Shown: piece by piece, positions 1 through 64,000 of the stretch | How the letters are laid out: every line of letters starts with the position of its first letter | Numbering within the stretch: the first letter of the stretch is position 1 | Assembly (NCBI GenBank): GCA_028753945.1 | Contig: JAPNXP010000015.1 | Span: forward strand, 2,170,001 to 2,234,000 | Direction of reading: 5' to 3' | Length of the DNA: 64,000 bases | Source: Hexactinellida sp. DTS-2022 | Lineage: Eukaryota > Porifera > Hexactinellida | Program-made: the position numbers and the translations under genes | Notes under the pieces: model-generated | What the model saw: the letters and a program-made list of their open reading frames with translations, nothing else | What the model was told of the DNA's origin: nothing | Databases searched by the model: none

Positions 1-3000
1 CATAATGAATGAATGGCATCAAACTCAAGATGGTTTAAGATAGAAACAAACTTCAAATTTATCTACCGTTCCTTGTGACTCGGACCAATTAACAAATGCT
101 TCTTCACACCTTGGGCGTTGATGACTTGGCGAAAAAAAATCCAAAATTGCAGCCTGCGCCGACAGCATGTTCCTTTGGAGGCACTATCAATAAACAACCA
201 ACAAAATATAGTGCCACCAAAGGAACATGCGTCGGCACAGGCTGCAATTTTGGATTTTTATTTTTTCTCCGTAGACGGTGCCCTGGCCTGAGCTTTATAG
301 TTGATGGGCTGAAACTTGGCATGTAGGTGCGTATGGACCGTCTAATTTGCACCTGGGGTTACGATTTTTTATTAACAAATTTTTGACACATCTTTAACAC
401 CTTTCAAAATTTGTCTGGTCCATAGCTAGAAAAATGTTTTACTAAACCCCCAAATTTTATTTCACATTTGGATCCACCATAAAATTCTGCGTCTGATGGG
501 AGAAGAAAATTTGTTAAAATTGGTTTAATTTCTGCCATAAATGGGGGTTGAAATTCATTTGTTTACTCAACACTTCAATTTCAATAAAACTGTGAAATCT
601 AATTCCATTGTTTCAACTTGTAATAATTATATTGATTTAACTTGTTAAAGCTTTCACTATTGTTTCAACTTGCGATAATTAAATTGATTCAACTTATAAA
701 TTCCAGCTGGCTTCTATTTAATTCTAGTATTACTATACAATGGATTAAATAAAATAATATAATATAAGGAATTTGTTGACTAAACTCAAATCACCGTGGA
801 TAACATTGCTAAAATAACTAACTAATAATATAATTCATTATCAATACATAATGAATGAATGGCATTGAACTCTAGATGGTTTATGATAGAAACAAACTTC
901 AAATTTATCTACCGTTCCTTGTGACTCGGACCAAATAACAAATGCTTCTTCACACCTTGGGCGTTGATGACTTGGCAAAAAAAATCCAAAATTGCAGCCT
1001 GCGCCGACAGCATGTTCCTTTGGAGGCACTATCAATAAACAACACAAAAATAGAGTGCCACCTAAGGAACATGCGTCGGCACAGGGTGCAATTTTGGATT
1101 TTTTTTGCCAAGTCATCAACGCCCAAGGTGTGAAGAAGCATTTGTTATTTGTTTTTGTTTTTTTTTCTCCGTAGACGGTACCCTGGCCAGAGCTCTATAG
1201 TTGATGGGCTGAAACTTGGCATGTAGGTGCGGTGGGACCGTCTAATTTGCACCTGGGGTTACGATTTTTTATTAAGAAATTTTTGACACATCTTTAACAC
1301 CTTTCAGATTTTGTCTGGTCCATAACTCAAAATATGTTTTACTAAACCCGAAAATTTTATTTCATAATTGGATTCCCCATAAAATTCTGCGTCTGATGGG
1401 AGAAGAAAACTTTCAATAAAGAGTTTTATTTCTGCCATAAATGGGGGTTGAAATTTCTTTGTTTACTCACACTTCAGTTTCAGTATAACTGTTAAATCTA
1501 ATTCCATTGTTTCAACTTGTAATAATTATATTGATTTAACTTGTTAAATCTTACTCTATTGATTCAACTTGCGATAATTAAATTGATTTAACTTATAAAT
1601 TCCAGCTGGTTTCTATTTAATTTACCATACAATGGATTAAATAAAATAATATAATATAAGGAATTTGTTGACTTAATTCAACTCAACCGTGGATAACAAT
1701 GCTAATATAAATAACTAATAATATAATTTATTATCAATACATAATGAATGAATGGCATCAAACTCAAGATGGTTTAAGATAGAAACAAACTTCAAATTTA
1801 TCTACCGTTCCTTGTGACTCGGACCAATTAACAAATGCTTCTTCACACCTTGGGCGTTGATGACTTGGCGAAAAAAAATCCAAAATTGCAGCCTGCGCCG
1901 ACAGCATGTTCCTTTGGAGGCACTATCAATAAACAACCAACAAAATATAGTGCCACCAAAGGAACATGCGTCGGCACAGGGTGCAATTTTGGATTTTTTA
2001 TTATTATTTTTTTTTCTCCGTAGCAGGTGCCCTGGCCACACCAATATACATAGAGGGCTGAAACTTGGCATGAAGGTTCGGAGTCGACGTCTAATTTGCA
2101 CCTGGGGTTCCGATTTTGTATTAACATATTTTGGACACATCTTTAACACCTTTCAAAATTTGTCTGGTCCATAACTCAAAATATGTTTTAATAAACCCCA
2201 AAATTTTATTTCATATTTAGATTCATCTTAAAATTCTGCGTCTGATGGGAGAAGAAAATTTGTTAAAATTGGTTTAATTTCTGCCATAAATGGGGCCTGA
2301 AATTTCTTTGTTTACTCAACACTTCAATTTCAATAAAACTGTTAAATCTAATTCTATTGTTTCAACTTGTAATAATTATATTGATTTAACTTGTTAAATC
2401 TTACTCTATTGTTTCAACTTGCGATAAATATATTGATTCAACTTATAAATTCCAGCTGGCTTCTATTTAATTGTAGTATTACTATACAATGGATTAAATT
2501 TAATAATATAATATAAGGAATTTGTTGACTTAATTCAACTCAACCGTGGATAACATTGCTAAAATAAATTACTAATAATATAATTTATTATCAATACATA
2601 ATGGATTAATGGCATTAAACTCTAGATGGTTTATGATAGAAACAAACTTCAAATTCAACAATCGTTCCTTGTGACTCCGACCAAATAACAAATGGTTCTT
2701 GACACCTTGGGCGTTGATGACTTGGCGAAAAAAATCCAAAATTGCAGCTTGTGCCGACAGCATGTTCCTTTGGAGGCACTATCAATAAACAACCAACAAA
2801 ATATAGTGCCACCAAAGGAGCATGCGTCGGCACAGGCTGCAATTTTGGATTTTTTTTATTTTTTCTCCGTAGACGGTGCCCTGGCCACACCTTTATACAT
2901 AGAGAGCTGAAACTTGGCATGTAGGTGCGATGGGACCGTCTAATTTGCACCTGGGGTTACGATTTTTTATTAACAAATTTTTGACACATCTTTAACACCT

Positions 3001-5756
3001 TACAAATTTTGTCTGGTCCATAACTAAAAAATTGTTTTACTAAACCCGCAAATTTTATTTCACATTTGGATTCGCCATAAAATTCTGCGTCTGATGGGGA
3101 AAAAAAAATTTCAATAAAGGGGTCAATTTCTGCCATAAATGGGGGTTGAAATTTCTTTGTTTACTCACACTTCAATTTCAGTAAAACTGTGAAATCTAAT
3201 TCCATTATTTCAACTTCTAATAATTATATTGATTTAACTTATAAATTCCAGCTGGCTTATATTTAATTCTAGTTTTACTATACAATGGATTAAATAAAAT
3301 AATATATTATAAGGAATTTGTTGATTTAATTCAACTCAACCGTGGATAACATTGCTAAAAAAATTAACTAATAATATAATTTATTATCAATACATAATGA
3401 ATGAATGGCATTAAACTCAAGATGGTTTATGATAGAAACAAACTTCAAATTTATCTAAAGTTCCTTGTGGCTCGGATCAATTAACAAATGGATCATGACA
3501 CCTTGAGGCGTTGATGACTTGGCGAAATAAAAATCCAAAATTGCAGATGTGCTGACAGCATGTTCTTTTGGAGGCACTATCAATAACCCACCAACAAAAT
3601 ATAGTGCCACCAAAGGAACATGCGTCGGCACAGCTGCAATTTTGGATTTTTTTTATTTTATTTTTTCTCCGTAGACGGTGCCCTGGCCAGAGCTTTATAG
3701 TTGATGGGCTGAAACTTGGCATGTAGTTGCGGAGGGACCGTCTAATTTGCACCTGGGGTCGCGATTTTTGATTAAGAAATTTTTGACACATCTTTAACAC
3801 CTTTCAAATATTGTCTGGTCCATAACTCAAAATATGTTTTACTAAACCCCCAAATTTTATTTCATATTTGGATTCGCCATAAAATTCTGCGTCTGATGGG
3901 AGAATAAATTTTCCAATAAAGGGGTCAATTTCTGCCATAAATGGGGGTTGAAATTTCTTTGTTTACTCACACTTCAATTTCAGTAAAAGTGTTAAATCTA
4001 ATTCCATTGTTTCAACTTGTAATAATTATATTGATTTAACTTGTTAAATCCTACTCTAGTGATTCAACTTGCTATAATTATATTGATTTAACTTCTGAAT
4101 TCAAGCTGGCTTCTATTTTGCAATTGAAAATTAAGATTATATATTTCATAACAACGACATATTATGTGATTATATTTACTTCTGCGAGAATATAATTGCA
4201 CTGTTAATATACTGACGTAATTAATTATAAATAATTCAGTTTGTATTTAACTTATATAGAAGCTTCCAATTTGTATATTAGAGGTTATCGAGTGTGCGGA
4301 ATTGAAATTTGATAGATAAATTAATTAATTAATTATTTATGACAAAATAATTGAACTTAATAATTGTATGTTGACATTGAAATTGGTGTCATATTATAAA
4401 TAATATTAATAATTATTTATACTAATTAATTAAATATCATAAATCTCAGATATCATAGAAGATAGAAACAAACTTTCAATATATCAATTGGTCCTTATGA
4501 CACGTGCCACCTATACAAGTGGGTCTTGACACCTTGAGGTGATGATGACATCGTTAAAAAAATGTGTTTTTACAATTTTGTTAATTCGATATTTAAAATG
4601 GGTTAGTTAATGTTGGTTGATGACCCAACACCCACTTAAAAAATGCTGAGTCATTACAGATTATATTCTACTGAAACTTGAATATCTCTTTAATGAAGTG
4701 AGCTGAATGGAAACTTCCACCACTCTAAAGGGTCGTTGCCTTCTGAAACACCTTTCTGAAATAATTTAACACCTTCATAGTGATGATGACATGGCGAAAA
4801 AAAAAATCCAAAATTGCAGCCTGTGCCGACAGCATGTTCCTTTGGAGGCACTATCAATAAACCAACAACAAAATATAGTGCCACCAAAGGATCATGCGTC
4901 GGCACAGGCTGCAATTTTGGATTTTTTTTTTTTCTTTCTCCGTAGACGGTGCCCTGGCCTGAGCTTTATAGTTGATGGGCTGAAACTTGGCATGTAGGTG
5001 CGATGGGACCGTCTAATTTGCACCTGGGGTTACGATTTTTGATTAACGAATTTTTGACACATCTTTAACACCTTTCAAAATTTGTCTGGTCCATAACTCA
5101 AAATATGTTTTACTAAACCCCCAAATTTTATTTCACATTTGGATTCACCATAAAATTCTGCGTCTGATGGGAGAAGAATATTTTCAAAAATATGTTTAAT
5201 TTCTGCCATAAATGGGGTTTGAAATTTCTTTGTTTACTCACACTTCAATTTCAGTAAAAGTGTTAAATCTAATTCTATTGTTTCAACTTGTAATAATTAT
5301 ATTGATTTAACTTGTTAAATCCTACTCTAGTGATTCAACTTGCTATAATTATATTGATTTAACTTATAAATTCCAGCTGGCTTCTATTTAATGAATTAAA
5401 TCAAATTAAATTAAATAAGGAATTTGTTGACTTAATTCAACTCAACCGTGGATAACATTGCTTAAATATATAACTAGTAATATACTTTATTATCAATACA
5501 TAATGGATTAATGGCATTAAACTCAAGATGGTTTAAGATAGAAACAAACTTCAAATTTATCTACCGTTCCTTGTGACTCGGAACAAATAATAAATGCTTC
5601 TTGACACCTTGGGCGTTGATGACTTGGCGAAAAAAAATCCAAAATCGCAGCCTGCGCCGACAGCATGTTCCTTTGGAGGCACTATCAATAAACAACACAA
5701 AAATATAGTGCCACCAAAGGAACATGCGTCGGCACAGGCTGCGATTTTGGATTTTT
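1..5756. repeat. Tandem array of ~850-bp units with foldback cores
   Basis: A conserved block containing gaatgaatggcat or gattaatggcat recurs near 1, 846, 1741, 2600, 3396 and 5503, giving a period of about 800-900 bp. One longer interval (about 4100-4790) holds a second arm type. Each unit carries a foldback core that starts ccaaaattgcagc and ends gctgcaattttgg: 141-254, 985-1098, 1880-1992, 2736-2848, 3535-3645, 4808-4920 and 5639-5750. The arms are about 45 bp with a loop of about 20 bp. The rest of each unit is AT-rich and holds short motifs of the type aagttgaatcaatataatta. Every apparent reading frame here is the foldback core read in different frames, so no gene is supported. The family also fills 13489-23885 and 33627-41192, mostly in the opposite orientation. 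It looks like a MITE or foldback family amplified into a satellite-like array. Confidence 0.85.
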
Positions 5757-6617
5757 TTTCAATCAATTTTGATTGTATTAGCCAATTACTTTTGGGGGCC
5801 TCCTCCTTTTCCCCACACAGCCGCCCTATCCTCTCCATTCAAACCGCATATCTATATCCATTCAATCGGCCGCAATTTTTAAGTTAATTAGCCTTCGTTC
5901 GTATGTGTTGTAACGACATAACAGAATGAGCATCGCATTGATGCGCCCTGATAATGCGGTTCCCAGTGTACAAAAAAAACTCTCAAAGGAAAATAGGTTA
6001 AGTTACAGTAAATTACTCAAACTTGAAATGAAACATTATTACAGTGAACTCCAAGTCGGCTCTAAATCGGCTTATCACAAAGTTCAATGGTCCGGACATC
6101 TTATATTTGACTATACTATAGTCAAATAAATTGATATATGTAATCTCTTTATAACGAAGATATTTCTTACCCCATAAATTTCTGAGTAATTAATTTTAAT
6201 CAGCTTATAACAAATTTGGTGTATACAAATATGAAATCGATGTCCGCAATTCGTTATAACGGGAGTTCACTGTACTTAATAATATACGACGTAACAACGT
6301 TACATCGTGTATGGTGGACTTACTAAATAGAAACTAATTAATTACTTAGTATAAAGTATATTAGTAGATAATTAAAAATGTTAACTCACTTGATTCCACA
6401 GATAATTTACCTACATACTAGTCGTCAGTCTTTTGCATCGTAGATCGTAGATAACAGCTCGTCTTTCGCCACTGGGGATATGCCGTTGCAGGTCACGTTT
6501 CCATATTCTGGGCTCACCATGATTGGGATTGCGTTGCCTGAATAACCTCGAGCAGAGGTCCCCACAAAGTTCGATGTACCTTGCCTTTGAGCGCTTTCGA
6601 TAGAGTGTTGTGAGCTG
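5757..6617. other. AT-rich spacer, no supported gene
   Basis: The foldback array stops abruptly at about 5756 and gives way to unrelated sequence leading to the 3' end of the integrase/OTU gene. It contains a mariner-like MITE at 6042-6272. A minus-strand open frame at 6425-6655 begins just after a possible acceptor (atttcag) and could be an alternative last exon of the OTU gene. I see no domain in it and do not call it. Confidence 0.5.
6042..6272. mobile_element. Mariner/pogo-like MITE
   Basis: The termini are CAGTGAACTCC and GGAGTTCACTG, a perfect 11-bp inverted repeat, with TA on both sides. There is no coding capacity. The TIR matches elements at 46990-47109 and 58839-59011. Confidence 0.7.
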
Positions 6618-8516
6618 TTATTCAATCGTTTGGACATCATCTGAAATAGTTCCATAAGTCTTGTAATTCGTGATCAGCATTGATACGACAGGTTGATAGT
6701 GGTCGAAGTAGTTTTGGATATAAAGGATGGCTGTAGGGTTATCTGTGGCTCTGTGTAAACTCCAACGCACCTCGCGAATTACTGATTCTTTCGTTGTGTA
6801 GCAGTTATTGGCAATGTAGACATCGGCATCAAGAATAGCAGAAGCAGCATAAATTTCCACATCTGTTCCCCAAATGGATTCACGATTCATAAGTCTTTGT
6901 GTGCTAAGGTATTCACACGGTGTCGTTCGTTTGGTTTTAAAATACCATCCTAGTTTCCTTGTTCCTTCACTGGCGATAAAGCGAGAGATGATGGAACGAA
7001 GATGTAGGTGGCTGTTTTCACTCCCAGTAATTAATTTGCATATGCATCGAAATAGACAATTACCATCTCCTTCGATATGTTCCGCTTCGCAAGGTTCAAA
7101 ATCGCTAAGTAACTTCCCAACGCTATTAAATGGTTGTCTACAAACTGATTCAAATGATATCCCCAACATATCGCATTTACTTCGCTGCCAATTTTCATCT
7201 ATCACTGTGATCCTTGGGTCCATCGGTATGTGGTAGGGATTACGAAGCGGAACTGCGGCGTGAAATGATTCCCATAGCATTGTGTTTAGATACTGCATTC
7301 CCTAAAATATTAATTTGTTTACAATTTAGTAAATATAAGAATTATTTTAATGTCACAACTTGCTTCGATATACTAAACAAACATACTGTACCAATTTAAA
7401 TTGAATTGAGTTGTATGAGTGTATTGTTAGATTATTTTAACTTACCACGAAATACAGTACTTTGTGTGTGTATCTAGCACGTTGGGTATCTGTATAGCTG
7501 GGGTAGAGATCTGTTGTCCATCCGAGTATAATCTCCATAATATCTCTCTTCTACAATAAATGGGTAAAATGATAATTTGTAGTTATCGTATGAATCATTG
7601 TTAATTAACTTACAACTTCCTCTTCTTTTCCACCATCCAAATACTCGAATAACATCGTGTTGGGAGTGTAGCTGTGCGCTTTGTATAACAAGTGGTCCAG
7701 CTCTTCATGCAGAGGAGTCATGAAGGTCTGCCCACGTATATTCTGCTTTAGGATTTCCTACAAATGACAACATTGTAAGAAAAATATCACGGAATGTTAC
7801 AAATAATCTGGATTGACGTCAAGTGAAGGTGTAAAGCGAAAATTACAATGAGTGTCAATAAAGATTACACTCAATGAATTATACTATAGATGTGAAAACG
7901 GGAAGCTTACTTTTAAGTTATTAAGGTGTTGAAATATAGATTCCGTAGAAAATCCGAAGAGATTCTGGTACATCTAAAAAAGGAATATTTTACTATTAAC
8001 ACTATTTTATCTTTTAAATAACAACTCAATCACAATGAATTTACATGTGAGGTGTTGATTCCGATGCTAGTATCGAGGCTTACTTTCTTCTTAGTATTCT
8101 TGGGACTTGAGGATCTTTCGAAATAAGGTCTTGTGATATGGATTGGAATCTTTTTGTCCTTCTTTGTTCCTAATTCTGTTTGAGAAATTATAACATGGCT
8201 TTCTGTTGCTTTCGACACCGTGTAAGGCCCGAGATGTTTCGTTTGCTTCTTTGTTTTAGGCATGTGTTTTAGTTTGGGCATGTTGGTATAGATGATCTTA
8301 TCATCCTTCTTTAGAGGTGTACTAATTACAGAGAGAATAAGTATGAAAATAATTATAACCGAAGGAAGGAATCGAACATTAGTAACAAGATAGGCTGTGT
8401 GTTATGTATGAATTAAATATCGTCATCAGTTCAACTAACCGACTAGTGTTAACTTTCTTATCATATTGTATCTTCTGCTTGAGTTGTTCAAAACTGATGC
8501 AGTCCATAGCTGATTG

Positions 8517-11076
8517 GATTACAGGTCAAAACGGCTACAAACCAAAACGGCTACAACCAAAACGGCTACAAACCAAAACGGCTACAACCAAAACGGCTAC
8601 AAAACCAAATATTGCCAATCGTTATAAAGAAAGTGTTGGTCGTTCGTTTGGGAAAAGTGATTTAGCAATTAGGAATTATGCAGATATATGTTGGATTATT
8701 TAATAAATAAGTAAAGGACAATGATAAATAATTAGTAAACTACAGCTAACAAAATAAAGAGATGTTTTATTTAGACGTACTAAATTTGCGGTCCATTTAG
8801 CCTGGAGCAAGCCCGCAACATATGGTTCACTGAAATTGTGCCATCAATATATTGTTCCCATAGTGCAAAAATTGCAGTCTGAATTTTCCTATAAGTTATT
8901 CTTTGATATCGTATTGTTCTGTGATACTAAATGTAATTGAAGTGAAACTAATTTAGCTTCTTGATGTAACAGTTTGATGAGTAGATACAGTTGAACTTGT
9001 CCTCGTCGTGCCCTAGTGTTGATTCTCATATGCCAACCTTCTACGTCGTTATTTGTACGGACGGATTGGTTAAAAACAGACCAGTCTCTTGGCTGCCATT
9101 GTCCAGTGATCCACGTATTCCCTATGTAAGTTGTCAATTCCTCTTCAACACTATTGCTAGATACTTCTTGGATTTTTCTGAATGCCGTTTCTATGTGTTC
9201 AGCTGGCAAAAAAGGTAGAGCCATTAACTTTCTACAAAAGTCATGCGTTGAACTATTGTTGATATACTGTTGCTGTAATCCCAAAAGTTGAATTTTCCTC
9301 CAGACTGCCTGGGTCCAATGAAATGAGCATCCTTTAAGGATTACATTTGGGTAAACCTTTGCAATGGCTTTCCATAAACCCGATTCAAAGTCAACTATTG
9401 CACGTCTGACAGCTGGCACTGCGGGAAGGGCTTTTAATACCTCAATTAGTACTCGTCTGTAGTCCCTTTTACGTTTCCCTGACATTAGAACAAATGTTAA
9501 TGGTAATTGCTTTACAGTGCTTTCAGATTTCACGAATGCGTGAATTGAAAATAATTGGACAAACGGCTCTTTAACGATTTTGAAGGTTCCATCTAAATAC
9601 CATGTTTTTGCTCGGCATAAAATGTTTAGCATTTGGTCAGTGGCAAATACTAGATGTCGTCGTCCATCAACTTTGATGTCTGCACGCAAAAAGTTATCAG
9701 GTGTATAGGCCATATCTAATTCAAAGTCCAAATCAGTGGGATCTTGTGGTCGAAGATTTTCTCTAGCGCGGTTAGCAGCTCGTGCCAGATTGGTGATGCT
9801 GGGAAGGCCTGGATTTATATTCTCTATGCGAGATATCATAGCATTTTCAACTATCTCAGCTGCAGGTACAAATATTTCACTTTTGGCTCTCTTTAAGATA
9901 TGAACCTTTAGTTCTGGCTTAAAATTTACTTCAGGATTTGCTGAATGATTGTGACCGTTGACACCACGAGTAAACATATTGCCGCGCTGAGTAACCGTTG
10001 CTAAACATGTCACAGACGTATTTCGTACGCTACAACGCCAGTAAGTAGCAATATTTCTTTTAAGTCTTATGATGTAAGAATACCCAACATTTTCTATTAG
10101 CATATCTTTACCCTTCTGTGATGAATTAGAAACAATTCGAAATCTAGGGTAGTTATTTGTTATGGTGGCTCCAGTGTCAAGAATAGATCCATCGAGTGAT
10201 GATTCTTGTAGATCTTCTGGAATTAGGAAAGTTGGAATGTTATTTGTATTTTCTGTTGGTATATTGGTAGTGTTACTTTCTTCTATATCATTGTAAGCAA
10301 TATTAGTGAATGAAGGTAGAGGAGAATGCGTAATACTTTGGTTTGTATCTCCGACATAAAAGCTATCTTCATCTACTGTTGCATTATTATTTTGACTAGA
10401 AAGAGTTGATTGTCGCGTGCTTTCGTGAAGTGGTAGTTGTTCAGAGTGCAAAGCAAAGTTCAAACAAGTTGCGCACTCCCACTGTATTTCCTCTTCTCCC
10501 CTTACCACTTTCCGATAAATTTCACGCGTGATACCAGTATTACATATGCGATGCTGCCAAAATGAACAATTTTCGCACTGAATTGCTTCCTGCCTGGGTC
10601 TCACAGTTTGACCACATGCCAAACTGGGATCAACTACACCTACATATGACATATTATCTGACATAAGAATTTAAATGATGAATAATTTGTTAGAATTTAA
10701 ATGATGAATAATTTGTTATGAATAATGAATAATTTGTTAGAATTGAATATTTATAGGATAGTTGTCAAATTTTAGAAAACCTATAGATTCAAGCCATCAA
10801 TTGATAAATTGACACCTCTTGTTTTGCTAAATCACTTTATTCAAACGAAAGACGACACTTTCTTAAGTGTTAATTAATAACGGTATTTTCTTCAATTAAT
10901 TTCAAAGCGCAATTCATTTAAAAAAATCGACAATATTTGGTTTTCTAGCCGTTTCAGTTTGTAGCCGTTTTGGTTTGTAGCCGTTTTGGTTTGTAGCCGT
11001 TTTGGTTTGTAGCCGTTTTGGTTGTAGCCGTTTTGGTTGTAGCCGTTTTGGTTTGTAGCCGTTTTGACCTGCGCCC
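8517..11076 (-). mobile_element. FLYWCH-type MULE transposon, complete
   Basis: The element is bounded by an 8-bp duplication GCTGATTG at 8509-8516 and 11077-11084. Removing the element plus one copy restores the reading frame of the integrase exon, which supports these borders. Both ends share CAGGTCAAAACGGCTACA a few bases inside, followed by tandem copies of a 14-16-bp unit (AAAACGGCTACAAACC and shorter) at 8524-8602 and about 10960-11064 in inverted orientation. Further in, looser inverted similarity continues (for example CCAAATATTG and AAAGTGATTTAGCAA). It encodes the transposase at 8889-10664. Confidence 0.88.
8889..10664 (-). CDS. MULE transposase with PHD-like and FLYWCH zinc fingers
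   Basis: Single-exon 591-residue protein starting at an ATG. Residues ~15-65 hold a PHD-like cysteine/histidine cluster (CENCSFWQH ... CATC). Residues ~170-245 match a FLYWCH finger (aromatic residues, WRC, then GHNHS). Residues ~325-560 are a MULE-type DDE domain: D in WYLDGTFKI, D in IVDFESGLW, the CSFHWTQAVWRKI helix typical of the family, and a candidate E in NDVEGWHMRIN. It is expected to bind and cut the subterminal repeats of its own element. The frame is free of stops and the key acidic residues are present, so it may be active. It lies on the same strand as the host gene it interrupts. Confidence 0.9.
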   Translation of the reverse strand: MSDNMSYVGVVDPSLACGQTVRPRQEAIQCENCSFWQHRICNTGITREIYRKVVRGEEEIQWECATCLNFALHSEQLPLHESTRQSTLSSQNNNATVDEDSFYVGDTNQSITHSPLPSFTNIAYNDIEESNTTNIPTENTNNIPTFLIPEDLQESSLDGSILDTGATITNNYPRFRIVSNSSQKGKDMLIENVGYSYIIRLKRNIATYWRCSVRNTSVTCLATVTQRGNMFTRGVNGHNHSANPEVNFKPELKVHILKRAKSEIFVPAAEIVENAMISRIENINPGLPSITNLARAANRARENLRPQDPTDLDFELDMAYTPDNFLRADIKVDGRRHLVFATDQMLNILCRAKTWYLDGTFKIVKEPFVQLFSIHAFVKSESTVKQLPLTFVLMSGKRKRDYRRVLIEVLKALPAVPAVRRAIVDFESGLWKAIAKVYPNVILKGCSFHWTQAVWRKIQLLGLQQQYINNSSTHDFCRKLMALPFLPAEHIETAFRKIQEVSSNSVEEELTTYIGNTWITGQWQPRDWSVFNQSVRTNNDVEGWHMRINTRARRGQVQLYLLIKLLHQEAKLVSLQLHLVSQNNTISKNNL

Positions 11077-13063
11077 GCTGATTGCTGTGTAGAAGTTCGA
11101 GATTCATCGATGTTGCTAACTGCTTCGAGGGGATTATCAGGAGGTGGGCAAAATATGTCGTTTATTCCTTCGGTATCATCTAGTGGATCTGTGAGTTCTG
11201 AGAAAATCGATTCTTCCAAATCAAAGTCTTCCTCATCGTTGGTATGCAGGTCGTTAATAGTGGACAAGAGATCTTGATGCCGGGACTCTCTTCCCCACAT
11301 AACCTTGAATGGAGTTTGTCGGAGGGATCTTTTCATACATGAGTTCATTGCAAGCACAGCCTGTTTCAGCAGTTTGGACCAATGATCCCCTATCTGACTC
11401 TCCATTTTAATCAGTTTTCTATATGGATAATTCGTAAATGGGTCTTAAAATTATATTACAAAATACTAACTGTTTCAGAATCTTGTTGTGCGCTTCGACT
11501 AAGCCGTTAGCCATCGGGTGGTAAGCACGAGTGCTACGATTGTCGATACCCAATTTCTGGTTGAATTCCTTAAATATTTGTTAAATACAATAAATAAAAA
11601 TACAATAAATAAATACAAATAATAATACATACTATAATGTTAGTGTGTAAAATTAGATAATTATGATAATTATATAAGTTATTTAATTTTAATTAATTAA
11701 TTAACACTAATCTAACAAACAGTATTACATTATACTACTCACATTGCTTGTGAACTCTTTGCCCTGGTCGTGCTGGATAATATCAGGTAATCCCATATCG
11801 AGGTAGATGTCCTTCAGATTCTGAATAACTTCTTGTGAAGTCTTAGTCTTGAGAGGGCGTACTGCAACATATTTGCTCAGGTAGCAGACAGTGACTAGAA
11901 TGTGTTTATAGCCGTCTTCACTCTCAGGGAGGTCGCATATAAGGTCCATTCCTATATGTCTCGACGTTTTAGAAGGAGGTGGTATTGGTTGGAGTTTCTT
12001 TTGCGGTTGAGGTGGCAAGGCCGCTGTCATCTGACATATATGGCAAGTCTTTACCTTTATAAATTATAATATAAGAAAGCCATTACTATTGTATGATTTA
12101 ATATGTACTACGTACTATGTTACAAAGCTAAGTGAATAGTTTCTAATCATTATGAATTGGGATTATTTCCACTGAGATACAGCCACATATGCTTATGTGC
12201 CACTTGTCCCACAAGTAGCACGTGACATAGACACAGATGCCACTTCATGGATAATTATTGGATAAACATGACTTAATTAAAATCATAATGTTATGATATT
12301 TATAATTATATTACAAGATTAAGTCATTTGAGAGTAGTTTAATCCAGCAGAATTTATTACGCAAACGAGAAGTATATTGTAATTCAGCAATAAAAATTGA
12401 GTTCTTCAAATAGTTTTCGTGGGTTAGTATACATTTAGTTAGAATGCATCATAACATTTAAAATGATTCAAAATTAAATAGCCCATTTGAATGATAAAAA
12501 TAATAATGGTTCAAATGAAACGAGATAGGTAGGAAATTTTTGAACAAATACAGAAGTGGTCCGAACAAAAGATGGACTATCCTTTATAATAATGTCACTG
12601 TAAATGGCAAGTGGTCCGGCCATGACCGAACCACGTGGTACCTAGGAAAGTATGCCGAATAATTAAACTCACATATTCTTTAACGTCTTGGGAAACGCCT
12701 GCCCATGTGTATCTTTGCTGAACTGAATGTAGGGTCGTGTTTATTCCGGGATGACCGACTTCGTCATGGAACTTCTCATAGATGCTGTCCAACTCAGACA
12801 GCAATGGAACTGCCAAATCTGTCTCTGTGCCTTCCAGTTTTACTCTCTAAAGGGAGAATTCAATTAAACAATGGCATATGTAAAAATGGTCTAGGGAAAT
12901 AAGAAGTAAATATTACCTTGAAAAGTCTGTTGGTATCTCCAATAAAATAGGAAGACAATCTTCTTTTGTAGTTCCATTTTGTCTGACGTGAAGCTTGAGA
13001 TGCTTCAGGATATTTTTCTTCGCGAATAAAGTGAATGATTTCGTCATATTCATTTGGATTCAT

Positions 13064-13488
13064 TTCAAAATAATAAAGGATTTGATTGTTTGTTTGTTGT
13101 AATGAATAAGACAATTAATGTAGATATTAAGTTTCTTATATAGTTAATTAATTTGATAATAGTATAGGGTTTATGTATATTATGATGTCAAAATCATAGT
13201 ATATTCTTAAATTCATAATAAAAAGTAAAATAAGCCAAAAATAGCTTTTATAGTAGTGTCTCAAAATATCACTGTATAAATTCTAATAGCACATCCATGG
13301 TTTGCTAATACAATGTCTCAAAATCTCACGCGTCTCATTCTTGAATTAAATTCATAATAAAAAGTAAAAATAAGCCAAAAATTACTTTTATAGTGTCTCA
13401 AAATATCACTGTATAATTTCTCATAGCACATCCATGGTTTGCTAATACAATGTCTCAGAATCTCACGCGTCTCAAAATATCATGCAAC
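13064..13488. repeat. Two tandem ~138-bp repeats upstream of the integrase gene
   Basis: Two near-identical copies, about 13212-13349 and 13350-13487, share ttcataataaaaagtaaa, tgtctcaaaatatcactgtata, cacatccatggtttgc and tctcacgcgtctca. They lie just 5' of the integrase/OTU gene and end exactly where the foldback family restarts (accaattgataaattg). They may be the terminal or promoter region of the transposon. No coding potential is seen. Confidence 0.7.
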
Positions 13489-14503
13489 AGACCAATTGAT
13501 AAATTGAAAGTTTGTTTCTATCTGCTATAATTTCTGAGATTAATGAAATTTAGATAATTAGTATAAATATTTAATTAATCTATTAATAATTTAACACCAA
13601 TATTATGTACATAAAAATAAATTAAGTTCAATTATTTGCAATAATTATTAATCTAAATTGAATTTCATTATATTATTTAAATTCAGCGCACTCGATAACC
13701 CCAATAATCTAATTGGAATTTGGAACCGTCTCTATAAGTTAAACACAGAGCGAATTAATAAGAATTAAATATGTCATGTATTCATTGTGCAAAAATATTC
13801 TTGCAGAAGGAAATATAATCACATAAACTGTCGTTGTTATGAAATATATAATCTTAGTTTTCAATTGGAAAATAGAAGCCTACTCGATCTCACAAGTTGA
13901 ATCAATATAATAATCACAAGTTGAAACAATAGAATTAGATATAACACTTTCAATTGAACTGAAGTGTTAGTAAACAAAGGAAATTTGCAACTCTATTGTG
14001 GCACTAATGAAACCCAATTTAGAAATTCGTGCACTGTGAAAAGGTGTAGAATTTAATTCTCTATCGAATGCATATAAATTTAATTTTCGGGTACTATTTA
14101 TTGTTCCTGTTTCAATATTAAACAGGTGCAAAAATGTGTCCAAATAAATGTAATAAAATATCGTGACCCCAGGTGCACATCTGTAACCCATGAGACACAT
14201 ATCCTGAAATTTTGGGTTCTTAGTTAACTTTACTCTGTTCAGTGGATGAGCTACGGAAGAATAATAATAATAATAATAAATTGCAGCCTGTGCCGACGCA
14301 TGTTCCTTTAGTGGCACTATATTTTGTTGGTTGTTTATTGATAGTGCCTCCAAAGGAACATGCTGTCGGCGCAGGCTGCAATTTTGGATTTCTTTCGCCA
14401 AGTCATCAACGCCCAAGGTGTGAAGAAGCATTTGTTATTTGGTCCGAGTCACAAGGAACGGTAGATATATTTGAAGTTTGTTTCTATCATAAACCATCTA
14501 GAG
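13489..14503. repeat. Foldback repeat family, inverted relative to the first array
   Basis: A B-type arm (accaattgataaattgaaagtttg, from 13489) leads to a foldback core at 14279-14388, then to an A-type arm (aagtcatcaacgcccaaggtgtgaag). The copy is split at 14503 by a hAT element. Confidence 0.8.
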
Positions 14504-14665
14504 CAGTGGTTCTTAACCTTTTCTCTGCCATTTCCCACTTTGGAGTACCTAGTTACTCTATTCCCCACCTAAATATGAACTTAATTTAAGAAGTAAATGG
14601 TGCTCATATACTTTATGGGTACACTTAATAATATCCCTTTTAATATTATTGTTATTAGTCCAGTG

Positions 14666-14802
14666 TAATGGCGGCGCCAGCCAACCGCCACTGTCGGGGC
14701 ACAATTGCGTCACAGGTGGGGCAAAGGCTGTTAAACTGGGGCACACTCACATCAATGATGTGGGGCACAGGCCCCACCTGGCCCCACCTCGCGCCGCCTC
14801 TG
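14666..14802. mobile_element. hAT MITE nested in the 1.2-kb hAT
   Basis: GTCCAGTG occurs directly on both sides (14658-14665 and 14803-14810). The ends TAATGGCGGCGC and GCGCCGCCTCTG are inverted over about nine bases. The interior is rich in GGGGCAC and GGCCCCACC motifs. Confidence 0.75.
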
Positions 14803-14836
14803 GTCCAGTGACACTTATAAATACATAACTATATAT

Positions 14837-14955
14837 CAGGGTTGTAAATCAAGCCAAATATTTCAAATATTTGATTTAATTTGAATTGATTCACGCGAAT
14901 ATTGAGTGGTAAAACATTTGATATAAGAAAAGATAAATTTTTATTTACAGCCCTG
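14837..14955. mobile_element. Probable hAT MITE nested in the 1.2-kb hAT
   Basis: The ends are CAGGGTTGTAAA and TTTACAGCCCTG, nearly perfect inverted repeats. Flanks ctatatat and ctttatgt differ at two of eight positions, as expected for an aged duplication. Confidence 0.6.
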
Positions 14956-15184
14956 CTTTATGTTCATTTAGTTTTTTTTTTCCCACAAGGGAAACTAAGG
15001 CTTTGGAAATTCTCCTGCCAAAGATTTCTGTAGTCCTGCCAAACTAGACCATATTATAATATATAACATAGTTACAGCAAATGAAACTAGTCCGACCATA
15101 GCCGGACCAGCAGAACAGAGTGTTATGCCTATGCCAAGGATATTTCTTGAAAAGGGCAATATAAATTTTCAAAGCAAATCAAGG

Positions 15185-15292
15185 CGATATTTGAATTTGA
15201 TTCTATATGGATTTGAGCATCCCAGGTAACTCCGTTCGCACGGAGTTCCCAGAGGTGCTCAAATCCGTATAGAATCATATTAATTCGTGATT
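15185..15292. repeat. Long foldback hairpin inside the hAT element
   Basis: Outer arms gattctatatggatttgagc and gctcaaatccgtatagaatc face each other around an inner hairpin AACTCCGT-TCGC-ACGGAGTT. A separate short hairpin GTCCAGA-ttttg-TCTGGAC lies at about 15442-15460. Confidence 0.75.
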
Positions 15293-18200
15293 TCCACACT
15301 AAATTTTGATTGAGCATTTTGTTTTTTAATATTTGATAAGTCAAGGGAATCTCAAACTAATTCCCGTGTCAATGTTTATAATGAACAACGGCCGAGCGTA
15401 GCGAGCGTGCGATTTTTTTTGGGCGCTCGAACCCTCTAGAAGTCCAGATTTTGTCTGGACAACACTGCAGGTATGGTCTGGAAGCAGTGAATATCTGTTT
15501 AATATACGTACGAGTTCAACACAGAAATCTGAAAATAAGTACAAGTATAATTTAATACAATAAATTGAACAGGTTGAATTCCAAGAAAATATTCCAAACT
15601 ACTGTTAATGATTTGTAAACTTTTAGCCTGAAGCTCCATTCCCCACCTGAGGATCCTCAATTCCCCACTAGTGGGTAATTCCCCACCGGTTAAGTACCAC
15701 TGATCTAGAGTTTAATGCCATTCATTCATTATGTATTGATAATACATTATATTATTAGTTAGTTATTTTAGCAATGTTATCCACGGTGAGTGAGTTAAGT
15801 CAACAAATTCCTTATATTATATTATTTTATTTAATCCATTGTATAGTAAATTAAATAGAAGCCAGCTGGAATTTATAATTGAAATCAATATAATTATTGA
15901 AGTTGAATCAATAGAGTAGGATTTAACAAGTTAAATCAATATAATTATTACAAGTTGAAACAATGGAATTAAATTTCACAGTTTTAATGAAACAGAAGTG
16001 TGAGTAAACAAAGAAATTTCAACCCCCATTTATGGCAGAAATTAAACCCTTTTTTGAAGATTTTCTTCTCCCATCAGACGCAGAATTTTAAGAAGAATCT
16101 AAATATGAAATAAAATTTTGGGATTTAGTAAAACATATTTTGAGTTATAGACCAGACAAATCTTGAAAGGTGTTAAAGATGTGTCCAAAATATGTTAATA
16201 CAAAATCGTAACCCCAGGTGCAAATTATACGTCGACTCCGAACCTACATGCCAAGTGTCAGCCATCTATGTATACAGGTGTGGCCAGGGCACCTGCTACG
16301 GAGGAAAGAAATCCAAAATTGCAGCCTGTGCCGACGCATATTCCTTTTGATGGCACTATATTTTGATTGTGGTTTATTGAAAGTGCCTCCAAAGGAACAT
16401 GCTGTCGGCACAGGCTGCAATTTTGGATTTTTTTCGCCAAGTCACCAACGCCTCGGGGTATCAAGAACCATTTGTTAATTGGTCCGAGTCACAAGGAAAT
16501 GTAGATAAATTTGAAGTTTGTTTCTATCATAAACCATCTAGAGTTTAATGCCATTCATTCATTATGTATTGATAATAAATTATATTATTAGTCATTTATT
16601 TTAGCAATGTTATCCACGGAGGGTGAGTTAAGTCAACAAATTCCTTATATTATATTATTATATTTAATCCATTGTATAGTAATACTATAATTAAATAGAA
16701 GCCAGCTGGAATTTATAAGTTAAATCAATATAATTATCGCGAGTTGAATCAATAGAGTAAGATTTAACAAGTTAAATCAATAAAATTATTACAAGTTGAA
16801 ACAATAGAATTAGATTTAACAGTTTACTGAATCTGAAGTGTGAGGAAACACAGGAGATTGGCACCCCAATTATGGCACAAACCTAGGCTAAGTTGAACAT
16901 TTGCGAATTGCCAAAAGGTGTAGAATTTAATTCTCTATCCGTATATGTAAAATTTATCAAGCTAACTATTAATTATTTAATGCTATAGCCATAATTAGTT
17001 TAAATAGGTGTTAAAATTATTTGATCAAAAATCGTAACCCCAGGTGCAAATTAGACGGTCACTCCGCAACTACATGCCAAATTTCAGCCCTTAATGTATA
17101 CAAGTGTGGCCAGGGCACCTGCTACGGAGAAATAATAATAAAAAATCCAAAATTGCAGCCTGTGCCGACGCATGTTCCTTTGGTGGCACTATATTTTGAT
17201 GGTAGTTTATTGATAGTGCCTCGAAAGGAACATGCTGTCGGCACAAGCTGCAATTTTGGATATTTTTTTTCTCCAAGTCATCATCACTATAAAGGTGTTA
17301 AATTCTTTCAGAAAGGTGTTTCAGAATGCTACTACCCTTAGAGTGGTGGAAGTTTCCATTTAGTTCACTTCATTTAGAGATATTCAAGTTTGAGTAGAAT
17401 ATAATAGCTAATGACTCAGCATATTTTATGTGAGTGTTGGGTCATCACCCAACATCAACTAACCTATTTTAAATATCAAATTAGCAAAATTGTAAAAACA
17501 CATTTTTTTAACGATGTCATCATCACCTCAAGGTGTCAAGACCCACTTGTATAGGTGGCACGTGCCATAAGGACCAATTGATAAATTGAAAGTTTGTTTC
17601 TATCTTCTATGATCTCTGAGATTTATGATATTTAATTAATTAGTATAAATAATTATTAATAATATTTATAATTTAACACCAATTTCAATGTCAACTTATA
17701 TTTATAAAGTTTGATTATTTTGTCATAAATAATAAATTAATTTATTGGCTATCAAATTTCAATTCCGCACACTCGATAACGCCTAATAAACAAATTGGGA
17801 GCATCTATATAAGTCATATACTGACTTAATTAATTATAATTAATTACGTCAGTATATTTACAGTGCAAGAGTATTCTTGCAGAAGTAAATATAATCACAT
17901 AATCTGTCGTTGTTATTGAAATCTATAATCTTAGTTTTCAATTGGAAAATAGAAGCCTACTCGATCTCACAAGTTGAATCAATATAATAATCACAAGTTG
18001 AAACAATAGAATTAGATTTAACACTTTGAACTGAACTGAAGTGTTAGTAAACAAAGGAAATTTCCAACTCAATTGTGGAACAAACGAAGCCCAATTTAAA
18101 AATTCGTGCACTGTGAAAAGGTGTAGAATTTAATTCTCTATCGAATGCATATAAATTAAATATTCGCGGATATTTATTGTTCTTTTCTAATATTAAACAG

Positions 18201-18360
18201 GTGCAAAAATGTGGCCAAATAAATGTGATAAAAAAACGTGACCCCAGGAGCACATCTGTAACCCATGAGACACATATCCTGAAAATTTGGGCTCTTAGTT
18301 AATAAAACTCTGTTCTGTGGAGAGGATAGGATACGGAAGGAAAATAATAATAACCAAGGC

Positions 18361-18515
18361 ACTAAGTCGGCACAGTAATAATTACCAACAAAAGCACTAA
18401 GACCAATACTGGGACACTATACTATAGTATAGTCGGCACAGTAATAATAATAATAATAAAGGCAGTGATTCCAATACTGGGCCACTATACTATAGTATAG
18501 TCGGCACAGTAATAA
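18361..18515. repeat. Palindrome-containing ~60-bp tandem units
   Basis: Partial and full copies of a unit with the perfect 18-bp palindrome ACTATACTATAGTATAGT followed by CGGCACAGTAATAAT. The array ends directly against the foldback core at 18524. Confidence 0.8.
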
Positions 18516-21348
18516 TAAAAAATCCAAAATTGCAGCTGTGCCGACGCATGTTCCTTTGGTGGCACTATATTTTGGTGGTGGTTTATTGATAGTGCCTCCA
18601 ATGGAACATGCTGTCGGCACAGGCTGCAATTTTGGATTTTTTTTCGCCATGTCATCATCACTATGAAGGTGTTAAACTATTTCAGAAAAGTGATTCAAAA
18701 GGCAACGACCCTTAGTGAGTTGGAAGTTTCGTTTTAGCTCACTTCATTTGAGAGATATTCAAGTTTCAGTAGAATATAATATGTGCTGAGTCAGCATTTT
18801 TAGGTGCCGTTTGGGTATTCACCCAACTCCTACCAACCCATGCGAATTATTTAATTCGCAAAATTGTAAAAATACATTTTTTTGACGATGTCATAATCAC
18901 CTCAAGGTGTCAAGACCCACTTGTATAGGTGGTACCTGGCATAAGGACCAATTGATAAATTGAAAGTTTGTTTCTATCTTGTATCATCTCTGAGATTAAT
19001 GAAATTTAGCTAATTAGTATAAATATTTAATTAATTTATTAATTATTTAACACCATTATTATATACAGCAAAATAAATTAAGTTCAATTATTTGCAATTA
19101 TTATTAATTTAAATTGAATTTCACTATAATATTTGAATTCCACGCACTCGATAACCCCAATAATCTATTTGGAACCATCTCTATACGGTAAACACAGAGC
19201 GAATTAATTAGAATTAAATATGTCAGTACATTAATTGTGCAAGAATAGTCTCGCCGAAATAAATATAATCACTTAATCTGTCGTTGTTGTGGTATGTAAA
19301 ATCTTAACGGTTCTATCATAAACCATCTTTAGTTTAATGCCATTCATTCATTACTTATTGATAATGAATTAAATTATTAGTTATTTATTTTAGCAATGTT
19401 ATCCACGGTGATTTGAGTTTAGTCAACAAATTCCTTATATCATTATATTTTATTTAATCCATTGTATAGTAATATTACAATTAAATAGAAGCCAGCTGGA
19501 ATTTATAAGTTGAATCAATATATTTATCTCAAGTTGAAACAATAGAGTAAGATTTAACAAGTTAAATCAATATAATTATTACAAGTTGAAACAATAGAAT
19601 TAGATTTAACACTTTTACTGAAATTGAAGTGTGAGTAAACAAAGAAATTTCAAACCCCATTTATGGCAGAAATTAAACATATTTTTGAAAATATTCCTCT
19701 CCCATCAGACGCAGAATTTTATGGTGAATCCAAATGTGAAATAAAATTTGGGGGTTTAGTAAAACATATTTTGAGTTATGGACCAGACAAATTTTGAAAG
19801 GTGTTAAAGATGTGTCAAAATTTTGTTAACGAAAAATCGTAACCCCAGGTGCAAATTAGACGGTCCCATCGCACCTACATGCCAAGTTTCAGCCCATCAA
19901 CTATAAAGCTCAGGCCAGGGCACCGTCTACGGATAAAAAGAAAAATCCAAAATTGCAGCCTGTGCCGACGCATGTTCCTTTGGTGGTGGTTTATTGATAG
20001 TGCCTCCATAGGAACATGCTGTCGGCGCAGGCTGCAATTTTGGATTTTTTTTCCGCCATGTCATCATCACTATGAAGGTGTTAAATTATTTCAGTAAGGT
20101 GTTTCAGAAGGCAACGACCCTTAGAGTCGTGGAAGTTTCCATTTTGCTCACTTCGTTTCAAAGATATTCAAGTTTCAGTAGAATATAATAAGTGATGAGT
20201 CTGCATTTTTTATGTGAGTGTTGGGTCATCACCCAACACCAACTAACCCATTTTAAATGTCGAATTAAAAAAATTGTAAAAATACATTTTTTTAACGATG
20301 TCATCATCACCTCAAGGTGTCAAGACCCACTTGTATAGGTGGTACCTGGCATAAGGACCAATTGATAAATTGAAAGTTTGTTTCTATCTTGTATCATCTC
20401 TGAGATTAATGAAATTTGCTAATTAGCATAAAAATTTAATTAATGTATTAATTATTTAACACCATTATTATATACAGCAAAATAAATTAAGTTCAATTAT
20501 TTGCAATTATTCTGAATTTAAATTGAATTTCACTATAATGTTTGAATTCCACGCACTCGATAACCCCAATAATCCAATTGGAACCGTCTATAAGTTAAAT
20601 ACAAAAGGAATTAATTATAATTAATTACGTCAGTACATTAATTGTGCAAGAATATTCTCGCCGAAATAAATCTAATCACTTAATCTGTCGTTGTTGTGGA
20701 ATGTAAAATCTTAACGGTTCTATCATAAACCATCTTGAGTTTAAAGCCATTCATTCATTATGTATTGATAATAAATTATATTATTAGTTATAAATTTTAG
20801 CAATGTTATCCACGGTTAAGTTGAATAAAGTCTACAAATTCCTTATATTATAATATTTTATTTAATCCATTGTATAGTAATACTACAATAAATAGAAGCC
20901 AGCTGGAATTTATAAGTTAAATCAATATAATTATCGAAAGTTGAATCACTAGAGTAGGATTTAGCAAGTTTAATCAATATAATTATTACAAGTTGAAACA
21001 ATGGATTTAGATTTCACAGTTTTACTGAAATTGAAGTGTGAGTAAACAAAGAAATTTCAACCCCCATTTATGGCAGAAATTGACCACTTTATTGAAAAAT
21101 TTCTTCTCCCATCAGACGCAGAATTTTATGGCGAATCCAAATGTGAAATAAAATTGGGGGTTTAGTAAACAATTTATGAGTTATGGACCAGACAAAATTT
21201 GTAAGGTGTTAAAGATGTGTCAAAAATTTGTTAATAAAAAACTTAACCCCAGGTGCAAATTAGACGGTCCCATCGCACCTACATGCCAAGTTTCAGCTCT
21301 CTATGTATGCAGGTGTGGCCAGGGCACCTGCTACGGAGAAATAAAAAC

Positions 21349-21609
21349 CAGTGTAGTAGCACTGCTGATGAGGTCTAATCATATACTGACCGAAACCACG
21401 CCCGTATAACATTATGTAAAAAGCTAGTGTTCTCTATAGGGTGGTTTCGGATTAGATGCCATTTAGGTCTTGGAGGAGGCACCGTCATTGCGCTGGTTTA
21501 CGTCGGGTATGTTTACTCTGCCCCTGGTCCCGTGGTCCAGTGTAGTAGCACTGCTGATGAGGTCTAATCATATACTGACCGAAACCACGCCCGTATAACA
21601 TTATGTAAA
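21349..21609 (+). mobile_element. Retrozyme-like insert: 1.4 copies of a 189-bp ribozyme unit
   Basis: About 72 bp at 21349-21420 (cagtgtagtagcactgctga to attatgtaaa) recurs at 21538-21609, giving a 189-bp period. The insert sits within the A/T run just before a foldback core: uninterrupted copies read gagaaataataataaaaaatccaaaattg (for example 17128-17156). The interior is GC-richer than its surroundings. The first copy starts exactly at the predicted self-cleavage position of the hammerhead, and only the second copy has the complete ribozyme. That is the layout expected from reverse transcription of a self-cleaved or circular RNA. No protein frame is present. Confidence 0.75.
21531..21589 (+). 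ncRNA. Type III hammerhead self-cleaving ribozyme
   Basis: All parts of the motif are present. Stem III is CGTGG at 21531-21535 with CCACG at 21585-21589. The cleavage triplet is GTC, ending at 21537. Stem I is CAGTG/CACTG with a 6-nt loop (21538-21553). The core CTGATGA is at 21554-21560, stem II is GGTC/GACC (21561-21580), and GAAA is at 21581-21584. Stems I and II are closed by loops and stem III is open, hence type III. Cleavage is predicted between 21537 and 21538. The copy at 21349 lacks the 5' strand of stem III. Confidence 0.88.
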
Positions 21610-23493
21610 ATCCAAAATTGCAGCCTGTGCCGACGCAAGTTCCTTTGGTGGCACTATATTTTGGTGGTGGTTTATTGATAGTGCCTCCATAGGAACATGC
21701 TGTCGGCGCAGGATGCAATTTTGGATTTTTTTTCCGCCATGTCATCATCACTATGAAGGTGTTAAATTATTTCAGAAAGGTGTTTCAGAAGGCAACGACC
21801 CTTAGAGTCGTGGAAGTTTCCATTTTGCTTACTTCGTTTCAAAGATATTCAAGTTTCAGTAGAATATTATAAGTGATGAGTCAGCATTTTTTATGTGAGT
21901 GTTGGGTCATCACCCAACACCAACTAACCCATTTTATATGTCGAATTAAAAAAATTGTAAAAATACATTTTTTTAACGATGTCATCATCACCTCAAGGTG
22001 TCAAGACCCACTTGTATAGGTGGTACCTGGCATAAGGACCAATTGATAAATTGAAAGTTTGTTTATATCTTGTATCATCTCTGAGATTAATGAAATTAGC
22101 TAATTAACATAAAAATTAATTAATGCATTAATTATTTAACACCATTATTATATACAGCAAAATAAATTAAGTTCAATTATTTGCAATTATTATTATTTTA
22201 AATTGAATTTCACTATAATGTTTGAATTCCACGCACTCGATAACCCCAATAATCCAATTGGAACCGTCTATAAGTTAAATACAAAAGGAATTAATTAGAA
22301 TAAATTACGTCAGTACATTAATTGTGCAAAAAGAATATTCTCGCCGAAATAAATATAATCACTTAATCTGTCGTTGTTGTGGAATGTAAAATCTTAACGG
22401 TTCTATAATAAACCATCTTTAGTTTAAAGCCATTCATTCATTACTTATTGATAATAAATTAAATTATTAGTTATTTATTTTAGCAATGTTATCCACGGTG
22501 AGTTGAGTAAAGTCAACAAATTCCTTATATAAATTAATTTAATTTAATCCATTGTATAGTAATGCTACAATTAAATAGAAGCCAGCTGGAATATATAAGT
22601 TGAATCAATATAATTATCGCAAGTTGATTCACTAGAGTAGGATTTAACAAGTTAAATCAATATAATTATTACAAGTTGAAACAATGGAATTAGATTTAAC
22701 ACTTTTACTGAAATTGAAGTGTGAGTAAACAAAGAAATTTCAACCCCCATTTATGGCAGAAATTAAACCATTTATTGAAAGTTTTCTTCACCCATCAGAC
22801 GCAGGATTTTATGGTGAATCCAAATATGAAATAAAATTTGGGGGTTTAGTAAAACAATTTTTGAGTTATGGACCAGACAAAATTTGAAAGGTGTTAAAGA
22901 TGTGTCAAAAATTTCTTAATCAAAAATCGTTACCCCAGGTGCAAATTATACGGTCCCTCCGCAACTACATGCCAAGTTTCAGCCCATCAACTATAAAGCT
23001 CTGGCCAGGGCACCGTCTACGGAGAAAAAATAAAAAAATCCAAAATTGCAGCCTGTGCCGACGCATGTTCCTTTGGTGGCACTATATTTTGTTGGTGGTT
23101 TATTGATAGTGCCTCCAAAGGAACATGCTGTCGGCGCAGGCTGCAATTTTGGATTTTTTTTCGCCAAGTCATCAACGCCCAAGGTGTGAAGAACCATTTG
23201 TTAAGTGGTCGGAGTCACAAGGAACGATTGTTGAATTTGAAGTTTGTTTCTATCATAAACCATCTAGAGTTTAATGGCATTCATTCATTTTGTATTGATA
23301 ATAAAATATATTAGTAGTTATTTATTTTAGCAATGTTATCCACGGTGATTTGAGTTTAGTCAACAAATTCCTTATATTATTATATTTTATTTAATCCATT
23401 GTATAGTAATACTAGAATATATAAGTTAAATCAATATATTTATCGAAAGTTGAAACAATAGAGTAAGATTAACAAGTTAAATCAATATAATTA

Positions 23494-23686
23494 CAGTCAG
23501 GTCTGCTTATTATGAACAAGATTTCGACTGCTTAATATGAAATTTTTTTATTATGAACAAACCCTACGGTCCCAATTTAAAATTTACATAGGGTTTGTAT
23601 TAAGTTGAGTTCGCTTATTATGAAGTCACTCTATTATGAACACAATTTTTGGACCCTTGAATGTTCATAATAAAAGAACCTGACTG
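23494..23686. mobile_element. Pogo/mariner-like MITE in a foldback copy
   Basis: CAGTCAGGT...ACCTGACTG-type ends are flanked by TA. The interior repeats the motif tattatgaac in both orientations. The host repeat is otherwise continuous across the site. A diverged relative lies at about 60041-60207. Confidence 0.75.
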
Positions 23687-23885
23687 TATTACAAGTTGAA
23701 ACAATAGAATTAGATTTAACAATTTTACTGTGAGTAATTAAACCACTATTTATGGCATGAATTAAACCGTTTATTAAAATTTGTCTTCTCCCATAAGACA
23801 CACAATTTTAAGATGGATCCAATGGTGAAATAAAGATTGGGGATTTAGTATAAGCCCATAAACTATAAAGCTCTGGCCAGGGGGC

Positions 23886-24190
23886 CGTATGTTAGGAAGA
23901 CCTGGTGTAGATAATTGAGAATCCTAATTAGTTCAGAACTTCTCTATTGAAACATTTGTGTAGTATAGATGATACCTTTGTGAGTTATCAATAATAACAA
24001 AGAATTCAATTCTTCAATTGTAGAGATAGAAACCTAAGAATAATATACTATTCAAACATGTTGTTCTTTTGAGTTGCGTGAGTTGTCAACAAGAGAACAC
24101 AAATAGAATATAAAAGCCTTGATTATAATATATTACACAATAGAAATCCACGAATATTCTTTACAATTTATCATCATTTCCTATTCAATA
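23886..24190. other. AT-rich sequence upstream of the proline-rich gene
   Basis: A foldback unit ends at about 23885 (truncated ccagggggccgt), and unique AT-rich sequence follows. No repeat border or promoter motif is recognised. Confidence 0.4.
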
Positions 24191-24821
24191 ATGGCTCAAA
24201 ATTTGAATAATTGTACGATCACCAACTTGACTGTAAGTATAATGACGTTATTTATTATTACATCATAATAAATTACTAACGATCTTATCCATAGATTAGT
24301 AACAATTCCAAAAATGGATTCAAAAAACCAAGAAGGACATACATAAAAAACAAAAAAATCTACAGTATATTTAAAGAAAAAAAATTAGTTAATGAAGCAA
24401 AGAAATATCTAGTGAGTTTTGTTCCCCTATTTCTAATATATTTTGTACTACTTTATTATTTTGTATACAGGAAATTTGCAACTTACAAAATGAAAAGAAT
24501 TTGGCAGACACACTAATAGAATTAAATAGACGAGATTTATTACAGAAACTAGGTTTGCATACGCCCCCCATTTATCCCCCACACGCCACGCCCCCCGTTT
24601 CTCCCCCACAAGCCACGCCCCCCGTTTCTCCCCCACAAGCCACGCCCCCCGTTTCTTCCCCACAAGCCACGCCCCCCGTTTCTCCCCCACAAGCCACGCC
24701 CCCCGTTCCTCCCCCACATGCCACGCCCCCCGTTTCTCCCCCACAAGCTACGCCCCTCGTTTCTCCCCCACTTCCTAGCTCTATAATTAACTTACTACAA
24801 TCACAACCATTACACAAATAA
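24191..24821 (+). CDS. Small three-exon protein with C-terminal proline-rich 9-residue repeats
   Basis: Exons are 24191-24232, 24295-24411 and 24471-24821, all joined at phase 0 with GTAAGT or GTGAGT donors and TAG/CAG acceptors, giving 169 residues from an ATG. Residues 15-53 are basic (KKPRRTYIKNKK). Residues ~54-82 look helical and charged. Residues ~85-155 are about eight copies of ATPPVSPPQ or close variants, encoded by a 27-bp direct repeat. The C-terminus is SSIINLLQSQPLHK. I do not recognise the family. The gene lies head-to-tail with the convergent Helentron inside the same 9.7-kb interruption of the repeat array, so it could be an accessory gene of that element. It could also be a spurious model, since the support is open frame and consistent splice sites only. 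Confidence 0.55.
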
Positions 24822-24839
24822 CATTATTATTAGCTTAAT

Positions 24840-25000
24840 TCTTTTCTACTACTACATATGCCACGCCCCCCGTTTCTCCCTCACACGTCACGTCCCCCGT
24901 TTCTTTCTCCCTCACCTCCTAGCTCTATAATGAACTTACTACAGTGACAACCATTACATAAATAACATTATTATTAGATTAACTATTTTCTTATTACTAC
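24840..25000 (+). repeat. Diverged duplicate of the 3' end of the proline-rich gene
   Basis: Sequence from about 24856 repeats the gene's tail: ccacgccccccgtttctccc, then tcctagctctataat, aacttactacagtgacaacc and ataacattattattag. It parallels 24722-24840. The copy has no in-frame continuation. Confidence 0.75.
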
Positions 25001-25810
25001 ATACGTATACTATCTAATTAAAACTCTATTTACATCATGTTATCAATTGAAATTAGAATAATTTCGGATCAAATGGAATATACATATACCTTGTGATTGT
25101 GAAATAAGTATATTTCCTGGTATTTGCAAAAACCACCATAATTCATTATCAACCAATAATTTAACATCAATTAAGATGTATTACTTGAATTCACCTTTCA
25201 CAATTACCCCCATATATAAGATAATTACAGAACACTGCTTTAAATCTATGGAGAATTTCAATTCGGTCCCTCAAGGCCTGCTGATAAGAATCAGTGGGTG
25301 CACTTGGGACACACCTCAGTACCTTTTCCCCGAAATTAACCCATAAATAAGATAATTACAGAATACTGCTATAAATTTATGGAGAATTTCAATTCGGTCC
25401 CTCAAGGGTTGCTGATAAGAATCAGTGGGTGCACTTGGGACACACCTCAGTACCTTTTCCCCGAAATTAACCCATAAATTACTAATTGCACCATGATCCC
25501 TGTTACATAAGCCATATGCAAATACGCACACTTATCATACAGACAAGCCATATGCCTAGCACACTTGCCAAAAAAGCAAGCCATATGAAATCTCGCACAC
25601 CTCATAGAGGCCATATGCGTTGCACACTTAGTAACAGTTACATGTATTAATTAGTAAAGTATTATTAAACCTGATTGTACTCATAATGACAAACAATTAT
25701 AGTACCAAGTCCAGGAAAATTTGGAATCTCATAAAGTTATGAAATAGCATAATCCATTATTTGTCAAGAAATTCTACATAAGAAAATAAACGCCAATAGC
25801 TAAAATACTA
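25001..25810. repeat. Tandem ~130-bp repeats and a GCCATATG cluster
   Basis: Two copies, about 25212-25341 and 25342-25480, share ataagataattacagaa, ggagaatttcaattcggtcc and gtgggtgcacttgggacaca. Then GCCATATG occurs four times (about 25512, 25548, 25581 and 25610), each followed within about 20 bases by gcacac. This lies immediately downstream of the Helentron stop codon and may be its terminal region. The rest is AT-rich and featureless. Confidence 0.65.
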
Positions 25811-28800
25811 TTAAATCATGTAGATTGCATCATAGTGGTTCGCACCACTTCCACAATGATTAATGGAATGAAATAGAACTATTAATGACTTTCCTTGATA
25901 GATAGGATCATTGGGTATACCTATCATATTTTCAGTATACACATCAGTTATAACCCATTTAGACGGGTCTGTATCAGGAGCATTAATATAACTTACATTA
26001 ATGCGGGCTAAAATGCCTAACATAATAAGTTCATTCAAACTTCCCCAAGAGTAATTACGCCGCATATTACTCCAGTGTTGCTGAATAGTAACTGCATTAT
26101 AGCCTTGGATGCCACATAAAGCAGCAACATAAGGACTTTGTTCAAATGTGTCTATTAGAGAACCACGGATATTATGATGCTCACTTTCATCACCGAAAAT
26201 AATGTGAGACAATGTTCTAAAGAAACAATTCCCATCACTTATTACAGGAACTATCCTGAAATTAAACCGATCTCTTATATTTGTACGCATAAAATCGTAA
26301 TAACTAGTAGCAGAGACTCTAGACCCAGTATAGTTAGTCGGTCTTAAAGGTATTCTCTGTAGATTAATGCATGCTGCTAATGACTGTCTCATCGCAAATG
26401 TGAATGAATTTGCATTGTCATATGTATTTACGGGAGGCAGCACAGGAGTAGGGATGTGTACATGACTAACAATTACATCCTGAATATCCTTGGTTGTATT
26501 ATCATTTGATATTTGATCAATATCAATAATATCATGTTGACTAGTAGCATGTGATATAATTGGTTGATTATCCACATTACTACAGTCACTAACACCAGTT
26601 CCAAGAGAAATCAACATTGGCTTATGATCACTAAAGTATGATTCATAAAAACCAGATGAACAGGTCAAGTTTTTAGTGAATACACAATCCAGCTGAGATC
26701 CATAGTTAGTGGATACTCCAGACAAAGATTGCATTATACCTTTATTTGCAAAATACTTTATCAAGGTATCTCTCTCAAGAGATCGGGCAAATAAATCTAT
26801 ATTGAAGTCCCCAGTAACAATCAAGGAATCAGAGTTATCAATTTTACATAGAACCTGATCAAGTTCCGAGTAAAATTCCTTCATTGGGGATTGTGGTGAT
26901 CGGTATATAGACATTACCACGATAGGGTTATCGATAATCATGGGATCATAGAACTGGATAATCAATATCTCGATCCTAGCGCCATTATGACAGCCTGAGT
27001 GTGCAACTAAAGACTTACACACCGCTGGATTTCGGGAGTATATGTGTGTACCAGAACCAGGAAGTCTAGCGCTACCATCAATTCTACCAATGAGAGTATG
27101 ACCAGGGAAATTAAAGTTATCAGTGGCTAAAGTCATTGTCTCCTGCAAGATTAACACTTGGGATTGTACTATGAATGGATCTACGGTCAAGTCCTCCCAG
27201 TGTTTGTTCAATGAACGAACATTGTGTACATATATATCTGGGCTAGTTAGTGGAATAGACCAGATAATAGAACAGTGTTCTCTTAACCGCTTAAGTTCTA
27301 AGTGGACAGGATCTTTTTCAGATAACTTATTAGTTAGTTTTAGAATACCAACTACAAACAGACCAGATGCCGATTTAGCCCTACTGAGCGCGGTGTATAA
27401 CGCATTACGTAGCAAACGTACTTCTATATGGACTACAACACAGTCGTAAGTATCGCCTTGACTCTTATGAATTGTAAGAGCTTCGGCTACTATGAAAGGA
27501 AACTGCTTCCTAACTATCTTATAGGAACTCACACTTTTCCCTCTCTGGAAACGTCGTGTTTCCAATCCAATAGGAGTCCAGTTCCTTGGAATTGCATTAT
27601 CTCTAACATAACGATGCTGAGACTTCGCTCGTTTATCCTTTCCAACTGTAGGATCGTCAAACTCGATCCAGAGGATACAGGGAACTCGTTCCAGAGAATC
27701 GCTCTTGGTACCATAAACTATTTTCTTCAAGAGGCCAGTAGCTCCATTAACCAGACCATCTTGTATGTCGTTATTCACCGTCATGAGGTATCTAGCGCCC
27801 AGCTTCAAGAAGAGCTCATAGGGTAGTCCCTGGGTGTCACACACCTTTAGGTGTTTAATAAGGTTACTCAGCTTGTCAGTTATACCTCCAGCAGTGTCTC
27901 CTACTAAAGAATCAATAGCTATAAATCTAAAACCTTCAGTGGTTAATGCATTGAGAACAATCTCGTTATGAGCATTAACACTGGCGTTTGTACTAAACAG
28001 ATGGATAGATTTTATGGGAAGATTCTCATAAGAATCTTTCGCAATAATTCTACTAGTAAATAGAGTTGTGTCATCATCAGTTAAACAACAGTTAGCAAAA
28101 TTGTTCAATGCTAATGCAAACTTCTGATCATCTTTTTGTCTCATTATTTCCGTCAGTTCTATATATGAGAATTTTTCCCAAAGGTACGGACCAACCAGCC
28201 CGTCGTAATTATTGGCACTGGATACTGAAATTTGAAATACATAGCTATCCATAACCGGGCGTAACTGATGGAAATCCCCAACACAGATGATGGAGACACC
28301 ACCAAAGTCCAGTGAATTGTCCATAATGGCTTTCAATCGCTTATTAACCTGAGACATAATTTTACTACCAACCATGGATATTTCATCTATTATGATAACT
28401 TTTAAACAGCTTAGCTTACTTCTTAATGTGTTACAAACATCAGAAGATAAGTTGGGCATTTCGCCGTTAAACTCCGTTACAGGTAAAGCAAATGCAGAAT
28501 GGAGTGTCATACCACGGATATTAAAAGCAGCTTTACCTGTAGGAGCTGTTAGCAGTACCTTAATAGCATCAGGTTTAGTACCAGGTAGTGAATTCATAAA
28601 TCTTACCAAACCTTCGTATAAGACTCGTACGACTGTACTCTTACCAACACCAGCACCTCCTCCTATATAGAGATACATGGGCAGCTGCTTCATAGTCTTA
28701 AAGCAGTGCAGAGTGTGGAGGAATACTGTACGCTGAACCTTGTTCAAGCTGCGACACATCTCAAGAAATACCTCCTCAGTATTCATGTTAGGAATAGTGA

Positions 28801-31800
28801 AGAATCCTCCTACAGATTTAGTTCCGGGGTCACTATTGGGATCTACAGTCCAGGGATTGTCGTTCCCTGGATTGTCTACCTGGAAGTCAGTATCCTCAAT
28901 AACCACTGCACCCTCATTATTCATTATTTCCTCAATGGCAATCCCATCAAAGTTGAGCTCATCAGGGTCCAAGTCCTCGAGGATATTAATAGCCTCGTCA
29001 ATTGAGGATTGGTCTCTACTTTCAAACAATTCCCTATTCTGAGTAATCAGATTAAGATTGTTAGCATACATAGACTTAAAGTCGATATTGTCAGTATCAC
29101 TAGTGTCAGTTCTCCATGGTACAAACAGCATTAACTGTTCTCTATAAAAGTTAACTTCGTCCTGTATAATACTATACCTTCTAAATCGAATAATTTTAGC
29201 TTTACGACGAAGTCTCATAAAACCTGTATCTTTGAGAGGAAATAATCTCGGATTATCGACCAGGGACGCTGCCTCGTCTTCCATATTTTCCTCATCAAAG
29301 TCGGGATTAGTTTTACATATTCGCTTATTAGATTGGAATTCATACCAAGCGGCAAACTCTGCTAGGCATGTTTCCTCTAACTCATCAGGTCGTTGCATGT
29401 AGTGCTCAATTAGACCTGACAGAAGTATATCTACAGAATCCTGTTCCATACCCATTAGAACGGGTTTAGACTTGAGTATCCTAACCCGTTTATTAGCAGG
29501 ATTGGTGTTAATATAGACATTAGCTCTACTGCACTTAGAGAGAGGGAGACTGAGGAGATGGTAAGAAACCTCCTGGGCTGATACCTCGCTACAGCTCTGA
29601 AATTTGTATGCAATTCCCCTCAGTCTCTCTTTGATAGTGGCATTGCCTGCTTTTAGATGCATTAAGGCATCTCTCAATAACTTAGACATCCCACGCTGGG
29701 ACTTTCCGATATACGAAATAACATAAACAGCACAAGCATATGGATCCAATATGTATTGGAGATCCATATTAGCTTTCCAGAGATGCAATATAGTCTTATT
29801 ATGAGCATTGATTCGTATCTCATTCAAATTTCGTTTCAGAAATATAGTAGGTCTATTCACACAAGATCTCAATGCAGTTATGTATTGCTCTTCGGTAACA
29901 TAGAGTTCATTAAAGAAATCCTGTATCGTTATACTACTTAAGTCAGTATCGCTCTTATCATAGGTGTCAATTAGAGCATATATTTTCTTAGCAGTCTCCT
30001 TAAGAGCTGCATTAGCAGCTATCTCCTCCTTGGTAGCCGTACTGGCAGCAAACTCCAATGGCTCTAGAATTTTAGTTGATACCATTGGAGGGTACGGAAT
30101 ACCAAACCTACAGCGGCGAAACGACTTTTTCTTATAACACGTATTTGTGTGCTTATGTCGCTGTAACTTAATATCATCCTTAGTTATTATACTAGTCTCA
30201 TCTGGCAATTTAACTGAGATAGTACGATCAATAAATTCTATTACTTCTGGTAACGAATTGTGGCCATACTTAGGTGCATCTTGTACCCAAAGTAACGAAT
30301 GCACATGTGGTGACCCTCTTTGCTGAAATTCTATTCTCAAATAGTAATCAGTCAATTTACCAAGGGGACTAACCTCTGATCGAAGCACCTTAAATAGCTC
30401 CTTGGAGCGGTGATCAAAGTACCTAGCACAAGTGACAGGATCTCTCCTTATCAGATCTGCTCTCTCGCTCCACTGGAATTCCAGAACCTCTTCAACAGAC
30501 AGCTTAACGTCATCGAGGATCTGTTTCAGTATCCTTAGTAGCTCTAGCCATTTAGTCTCAGCAGCAGACAGAGTTAGAAAGAACGTGGGACATCCCAGCT
30601 GTCTTATCATAGACATCAGTTCTCTCTGTTTCTGCTGCCAGAATGCAGGGGTAGACCGGACTTGCTTCAAGAACTTAAAAGCCTCATCGTCCTCAACCAT
30701 TCTCTCCAGATTATCGTCATTGAGAACATCAGACACAGTTATAGCCTGTCCGTCATTAGACTTTGTTTTTCTCATACAAATACTGATAGCACTGTTAAGA
30801 CTAGCCGTCTCCACCAGTTTGTACTTAAGAAACAGCAGAGGGATGTTAGTGCTACATCTCCTATCATATCTAGGGTATAAATTAAATAGGCTAATTAGCA
30901 GATTTGAAAATTATATTAATTATAACTTAGTTAATTGTAATTTAGATAACAAATATGTTTTTAACCATGGATTTAACATAATAATTTATACTTTAAGAAT
31001 ATCCATGGTTGAATAACAAATTAATTATGTATATAGTAGAGATTGAGATTATAAGTATTATTAGATAGTAACTAACCTCAAGATGTCAGACTTTGATTTC
31101 TTGAGGATCGACAGGTCCTCAGGTAAGTCTCTGCATTGACCAGCAAACACACAAGGGTATGCTAGTTCCTCTATAAACTTATCCGTGGTTAAGTACAGAG
31201 GCTTCCTCCCTTCTCCAGGAGCCAATTTCATTAAGAGGTTCTCATTAGACAGCAGCAGTGTGTCTAGAGAACCAGGGTTAATGGGGAGATCATCCTTGGT
31301 CTCATCCCAATCATCAATCTCCTTCAACAACTCCTCAAGGTTATCGAAGAGCTCCTCGATACCAGGAATAGTTTCAGAATCCTCTTGTTCTTCATCTACA
31401 ACTATATCACAAGGCTCGTCATTCGGGTTAACAATAAAATTAATATTACCAGAACCAGTACGTGTAACAGAGTTAACCCAATTCTCTGACACTACTACCT
31501 TCTCTAGCTTGAAGAGTTCAGTGGTAGAGAGATAGCGAGATGCTTCTAACACTACATTCGGTCTTATCGTTTCGTATAAATAGGGTTTCGCGAACGATAA
31601 CTTACGAAACAACTGTAACTGAATGGTTTGGGACTGTAGGAATGTCCTAGGTAACTGATTAACAGTCTTATCCATGTCAATGGGAACATTAACAACCATG
31701 CCATGCAGTCCGTGCTGTCTCTCCCTGCCCAGAGATCTGATGTTCATGAACTCGTGTCTGGGAGATACCAGTCTCTGTTCAATCACAGTCAGACCAGATA

Positions 31801-33237
31801 GCACAGGAGGGATCTCGGGAAAAGTTAAGCCACGGCACAACGCTATCTTAGGGACTCTGCCATCTTTGATGTTAATCAGACAGTTCTTACACACATACTC
31901 AATGTTAAGTGTTTCATAGAGAAAAACCTAATGGAGTATAACAGATAATAATAGGATAACGCGCATATTATATTTGAGTATGTCTTTGATTAACTAATTA
32001 TCTCTAAAATTAACTAATATTTTAGTAAAGAAATTATTTAAATATAAAAGTATAAGAATATAATTACCTGTTTGACGAAATCAGAGTTGGAAAGATTCGT
32101 TGAAACAAGTTTCTCTCTCTTAAGAATAACAACTGTTTTCCTGAAATGGAGACATCCACAACAAGAACAAACAAAGGTTGGACCTTGAGATATTTGGGAG
32201 AAATAACCTTTAATAACAGAGTTAATCTCCTCTCTATTAGTTCTATACTTCTCCAGAACATGTTTGTTGTGCTTTTCACGCACATTAGGATCCTTCAACC
32301 TCTCTGCTACAGCGTCACTATTCATTGCACGCTTTTCAGGATCCTTCAACCTCTCTGCTACAGCGCTATTATGCTCAGCACGCATATCAGGATCCTTCAA
32401 CCTCTCGGCCACAGCGTCACTATTCATAGCACGCTTTTCAAGATCCTTCAATCTCTCTGCTACAGCGTCATTATGCACAGCACGCTTTTCAGGATCCTTC
32501 AATCTCTCTGCTACAGCGCTATTATGCTCAGCACGCATATCAGGATCCTTCAATCTCTCTGCTACAGCGCTATTATGCTCAGCACGCATATCAGGATCCT
32601 TCAATCTCTCTGCTACAGCGATATTATGCTCAGCACGCTTCTCAGGATCTTTCAATCTCTTTGTAATGTCTCGTAATTGATTTTCTTTGTGCTTAGATAG
32701 AAAATCGTGATCATCACAATCCTCATTGAAACGCTCAAGACGAGCCTCATTCTCAGTTTTACAAAACTCTGAGTCATCAGTTCGTCTCTTCTTGATAGCA
32801 GCTCGATTTCTATCTTTTCTAGCTCTGTATCCTTTTCTCTTCCGAAACTTAGGGGTAGCGATACCCTTCTCAGGAGTCATTGGTACATCAGAATACTGGC
32901 TAGACAAATCGAGGTCGTTTAAAGGTACAATTTGAGACGATATCGGAGTCTGTTGTACCGTTTGAGAGGAGGGGAAAATAAACACATCTGGTTGGGAAGC
33001 TTCCTCTATCTCCATAGAACAAATTTCCTCCTCCGTTGTTGAACCAGGCCCAGGATTTATTTCAATCCCACCGATTATCAATAAAGCGCTGATGGTGTTA
33101 GCCTGTAGGCGGGTAGACATGCGCAACAATATGTCGAAACATAGACAAGACATTTTGACTATACACTGGGATAGTGGGGACTTAGCACGCCCACCCCAGC
33201 CACTTATTCTTGCTCTATAGAGCTCGATTGATATCAT
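25811..33237 (-). CDS. Helentron/Helitron2 replicase: Rep, Pif1-type helicase, EEP endonuclease, OTU protease
   Basis: Three exons, 33237-32068, 31927-31077 and 30869-25811, with GT-AG introns of 140 and 207 bp, make a stop-free 2,359-residue protein. The N-terminus has a hydrophobic stretch and a 2A-like GGIEINPGP (residues 56-64). It is followed by basic/acidic sequence with tandem 17-residue repeats and a Cys cluster (CSCCGC, later CKNC). The Rep domain has HUH as PHVHSLLW (about 30299-30322) and two Tyr four apart in YVISYIGK. The SF1 helicase has GGGAGVGKS (about 28640-28670), IIIDEISMV, GDFHQLRPV and the C-terminal HKSQG and TALSRAK motifs. An endonuclease/exonuclease/phosphatase domain follows (about 27260-26590: VTGDFNID, SDHKP). 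It ends in an OTU protease with DGNCFFR (about 26222-26242) and NHYDAIYMI at the C-terminus. It would nick and rolling-circle replicate its own element. The first intron joins DFVKQ to VFLYE and the second completes the Arg in SDILRYDRRC, matching family sequence. It appears intact. Confidence 0.93.
32265..32690 (-). repeat. 51-bp tandem repeats encoding a 17-residue motif
   Basis: About eight copies lie within exon 1 of the Helentron gene. They encode variants of AERLKDPDMRAEHNSAV. The period is a multiple of three, so copy-number change keeps frame. Nucleotide identity between neighbours is high, so amplification looks recent. Confidence 0.88.
33046..33072 (-). other. 2A-like ribosome-skipping motif in the Helentron N-terminus
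   Basis: GGIEINPGP lies directly after the hydrophobic run ALLII. Known 2A peptides end D(V/I)ExNPGP; here the usual Asp is Gly, so activity is uncertain. The NPGP end and the Ile-Glu are kept. Confidence 0.6.
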
Positions 33238-33626
33238 ATCTAATTAGTAATTTAAAGTATAAAGCGAAATATAAATAGATTTACAGTAAATACAGCAGTG
33301 AAAAAGAAAGTTTAACTATATTATCATATTATTTTGTATTAATTAAAATTAAAATTGATTTAGAAATTCCGGTAGTAATTAATTAAACTTAATACGAATA
33401 AGTTCTGCCAGGAACAGTAAATATTGAGAACGAATTGTGAGAAAGAAAAAGAAAGTGTATTAATAAATAGAATAGGAAAAACATTACCTTCAAAAATAGA
33501 AGTTTACGACAATGATTCAAAAGAATAAAGGTAAAAAAGAATAAGTAAAAAGTCAAATAATGAGAAAGATAGAAATTATTAAATTTATACTTTTTGAAGA
33601 AACCTGTAAGTATATAGATGTTCAAT
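33238..33626. other. AT-rich leader upstream of the Helentron gene
   Basis: No gene is supported. The open frame at 33389-33625 is low-complexity Phe/Leu-rich translation of AT-rich DNA. The foldback family resumes at about 33627 (aataaatataattatcgc), so one border of the Helentron block is near here. Confidence 0.5.
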
Positions 33627-34185
33627 AAATATAATTATCGCAAGTTGAAACAATAGATAAGATTTAACAATTTGAATCAATATAATTATTACAAGTTAAA
33701 ACAATTAAATAGAAGCCAGCTAGAATTCACAAGTTAAATCAATATAATTGTAGCAAGTTGAAACAATAGTGTAAGATTTAACAACTTAAATCAATATAAA
33801 TATTACAAGTTGAAACAATGGAATTAGATTTCACAGTTTTACTGAAATCGAAGTGTGAGTAAACAAAGAAATTTCAACCCCCATTTATGGCAGAAATAAA
33901 ACTCTTTATTAAAAGTTTTCTTCTCCCATCAGACGCAAAATTTTATGGTGAATCCAAATATGAAATAAGATTTGGGGGTTTAGTAAAACAATTTTTGAGT
34001 TATGGACCAGACAAAATTTGAAAGGTGTTAAAGATGTGTCAAAAATTTCTTAATCAAAAATCGTGACCCCAGGTGCAAATTAGACGGTCCCTCCGCAACT
34101 ACATGCCAAGTTTCAGCCCATCAACTATAAAGCTCTGGCCAGGGCACCGTCTACGGAGAAAAAATAATAATAAAAATAAAAATAA

Positions 34186-34240
34186 AGGCAGTGATTCCAA
34201 TACTGGGCCACTATACTATAGTATAGTCGGCACAGTAAAA
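34186..34240. repeat. Single palindrome-containing unit
   Basis: One copy of the ~60-bp unit with ACTATACTATAGTATAGT, adjacent to a foldback core. Confidence 0.8.
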
Positions 34241-37200
34241 ATAATAAAAATAATAAAAAAATCCAAAATTGCAGCTGTGCCGACGCATGTTCCTTTGGTG
34301 GCACTATATTTTGGTGGTGGTTTATTGATAGTGCCTCCAATGGAACATGCTGTCGGCACAGGCTGCAATTTTGGATTTTTTTTCGCCATTTCATCATCAC
34401 TATGAAGGTGTTAAACTATTTCAGAAAAGTGATTCAAAAGGCAACGACCCTTAGTGAGTTGGAAGTTTCGTTTTAGCTCACTTCATTTGAGAGATATTCA
34501 AGTTTCAGTAGAATATAATATGTGCTGAGTCAGCATTTTTTAGGTGCCGTTTGGGTATTCACCCAACTCCTACCAACCCATGCGAATTATTTAATTCACA
34601 AAATTGTAAAAATACATTTTTTTTACGATGTCATAATCACCTCAAGGTGTCAAGACCCACTTGTATAGGTGGTACGTGCCATAAGGACCAATTGATAAAT
34701 TGAAAGTTTGTTTATATCTGATATAATTTCTGAGATTAATGAAATTTAGCTAATTATTATGAATATTTAATTAATTTATTAATAATTTAACACCAATATT
34801 ATGTATATCAAAATAAATTAAGTTCAATTAAATGCAATTATTATTAATTTAAATTGAATTTCACTATAATATTTGAATTCCACGCACTCGATAACCCCAA
34901 TAATCTATTTGGAACCATATCTATACTGTAAACACAGAGCGAATTAATTAGAATTAAATATGTCAGTACATTAATTGTGCAAGAATAGTCTCGCCGAAAT
35001 AAATATAATCACTTAATCTGTCGTTGTTGTGGTATGTAAAATCTTAACGGTTCTATCATAAACCATCTTTAGTTTAATGCCATTCATTCATTACTTATTG
35101 ATAATAAATTAAATTATTAGTAATTTATTTTAGCAATGTTATCCACGGTGATTTGAGTTTAGTCAACAAATTCCTTATATCATTATATTTTATTTAATCC
35201 ATTGTAATAGTAATACTACAATTAAATAGAAGCCAGCTGGAATTTATAAGTTGAATCAATATATTTATCTCAAGTTGAAACAATAGAGTAAGATTTAACA
35301 AGTTAAATCAATATAATTATTACAAGTTGAAACAATAGAATTAGATTTAACACTTTTACTGAAATTGAAGTGTGAGTAAACAAAGAAATTTCAAACCCCA
35401 TTTATGGCAGAAATTAAACATAATTTTGAAAATATTCCTCTCCCATCAGACGCAGAATTTTATGGTGAATCCAAATGTGAAATAAAATTTGGGGATTTAG
35501 TAAAACATATTTTGAGTTATGGACCAGACAAATTTTGAAAGGTGTTAAAGATGTGTCAAAAATTTGTTAATCAAAAATCGTAACCCCAGGTGCAAATTAG
35601 ACGGTCCATACGCACCTACATGCCAAGTTTCAGCCCATCAACTATAAATCTCAGGCCAGGGCACCGTCTACGGAGAAAAAATAAAAAAAATCCAAAATTG
35701 CAGCTGTGCCGACGCATGTTCCTTTCGTGGCACTATATTTTGTTGATGGTTTATTGATAGTGCCTCCAAAGGAACATGCTGTCGGCGCAGGCTGCAATTT
35801 TGTATTTTTTTTCGCCAAGTCATCAACGCCCAAGGTGTGAAGAAGCATTTGTTATTTGGTCCGAGTCACAAGGAACAGTAGATAAATTTGAAGTTTGTTT
35901 CTATCATAAACCATCTAGAGTTTAATGCCATTCATTCATTATGTATTGATAATAAATTATATTATTAGTTAGTTATTTTAGCAATGTTATCCACGGTGAT
36001 TTGAGTTTAGTCAACAAATTCCTTATATTATTATATTTTATTTAATCCATTGTATAGTAATACTAGAATTAAATAGAAGCCAGCTGGAATTTATAAGTTG
36101 AATCAATTTAATTATCGCAAGTTGAAACACTAGTGAAAGCTTTAACAAGTTAAATCAATATAATTATTACAAGTTGAAACAATGGAATTAGATTTCACAG
36201 TTTTATTGAAATAGAAGTATTGAGTAAACAAAGGAATTTCAACCCCCATTTATGGCAGAAATTAAACCAATTTTAACAAATTTTCTTCTCCCATCAGACG
36301 CAGAATTTTATGGTGAATCCAAATGTGAAATAAAATTTGGGGGTTTAGTAAAACATTTTTCTAGCTATGGACCAGACAAATTTTGAAAGGTGTTAAAGAT
36401 GTGTCAAAAATTTGTTAATAAAAAATCGAAACCCCAGGTGCAAATTAGACGGTCCATACGCACCTACATGCCAAGTTTCAGCCCATCAACTATAAAGCTC
36501 AGGCCAGGGCACCGTCTACGGAGAAAAAATAAAAATAATAATAATAAAAAAAAATCCAAAATTGCAGCCTGTGCCGACGCATGTTCCTTTGGTGGCACTA
36601 TATTTTGGTGGTGGTTTATTGATAGTGCCTCCATAGGAACATGCTGTCGGCGCAGGCTGCAATTTTGGATTTTTTTTCCGCCATGTGATCATCACTATGA
36701 AGGTGTTAAATTATTTCAGTAAGGTGTTTCAGAAGGCAACGACCCTTAGAGTCGTGGAAGTTTCCATTTTGCTCACTTCGTTTCAAAGATATTCAAGTTT
36801 CAGTAGAATATAATAAGTGATGAGTCTGCATTTTTTATGTGAGTGTTGGGTCATCACCCAACACCAACTAACCCATTTTATATGTCGAATTAAAAAAATT
36901 GTAAAAATACATTTTTTTAACGATGTCATCATCACCTCAAGGTGTCAAGACCCACTTGTATAGGTGGTACCTGGCATAAGGACCAATTGATAAATTGAAA
37001 GTTTGTTTATATCTTGTATCATCTCTGAGATTAATGAAATTTAGCTAATTAGCATAAAAATTTAATTAATGTATTAATTATTTAACACCAATATTATATA
37101 CAGCAAAATAAATTAAGTTCAATTATTTGCAATTATTATTAATTTAAATTGAATTTCACTATCATGTTTGAATTCCACGCACTCGATAAACCCAATAATC

Positions 37201-37993
37201 CAATTGGAACCGTCTATAAGTTAAATACAAAAGGAATTAATTATAATTAATTTCGTCAGTACATTAATTGTGCAATAATATTCTCGCCGAAATAAATATA
37301 TTCACTTAATCTGTCGTTGTTGTGGAATGTAAAATCTTAACGGTTCTATCATAAACCATCTTGAGTTTAAAGCCATTCATTCATTATGTATTGATAATAA
37401 ATTATATTATTAGTTATAAATTTTAGCAATGTTATCCACGGTTAAGTTGAATTAAGTCAACAAATTCCTTATATAAATTAATTTAATTTAATCCATTGTA
37501 TAGTAATGCTACAATTAAATAGAAGCCAGCTGGAATTTATAAGTTGAATCAATATAATTATCGCAAGTTGAATCACTAGAGTAGGATTCAACAAGTTAAA
37601 TCAATATAATTATTACAAGTTGAAACAATGGAATTAGATTTAACACTTTTACTGAAATTGAAGTGTGAGTAAACAAAGAAATTTCAACCCCCATTTATGG
37701 CAGAAATTAAACCATTTATTGAAAATCTTCTTCAACCATCAGACGCAGAATTTTATGGTGAATCCAAATATGAAATAAAATTTGGGGGTTTAGTAAAAGA
37801 ATTTTTGAGTTATGGACCAGACAAAATTTGAAAGGTGTTAAAGATGTGTCAAAAATTTCTTAATCAGAAATCGTTACCCCAGGTGCAAATTAGACGGTCC
37901 CATCGCACCTACTTGCAAAGTTTAAGCCCATCAACTATAAAGCTGTGGCCAGGGCACCGTCTACGGAGAAAAAAAAAATAATAATAAAAATAA

Positions 37994-38176
37994 AGGCAGT
38001 GATTCTAATACTGGGCCACTATACTATAGTATAGTCGGCACAGTAAAAATAAAGGCAGTGATTCCAATACTGGGCCACTATACTATAGTATAGTCGGCAC
38101 AGTAATAAAAAAAATAATAAAGGCAGTGATTCTAATACTGGGCCACTATACTATAGTATAGTCGGCACAGTAAAAA
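37994..38176. repeat. Three tandem palindrome-containing ~60-bp units
   Basis: Three copies of gcagtgattc(c/t)aatactgg with ACTATACTATAGTATAGT and CGGCACAG, separated by short AT spacers. The array abuts the core at 38178. Confidence 0.88.
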
Positions 38177-39356
38177 TCCAAAATTGCAGCCTGTGCCGAC
38201 GCATGTTCCTTAGGTGGCACTATATTTTGGTGGTGGTTTATTGATAGTGCCTCCAAAGGAACATGCTGTCGGCGCCGTCTGCAATTTTGGATTTTTTTTC
38301 CGCCTAGTCATCATCACTATAAAGGTGTTTCAAAAGGCAACGACCCTTAGAAAGTTGGAAGTTTCCATTTAGTTCACTTCATTTGAGAGATATTCAAGTT
38401 TCAGTAGAATATAATAGGTGATGACTCAGCATTTTTTATGTGAGTGTTGGGTCATCACCCAACATCAACTAACCTATTTTAAATATCAAATTAGCAAAAT
38501 TGTAAAAACACATTTTTTTAACGATGTCATCATCACCTCAAGGTGTCAAGACCCACTTGTATAGGTGGCACGTGCCATAAGGACCAATTGATAAATTGAA
38601 AGTTTGTTTCTATCTTCTATGATCTCTGAGATTTATGATATTTAATTAATTAGTATAAATAATTATTAATAATATTTATAATTTAACACCAATTTCAATG
38701 TCAACTTATATTTATAAAGTTTGATTATTTTGTCATAAATAATAAATTAATTTATTGGCTATCAAATTTCAATTCCGCACACTCGATAACGCCTAATAAA
38801 CAAATTGGGAGCATCTATATAAGTCATATACTGACTTAATTAATTATAATTAATTACGTCAGTATATTTACAGTGCAAGAGTATTCTTGCAGAAGTAAAT
38901 ATAATCACATAATCTGTCGTTGTTATTGAAATCTATAATCTTAGTTTTCAATTGGAAAATAGAAGCCTACTCGATCTCACAAGTTGAATCAATATAATAA
39001 TCACAAGTTGAAACAATAGAATTAGATTTAACACTTTCAACTGAACTGAACTGTTAGTAAACAAAGGAAACTTGCAACTCAATTATGGCACAAACGAAAC
39101 CCAATTTAAAAATTCGTGCACTGTGAAAAGGTGTAGAATTTAATTCTCTATCGAATGCATATAAATTAAATATACGCGCACTATTTATTGTTCTTTTTCT
39201 AATATTAAACAGGTGCAAAAATGTAGCCAAAAATTTGTAATAAAAAATCGTGACCCCAGGTGCACATCTGTAACCAATGAGACACATATCCTGAAAATTT
39301 GGGCTCTTAGTTAATAAAACTCTGTTCTGTGGAGAGGCTACGGATAAAAAATATAC

Positions 39357-39790
39357 CAAGGCAGTGATTCCAATACTGGGCCACTATACTATAGTATAGT
39401 CGGCACAGTAATAATAAAGGCAGTGATTCTAATACTGGGCCACTATACTATAGTATAGTCGGCACAGTAAAAATAATAAAGGCAGTGATTCCAATACTGG
39501 GCCACTATACTATAGTATAGTCGGCACAGTAAAAATAATAAAGGCAGTGATTCCAATACTGGGCCACTATACTATAGTATAGTCGGCACAGTAATAATCG
39601 GTAACCAAAGCACTAAGACCAATACTGGGCCACTATACTATAGTATAGTCGGCACAGTAATAATAATAACCAAGGCAGTAAGATTAGAACTGGGCCACTA
39701 TACTATAGTATAGTCGGCACAGTAATAATTACCAACCAAAGCACTAAGACCAATACTGGGCCACTATACTATAGTATAGTCGGCACAGTT
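39357..39790. repeat. Seven tandem palindrome-containing ~60-bp units
   Basis: Seven copies of the unit, with two leader variants (ggcagtgattccaatactgg and agcactaagaccaatactgg). The palindrome and CGGCACAG are invariant. The array abuts the core at 39801. Confidence 0.9.
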
Positions 39791-40778
39791 AAAAAAAAAT
39801 CCAAAATTGCAGCCTGTGCCGACGCATGTTCCTTTGGTGCACTACATTTTGTTGGTGTTTATTGATAGTGCCTCCAAAGGAACATGCTGTCGGCACAGGC
39901 TGCAATTTTGGATTTTTATTTCTCCGTAGACGGTGCCCTGGTCACACCTTTATACATAGAGGGCTGAAACTTGGCATGTAGGTTCGAAGTGACCGTCTAA
40001 TTTGCACCTGGGGTTACGATTTTTTATCACATAATTTTAACACCTAATTAACTAATTATGGCTCTTACATGAAATCATACCTTGTGAACTTTATAAAATT
40101 TCATATTTGGATAGCTAATTTAATTCTACACCACAAAAAATAAACTGTCCGTTGTTTTATACCACAAATCGGGGTTTAAATTTCTTCGTTTACTCACACT
40201 CAGTTTCAGTAAACCTGTTAAATCAATTTCCATTGATTGAACTTATAATAAATATTTTGATTAAACTTGTTAAATCTTACACTATTGTTTAAACTTGCGA
40301 TAATTATATTGATTCCACTTGTGAAATCGAGTAGGCTTCTATTTAATAATTGAATACTAAGATTTTACATTCCACAACAACGACAGATTAAGTGATTATA
40401 TTTATTTCTGCGAGAATATTCTTGCACAATTAATGTACTGACGTAATTAATTATAATTCATTCATTCTGTGTTTAACTTATATAGACGGTTCCTATTATA
40501 TTATTGGGGTTATCGAGTGCGTACAATTCAAATATTATAGTGAAATTCAATTTAAATTAATAATAATTGCAAATAATTGAAATAATTTATTTTGCTGTAC
40601 ATAATGGTGTTAATTAATTAAATTATTTAATAAATAAATTCATATTTATACTAATTTGCTAAATTTCATTAATCTCAGAGATGATACAAGATAGAAACAA
40701 ACTTTCAATTGATCAATTGGTCCTTATGCCACGTACCACCTCTACAAATGGGTCTTGATACCTTGAGGTGATTATGAC

Positions 40779-40972
40779 CAAGGGCGCCCGCAGGCATACG
40801 CACTATACGCACGTGCGTATAGTAAATTTTATCTGTTAATTAATTTTAACACTCTTTTGTGCTAAGATTTTTTAAAATTAGTCATAAGACTCATGAGTTC
40901 GGAAATTGGATACAGAAACTGTCTGAAAAAAATATTGTGCGTACATCATCTTTTAACCTGCGGGCGCCCCTG
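40779..40972. mobile_element. hAT MITE with perfect 8-bp duplication
   Basis: CAAGGGCGCCCGCAGG faces CCTGCGGGCGCCCCTG. ATTATGAC occurs at 40771-40778 and 40973-40980. Confidence 0.9.
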
Positions 40973-41194
40973 ATTATGACATCGTCAAAAAAATGTGTTT
41001 CTACAATTTTGTGAATTCTATATTTCGAATGGGTTAGTTGGTGTTGGGTGATCACCCAACACGCACATAAAAAATGCTGACTCAGCACATATTATATTCT
41101 ACTGAAACTTGAATATCTCTCAAATGAAGTGAGCTAAATGGAAACTTCCACCACTCTAAGGGTCGTAGCCTTCTGAAACACCATTCTGAAATAA

Positions 41195-41231
41195 CGTGGT
41201 TGATGTCCGCCCCGGGCGGACATCAACCACG
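41195..41231. repeat. Perfect 17-bp-arm palindrome
   Basis: CGTGGTTGATGTCCGCC and its exact reverse complement are separated by only three bases. It sits at the junction between a truncated foldback copy and the hAT remnant. Confidence 0.9.
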
Positions 41232-41688
41232 GGCCTTTAGGAGTTTATTTGAGGTTACCCCTGAATATAATCCTACAGGGTCCTTACAATTGTTTCTACA
41301 ATCTTTTCTTCCTTTTTCTATCCAACAATTTCGTAAGTTTTCTGATATATTGTCCCACAACCCAATGTTATTCTCAAGTCGTATTTCTTTCGGAGTTAAA
41401 AGCGTGTTGCTCTTCTACAACCTCTGGAACTTGATACTCTGACTCGATAAAACTGGAGTCCCATACTGCAACTATTCGTTTGAATTATATACAAATGAAT
41501 TGCCAACAGGTACAAAGGAAGATGTTGAAGTAGAAACCTCATAGTCTTCGGCTGACAATTCTTGGGATTGTGATTGTAAGTTAGAGAATGTGTCTAGTTT
41601 AGGAAGTTTAGACGTTTCTTGTTTACTTGTTCATCGCGAAGGTGACTTTCTTTTCTTTTAGTTGCCCCCGACTTGAGAATAGGATGCA
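41232..41688 (-). pseudogene. N-terminal remnant of a TTF-finger/ZMYM1-like hAT transposase
   Basis: The minus strand from an ATG at 41688 reads MHPILKSGATKRKEK, then after a frameshift KLPKLDTF, and later (another frame) GLWDNISENLRNCWIEKG. These are the ordered landmarks of TTF-type hAT transposases (basic start, KLPKL, and DPxLWPxxLxDxxRxxxIxxG). Several stops and frameshifts break it, and it ends at the palindrome at 41231. No catalytic domain remains. Confidence 0.6.
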
Positions 41689-42650
41689 TTACTTAGAAGT
41701 GGAGAATATATTTAGACTCGAAAAATTCAATGTAAAAGTAGATCAGGACTAGGCTTTTTTACTTTACGGTGTGCTGTATATTAATTGTGTCATTGTTATT
41801 GCTTCACTATTCAAACTCAATTAAACTATCAATAACACGAGCCCTTCGGTCTCGGTCGCTTTGCGACAGATCGGTGCTATGCACCTCAAGTTAACGGCCG
41901 CTGTGCGGCCTTACTCCTCACACTTTCTAACATGGAAATGGTAGAAAGGGACGTTATGATTTTGAATTTTCATTAATTTGTTTACCTGTTTGTGTAAACA
42001 ACAACAACAACAACAAACACTCATATTAGAATTTTATAAATGCGAAATTCGTGTTCAGCACACTTGTTTACCTATAATACCCGTTGAGAGCAAACTTCTA
42101 GATTGATTTTGAATTTTCATTAATTTGTTTACTTATTTGTGCCAACAACAACAACAAAAAATCATATTAGAATATTTTAAATGCGAAAATCGTGTTCAGC
42201 ATAATTGTTTACCTATAATACCCGTTGAAAGCTAACTTCTAGGTTGATTTTGAATTTTCATTAATTTGTTTACCTATTTTGTGTAAACAACAACAACAAA
42301 TATTCATATTATAAATTTTTAAACGCGAAATTCGTGTTCAGCATAATTGTTTACCTATAATACCCGTTGAAAGCTAACTTCTAGGTTGATTTTGAATTTT
42401 CATTAATTTGTTTACTTATTTGTGTCAACAACAACAACAAATATTCATATTATAAATTTATAAATGCGAAATTCGTGTTCAGCATACTTGTTTACCTATA
42501 ATACCCGTTGAAAGCTAACTTCTAGGTTGATTTTGAATTTTCATTAATTTGTTTACCTTTTTGTGTAAACAACAACAACAAATATTCATATTATAAATTT
42601 ATAAATGCGAAATTCGTGTTCAGCATACTTGTTTACCTATTATATCATTT
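41689..42650. repeat. Five ~142-bp tandem repeats
   Basis: The start ttttgaattttcattaatttg recurs near 41960, 42109, 42247, 42389 and 42531. Each unit contains an (AAC)n run, gcgaaattcgtgttcagca and gtttacctataatacccgttg. Upstream, 41840-41930 has motifs such as gagcccttcggtc and ggccgctgtgcggcc. A diverged set occurs at about 49550-49920. Confidence 0.8.
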
Positions 42651-42737
42651 GTTTACCAATTATAAGATTTGACAGTTAGTTTATATCTCATATATCAATG
42701 CGGTTTCTATTCCCCCATTACTTTAATACAATCCAGA

Positions 42738-42770
42738 CAAACAAACAAACAAACAAACAAACACACAAAT

Positions 42771-42822
<52 letters not shown>
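42738..42822. repeat. (AAAC)n and (CA)n microsatellite
   Basis: Simple-sequence run of acaaacaaac passing into acacacac. Confidence 0.95.
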
Positions 42823-42824
<2 letters not shown>

Positions 42825-43065
42825 CAATCGAGATTTAATAATATAGATGTTATTGCTTCACTACTCAAACATTATAATGCAACACATTTCTCAATACAAA
42901 TATTAACATCTTTGTATTGGGCCCCCTTTTGGCTCGGGCCCCGGGCGACCGCCCATCCGCCCCCCCCCCCCCCCTTAATACACCACCAGAGTGGACCACG
43001 TGATCATTAAAATTTCATATTGTTAAATTTGACTATTTAGGCCAATTTATGCTTTATAATCTATA
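42823..43065. other. Spacer with a GC-rich transposon-end-like segment
   Basis: Position 42920-42975 reads gggccccctttt, gggccccgggcgaccgccc, then a run of C. It resembles a hAT terminus, perhaps of the element decayed at 41232-41688. No matching opposite end was found. Confidence 0.3.
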
Positions 43066-43390
43066 TTAGGAGTATATAAACCACACCAACCGCGAAGCGG
43101 TTGGTGTGTGGTTAGGTTCTGCCGCGAAGCGCGCTAGTATCTATTAATAAAGGGCGAGAATTATGTGCGATTAAGTGAATTTTCAGGGTTCTCGGAATGT
43201 GACAATGACGTCATAACTTGTCGAGGTGTGAGAAATTTTGAGTGGAAACCTAAACTTGTTGTCGGGTGCCAAAATTTACCCCTATATGCCAAAAATCGCA
43301 TTTGAAAACAGTCCACTTTGTTCAATCAACTCGTAACATACAAACAAATATACCACACACCCACCCAGGCTTGTGTTTTAATAGTATAGA
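43066..43390 (-). mobile_element. Non-autonomous Helitron, complete
   Basis: On the minus strand it begins TCTATACTATTAAAAC and ends in a GC hairpin (ACCAACCGC-ttc-GCGGTTGGT) followed about a dozen bases later by CTAA. It sits between host A and T with no target duplication. These are the classic Helitron termini. It has no coding capacity and is a different subgroup from the Helentron at 25811-33237. Confidence 0.8.
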
Positions 43391-43864
43391 TAAACAGATA
43401 ATTTTCAACAAAGGGTCAACCAAGTCCAACATGCGCAGTCGTCACAAAAATATTATGAACTATTTAAAGATTTCAGTTCAAGGAATTATTGTAGTTACAG
43501 TGATACATAAATTATACAAGAATTATACGTTTCTGACACATTTTAAATTGTTGTAATTCTTTGAATTCAGAAAAATGCAATAATCATCATTCAAATAACT
43601 TGTTCTGAGTTTGAACCATTGAAAAATATTAATAAGCTTAAATACTTTATATATATAAACTAACATTAATAAGCACAAATATCTTTATCTTAAAAAATAT
43701 TGATTCTGAGTACTTGAAACTTTCAGAGGCCCTAATATACACTAGAACTACAAACGCAAACTTATGTAAGGTACAATATAATGAATATATCAAACCCTTA
43801 GACCTCTTGAGGTGTCCAAAAATCAAGATTTTTGGGGTCTTTTACACCTTTTATCAGTTGTCAT
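43391..43864. other. AT-rich spacer, nothing recognised
   Basis: Open frames at 43266-43556 and 43714-43908 have no domain or splice support. Confidence 0.5.
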
Positions 43865-44048
43865 CAGGGTTTCATCCAGGCGTATGCAACGCGCCTGGAG
43901 GCGCGTAATTTGGATGAAAATTTTTCTAGGCGCGCGAAAATCGAGAGATGCTCCCATAGACTTAATACAAAATGAGTAATTTAGGCGCGTGGGAGCGATC
44001 TCAAACTGAATCTAGGCGCGCGGGAAATTTAGTCTGGATGAAAGCCTG
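43865..44048. mobile_element. hAT MITE
   Basis: CAGGGTTTCATCCAGGCG faces TCTGGATGAAAGCCTG. GTTGTCAT is duplicated at 43857-43864 and 44049-44056. The interior repeats aggcgcg motifs. Related to 57945-58135. Confidence 0.9.
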
Positions 44049-44094
44049 GTTGTCATGCCACCATGGCAAAAGTACAATTCTTACATATCCTATA

Positions 44095-44415
44095 ATGCTT
44101 CTGTCATGAGATAGGGCCACGCACTAGTATGAAGACTAGTCGTTCTAGTCGACCCTAACTCATGAAGATGTCATGAGTAGTGGTTTCGTCCCATTGCAGG
44201 GACTCATCAGGAGGGTAACCCTCGACCACCATGCGTACTGCCGGTCCTGTGCCCTTAGCACACCCGTACTGCCCATGTGTCCTTCCACATGGATACCAGT
44301 CGTACCGCCGGACCAAACCCTACAGACTTACTCATGTAGTGTCCCGTACTGCCAGTGCCACCTATAGTCTTTCCCAAGGACTATACCTGTAGGCTACAGG
44401 TAATGTCTATAACAC
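44095..44415 (-). other. GC-rich structured block carrying a hammerhead ribozyme
   Basis: About 320 bp that is clearly GC-richer than both flanks. On the minus strand GGCAGTACG or a close variant occurs four times, and several short hairpins are visible (CCTGTAGCCTACAGG; ATAGTCCTTGGGAAAGACTAT; GACTAG...CTAGTC). No protein frame is convincing. It looks like a non-coding RNA element, possibly a retrozyme or SINE-like insertion. Ends and target duplication were not found. Confidence 0.55.
44178..44231 (-). ncRNA. Type III hammerhead self-cleaving ribozyme (minus strand)
   Basis: Minus-strand order: stem III 5' strand (44231-44226, ending GTGG), cleavage triplet GTC ending at 44224, stem I GAGGG-TTA-CCCTC (44223-44211), core CTGATGA (44210-44204), stem II GTCCC-TGCAAT-GGGAC (44203-44188), GAAA (44187-44184), and stem III 3' strand CCACTA (44183-44178). 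All conserved core bases are present and all stems pair, with one G-U. Cleavage is predicted between 44224 and 44223. A 3-nt stem I loop is short, so tertiary stabilisation is uncertain. Confidence 0.85.
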
Positions 44416-44908
44416 TTCCACTTTTAAACGGCGATTTAGACTACTCTGAAATAACTATAAATATTTACTATAGTTGTAAATTTAAAAAATATTATGATTT
44501 ATGCCATTTTAGCAAATATCCATTAAGTGGCATAAGTGTCTCTACCACGTGCCACTTCTGAAACAAGTGACACAAATGGGAATGTGGCTGCATCTCAGTA
44601 GAAAATAATCGTAATGATTTGAAATTAAGCACCTTGAGTAATTCGACCACGTGGAATTCAAATCTAAATCAGAATTTGTATATTCTAATTGCCTCCATTA
44701 CGATCATAAATTATATATTTAAATTTTAAAGTTAATTATACAGTTAATGAGTTTAACACCTCCATAAAATTGTAAATTCAACAATTTTGCCATTTTAATA
44801 TACTTAATTATTAATTAACAACAACTCTAATCATAATTTTATTTATCATATTTCATCATAACCCCTAGTAGCTGAGAATTATTCATTTGAATGTAGGAGT
44901 TGTATGCG

Positions 44909-47900
44909 ATGAGAACAGGCAATTTCTCAAAGACCAGAGGAGCTCTGAGAGGACTTAATTACCTGTGCCGAGGCCGCAAGAAGCGTCTTGGTATGCTTTT
45001 TATAACCACCCTATTGATATTCCTCTGGGCAGTATTAATTATTACGATGTACATGGGAATACGGTTGATACGCTCTAGCCTGCATGGAATGTCTCACTCT
45101 GAGCAGGAGTCTCTCCGAGAGGTGCTCCCCGACCCTCTCCACGCCTTCCTGCTGCCGCCGCCTGCGCCGCGCGGCTCCGACATAGCCCCGGCGACTGAGG
45201 AGGAGAGACGCGAGTACGACCGAGGCCTGGAGAGGTACGGATTCAACAAGTTCAAGAGCGACCGTCTCCCCTGGCACCGGCCCCTCCCTGACTACCGCGA
45301 CTCCCAGTGTGTCTCCCATCTAGCCCCCACTCACCAGGGAATGGGCACAGCCTCTATCGTCATCATATTCGTTAACGAGGCTTTCTCTGTGCTAATGCGC
45401 ACGCTCACGAGCATAATGCGCACCACGCCCTCGGACCTACTCGCAGAGATTATTCTAGTGGACGACGCTAGTGACGACCCCACGGGGGAGCTGGCCAACC
45501 TCACTTCTACTCTCGACAGATATTTCCCCTCCGTCAGACTGCTGCGTCACGCGGCGAGGAGCGGGCTCATGCAGGCGAGACTGACAGGCGCGAAGGAGGC
45601 GACCGGGGGCGTCCTCGTGTTCCTGGACTCCCACGTAGAGTGCATGGAGGGGTGGATAGAGCCGCTGCTGGGCAGGATAGGGGAGCGCCCTTCTACCGTA
45701 GTCTGTCCCGTTATCGACATTATATCCTGGGAGACATTGGAGCTGGTGGGAACGCCAGGGACGCTGGAGCTACAGGGCAGCTTCTCCTGGAGTATGGAGT
45801 TCAGGTATGTTGCAATGATGTTCTGTTTTTAATAGTTACACTGATCCCGGTGTGACCAGGCAAACGTCAACTTTTTATACTAGTTTCTAGTTGACTAATA
45901 CAAATATCCTTCCTCCGGCCTGTGATAATTATAACGTATTCCAAGGGATCCTTTCGTAACTTCGTTCTAAGCAGTTTGAAATAAATCACTTTATCTGCCT
46001 GGAGAAAATTTATATAAATAGTCCAGCGGCATAGACATAAAATTTCAACAGATTGTTCATTTTTGATAAAAGCACTAAAATTTGTACACATGTACTTTGA
46101 TGCAGTGCGAACATTTTTGGATATTGAGGTAATTGAAAGAGTGTCTATATCGGCCATGACAGCTAGTCAAAGTTAACACGTCCGATAGTGTTCGCCGGAC
46201 TTGTTTCCCATGAAAACTTGTTCAAATTAAGTTATATCGTCTTTTTATTGTTGAATTCGGTTTCAAAGTAAAATTTCCGATCATTTGATATATCACATGA
46301 CCATATTTGGAAGAAATTGGATTTGACGAAATTATTCGAGATAAACCTAAAATTGAAGATTTTCAGATAAATCTCGTCAAATCCCATTTTAGAGGGTCGA
46401 TATGTGTATAATTATACTAGTGGATTTGAACGAGGGGTCACTAGATTGGATAGGCACACAATTTTAGAATGGAATGTTTGCACATTCCTGACATATTTTT
46501 GATACATTCCAGCGTTGCTATGGAAAATCCTCCAAAATGGAAAATCCTCCAAATGTTGTCATGTGATATATCAAATTGCTGGAAATTTACGCTGAGTACA
46601 AATATGGTGATTATAAGTTGATTAGATTTGATTTGATAAAGTTAGTTACGAAAATGTCGGCGATTTACTATGAAATGGCCTACACTGCCACCCGTGTGAA
46701 AGATTTTCCCCAAAACGGATATTAGCGGATTTTGGATATGTTATTCTACGAAAAATTCCGCTTCTAATTACTAAAATACGCTTTGTATGAATTTTTTCTA
46801 GGTATGACCCATTTTGGGATTTCAACGACCAGATTAGTACTTAGACACAAGTTAGCTAATAATCAACTGGTTTAGGTAGGAATTCACTCCAAGGCCAAGC
46901 TAAACAAAATTCATGTTGTTGCCCAAAAGTAGTCAACGAATATTCTTTCAATCAATTCGAAAGAATAATCGGTATATTCGTTTCAGCTCCAGTGAATTCC
47001 CGTTATAACTTATAACGAATTTGGATAAAGTGAAATACCTGGTTAAATAGAAGTTCTATTTAACCGGGTTTTTCCCTGTATTCAAGTTCGTTATAATGGG
47101 AATTCACTGTACTATAAGTTAGTTAGTTATTTGTTATGAAGTTATTTTAACTTATTTATTTATTACACAGATGGAGAGGAATAACGCAGGCTTCCAAGGC
47201 CCTGCGGAGCTCTCCCATTGATCCTATTCGCAGCGAAGCTATGGCTGGCGGCCTGTTCGCTATTGGGAAACAGTACTTCTTTGAGCTGGGGGGGTACGAC
47301 GAGGGAATGGAGATCTGGGGAGCTGAAAACCTGGAGATGTCCTTCCGCATCTGGTTGTGCGGCGGCGAGCTTGAGATCCTGCCTTGCTCTCGAGTGGCAC
47401 ACATATTCCGCGAGAGACACGCTTCTTACTCCTTTCCGCAGGGCTCCTCCGAGACCATCACGAAGAACACCCTGAGGACCATCCACGTGTGGATGGGGGA
47501 GTACAAGGAGGAGTACTTCAGACGGCGTCCCTACAACAGACATCTGCCGTACGGAGACATCTCCGAGAGGCTGGAGCTGAAGGAGAGACTGGGCTGCAAG
47601 TCCTTCGAGTGGTACCTCACACACATCGCCTCGGAGATACTAGTGCCAGGTAGGAATGTGCCCGCCGTGGGTCCGATTAAGAACCCCGAGACCTCGCAGT
47701 GCATCGACACGGAAGGCAGGACGAGTGGGGATGTCAAGCTGCACGCGTGCAGCGCTGAGACTCCCAATCAGTATGTCATGTTTACAAACAAGAACGAACT
47801 GCTGTGGGATGATGACACATGTCTAGACGTGTCCAGCTACAGCCCAGGGGCAGCCGTGACTCTGTACCGCTGTCACGGGCAGGGAGGGAACCAGCTATTT

Positions 47901-48041
47901 GAGTACGAACAGTCATCTGGTAAAATAAAGCATCAGATATCCGGGAACTGTCTGGCTGTGAAGGGTAGCGCTCTGATAATAGACGTGTGTGAGCCATACT
48001 CACCTCACACACAATGGGAGTTTGAGAAGACTTATTTCTAA
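44909..48041 (+). CDS. Polypeptide N-acetylgalactosaminyltransferase (GALNT family)
   Basis: Two exons, 44909-45804 and 47171-48041, with the split Arg codon completed across a 1,366-bp intron, give 588 residues. The enzyme transfers GalNAc to Ser/Thr to start mucin-type O-glycans in the Golgi. A short basic cytosolic tail and one membrane segment (residues ~29-50) give type II topology. The GT-A domain follows with SIVIIFVNEAFSVLMRT, ILVDDASDD and the DxH metal motif DSH (residues 240-242). In exon 2 are AMAGGLFAIGKQYFFELGGYDEGMEIWGAENLEMSFR and VAHIFRER. The C-terminal ~130 residues form a ricin-type lectin domain (CIDTEG, CLDVSS, QLFEY, QWEF). Length is normal for the family. The ATG at 44909 is the first in frame; ATG at 44904 is closed by a stop. 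I cannot assign a paralogue number. A single intron is few for this family. Confidence 0.95.
46990..47109. mobile_element. Mariner-like MITE in the GALNT intron
   Basis: CAGTGAATTCCCGTTATAA faces TTATAATGGGAATTCACTG. TA follows the right end but the left flank is not TA, so it is aged or truncated. Confidence 0.6.
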
Positions 48042-48748
48042 GTACATGGATACGCATTTGAATGGTTTGGAATACTGAGAGTGGAATGTTCCTAGAATGC
48101 TTACTTCTCTAAACGTAATGTTGTAACACAGAGTAAAGTCACTCAAACCGTTTGTATAGATTCTACTCAGGTCAAACAGTGGACTCAAGTTGTGTTGCTT
48201 ACTGCCGTTTGTATATGGTATTTCAGTTGTAACAATTCTGATCTTATTGAAGCTGTATTACTGCAGTAGATAAGTATTTATAGACCTTTATTGTGTTTCA
48301 TAAATTATACTAATTCACTTTTCTGAATAAGGTTAGTTAATTTAATTTACTATTTAATTTCATTCATTTGTTTCGTATTTCTTAATCATAAATAAGTTAT
48401 TAATACGTACACCCAATTCAAAAATATAAATTAATAAATTATAATTAAATATTAAATAATATTGCTTTGACACGCATTGTAAATCTAAGCTGTGATCGGA
48501 TAATAATTTATTACTGAAAGTGTTAATTTCTATTAATTAATGTGTTTGTTCCATTGACAACTAGTGCCCTTATTAATTCAATAAATATATATTATAAAGC
48601 ACTTGGGGTATAACGTATTACCAGATTGTAATTATGTATTAATTATTGATTGGAATTTCGGAAACGAGTCCTCATGGTAATTATTTCAATTATTATTAAA
48701 AAGTAACATGGTTTATTACCGCGCCAACTGCTACGTATTGGGCCACAG
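48042..48748. other. 3' flank of the GALNT gene
   Basis: AT-rich sequence with several AATAAA candidates (for example near 48580). Nothing else is recognised. Confidence 0.4.
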
Positions 48749-49086
48749 CAGGGTTCCGCAAACTAGGTTTTTCAGGCCGCATGCGGCCTGAAACAACCTT
48801 ATGTGTGGCCTGATAGCCCGATGGCTTTCAGGCCACACATAAGGACAAATTCACCCTTCTCAAGTTCTCATTAAATATTATTGTAATTACTTTTATCATA
48901 ACTGTATAACCTTTTGACTAGAATCCTTTGTGCACTTTTTGTATAGTAATTAGTATAGTTCTAGTATTGCAACAACATAATAGTTTTGTTATAAATTTCG
49001 AAAAATTTATCGATATTGTTTGCGGCCTGAGAAAAATTTTGTTAAGATTATGTGGCCTGATATAAATGAAAGTTTGCGGAACCCTG
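48749..49086. mobile_element. hAT MITE
   Basis: CAGGGTTCCGCAAACT faces GTTTGCGGAACCCTG. GGCCACAG is duplicated at 48741-48748 and 49087-49094. Interior repeats of (g)cggcctga and an internal hairpin (aggccacacataagg) are present. Confidence 0.92.
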
Positions 49087-49266
49087 GGCCACAGGGACTG
49101 TATTCAATTTGCTTGTTTATTTTTATCAGTTTGCTTGTGACCATAATTCAAGCCGATACAATCGAACAATTTAGAACAGAATTAAATCCAATTTTCTAGA
49201 CAAACTTTGCCTCTGCTGTCAAATTATTTATCTACTATTTCACCAACTGTTACTAGAAACTAGAAA

Positions 49267-49379
49267 CAAAGGCGGCGGAAGCTATCAGGCCGGTCAGGTC
49301 ATGGCCTGACCACTCTTACGTCATAGTTAGGCCGGTCAAGCCATGGCCTGACCACTTTATAACTGCTTCCACCGGCCCT
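49267..49379. mobile_element. Possible hAT MITE
   Basis: CAAAGGCGGCGGAAGC-type left end and GCTTCCACCGGCCCTG right end face each other around two copies of aggccggtca(a/g)g(t/c)catggcctgacca. No clean 8-bp duplication was found. Confidence 0.5.
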
Positions 49380-50180
49380 GAGAAAGCATATATTTTAAAC
49401 AAGTTCAACTCGCATGCATTATCTTTGATAATTGTGTTCCAATTCGAATACCAGAAGACATTAAACAAATTCACAACTTTTTGGTATTTGGGAAGGATCT
49501 GAATTATAATTTTGTGCAATATATTTATTACGGTAATTAAATTACATTATACGAGCCCTTTCGGTCTTGCTTTTACCAATTGTAAGCAGCAACTATCAAT
49601 ATTCATTTTATACATTTGTAAATGTGATATTCGTATTCAGATACTTGTCAACCTGGTATAACAATTGGAAGTTATTTTGACTTAATTTGAATTTAAACTC
49701 ATTTATTTACATAATTTGTAATTAACAACAACAATATTCATTTTAAAACTTTGCAAACATTAATTTAGTAATCAGCAACGTGTTCACTATAACATTTTAT
49801 ATCATGTGAAAGTTAATTAAGCTAGTACAACAGAATAACAACAACAACAACAACAGAAATTCGTAAATCCCAAACTCGTGTTCAGTATACTTGTCTACGG
49901 GGGGTACCTATTATAATATTTTGAAGTTAGTTTCTATCAAAAGTATCATTTATTGGCACTACACTACAGTGGTGTTCGCATAATAGCATTTGAAACGAAA
50001 TTTTTTTGCTAATAGGCGAACTTGCTACTAGAGGAACAAAATTAAGTTTAATTAAAGGCACACATGTGGAACTCAAAATAACTTACTAATAGAGCAGTAT
50101 TGCTATTATTTGGTTATTTAATTCAAATTTAATATAAATTCAATCTCACTGATTCTATATTCTTTCGCTAGATCTCTCCT
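49380..50180. other. AT-rich spacer with diverged 142-bp-family copies
   Basis: About 49550-49920 contains gagccctttcggtc, (CAA)n runs, gtgatattcgtattcag and related segments like the array at 41689-42650. No gene is seen. A tttcgctag just before the DYRK2 ATG could be a splice acceptor for a non-coding 5' exon. Confidence 0.45.
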
Positions 50181-53100
50181 ATGCACGGTCCCCGCAGGAA
50201 GTATGGTAGCGTGGCCACGAGCAATTCCTTCGGTAGTACTCAGTCCAATGATCCCGCTAGCAGAACTTCCGGTTTGGGTGTCACCGGTCTCCCGCCGATT
50301 AAGTCTACCGGCAATGTTCAGCAAGCAGCGCCGCAAGCCCCGGCGCAGAGCACGCACCTCCCGCACCTCTCTCCCGTGCGGGCCGGCAGCGGACAGGCCA
50401 ATAGCGTGCAGGTAGAACAGCTGTTCGAGCCTGTCCCCGCCAAAGGCTCGCTCTCCATAACTCAGCCCAACCAGGTCTTCGCGGCCGCCAGGCCTCAGCA
50501 CAAGGAATCTCGCGGCCGCCCTCCGTCCGAGGCCTCCAACGGGTCTGGCAGCACCGGCAACCGCCCCTCCACCTCCCGCGCCAAGGAGCGGGGACTCACC
50601 TCGGACCAGGCACTCAGGCTGTACGGCGGAAAGCTGACTGAGTACGAGCAGCAGGAGATTCTTAACTACCCGCAGATATACTTCGTGGGACAGAACGCAA
50701 AGAAGAGGCCCGGAGTTATAGGGGCTGCTCTTAACGGGGGCTACGACGACGAGCACGGGTCTTACATAGACGTGTCGCATGACCACGTTGGTTATAGGTT
50801 CGAGGTGTTGAAACTTCTTGGCAAAGGAAGCTTTGGACAGGTGATGAAGGTGTACGACCACAAGACTCAGACTCATATGGCGCTTAAAATGGTTCGAAAT
50901 GAGAAGCGTTTCCACAGACAGGCTCAAGAGGAGATCCGGATCCTTGACCACCTGAGGAAGCACGATAAGGACTCCAGTCACAACCTGGTTCACATGCTAG
51001 ACTCATTCCAGTTTAGGAATCATGTGTGTATGACATTTGAGCTGTTGTCAATGAATCTCTACGAGCTGATCAAGAAGAATAAGTTCCAGGGATTCAGTAT
51101 CGGACTGGTCAGAAAATTCGCTCACTCGATCCTGCAGTGTCTGGATCTGCTGTTCAGACACCGAATAATACACTGCGACATGAAGCCAGAGAACGTGCTG
51201 CTCAAGCAGCCAGGGAGGAGCGGTATTAAGGTCAGTTAGGTCTAATTATATTATAAGGTCAGTTAGAGCTAATTATAAGGTGTAAGTTGGGCCACTGGGA
51301 GCAGGGATTGAAAATTTATGATTTTTTGATTTTTTTAGGGAAATTTTAAATCATTGATTGAATGAACATAACTCAAATTGTATAAAGCTATTCAATTGCT
51401 ATTTGCGCAGTGAATATACTTTGCAATATTACGTCGAAATAACTACCATTAAATAGGTTTCGCCCTAATCAAATAGTAGAAATCAACATTATATCAATTT
51501 ATTTTGATTTTGATTTGATTTTTTAAAATAGTTGTTTTACCATCCTTGTTAAATAAATATTATTATTATTATTATTAGTTTGACTGGGAGACTTTTTTAT
51601 CTCCGTTCCAAGCAGTGACGTAAACTAAACTGTTTTAATCCGCATAAAGTATTGGTGTGAGGTAATTGATGTTTGCATAATTCCTGTTCTCGAACACGGA
51701 CGAAATTGTCGGCATCCGTGACGAAGTGTTTTGTCGGCAATAATAAAATTTACCCCTAGAAGTTGACCCCCTCCACAAAGTAAATCAGAGTTTGGCAAGA
51801 ATGTGGGTGAACTAGTAATTAGTTATAAGAATAAGTAGAAACTTAAATTTACAAATCAGTGATGTTGTTATTATCAACTAAAATAATTAAATATAATCCC
51901 AAATTGCAGCTGTACCGACAGCATGTTCCTTGGAGGCACTATCTTTGGTGACTACTGGCTAGTTAATTGATAGTTCCTACAAAGGAACATGCTGTCGGCA
52001 CAGCTGTAATTTGGGATTTTTTTTCACCATGTCACCATCACGTCAGGGTGTTAGACCCATTTGTCAAGTGGTCACAAGCCAAAGGAACGATTGATAAATT
52101 GCCACAAGGAACGATTGATAAATTAACAATTATTTATATCTATATATAGTTATGTAGTTAATTGTTTCTGCGATATTATCCACATTTCATTTAATTACGT
52201 CTAAACGGGTTGACGCAATAGGGCCGAAATAATAGGTCAAAAATAACTAAATTGCTTATCTCGAATAAGGCCGAAAATTTACATTGGAATAAGGCCGAAA
52301 AATATGCACTACTGGAATAAGACCGAAAGTTCAGGTTGAGTGATGCTGCTAGCTGAAATATTGTTTATTTTTCATACCTAAACCATACTAGTTTGTGTAT
52401 TTTCGCAACTCTGTTACACTAGTATGTGTCTGGATTCTTTTGACAGGTTTCTAGATTACTTAAGTATCAACTATACGTACATCGCTTGACCCACCTGGTT
52501 TCATTTATTTCAGATTGTATACATGTTCCCTCATACTATACGTACGTATCATTTGATGCCTTCGGCTATTGACGTATTTTAGATTGGGACCATTTGATCA
52601 GTGTATTATACAGCCATTTGTAAATAGCTCCTAACCCTGGTCTGACCCAATGTTCATATGCCTAAATCTCAAATAATGTTACGGTATAGGAAAAGATTTC
52701 AAATTTTCGCACTCCTAATTAAGATCCTAATTTTACATATTCATAATTCAAAAGGAGCGTCTCGCGCTCCTGAATAATTCCCTGATCTACCTCTTGCCTA
52801 TGTTAATTGATATGACAATTCGGCATTTGAGTAACATCTTGCATGTCTAGAGTTAATTAATTTATAATTAACATGGTTGTTGTTTATCTTTACAATTGCA
52901 AATGGCATCAACAAAATATGTTACCTACTTGTTTTCTTTTTCTAGTTCAGTTTTTCAGATTTAAGTTCACGGTTTCCATTTAAATGCTCTCTTACTCTAT
53001 TTCTTGTTTTTCCTCTTTTAGTTTTATGTTGGACTTGAACTTTGTGGAATATTAAGTATTCGTATTTAACATTTACAATTTCTACAATAGGTTTCTAAAC

Positions 53101-55362
53101 CTGTGAAACTTATACTTATATTAAAATTTAAGCACATCTTCTTCTGGAGACTCAAAACGATTAGCCAACCACTCTTTATCAGTGTATTATGCAGCCATTT
53201 GTAAATACTACCCTCCTAATTCTGATCTAATCCAATTTTCATACGTCTAAATCACAAATGAATGTTACAGTATAGGATAAGATTCCAAATTTCGCCCTCT
53301 AAATTCAAATTTTCGAAAAATCATGCTCCATCAAGAGCGTCTCGCGCTCCTAGATAATGCCTTGCTCTTGATACCTGTTTAACTTATATTAATGGTTAGG
53401 AACAATTTAGAATAATCTTCTTGTCGCTTCCGTATGTCTTTCGTTTTTGAAATGTAGTACAGCATTTATTGTATTAAATCCAGTCTATTTTTGATATGGA
53501 TATTGTTTGTTAAGTATTTAATCTCACCTTCGATCACAGTTCATTATTTTGTGTCATCAGAGTTTTCTAACTGCGCAACCTTGTTTAATACATGATTTTC
53601 ATGCAGGGGGCCGAATAGGGGGCAGCTGCCAAAGTTTATTCTTACATGTGGAACGAGAGAGTTTTTTTATTCGGAGTTTTTTATTCTCAAAGTGAAAGGA
53701 TTGTCCCAGTAAAATCCGTTTTAACTATAACGATTACGTAAGAACCATTACACATAAGAGTCTTAGATCAAACAATATTATTAGGTGCAGATGCAATTAT
53801 TCTTTAGATTCTTTACTGTAAATTTTCACTTGTCGCGTATTTTTTCTTTTCCTTTAAGTGTATATATTCTTTCACTTATAAGTTATTAAACTTCATCGAT
53901 ATATATTCACTTTAATTTAAATTTATACATCCGACGAAAGAGAATTGATTTCTCATTATTAAGCAAACAAATACAACTTTCCATCTTTATTGTGTTAGTC
54001 ATGAAACCTTGCTATGTCCAGCTCGAGATGTATTAATATTTATAGCAGGGTTGGGTTCAAGTACAATTTACTTAAGTACTTCTGTAATTAAGTACATTTT
54101 TTGAGTACTGTACTTGTACTTAAGTACTTTACCATTTTCCCGTTGTACTTGTACTTGTACTTAATTACTTTCCTCATTTTCTAAAGTACTTGCACTTGTA
54201 CTTGAGTACTTGTTACTCGTGACTTTTTTATCATTCAATATATTTCCAACACACATCATTGATGTTCCTCAAATCCCATCTCAAATAAAGTAGTGTTACT
54301 TAATACTTAGTATATTAGGAATTGTGTTCGTGTCAAGGACTACTGCTACTTTAAATTAAATAAATTTGGATGATACTATATAAACTATGTATTTAGCAAT
54401 TTCTACTATTATTACGAGAAATTTATCATAAGAGCTTGGGAAGTACTTGTACTTGTACTCAAGTATTTTCGTAAATTTTTCATTGTACTTGTACTTGTAC
54501 TTAAGTACTTTAAGTTTACCTGTACTTGTACTTGTATTGTACTTGAATATCTGAAAAGTAGTAGTACTTGTACTTAAGTACTTTCAAATGTACTTGAACC
54601 CAACCCTGATTTATAGTCTTCTGTTGATCTTACTTACGCCGATTTTATATAATTCCTTTCCAGGTGATAGACTTTGGGAGTTCCTGCTTTGAGCACCAGC
54701 GAATCTACACTTATATCCAAAGCAGGTTCTACCGGGCGCCAGAGGTTATCCTGGGGGCTCGCTATGGGATGCCGATAGACATATGGAGCTTTGGCTGCAT
54801 CTTAGCAGAGCTTCTAACCGGATACCCGCTCCTACCGGGAGAAGACGAAGGAGACCAACTGGCGCTGACGATGGAACTGTTCGGAATTCCTCCTCCCCTC
54901 ATAACGGACAACTCCAAGCGCACACGGACCTTCTTCACATCTCGCGGGCACCCCCGCTACTGCTCCATCACTCAGCACCCAGACGGAACCGTCAGCTATG
55001 GGAGCGGCAGGTCTAGAAGGGGGAAGATACGAGGTCCGCCGAACTCCAAGGATCTTGTGAAGACGATGGGCGGGTGCGATGATCCTATTTTTATTGATTT
55101 CATCCGAAGATGTCTCACTTGGGATCCAAACGAGCGTATGACTCCTCCCCAGGCGCTCAGACACCCCTGGCTCCGCAAGAGGAACAACGTTAAGCAGATT
55201 GAGGGAGGGGAGATGGGCGGCACTAAGCCACTACTGAATGCTAAAAAAGGTGGGACTACTCAGGGACGCAAAATCTCTGAAGCTAACGCTTCTATAGTCG
55301 CTAACAGCAGCAAGACTCAGATCAACTCTAGGCCTGTTCTCCCTAAGATCGTAGGGAGATAG
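50181..55362 (+). CDS. Dual-specificity tyrosine-regulated kinase 2 (DYRK2)
   Basis: Exons 50181-51230 and 54664-55362 join at phase 0 immediately before VIDFG, giving 582 residues. DYRK2 is a cytosolic/nuclear Ser/Thr kinase that autophosphorylates its activation-loop Tyr during folding. Seen here: a low-complexity N-terminus (residues 1-145) with VQVEQLFE; the NAPA-type region [25 protein letters not shown]; the DYRK box [11 protein letters not shown]; Gly loop GKGSFGQV; catalytic Lys in [13 protein letters not shown] (residue ~331); DFG at 353-355; and YTY with the activating Tyr at 367. The CMGC helix region and the C-terminal VLPKIVGR are also present. This order and the C-terminus match class II DYRKs, best DYRK2. 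The start is the first ATG of a long GC-rich exon. The 3.4-kb intron holds a foldback copy and a hAT MITE. Confidence 0.95.
51898..52015. repeat. Isolated foldback core in the DYRK2 intron
   Basis: A diverged relative of the array cores: cccaaattgcagctgtacc, then gacagcatgttcctt, and the mirror aaggaacatgctgtcggcac, ending gtaatttggg. Unlike the array copies, both arms carry the full GACAGCATG / CATGCTGTC, so the stem is symmetric at that point. B-type arm sequence (gattgataaattg) follows at about 52090-52125. Confidence 0.8.
52210..52335. repeat. Short GAATAAGGCCGAAAA repeats
   Basis: The motif aataaggccgaaa or a variant occurs about four times in 125 bp within the DYRK2 intron. Function unknown. 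Confidence 0.6.
52580..53400. repeat. Diverged direct duplication in the DYRK2 intron
   Basis: About 52590-52800 and 53180-53370 share cagtgtattat(a/g)cagccatttgtaaata and tctaaatc(t/a)caaa in the same order. Both end in the hairpin-forming GAGCGTCTCGCGCTC. Confidence 0.75.
54046..54608. mobile_element. hAT MITE rich in GTACTT repeats
   Basis: CAGGGTTGGGTTCAAGTACA faces TGTACTTGAACCCAACCCTG (perfect). ATTTATAG is duplicated at 54038-54045 and 54609-54616. Both subterminal regions are runs of gtacttgtactt and agtactt. It lies in the DYRK2 intron, about 50 bp from the exon 2 acceptor. Confidence 0.95.
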
Positions 55363-56502
55363 GCGGCACACCTATGACTGGTATACTATCTCTTCATCAC
55401 TTCGTGCTTCCGTGAAGCTCTCTACCTTACAAACTATTCTTTTTACGCAACCACCTATTATATTGTGCCCTTCTTTTAGCTGCACATACTCCTTTATGCC
55501 CATACTATTATTATATTATTACTCTTCTTATCACTTCTATCTTGTTCTGTTCAATATACAAGTTTTATTCGACGACAGCTATATCATATAACAGTATACT
55601 GTATCTGCAAACATAGTGGAACTGTTTTACATGCGAAGAAGACTAGATGGGCCAGCAAAGGGTTCTAAAAACAAATAACTTTTCTTGAAAATAGGCCTCT
55701 GAGGGATCTACAATTAATACTCTACCCTGGATAAGATTCAGTAATATTTTACATAATTTGGTAAACAATTGATAAGTAATCCAGCTTCCATCTTGTATAA
55801 TCGGCAATTCAAGTACAGAGGCTTATTACAAATTATTATTGGTTTTTGTTATTGTTGGTTGAGTGAACCGTCGCTAAGCGATTGTACCAACCGATGAAGT
55901 ATTATTCATTATTAATGGCTCAGCAACAATTTAGACAGTATATTTAGCTTGTTTCCTTTGTAGTGTTTAGTTAGGACGTCTTACAAACCGCCAGTTGCAA
56001 CATCTATCATCTAGCTTTTGATTTATAATTCAGTAATTGGTACTTTATAACAGGACTCCCACTCGGAATCATTCCACTTGAATACATACATTGTTTGATT
56101 TTACCAAAATTTCGAATTAGAGTATAGAAATTGAGAAAGTCGGTCTAAATATAAAGTGATATGGTGATTTCCCTACCAGCAGCAACCCCTATGTAAATGT
56201 GTTAATGAATAAGTTGCGTGTAATACTAAAATATTTGCCAAGACAAGCTTGAAAACCATTAAATCCCTATAAAGTTGGCTGGTATAAACACTACTGTTGT
56301 ACCAATTCTAAAACTTAGTACAAACAAAATTATATTTGTATTGTTAAAAACCAGTTTCTTTGTTAGCACCCAAAGGTTTTAATTAATTAAATAATTAAAA
56401 AATTTCAATACATTTCTAAAAATAATCTAATATAATTATGATATTTTGATGTTTTCACATTTGCACTTTTATGCAGTTTCAGGTAAATATGTGTTTCCTG
56501 GT
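55363..56502. other. 3' flank of DYRK2
   Basis: No gene, RNA or repeat is recognised. The GC content falls sharply after the stop codon. Confidence 0.4.
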
Positions 56503-56786
56503 CAGACCTGGGGCTGATTACTAGTGAGTGATACGATTTCATTCTTCAAAAAAAGCTTTATTATGATTACGATTACGATTGTGATTACAGGAAATCAGGT
56601 ACGGATCCACCGGGGGGGTGCGCACCCCCCAACTCTTCATGAGATTGGACTCTGAGACTGTCACATTTCACAGATAGCTAAATTAGAGTGATAATTACGC
56701 TATGGTTTAAATTTGCACCCCCACTATTTCTAACCTTGGATCCGTCCTTGCAGGAAATGTTATAATCGTAATCAGCCCCAAGCCTG
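56503..56786. mobile_element. hAT MITE (outer) with a nested MITE
   Basis: CAGACCTGGGGCTGATTAC faces GTAATCAGCCCCAAGCCTG. TTCCTGGT is duplicated at 56495-56502 and 56787-56794. The interior is interrupted by the element at 56596-56750. Confidence 0.9.
56596..56750. mobile_element. hAT MITE (inner)
   Basis: CAGGTACGGATCC faces GGATCCGTCCTTG. CAGGAAAT is duplicated at 56588-56595 and 56751-56758. It contains the hairpin GGGGGGTGCGCACCCCCC. Confidence 0.9.
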
Positions 56787-57195
56787 TTCCTGGTTGCATT
56801 AGAAACCACAAATATTTCAATGCCCCAGTTAATGTGAAACTATAGGTAATTGGATACAATATTTGGCAGAAAATTTCATTGAAAATGTCTTAATTTTAAT
56901 AGCCCAAAGTTGATAAAGGTGGGTTCTGACTGAATGGTGGAAAATGGTTGAAAACATCCAAGAATGGTGGAAATGGTGGAATTTCTGAATTTTCCTCGAA
57001 ATGACTGAATGGTGGAAAGTGTGGAATTTCTAAAAATCGACTGAAAGGTGAATAATGGTGGAAAGTGTTGGAAAACGACTGAATGGTGGAAAATGGCTGA
57101 ATGATGGAAAACGCATATAACAAAAAGTTACACAGAGCATGTTCATAGGGTACACAGAACATGCTCATAAGGTACATAGAGCATGCTCGTCAGTG

Positions 57196-57795
57196 CTCGA
57201 CAAATTAGGTGGTTTGGTGGCGTTAGCCACCAAAGATCTTATTTAAGCCACCAAATTCAGGGGGGGGGGTCAATCTTAAGAATACTAACCCATATGTGAC
57301 TTCATGGAAAAATATATTTTTAGGGCATATTTTAGGGGGGAAAATATATTTTTAGGGGCCCCCTCACGAAGTACCAACGAATTTATTGCTTTTGGACCCC
57401 TACACCCATTCAGTATTTGCCACAAGTTACTCTGGAGTTGTCACCTGTGTCAGATTAGCATGGGTTGATACGAAGTTAATTACATCTGGTCCCCGAAGTC
57501 CTATGAGCATTTTTACCCAAGACACACTTTTTAATTTTTTACAATTTTAATTAGTCAGCATTTCTCACCTTTAGGTGTATAAGATTTTTTAAAAATACCC
57601 TTTGTGTAAATTCTTGATAATTTGCTGCAAAATTTCGCAATAATATTGATTCGTACCATCCATGAAGTAAGTACCTGGTACTTCATGGATGTACCTTTCA
57701 AAATGGGACCCACCACCTGGCTATGGGTCAAGTATCTGCCGATTGACCCCCCCCCCCCCTGCCAAATTTTACCTTTGGTGGCTTAACTAATCGAC
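57196..57795. repeat. Repeat with inverted poly-G/poly-C subterminal ends
   Basis: taagccaccaaattcagggggg near the left end is mirrored by ccccctgccaaattttacctttggtggctta near the right end, each followed or preceded by gtcaatc/gattgac. A tandem-like ccatgaagta palindrome lies at about 57660-57690. Exact ends are unclear. Confidence 0.5.
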
Positions 57796-57944
57796 CATAA
57801 ATTGTGGACTATTTGACTTCGAGGAGATTTATTTTTCGTCGCATTGTTTGTTATTAATATTAGTGTTGTATAGTGTGTATCAAATTGGAATGTAATTCGT
57901 AATTAGTAAATATTATACTTGTGATTATTATACTAGGGTAAGAT

Positions 57945-58135
57945 CAGGGTTTTATCCAGGCGCGCCATACGCCTAGAGGCGTATAAATTGGGATATGTTT
58001 GCGTTTAGGAGTGCGAAAACTGGCGAAAGTCCCCATAGAGTATTACAAAACTAACCTTTTAGGCGTACAAAATTCATACTCTAGTGACCTTAGGACAGTT
58101 AGGAGTGTTCAATTCTAGTCCTGTATAATACCCTG
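57945..58135. mobile_element. hAT MITE
   Basis: CAGGGTTTTAT faces ATAATACCCTG. GGTAAGAT is duplicated at 57937-57944 and 58136-58143. Same family as 43865-44048. Confidence 0.9.
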
Positions 58136-58707
58136 GGTAAGATCATTGATCTTTACGAGCATGAGCTATGTACCTTATGAGCTCATACGGTACATAGAGC
58201 ATGTACCTTATGAGCTTGCACCTTGTATGTACCTTATGAGCTTTTCCATCATTCACCATTTTCCACCATTCAGTCGTTTTGCACCATTCAAACATTTTCC
58301 ACATTTCAGTCGATTTTTAGAAATTCCACCACTTTCCACCATTCAATCATTTCGACGAAAATTAAGAAAATCCACCATTTTCCACTATTTTCCACCATTC
58401 TCGGATGTTTTCCACCATTCAGCCAGACCCATAAAGGTGTAAAAGAAGCGTTAAGTAAACATACACAGTACAACATGTTGCTTGGAAATAGAACAATGTT
58501 CTAAATGCAACAAGTTTAAATATACAAAGTTGTTGGATGACATATTCCAAAATATATGTTGCATTAAAATTAACATCGATGCAGTAGTTGCATCATATAT
58601 GGGGCCTTTTTAGGTCCTTGAATTTTAATGTACGGAAATTTGTTGGTAAGTTTGCATCTGTAGATATTTCTGATTATTTAATCAATAGCGGGCAGAGAAT
58701 CTCTAGC

Positions 58708-61136
58708 ATGCTCCAAGCTTTCAGGAATTTATTTTCCTCACCTGCAAATGCTACCAATGTGGATGAAAACAACATAACAGTACGTTTGTGTGTGTGCAAC
58801 TAAATAATTGGTATTGAGAATTCATTATAATTACAATACAGTGAACTCCCGTTATAACGAAGTCGGTACTAACGAAATACCCACATATAACGAAATGGAG
58901 ATTTCCCACCAGAGCACTAATTGTATTAATTATTGTCCACTTATAACGAATATCCGGATATATCGAAGGAATTTACAGCTCCCAGCACTTCGTTTTAAAG
59001 AGAGTTGACTGTAGTAATTCACCTCTAATTGTGTGCTGTGTTGTAGCCACAGATAGCAGAAGACCGAGATAGCGTGGATCTATCTTCATTGGTTGAAAGC
59101 ACAGAGGAGTTTGAGGATATTCTCGTGAGGCACTCTAATCCTAAAGTAATTACCAGACTCTCATTAACAGGTTAATACAGTTATAGTAGTTAGTTTGAAA
59201 AAACCGGTTTAGACTGTATTTTGATTACCAGCTGAGAGATTAAACAGATATATAGCTGGGTCACTTTGTTCCAAAGATAATTTGACCAGATTTAGGTGGA
59301 GAACCCAATTAACCGAAACTATACTATTTTGAGGGTACAGTAGATGTCGGATATAAGCACGCCGGTTATAAGAAATATCGGATATAAGAACACTATGTTG
59401 GAAAACAGTTGCCATATACCCTATATAATTTATGTCGGTTATAAGAACATGTCGGTTATAAGCACATTAAGTGCAGTTCCCCACGATTTGCTTATAACAG
59501 ACATCTACTGTATAACTATATTTAATATACTACGTATAACTACATATTCTACTAGAATATGAATAGATAATGTATACTATTACTTCATTAGTTATATAAT
59601 ACTTTTGCACCCGTAATTTGACACAATTGACACAATATTTACACGATTAACCGAAAATATTTTATATTATCTTCTATTGGCATGATTCTGTTCCTTTGAA
59701 AAATGACCCCATTAAGCGGAGTTTACAGTATTTGTTAATTTCTCAATAGCTACTCCGGTAACCAAACTCCCTCCCGTCATTGGGAAGTTTCCCAACATCA
59801 GAGAGTTAGATCTCTCCAGTAACAGACTCTCTCTCCTGCCCTGGTCTATCTTCTATCTACAAGAACTGGAGAATTTTAACCTCTCCAATAACCAAATTGT
59901 GAGATCTAATTATTAATATATTTTTCTTACTCTAATCATTTACTAGAAGATAAATCATATTATTAATGGAAAAATCTAAAATGTATATTTTTAAACTTAT
60001 AATCAGTATTATATACTAACTACTTGCTACTGTTAAATGCAGTCAACAGTTTACATCTGCTTAAAAAATGAAAAACTTTATTATGAACAAGCCCTATGCC
60101 CTATGGTCCCAATTTAACAACTTACATAGAGTTCGCTTATTATGAAGTCTCTCTATTATGAACACAATTTTGGTCAATGAATGTACATAATAGAAGAACC
60201 CGACTGTATTTGTATAAAAAAATATATAAATAAAATTTTAACTGTTTCCTTATAGGCGCTCAGAGAACTTAATAATTTTTTAAATTTACGTGTAGTATTC
60301 TAAACACAATTCTTATTTTTGAATTGTAAATTATTATTTAGTACATGCCAGTTAGTACGTTTTAAACGAACGGCTCCTTGAGAAATTACTTTATATTAGG
60401 TCGAACTTCCAAAGACACTGGGTTATCTAAAGAAACTCAAAATATTTGATCTCAGGTAATTCATCTAAAACTTTTTAATCAGGAATATTTCCAACTCCTA
60501 TTCTACTAGAGATAATTTAATTGAGTTCGTTCCTTCTGAGCTGGCTAACTTGGATTGTCTGAAAAAGATTTATTTGGAGGACAATCCTAACTTGAAATCT
60601 CCTCCTAACGACAATCTCCCTGCCAACATAGGCGATTTCAAGAATTATCTCTCCTTAAGACTCAACAGATCGGATTCTTTTCTAACTTGTGTAAGTTAAT
60701 CAGGTACAACCGTATTAATAGTTTAATACCAACTTTACTTTGTGCTAATATTTCCTTAGAAATACTACTACACTTTCAAAACACTTATTCCTTCTCTGTT
60801 AGAGTTGTCTGTTAGGTTAGTACTTACGTTTATACTTCAGTGTACGTAATATATTTTTATTCCATATTAATTGGTGTTAAATTAATTGATTGTGCACAGA
60901 TTTCAATGCATAACTGGGCCATGTAGTCTATGGTTGTCTAATACTGTTCTGTTGTGTCTAGGTGCATAATGGATTGTGGCCTGGAGTACCTCGCTTGTAC
61001 CTGGGTTCCGCCCACTCTGAAGCAGCACATAAATAAAGAGGCGAACGAAAGAGACTTACAGCTCCATGTTATGAAATGTAGCAAGTGTAAAAACTATTTT
61101 TCATCCAAAAGGACTTTTGAAGTACATCATTGCTAG
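58708..61136 (+). CDS. Leucine-rich-repeat protein with C-terminal Cys motif
   Basis: Seven exons (58708-58779, 59047-59170, 59750-59898, 60400-60455, 60510-60690, 60760-60815, 60962-61136) keep frame and give about 270 residues. LRR units are clear from exon 3 onward: IRELDLSSNRLSLLPWSIFYL, LENFNLSNNQIVELPKTLGYL, LKIFDLRDNLIEFVPSELANL and LKKIYLEDNP. The tail has a PSLLELSVRCI segment followed by CSKCKNYF, a layout I associate with LRRC58/LRRC28-like small LRR proteins. Exon 4's acceptor was chosen because it rebuilds the 23-residue LRR period; a 36-nt candidate at 60256-60291 would break it. No signal peptide is seen, so it is probably cytosolic. The first exon is the weakest part and an upstream exon cannot be excluded. 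It ends 713 bp before the WDR81 start, same strand. Confidence 0.78.
58839..59011. mobile_element. Mariner-like MITE in intron 1 of the LRR gene
   Basis: CAGTGAACTCCCGTTATAACG-type left end and a matching right end (CTTCGTTTTAAAGAGAGTTGACTG) are flanked by TA. The interior has several tataacgaa motifs. Confidence 0.75.
59338..59510. mobile_element. Mariner-like MITE in intron 2 of the LRR gene
   Basis: CAGTAGATGTCGGATATAAG faces CTTATAACAGACATCTACTG with TA on both sides. The interior repeats (c)ggttataag. Confidence 0.8.
60041..60207. mobile_element. Pogo/mariner-like MITE remnant in intron 3 of the LRR gene
   Basis: Shares tattatgaac, ggtcccaattta and gttcgcttattatgaagtc with 23494-23686. 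It ends in GAACCCGACTG followed by TA. The left end is diverged. Confidence 0.65.
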
Positions 61137-61849
61137 AATATTGGTAATTACTTTGACTCGTTTATTGTAGTGATTTGTTAATTACTCAATTTGTACATAT
61201 GTTTTTTCGAATATATTGTCCCTTTGTCAGGATTGAAAGTATATTTATTTACTATTTATAAATCCTACCTATCTTGTTGATTAGTGCGAATAATATCAGT
61301 CCTAAATATAATCTAGCAGGCTTATCAGGTCATTCATATAATCAGGTCTCAGACTTCAGGCTAAGTTGTATAATACGTATAATACGTGATTCCCCTTTTA
61401 TTGGAAACAACACTTGTCACACTAGTTTTATGTCACGCAGATATGGCATATGCATGCATAATGTCATTTTCACTCGAACCCGAAAATATTTAATGGGCCT
61501 ACATCTCAATTTTGTTTAAGTTTTAATGTTTAAATTTCTTTTTAGGGTAGGTACTAGGTAGGTATATATATAAAGCGTGATAAACAAATAAAGTTACTCC
61601 AGTTAGGCTTGGGTAAACATACTAAGCTTTCAGAAAATACTATGGCAATTGCCCCAAAAGTGTACCGATAGCCATATTTTATGGGTCCGACTCGTACACT
61701 ATATTATTCCATTATTATGATGTAGTAATTTAAACAGTTCTTTTATTTCTTTAAAGTTTATATATTCTTAATGAATTATATCCGTGATAAGCTTAAGTCC
61801 CTGAAAACCGAAGTTCTGATAATCAATAGTAGAGTTTCCAATTGCTAGG
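61137..61849. other. Intergenic spacer between the LRR gene and WDR81
   Basis: AT-rich. An AATAAA at about 61589 could serve the LRR gene. The region just before 61850 is presumably the WDR81 5' UTR or promoter. No other feature is seen. Confidence 0.4.
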
Positions 61850-64000
61850 ATGGACCAAAAAGATATCCCTTCTCTATTGCAGGTGATTAACAGAGACCTT
61901 CTTATTCCCCTCAAACAGCTGAGAATGTCAGAGCAGACTCCTTCCACCTGTCACGCACTGCTTAGCAACAGATGGATGTCTCATCTGTCAGTCACGGGTG
62001 AGTACTCCACCCCTCCGGCTGTAGAGCTGGAGGCGGCAGCGATCAGCTGTTTTCTGATGCCTTCTGTCTTTACTAACCTACCGCAGGGCTGGAACAGCTT
62101 TACTATTGCTAATATCAACAAGCAGCAATTAGTAGCTCTGCAACACGCGTCTACAACTGAACCTGCAGATTCTATATTTCCTAACCTGATACAACTGAAG
62201 TGTAATTTCAAACTGAGAGATAGACAGCTGTTGGCTAGCTGCTATTCATCTGCCCCACCTACTTCATTCTCTCAGTATACTCACGTGGATAGAGAGTTCT
62301 TGGAGTCTCACTTCTGTTGCGATGTTATTCAGGTTCCAGCTGACATAAGGGACAGCGAGCTGAGTGTAGCCACGCCCCCCTCTCACCCCGCTACCTCTCC
62401 ACATCTCTCCCACATCCTACCGACCTACTTTATCCTGGAAACAGAGGAACAGTTCTATCTGATCCGTCCTCACTCCAAGGTCACCCTGCTAGACGCGGTC
62501 CGCTACTCCTCTTCCCTCCTCTCTTCATCCAGGATACAAACTCTATTCCTCCTTTACCAGTTAAGGTATTGCTTGGAGAATCTCTCGGGACTTCTCACTC
62601 AGTGGGACTCTCTTAACCTGGCCAGTTTCTTCCTAGACCGAAACCTCTGGCTCTACAGCAGCGGCGTAACAGCCCCTCCTGCTGACCAGCTGATGGGCAG
62701 CCAGAAGAGAGACGAGGTTTCTAACAACCGAGCCAGTTTGCTACAGAACAGCACGCGTCTCTGGCAGGAGTGTCAGATGTCAAACCTCGACTATCTGATG
62801 CTCATCAACGAGTTTGCTGGTAGGAAGATGGGTGACCCTAACAACCATCCGTTCCTCCCCTGGGTGTCCGACTTCAAGAGTCCCGATTCTAACCTCCGAG
62901 ACCTGACCAAGAGCAAGTACCGCCTCACCAAGGGAGACGCGCAGCTAGACTTCACATACACGTCTCCCACCTACAGTTCTGCCAACGTGGAGTCCCGACA
63001 GGAGCCCCACCACGTGACGGATACATTTTCAGAGATAACCTACTTCATCTACCTGGCCCGCCGCACGCCTCGCTCCATCCTCTGCAGATACGTGCGGCCC
63101 CGATGGGAGCCCTCCGAGTACCCCACCAGTGTCACTCGCATCCAGGAGTGGACCCCGGACGAGTGCATCCCCGAGTTCTTCCTAGACCCGAGCGCGTTCC
63201 GCTCTATCCACCCCGACCTCCCGGACCTGCAAGTGCCGGACTGGTGCGACTCCCCCGAGAGCTTCTTGGCCTGGCATAGAAACGCGCTGGAGAGTGACCA
63301 CGTGTCTGGGAACCTGCATAACTGGATAGACTTATACTTCGGATATAAGCTGTCAGGCGAGGCTGCTTTGAAGGCAAAGAACGTTCCTCACTTCCTCACT
63401 AAAAAACATTGCGCCCCGTACAATTACGGAGTTAACCAGCTGTTCAAACAGCCTCATCCGCGCAGGAACGTGTCCAACTGCCTTCAGCAGTACTACGCAG
63501 GTGGAGACATGAAGTTCTCTTCGGAGCATGATCCAGACGCCCGCGGGGACTTCTCCACAGACGGACACAAATCTTCTCTCATCTCCATAGAGCTAAATAA
63601 GCAGCAGTACACGGCTAACTCATCCAGCGAGTTTGTAGATCCTGATGTTGTTGAGGATTTACGTGGCACTCTGTACGACTCATCTCAAATGGAGCACTTC
63701 GATGTGGTGCAAGCGCCCCCAGCTGACTTCACAGAGCCGCTCATAAAGAGGCCCGAGGACTCTAGGAAAGTCTTCTCGGATTTTGAGGGAGCTAAGATCA
63801 AACATTTTCAGTTCGCTAGCATATTTCGGGGAAAGTCTGACATCCTCGACGAAACTCATATGCTGAAATACCGGAGCAATATTTCTCTACCTCGTAATCT
63901 AGACCTAGGGAGATTGTTGGACGAGTTTGAAGTGGAGAACTTATTCTTCTCCAGTGCATCTACAGGGCAGCAGTCACCTGACTGTACTCCCGCGGCGAGA
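61850..64000 (+). CDS. WDR81, N-terminal part with BEACH domain (runs off the window)
   Basis: An uninterrupted frame from ATG at 61850 to the window end encodes 717 residues. WDR81 acts with WDR91 on endosomal PI3K activity and in aggregate clearance. The start ...LLQVINRDLLIPLKQL resembles the WDR81 N-terminus. The kinase-like N-terminal region precedes a BEACH domain at residues ~305-590 with NLDYLMLINEFAGRKMGDPN, HPFLPWVSDF, LRDLTKSKYRLTKGD, ITYFIYLARRTPRS, WTPDECIPEFF and HNWIDLYFGYKLSG, all characteristic of WDR81 rather than other BEACH proteins. After residue ~590 the sequence is low-complexity linker. WD repeats would lie beyond the window. No intron is needed within the visible part, so one exon carries the whole N-terminal half. 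Confidence 0.95.
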   Translation, partial: MDQKDIPSLLQVINRDLLIPLKQLRMSEQTPSTCHALLSNRWMSHLSVTGEYSTPPAVELEAAAISCFLMPSVFTNLPQGWNSFTIANINKQQLVALQHASTTEPADSIFPNLIQLKCNFKLRDRQLLASCYSSAPPTSFSQYTHVDREFLESHFCCDVIQVPADIRDSELSVATPPSHPATSPHLSHILPTYFILETEEQFYLIRPHSKVTLLDAVRYSSSLLSSSRIQTLFLLYQLRYCLENLSGLLTQWDSLNLASFFLDRNLWLYSSGVTAPPADQLMGSQKRDEVSNNRASLLQNSTRLWQECQMSNLDYLMLINEFAGRKMGDPNNHPFLPWVSDFKSPDSNLRDLTKSKYRLTKGDAQLDFTYTSPTYSSANVESRQEPHHVTDTFSEITYFIYLARRTPRSILCRYVRPRWEPSEYPTSVTRIQEWTPDECIPEFFLDPSAFRSIHPDLPDLQVPDWCDSPESFLAWHRNALESDHVSGNLHNWIDLYFGYKLSGEAALKAKNVPHFLTKKHCAPYNYGVNQLFKQPHPRRNVSNCLQQYYAGGDMKFSSEHDPDARGDFSTDGHKSSLISIELNKQQYTANSSSEFVDPDVVEDLRGTLYDSSQMEHFDVVQAPPADFTEPLIKRPEDSRKVFSDFEGAKIKHFQFASIFRGKSDILDETHMLKYRSNISLPRNLDLGRLLDEFEVENLFFSSASTGQQSPDCTPAAR

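Follow-up and report, generated by a model that had tools for sequence, protein, structure and literature searches.

Retrozymes have been proposed to link retrotransposons with viroid-like RNAs. If an insertion ends at the cut of its own ribozyme, it would be genomic evidence that a self-cleaved RNA can be a template, which is the step assumed by the models of the retrozyme life cycle.

In the sections of the literature drawn on here, LTR retrozymes with type III hammerheads are elements of plants, and the retrozymes of animals are non-LTR elements with type I hammerheads (PMC7229834, PMC7761336, PMC4918200 and the 2024 review PMC11722881), in agreement with what a preliminary description of the present locus had said of the animal ones. 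Penelope-like elements are described with a minimal type I hammerhead in their terminal repeats (PMC7229834, PMC11722881). Type III hammerheads are already known from animals, in delta-like RNAs and insect genomes (PMC7936874), and isolated hammerheads are reported from ferns and algae (Cervera et al. 2016, PMC4918200).

We analysed a stretch of 64,000 nt, hereafter the window, from the sponge Hexactinellida sp. DTS-2022 (contig JAPNXP010000015.1, positions 2,170,001 to 2,234,000), and searched 112 Mb of its genome in 18 contigs. We named family A the hammerhead with a 189-nt unit at 21348-21610 of the window, and family B the LTR-like repeats with a hammerhead. Judged from their sequences, family A would be a rare retrozyme-like family with one telling insertion, and family B is the stronger and more surprising result.

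The window hammerhead and its insertion

The family A insertion of the window (C7:2191348-2191610) is 263 bp long and holds 1.39 units. Its features, in window positions, are as follows.

21338 to 21347, + strand: A-rich target left of the insertion, empty in 9 of 13 other stretches of the host repeat
21349 to 21537, + strand: copy 1, a full 189-nt unit from one cleavage site to the next (repeat comparison)
21349 to 21400, + strand: hammerhead remnant of copy 1, lacking the 5' strand of stem III
21390 to 21403, + strand: 3' part of the hammerhead, CCGAAACCACGCCC, predicted to pair mostly with 21439-21450 (GGGTGGTTTCGG) in the unit RNA
21531 to 21589, + strand: complete type III hammerhead ribozyme, predicted cleavage between 21537 and 21538 (descriptor, fold, reading)
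21538 to 21610, + strand: copy 2, partial, 73 nt, same as copy 1; the final AAAA may be target sequence
21554 to 21560, + strand: catalytic core CTGATGA, with its partner GAA at 21581-21583 (direct reading)
21607 to 21634, + strand: inverted-repeat arm of the host repeat, right of the insertion; the other arm is at 21702-21729

The preliminary description had placed a complete type III hammerhead in the second of two copies 189 bp apart, the first beginning at the cleavage site without the 5' strand of stem III, and both statements hold. Precisely, the direct copies 21348-21421 and 21537-21610 are spaced by 189 bp with 100% identity, 21349-21421 being equal to 21538-21610 in 73 of 73 nt. The hammerhead is composed of stem III (CGTGGT/ACCACG), stem I (CAGTG/CACTG) and stem II (GGTC/GACC, with a 12-nt loop), followed by GAAA, and its predicted cleavage is after C21537. 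Copy 1 begins with 21349, immediately downstream of the equivalent cleavage position; because the preceding base, 21348, is a C and the unit also has a C there, the start may coincide with the cleavage site or precede it by 1 nt.

As a descriptor of the type III form we considered the core together with stems I and II of at least 4 pairs and a stem III of at least 5 pairs. It gave two matches in the window, one on the + strand with cleavage after 21537 and one on the - strand with cleavage between 44224 and 44223. No match came from 300 dinucleotide shuffles, each searched on both strands. The minimum-energy fold of the 67-nt stretch around the window hammerhead is the three-stem form, with an ordinary energy (z -1.24). 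The check by the Rfam hammerhead III model, suggested earlier, did not report 21531-21589, either at the gathering cut-off or at E<=1, a miss that we think is putatively caused by the 12-nt loop II; Rfam does report the second hammerhead at 44178-44231 (- strand), on which the preliminary description was silent. On the minus strand of the 189-nt unit no hammerhead was found by Rfam, by the descriptor or by the family-A model.

The host sequence of the insertion is itself a repeat with many copies in the window, and these provide the empty site: 9 of 13 other stretches go uninterrupted from a GGAGAAA-type, A-rich left side into ATCCAAAATTGCAG, and the remaining 4 differ on the left side or in the continuation, or have other inserts at the junction. 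The 189-bp unit is absent from the rest of the window. Since the other host-repeat copies in the window are without the sequence, a single insertion is the simplest way for the 263 bp to have arrived. AAAA stands on either side of it, inside an A-run, and a 4-bp duplication is possible but indistinguishable from the run itself. The insertion into an A/T run beside a foldback core, as it had been described, is indeed seen, the junction of the repeat being A-rich and adjoining the inverted repeat 21607-21634/21702-21729.

A plain DNA tandem duplication of a fossil hammerhead, in which the start at the cleavage site would be coincidental, has in its favour that tandem arrays are plentiful in the window and that there is a single junction; we consider it very improbable, given that the empty host-repeat copies make one insertion of 263 bp the simplest account and that a start within 1 nt of the cleavage site is expected by chance, by simple arithmetic, in about 3/189 of cases (~1.6%).

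The host repeat has foldback ends and is present in many diverged copies, in both orientations, at 1-5760, 13490-23500 and 33600-41200 of the window. Rfam matches to microRNAs in the window were set aside: all are below the family cut-offs, and those examined lie on foldback repeats, several of them at host-repeat copies. The window also holds, on the - strand, a 1699-aa open frame (25811-30910) with Helitron-like N-terminal, PIF1 helicase and endonuclease/exonuclease domains, and a MULE transposase with a FLYWCH zinc finger (8889-10670). Its genes include a GALNT-type glycosyltransferase with a ricin-type lectin domain, whose best matches reach 87% identity and whose best named relatives are from two sea anemones (43 and 45%), a snail (49%) and Trichoplax (44%), and kinase and BEACH domains.

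Family A in the genome and the origin of the insertion

We searched the genome for family A with the DNA of the window insert, with the DNA of the C11 units and with a half-motif allowing at most 3 mismatches. All searches gave the same four loci, with six motif copies genome-wide, and the reversed control gave none. The wider search for the 189-bp unit that had been suggested at the outset gave a second two-unit locus, within a total of just four loci. This second locus (C11:3212322-3212626) has two units spaced by 182 bp and is 73% identical to the window insert over query positions 1-252; read from the alignment, core bases are missing from one of its hammerheads, and the other carries a mismatch adjoining the core. 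Tandem units of 150-400 bp are therefore present, with spacings of 189 and 182 bp, at 2 of the 4 loci. At C1:15902681 there is a piece of ~60 nt with a changed core base, and its flank is single-copy, so its junction is not resolvable. The fourth locus, C1:4953532, is a filler of ~50 nt, without the 5' strand of stem III, in an internal deletion of a multi-copy transposon, with microhomology at its edge. Among all the copies, a hammerhead that is both complete and intact is seen in the window copy alone.

C1:4953532 was a candidate for a second start at the cleavage site, which we rejected. Of the other copies of its transposon, seven match as far as query position 213 and four take up the match again at 263, and position 213 is inside TGGTAGCA, in stem-loop I of the hammerhead, so that the edge consists of shared letters. 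The C11 two-unit copy starts elsewhere, and no other copy with the same start point, an outcome that the preliminary description had named as counting against it, was found among the three remaining loci (C11, C1:4953532 and C1:15902681). The assembly yielded no close parent of the window copy, the best relative being the 73% one.

We regard it as fairly probable that 21348-21610 is a cDNA-derived insertion of a retrozyme-like self-cleaving RNA, in a genome which also has LTR retrozymes of plant build (family B) in a variant with a foldback hairpin. The type III hammerhead would have cleaved a multimeric or circular RNA with a 189-nt unit at one boundary between units and spared the next; reverse transcription would have begun from a break in the A-rich junction of the host repeat, the T's of the target pairing with the RNA's own A-run, and would have run until the 5' end made by the ribozyme. 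From one junction we infer that the template would have been a ribozyme-cut RNA. For the cDNA of a self-cleaved or circular RNA, as proposed at first, there are the multimer of 1.39 units cut at its own predicted cleavage site and the numerous type III elements of the genome; on the other side there is one junction only. Against it stand also that this is the sole family A insertion starting at the cleavage site, with the chance of about 1.6% given above, and that the assembly holds no close parent.

The capture of a scrap of family-A RNA, cDNA or DNA during the repair of a DNA break, pasted into the A-run by AAAA microhomology with no retrotransposition machinery, is unlikely as the origin of the window copy. 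In its favour, the filler at C1:4953532 looks like such an event, with its ~50 nt in a transposon deletion and shared letters at the edge. The window piece, however, comprises 1.39 units, and its start at the cleavage site would be a rare outcome for a random scrap. An integrated piece of an exogenous viroid-like circular RNA, with no genomic parent, would explain why the two copies are identical to each other and yet the nearest genomic relative found is at 73%; we find it barely credible in view of the older family A copies in the same genome, of the unit without a minus-strand hammerhead by the three methods above, and of the search of the viral contig collection with one family-A pattern, which gave 0 exact matches.

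Returning to the cDNA-derived insertion, we folded the unit RNA. As a circle, the 189-nt unit has -57.4 kcal/mol, compared with -48.7 +/- 4.2 in 200 shuffles (z -2.05); as a line it has z -1.25, and 25 of the 200 shuffles are equally low. Both predicted folds pair the 3' part of the hammerhead with GGGTGGTTTCGG, and by prediction only this pairing would mask the ribozyme in the unit-length RNA, as in the plant retrozyme RNAs that are described with a blocked hammerhead (PMC4918200). The stability of the fold is only mild, circular and linear, and the energy of the hammerhead itself is ordinary, and both count against the explanation that we favour for family A.

LTR-like repeats with a type III hammerhead (family B)

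The - strand hammerhead of the window lies in a repeat with the ends of an LTR.

44102 to 44414, - strand: family B solo LTR-like copy, 313 bp, with TG...CA ends
44178 to 44231, - strand: family B type III hammerhead (RF00008, 61.4 bits; Rfam)
44415 to 44418, - strand: target-site duplication GAAG at the 5' end of the copy
44098 to 44101, - strand: target-site duplication GAAG at the 3' end of the copy

A motif like TAACA or TGACA occurs soon after the hammerhead in both families (21595-21600; 44169-44173 on the - strand), by ancestry or chance.

The genome search with the Rfam type III model, in which 68 of 12319 first-look candidates were scored, reported 68 matches, at least 64 of them over the cut-off. 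Among these, 67 aligned from model position 1 and one from position 5, and 0 of the 68 listed are cut at the cleavage site, which counts against the explanation favoured above, although the search is biased against cut copies. With a 23-base half-motif of family B and at most 2 mismatches we found 336 matches genome-wide (reversed control 0). Exact matches to the family-B pattern were 0 in viral contigs and 0 in bacterial and archaeal genome contigs.

We fetched the loci with the best Rfam scores plus a few others, for a total of 92 motif matches in 78 distinct contexts, some of which are copies of one segment. Single LTRs make up most of what was fetched. End motifs allowed both ends to be placed in 39 of the 78 contexts, and the other 39, without one or both end motifs, were not counted. 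Exact 4-bp target duplications flank 12 of these 39 single LTR copies, the window copy (GAAG) included, against a cross-copy rate of 0.8%; 5-bp duplications flank none of the 39. Measured from the cleavage site in the 12 copies with a duplication, the 5' TG lies 134-208 nt upstream and the 3' end, CTCATAACA or close variants of it, 121-124 nt downstream. The 27 of 39 copies without a duplication include some inside multi-LTR elements and a few with ends from a loose motif.

The order of these ends bears on another explanation of family A, as a mini LTR retrozyme whose unit would consist of a ~151-nt LTR ending in ATAACA and an internal part of ~38 nt, with a GGGTGGT piece before the LTR, the window copy being 5'-truncated. 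The stretch conserved between the window and C11 begins with a piece resembling GGGTGG (it reads AGGTAG and GGATGG in the two C11 units), continues with TTTYGGATT and closes with ATAACA, and the piece that separates one unit from the next varies; a similar order is found in family B, with GGTGAT before the LTR and ATAACA at its end. A 4-bp duplication, however, is not visible at the C11 copy, the window copy extends 6 nt beyond ATAACA before the A-run, and multi-unit loci are just two; we hold this explanation to be improbable, and for the window copy we keep to the insertion derived from the cDNA of a self-cleaving RNA.

We read two elements in full, and both have two direct LTRs around a short non-coding middle. 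The first, on C1 (L083 and L092), is a 684-bp LTR-internal-LTR element with hammerheads 385 nt apart and CTAC on both sides; its longest open frame has 70 aa, and LTR1 is without part of its 3' end. Its empty sites are evident, as the joined flanks with a single CTAC match copies of their host repeat unbroken, with 90-99% identity, in 40 of the 40 places scored (40 of 1479 candidates were scored). The second, in L040, has the order LTR (325)-161 bp-LTR, with hammerheads 486 nt apart, plus further inverted copies; the whole inverted complex (3724-5907 of L040, 2184 bp) is flanked by CTAT repeats. By inspection of these two elements, a purine tract precedes LTR2, AAAGGGAAGGTGAT in L040 and CAAGGGGGGTGAT in L083.

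Hammerhead LTRs in head-to-head inverted order, with a hairpin between them, were observed at L040 3724-5907, L023 and L009. In L045 (3749-4686), a hammerhead of family B type (cleavage near 4434, + strand) is at the end of a reverse-transcriptase gene fragment, and two further hammerheads, on the opposite strand near 4674 and 4088, are about 0.24 and 0.35 kb from the first.

A hairpin at the LTR end with a stem of at least 14 pairs is present in 8 of the 59 family B copies with a placed 3' end; three of the eight are in L040 and two are the halves of L023. When the flanks were shuffled base by base, at least 10 pairs were reached in 0 of 1180 trials and at least 8 pairs in 3. The other 51 copies have no such stem; the majority are single LTRs, in which it would not be expected. 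L023 and L040 each contain a long head-to-head palindrome with the hairpin at its centre. We read the 8 hairpin copies for a tRNA-Met primer site adjoining the LTR. What follows the LTR in them is the hairpin arm, and 0 of 8 begin with TGG. The foldback at the LTR 3' end would prime the synthesis at the place where the tRNA primer site is expected; we infer this from sequence, because a reverse transcriptase extending a folded-back end would produce a head-to-head palindrome. Against the part of our explanation concerning family B stand the 27/39 copies without a duplication, the 39/78 contexts without a placeable pair of ends and the 51/59 copies without the hairpin.

For the conservation of the ribozyme we considered 56 distinct family B hammerheads, leaving out one of 57 that is without stem II. 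The alignment cells pair in 93.4% of cases. Six pairs have changed on both sides, which 13 of 500 shuffles also attain. The covariation score of 0.141 compares with 0.079 +/- 0.007 in the shuffles (0 of 500 as high), and related rows inflate such counts. Stem III is the weakest, with 84.8% of cells paired and the outermost pair broken in 30 of the 56, and these values, with the shuffles that reach the both-side changes, are further points against the explanation. The flanks differ widely between family B subfamilies while the hammerhead is kept, which would fit selection on cleavage.

Comparison with known systems

Family A resembles the metazoan non-LTR retrozymes, as described by Cervera and de la Pena 2020 (PMC7229834), in its unit within 150-400 nt, in its tandem units without an LTR shown and in its insertion into an A-run, which is compatible with target-primed synthesis; it differs from them in the hammerhead, type III instead of type I, and in the only four loci found. 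The type I model (RF00163) reported 14 matches genome-wide, 0 of them over the cut-off; by this search the type I terminal-repeat hammerhead described for Penelope-like elements was not found here. The type III hammerheads described in delta-like RNAs and insects (PMC7936874) have long helices I and II, whereas here the helices are short, and delta-like circular RNAs are described with hammerheads on both strands (PMC7936874), unlike the single strand found here.

The proposal of the preliminary description that a type III unit may represent a separate animal group is borne out much more strongly by family B than by family A, with its four loci, for which it is weaker. In the part of the open-licence listings covered, no paper was found whose title or abstract deals with an animal LTR retrozyme. 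We put at about even the prospect that this genome has an animal LTR-retrozyme system of its own, in which type III RNAs would be copied by the machinery of LTR elements with foldback instead of tRNA priming, giving solo LTRs, full elements and head-to-head complexes, plus a minimal 189-nt relative that would show self-cleaved RNA as the inserted template. If true, such a system would break the rule of type III and LTR for plants, type I and non-LTR for animals, and the LTR/type III form would either have arisen twice, or predate flowering plants by far, or have passed from one kingdom to another.

Family B is like the plant LTR retrozymes, as PMC4918200 presents them, in the type III hammerhead within LTRs of ~300-325 bp, the LTR-internal-LTR order, the absence of a long open frame, the 4-bp target duplications, the purine tract and the many solo LTRs. 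It is unlike them (PMC4918200) in its animal genome, in the foldback hairpin at the LTR end where the plant elements have a tRNA-Met primer site, in the head-to-head inverted complexes and in the spacing of the cleavage sites, 385 and 486 nt in the two elements read compared with about 700 in plants. Bivalve TRIM elements (PMC6934838) share with family B that they are tiny non-coding LTR elements of animals, with inverted repeats in the inner domain and no clear tRNA primer site; that paper makes no mention of a hammerhead, a difference from family B, and names self-priming LTR elements such as Tf1. Of the work seen, PMC6934838 is the nearest precedent for the family B foldback.
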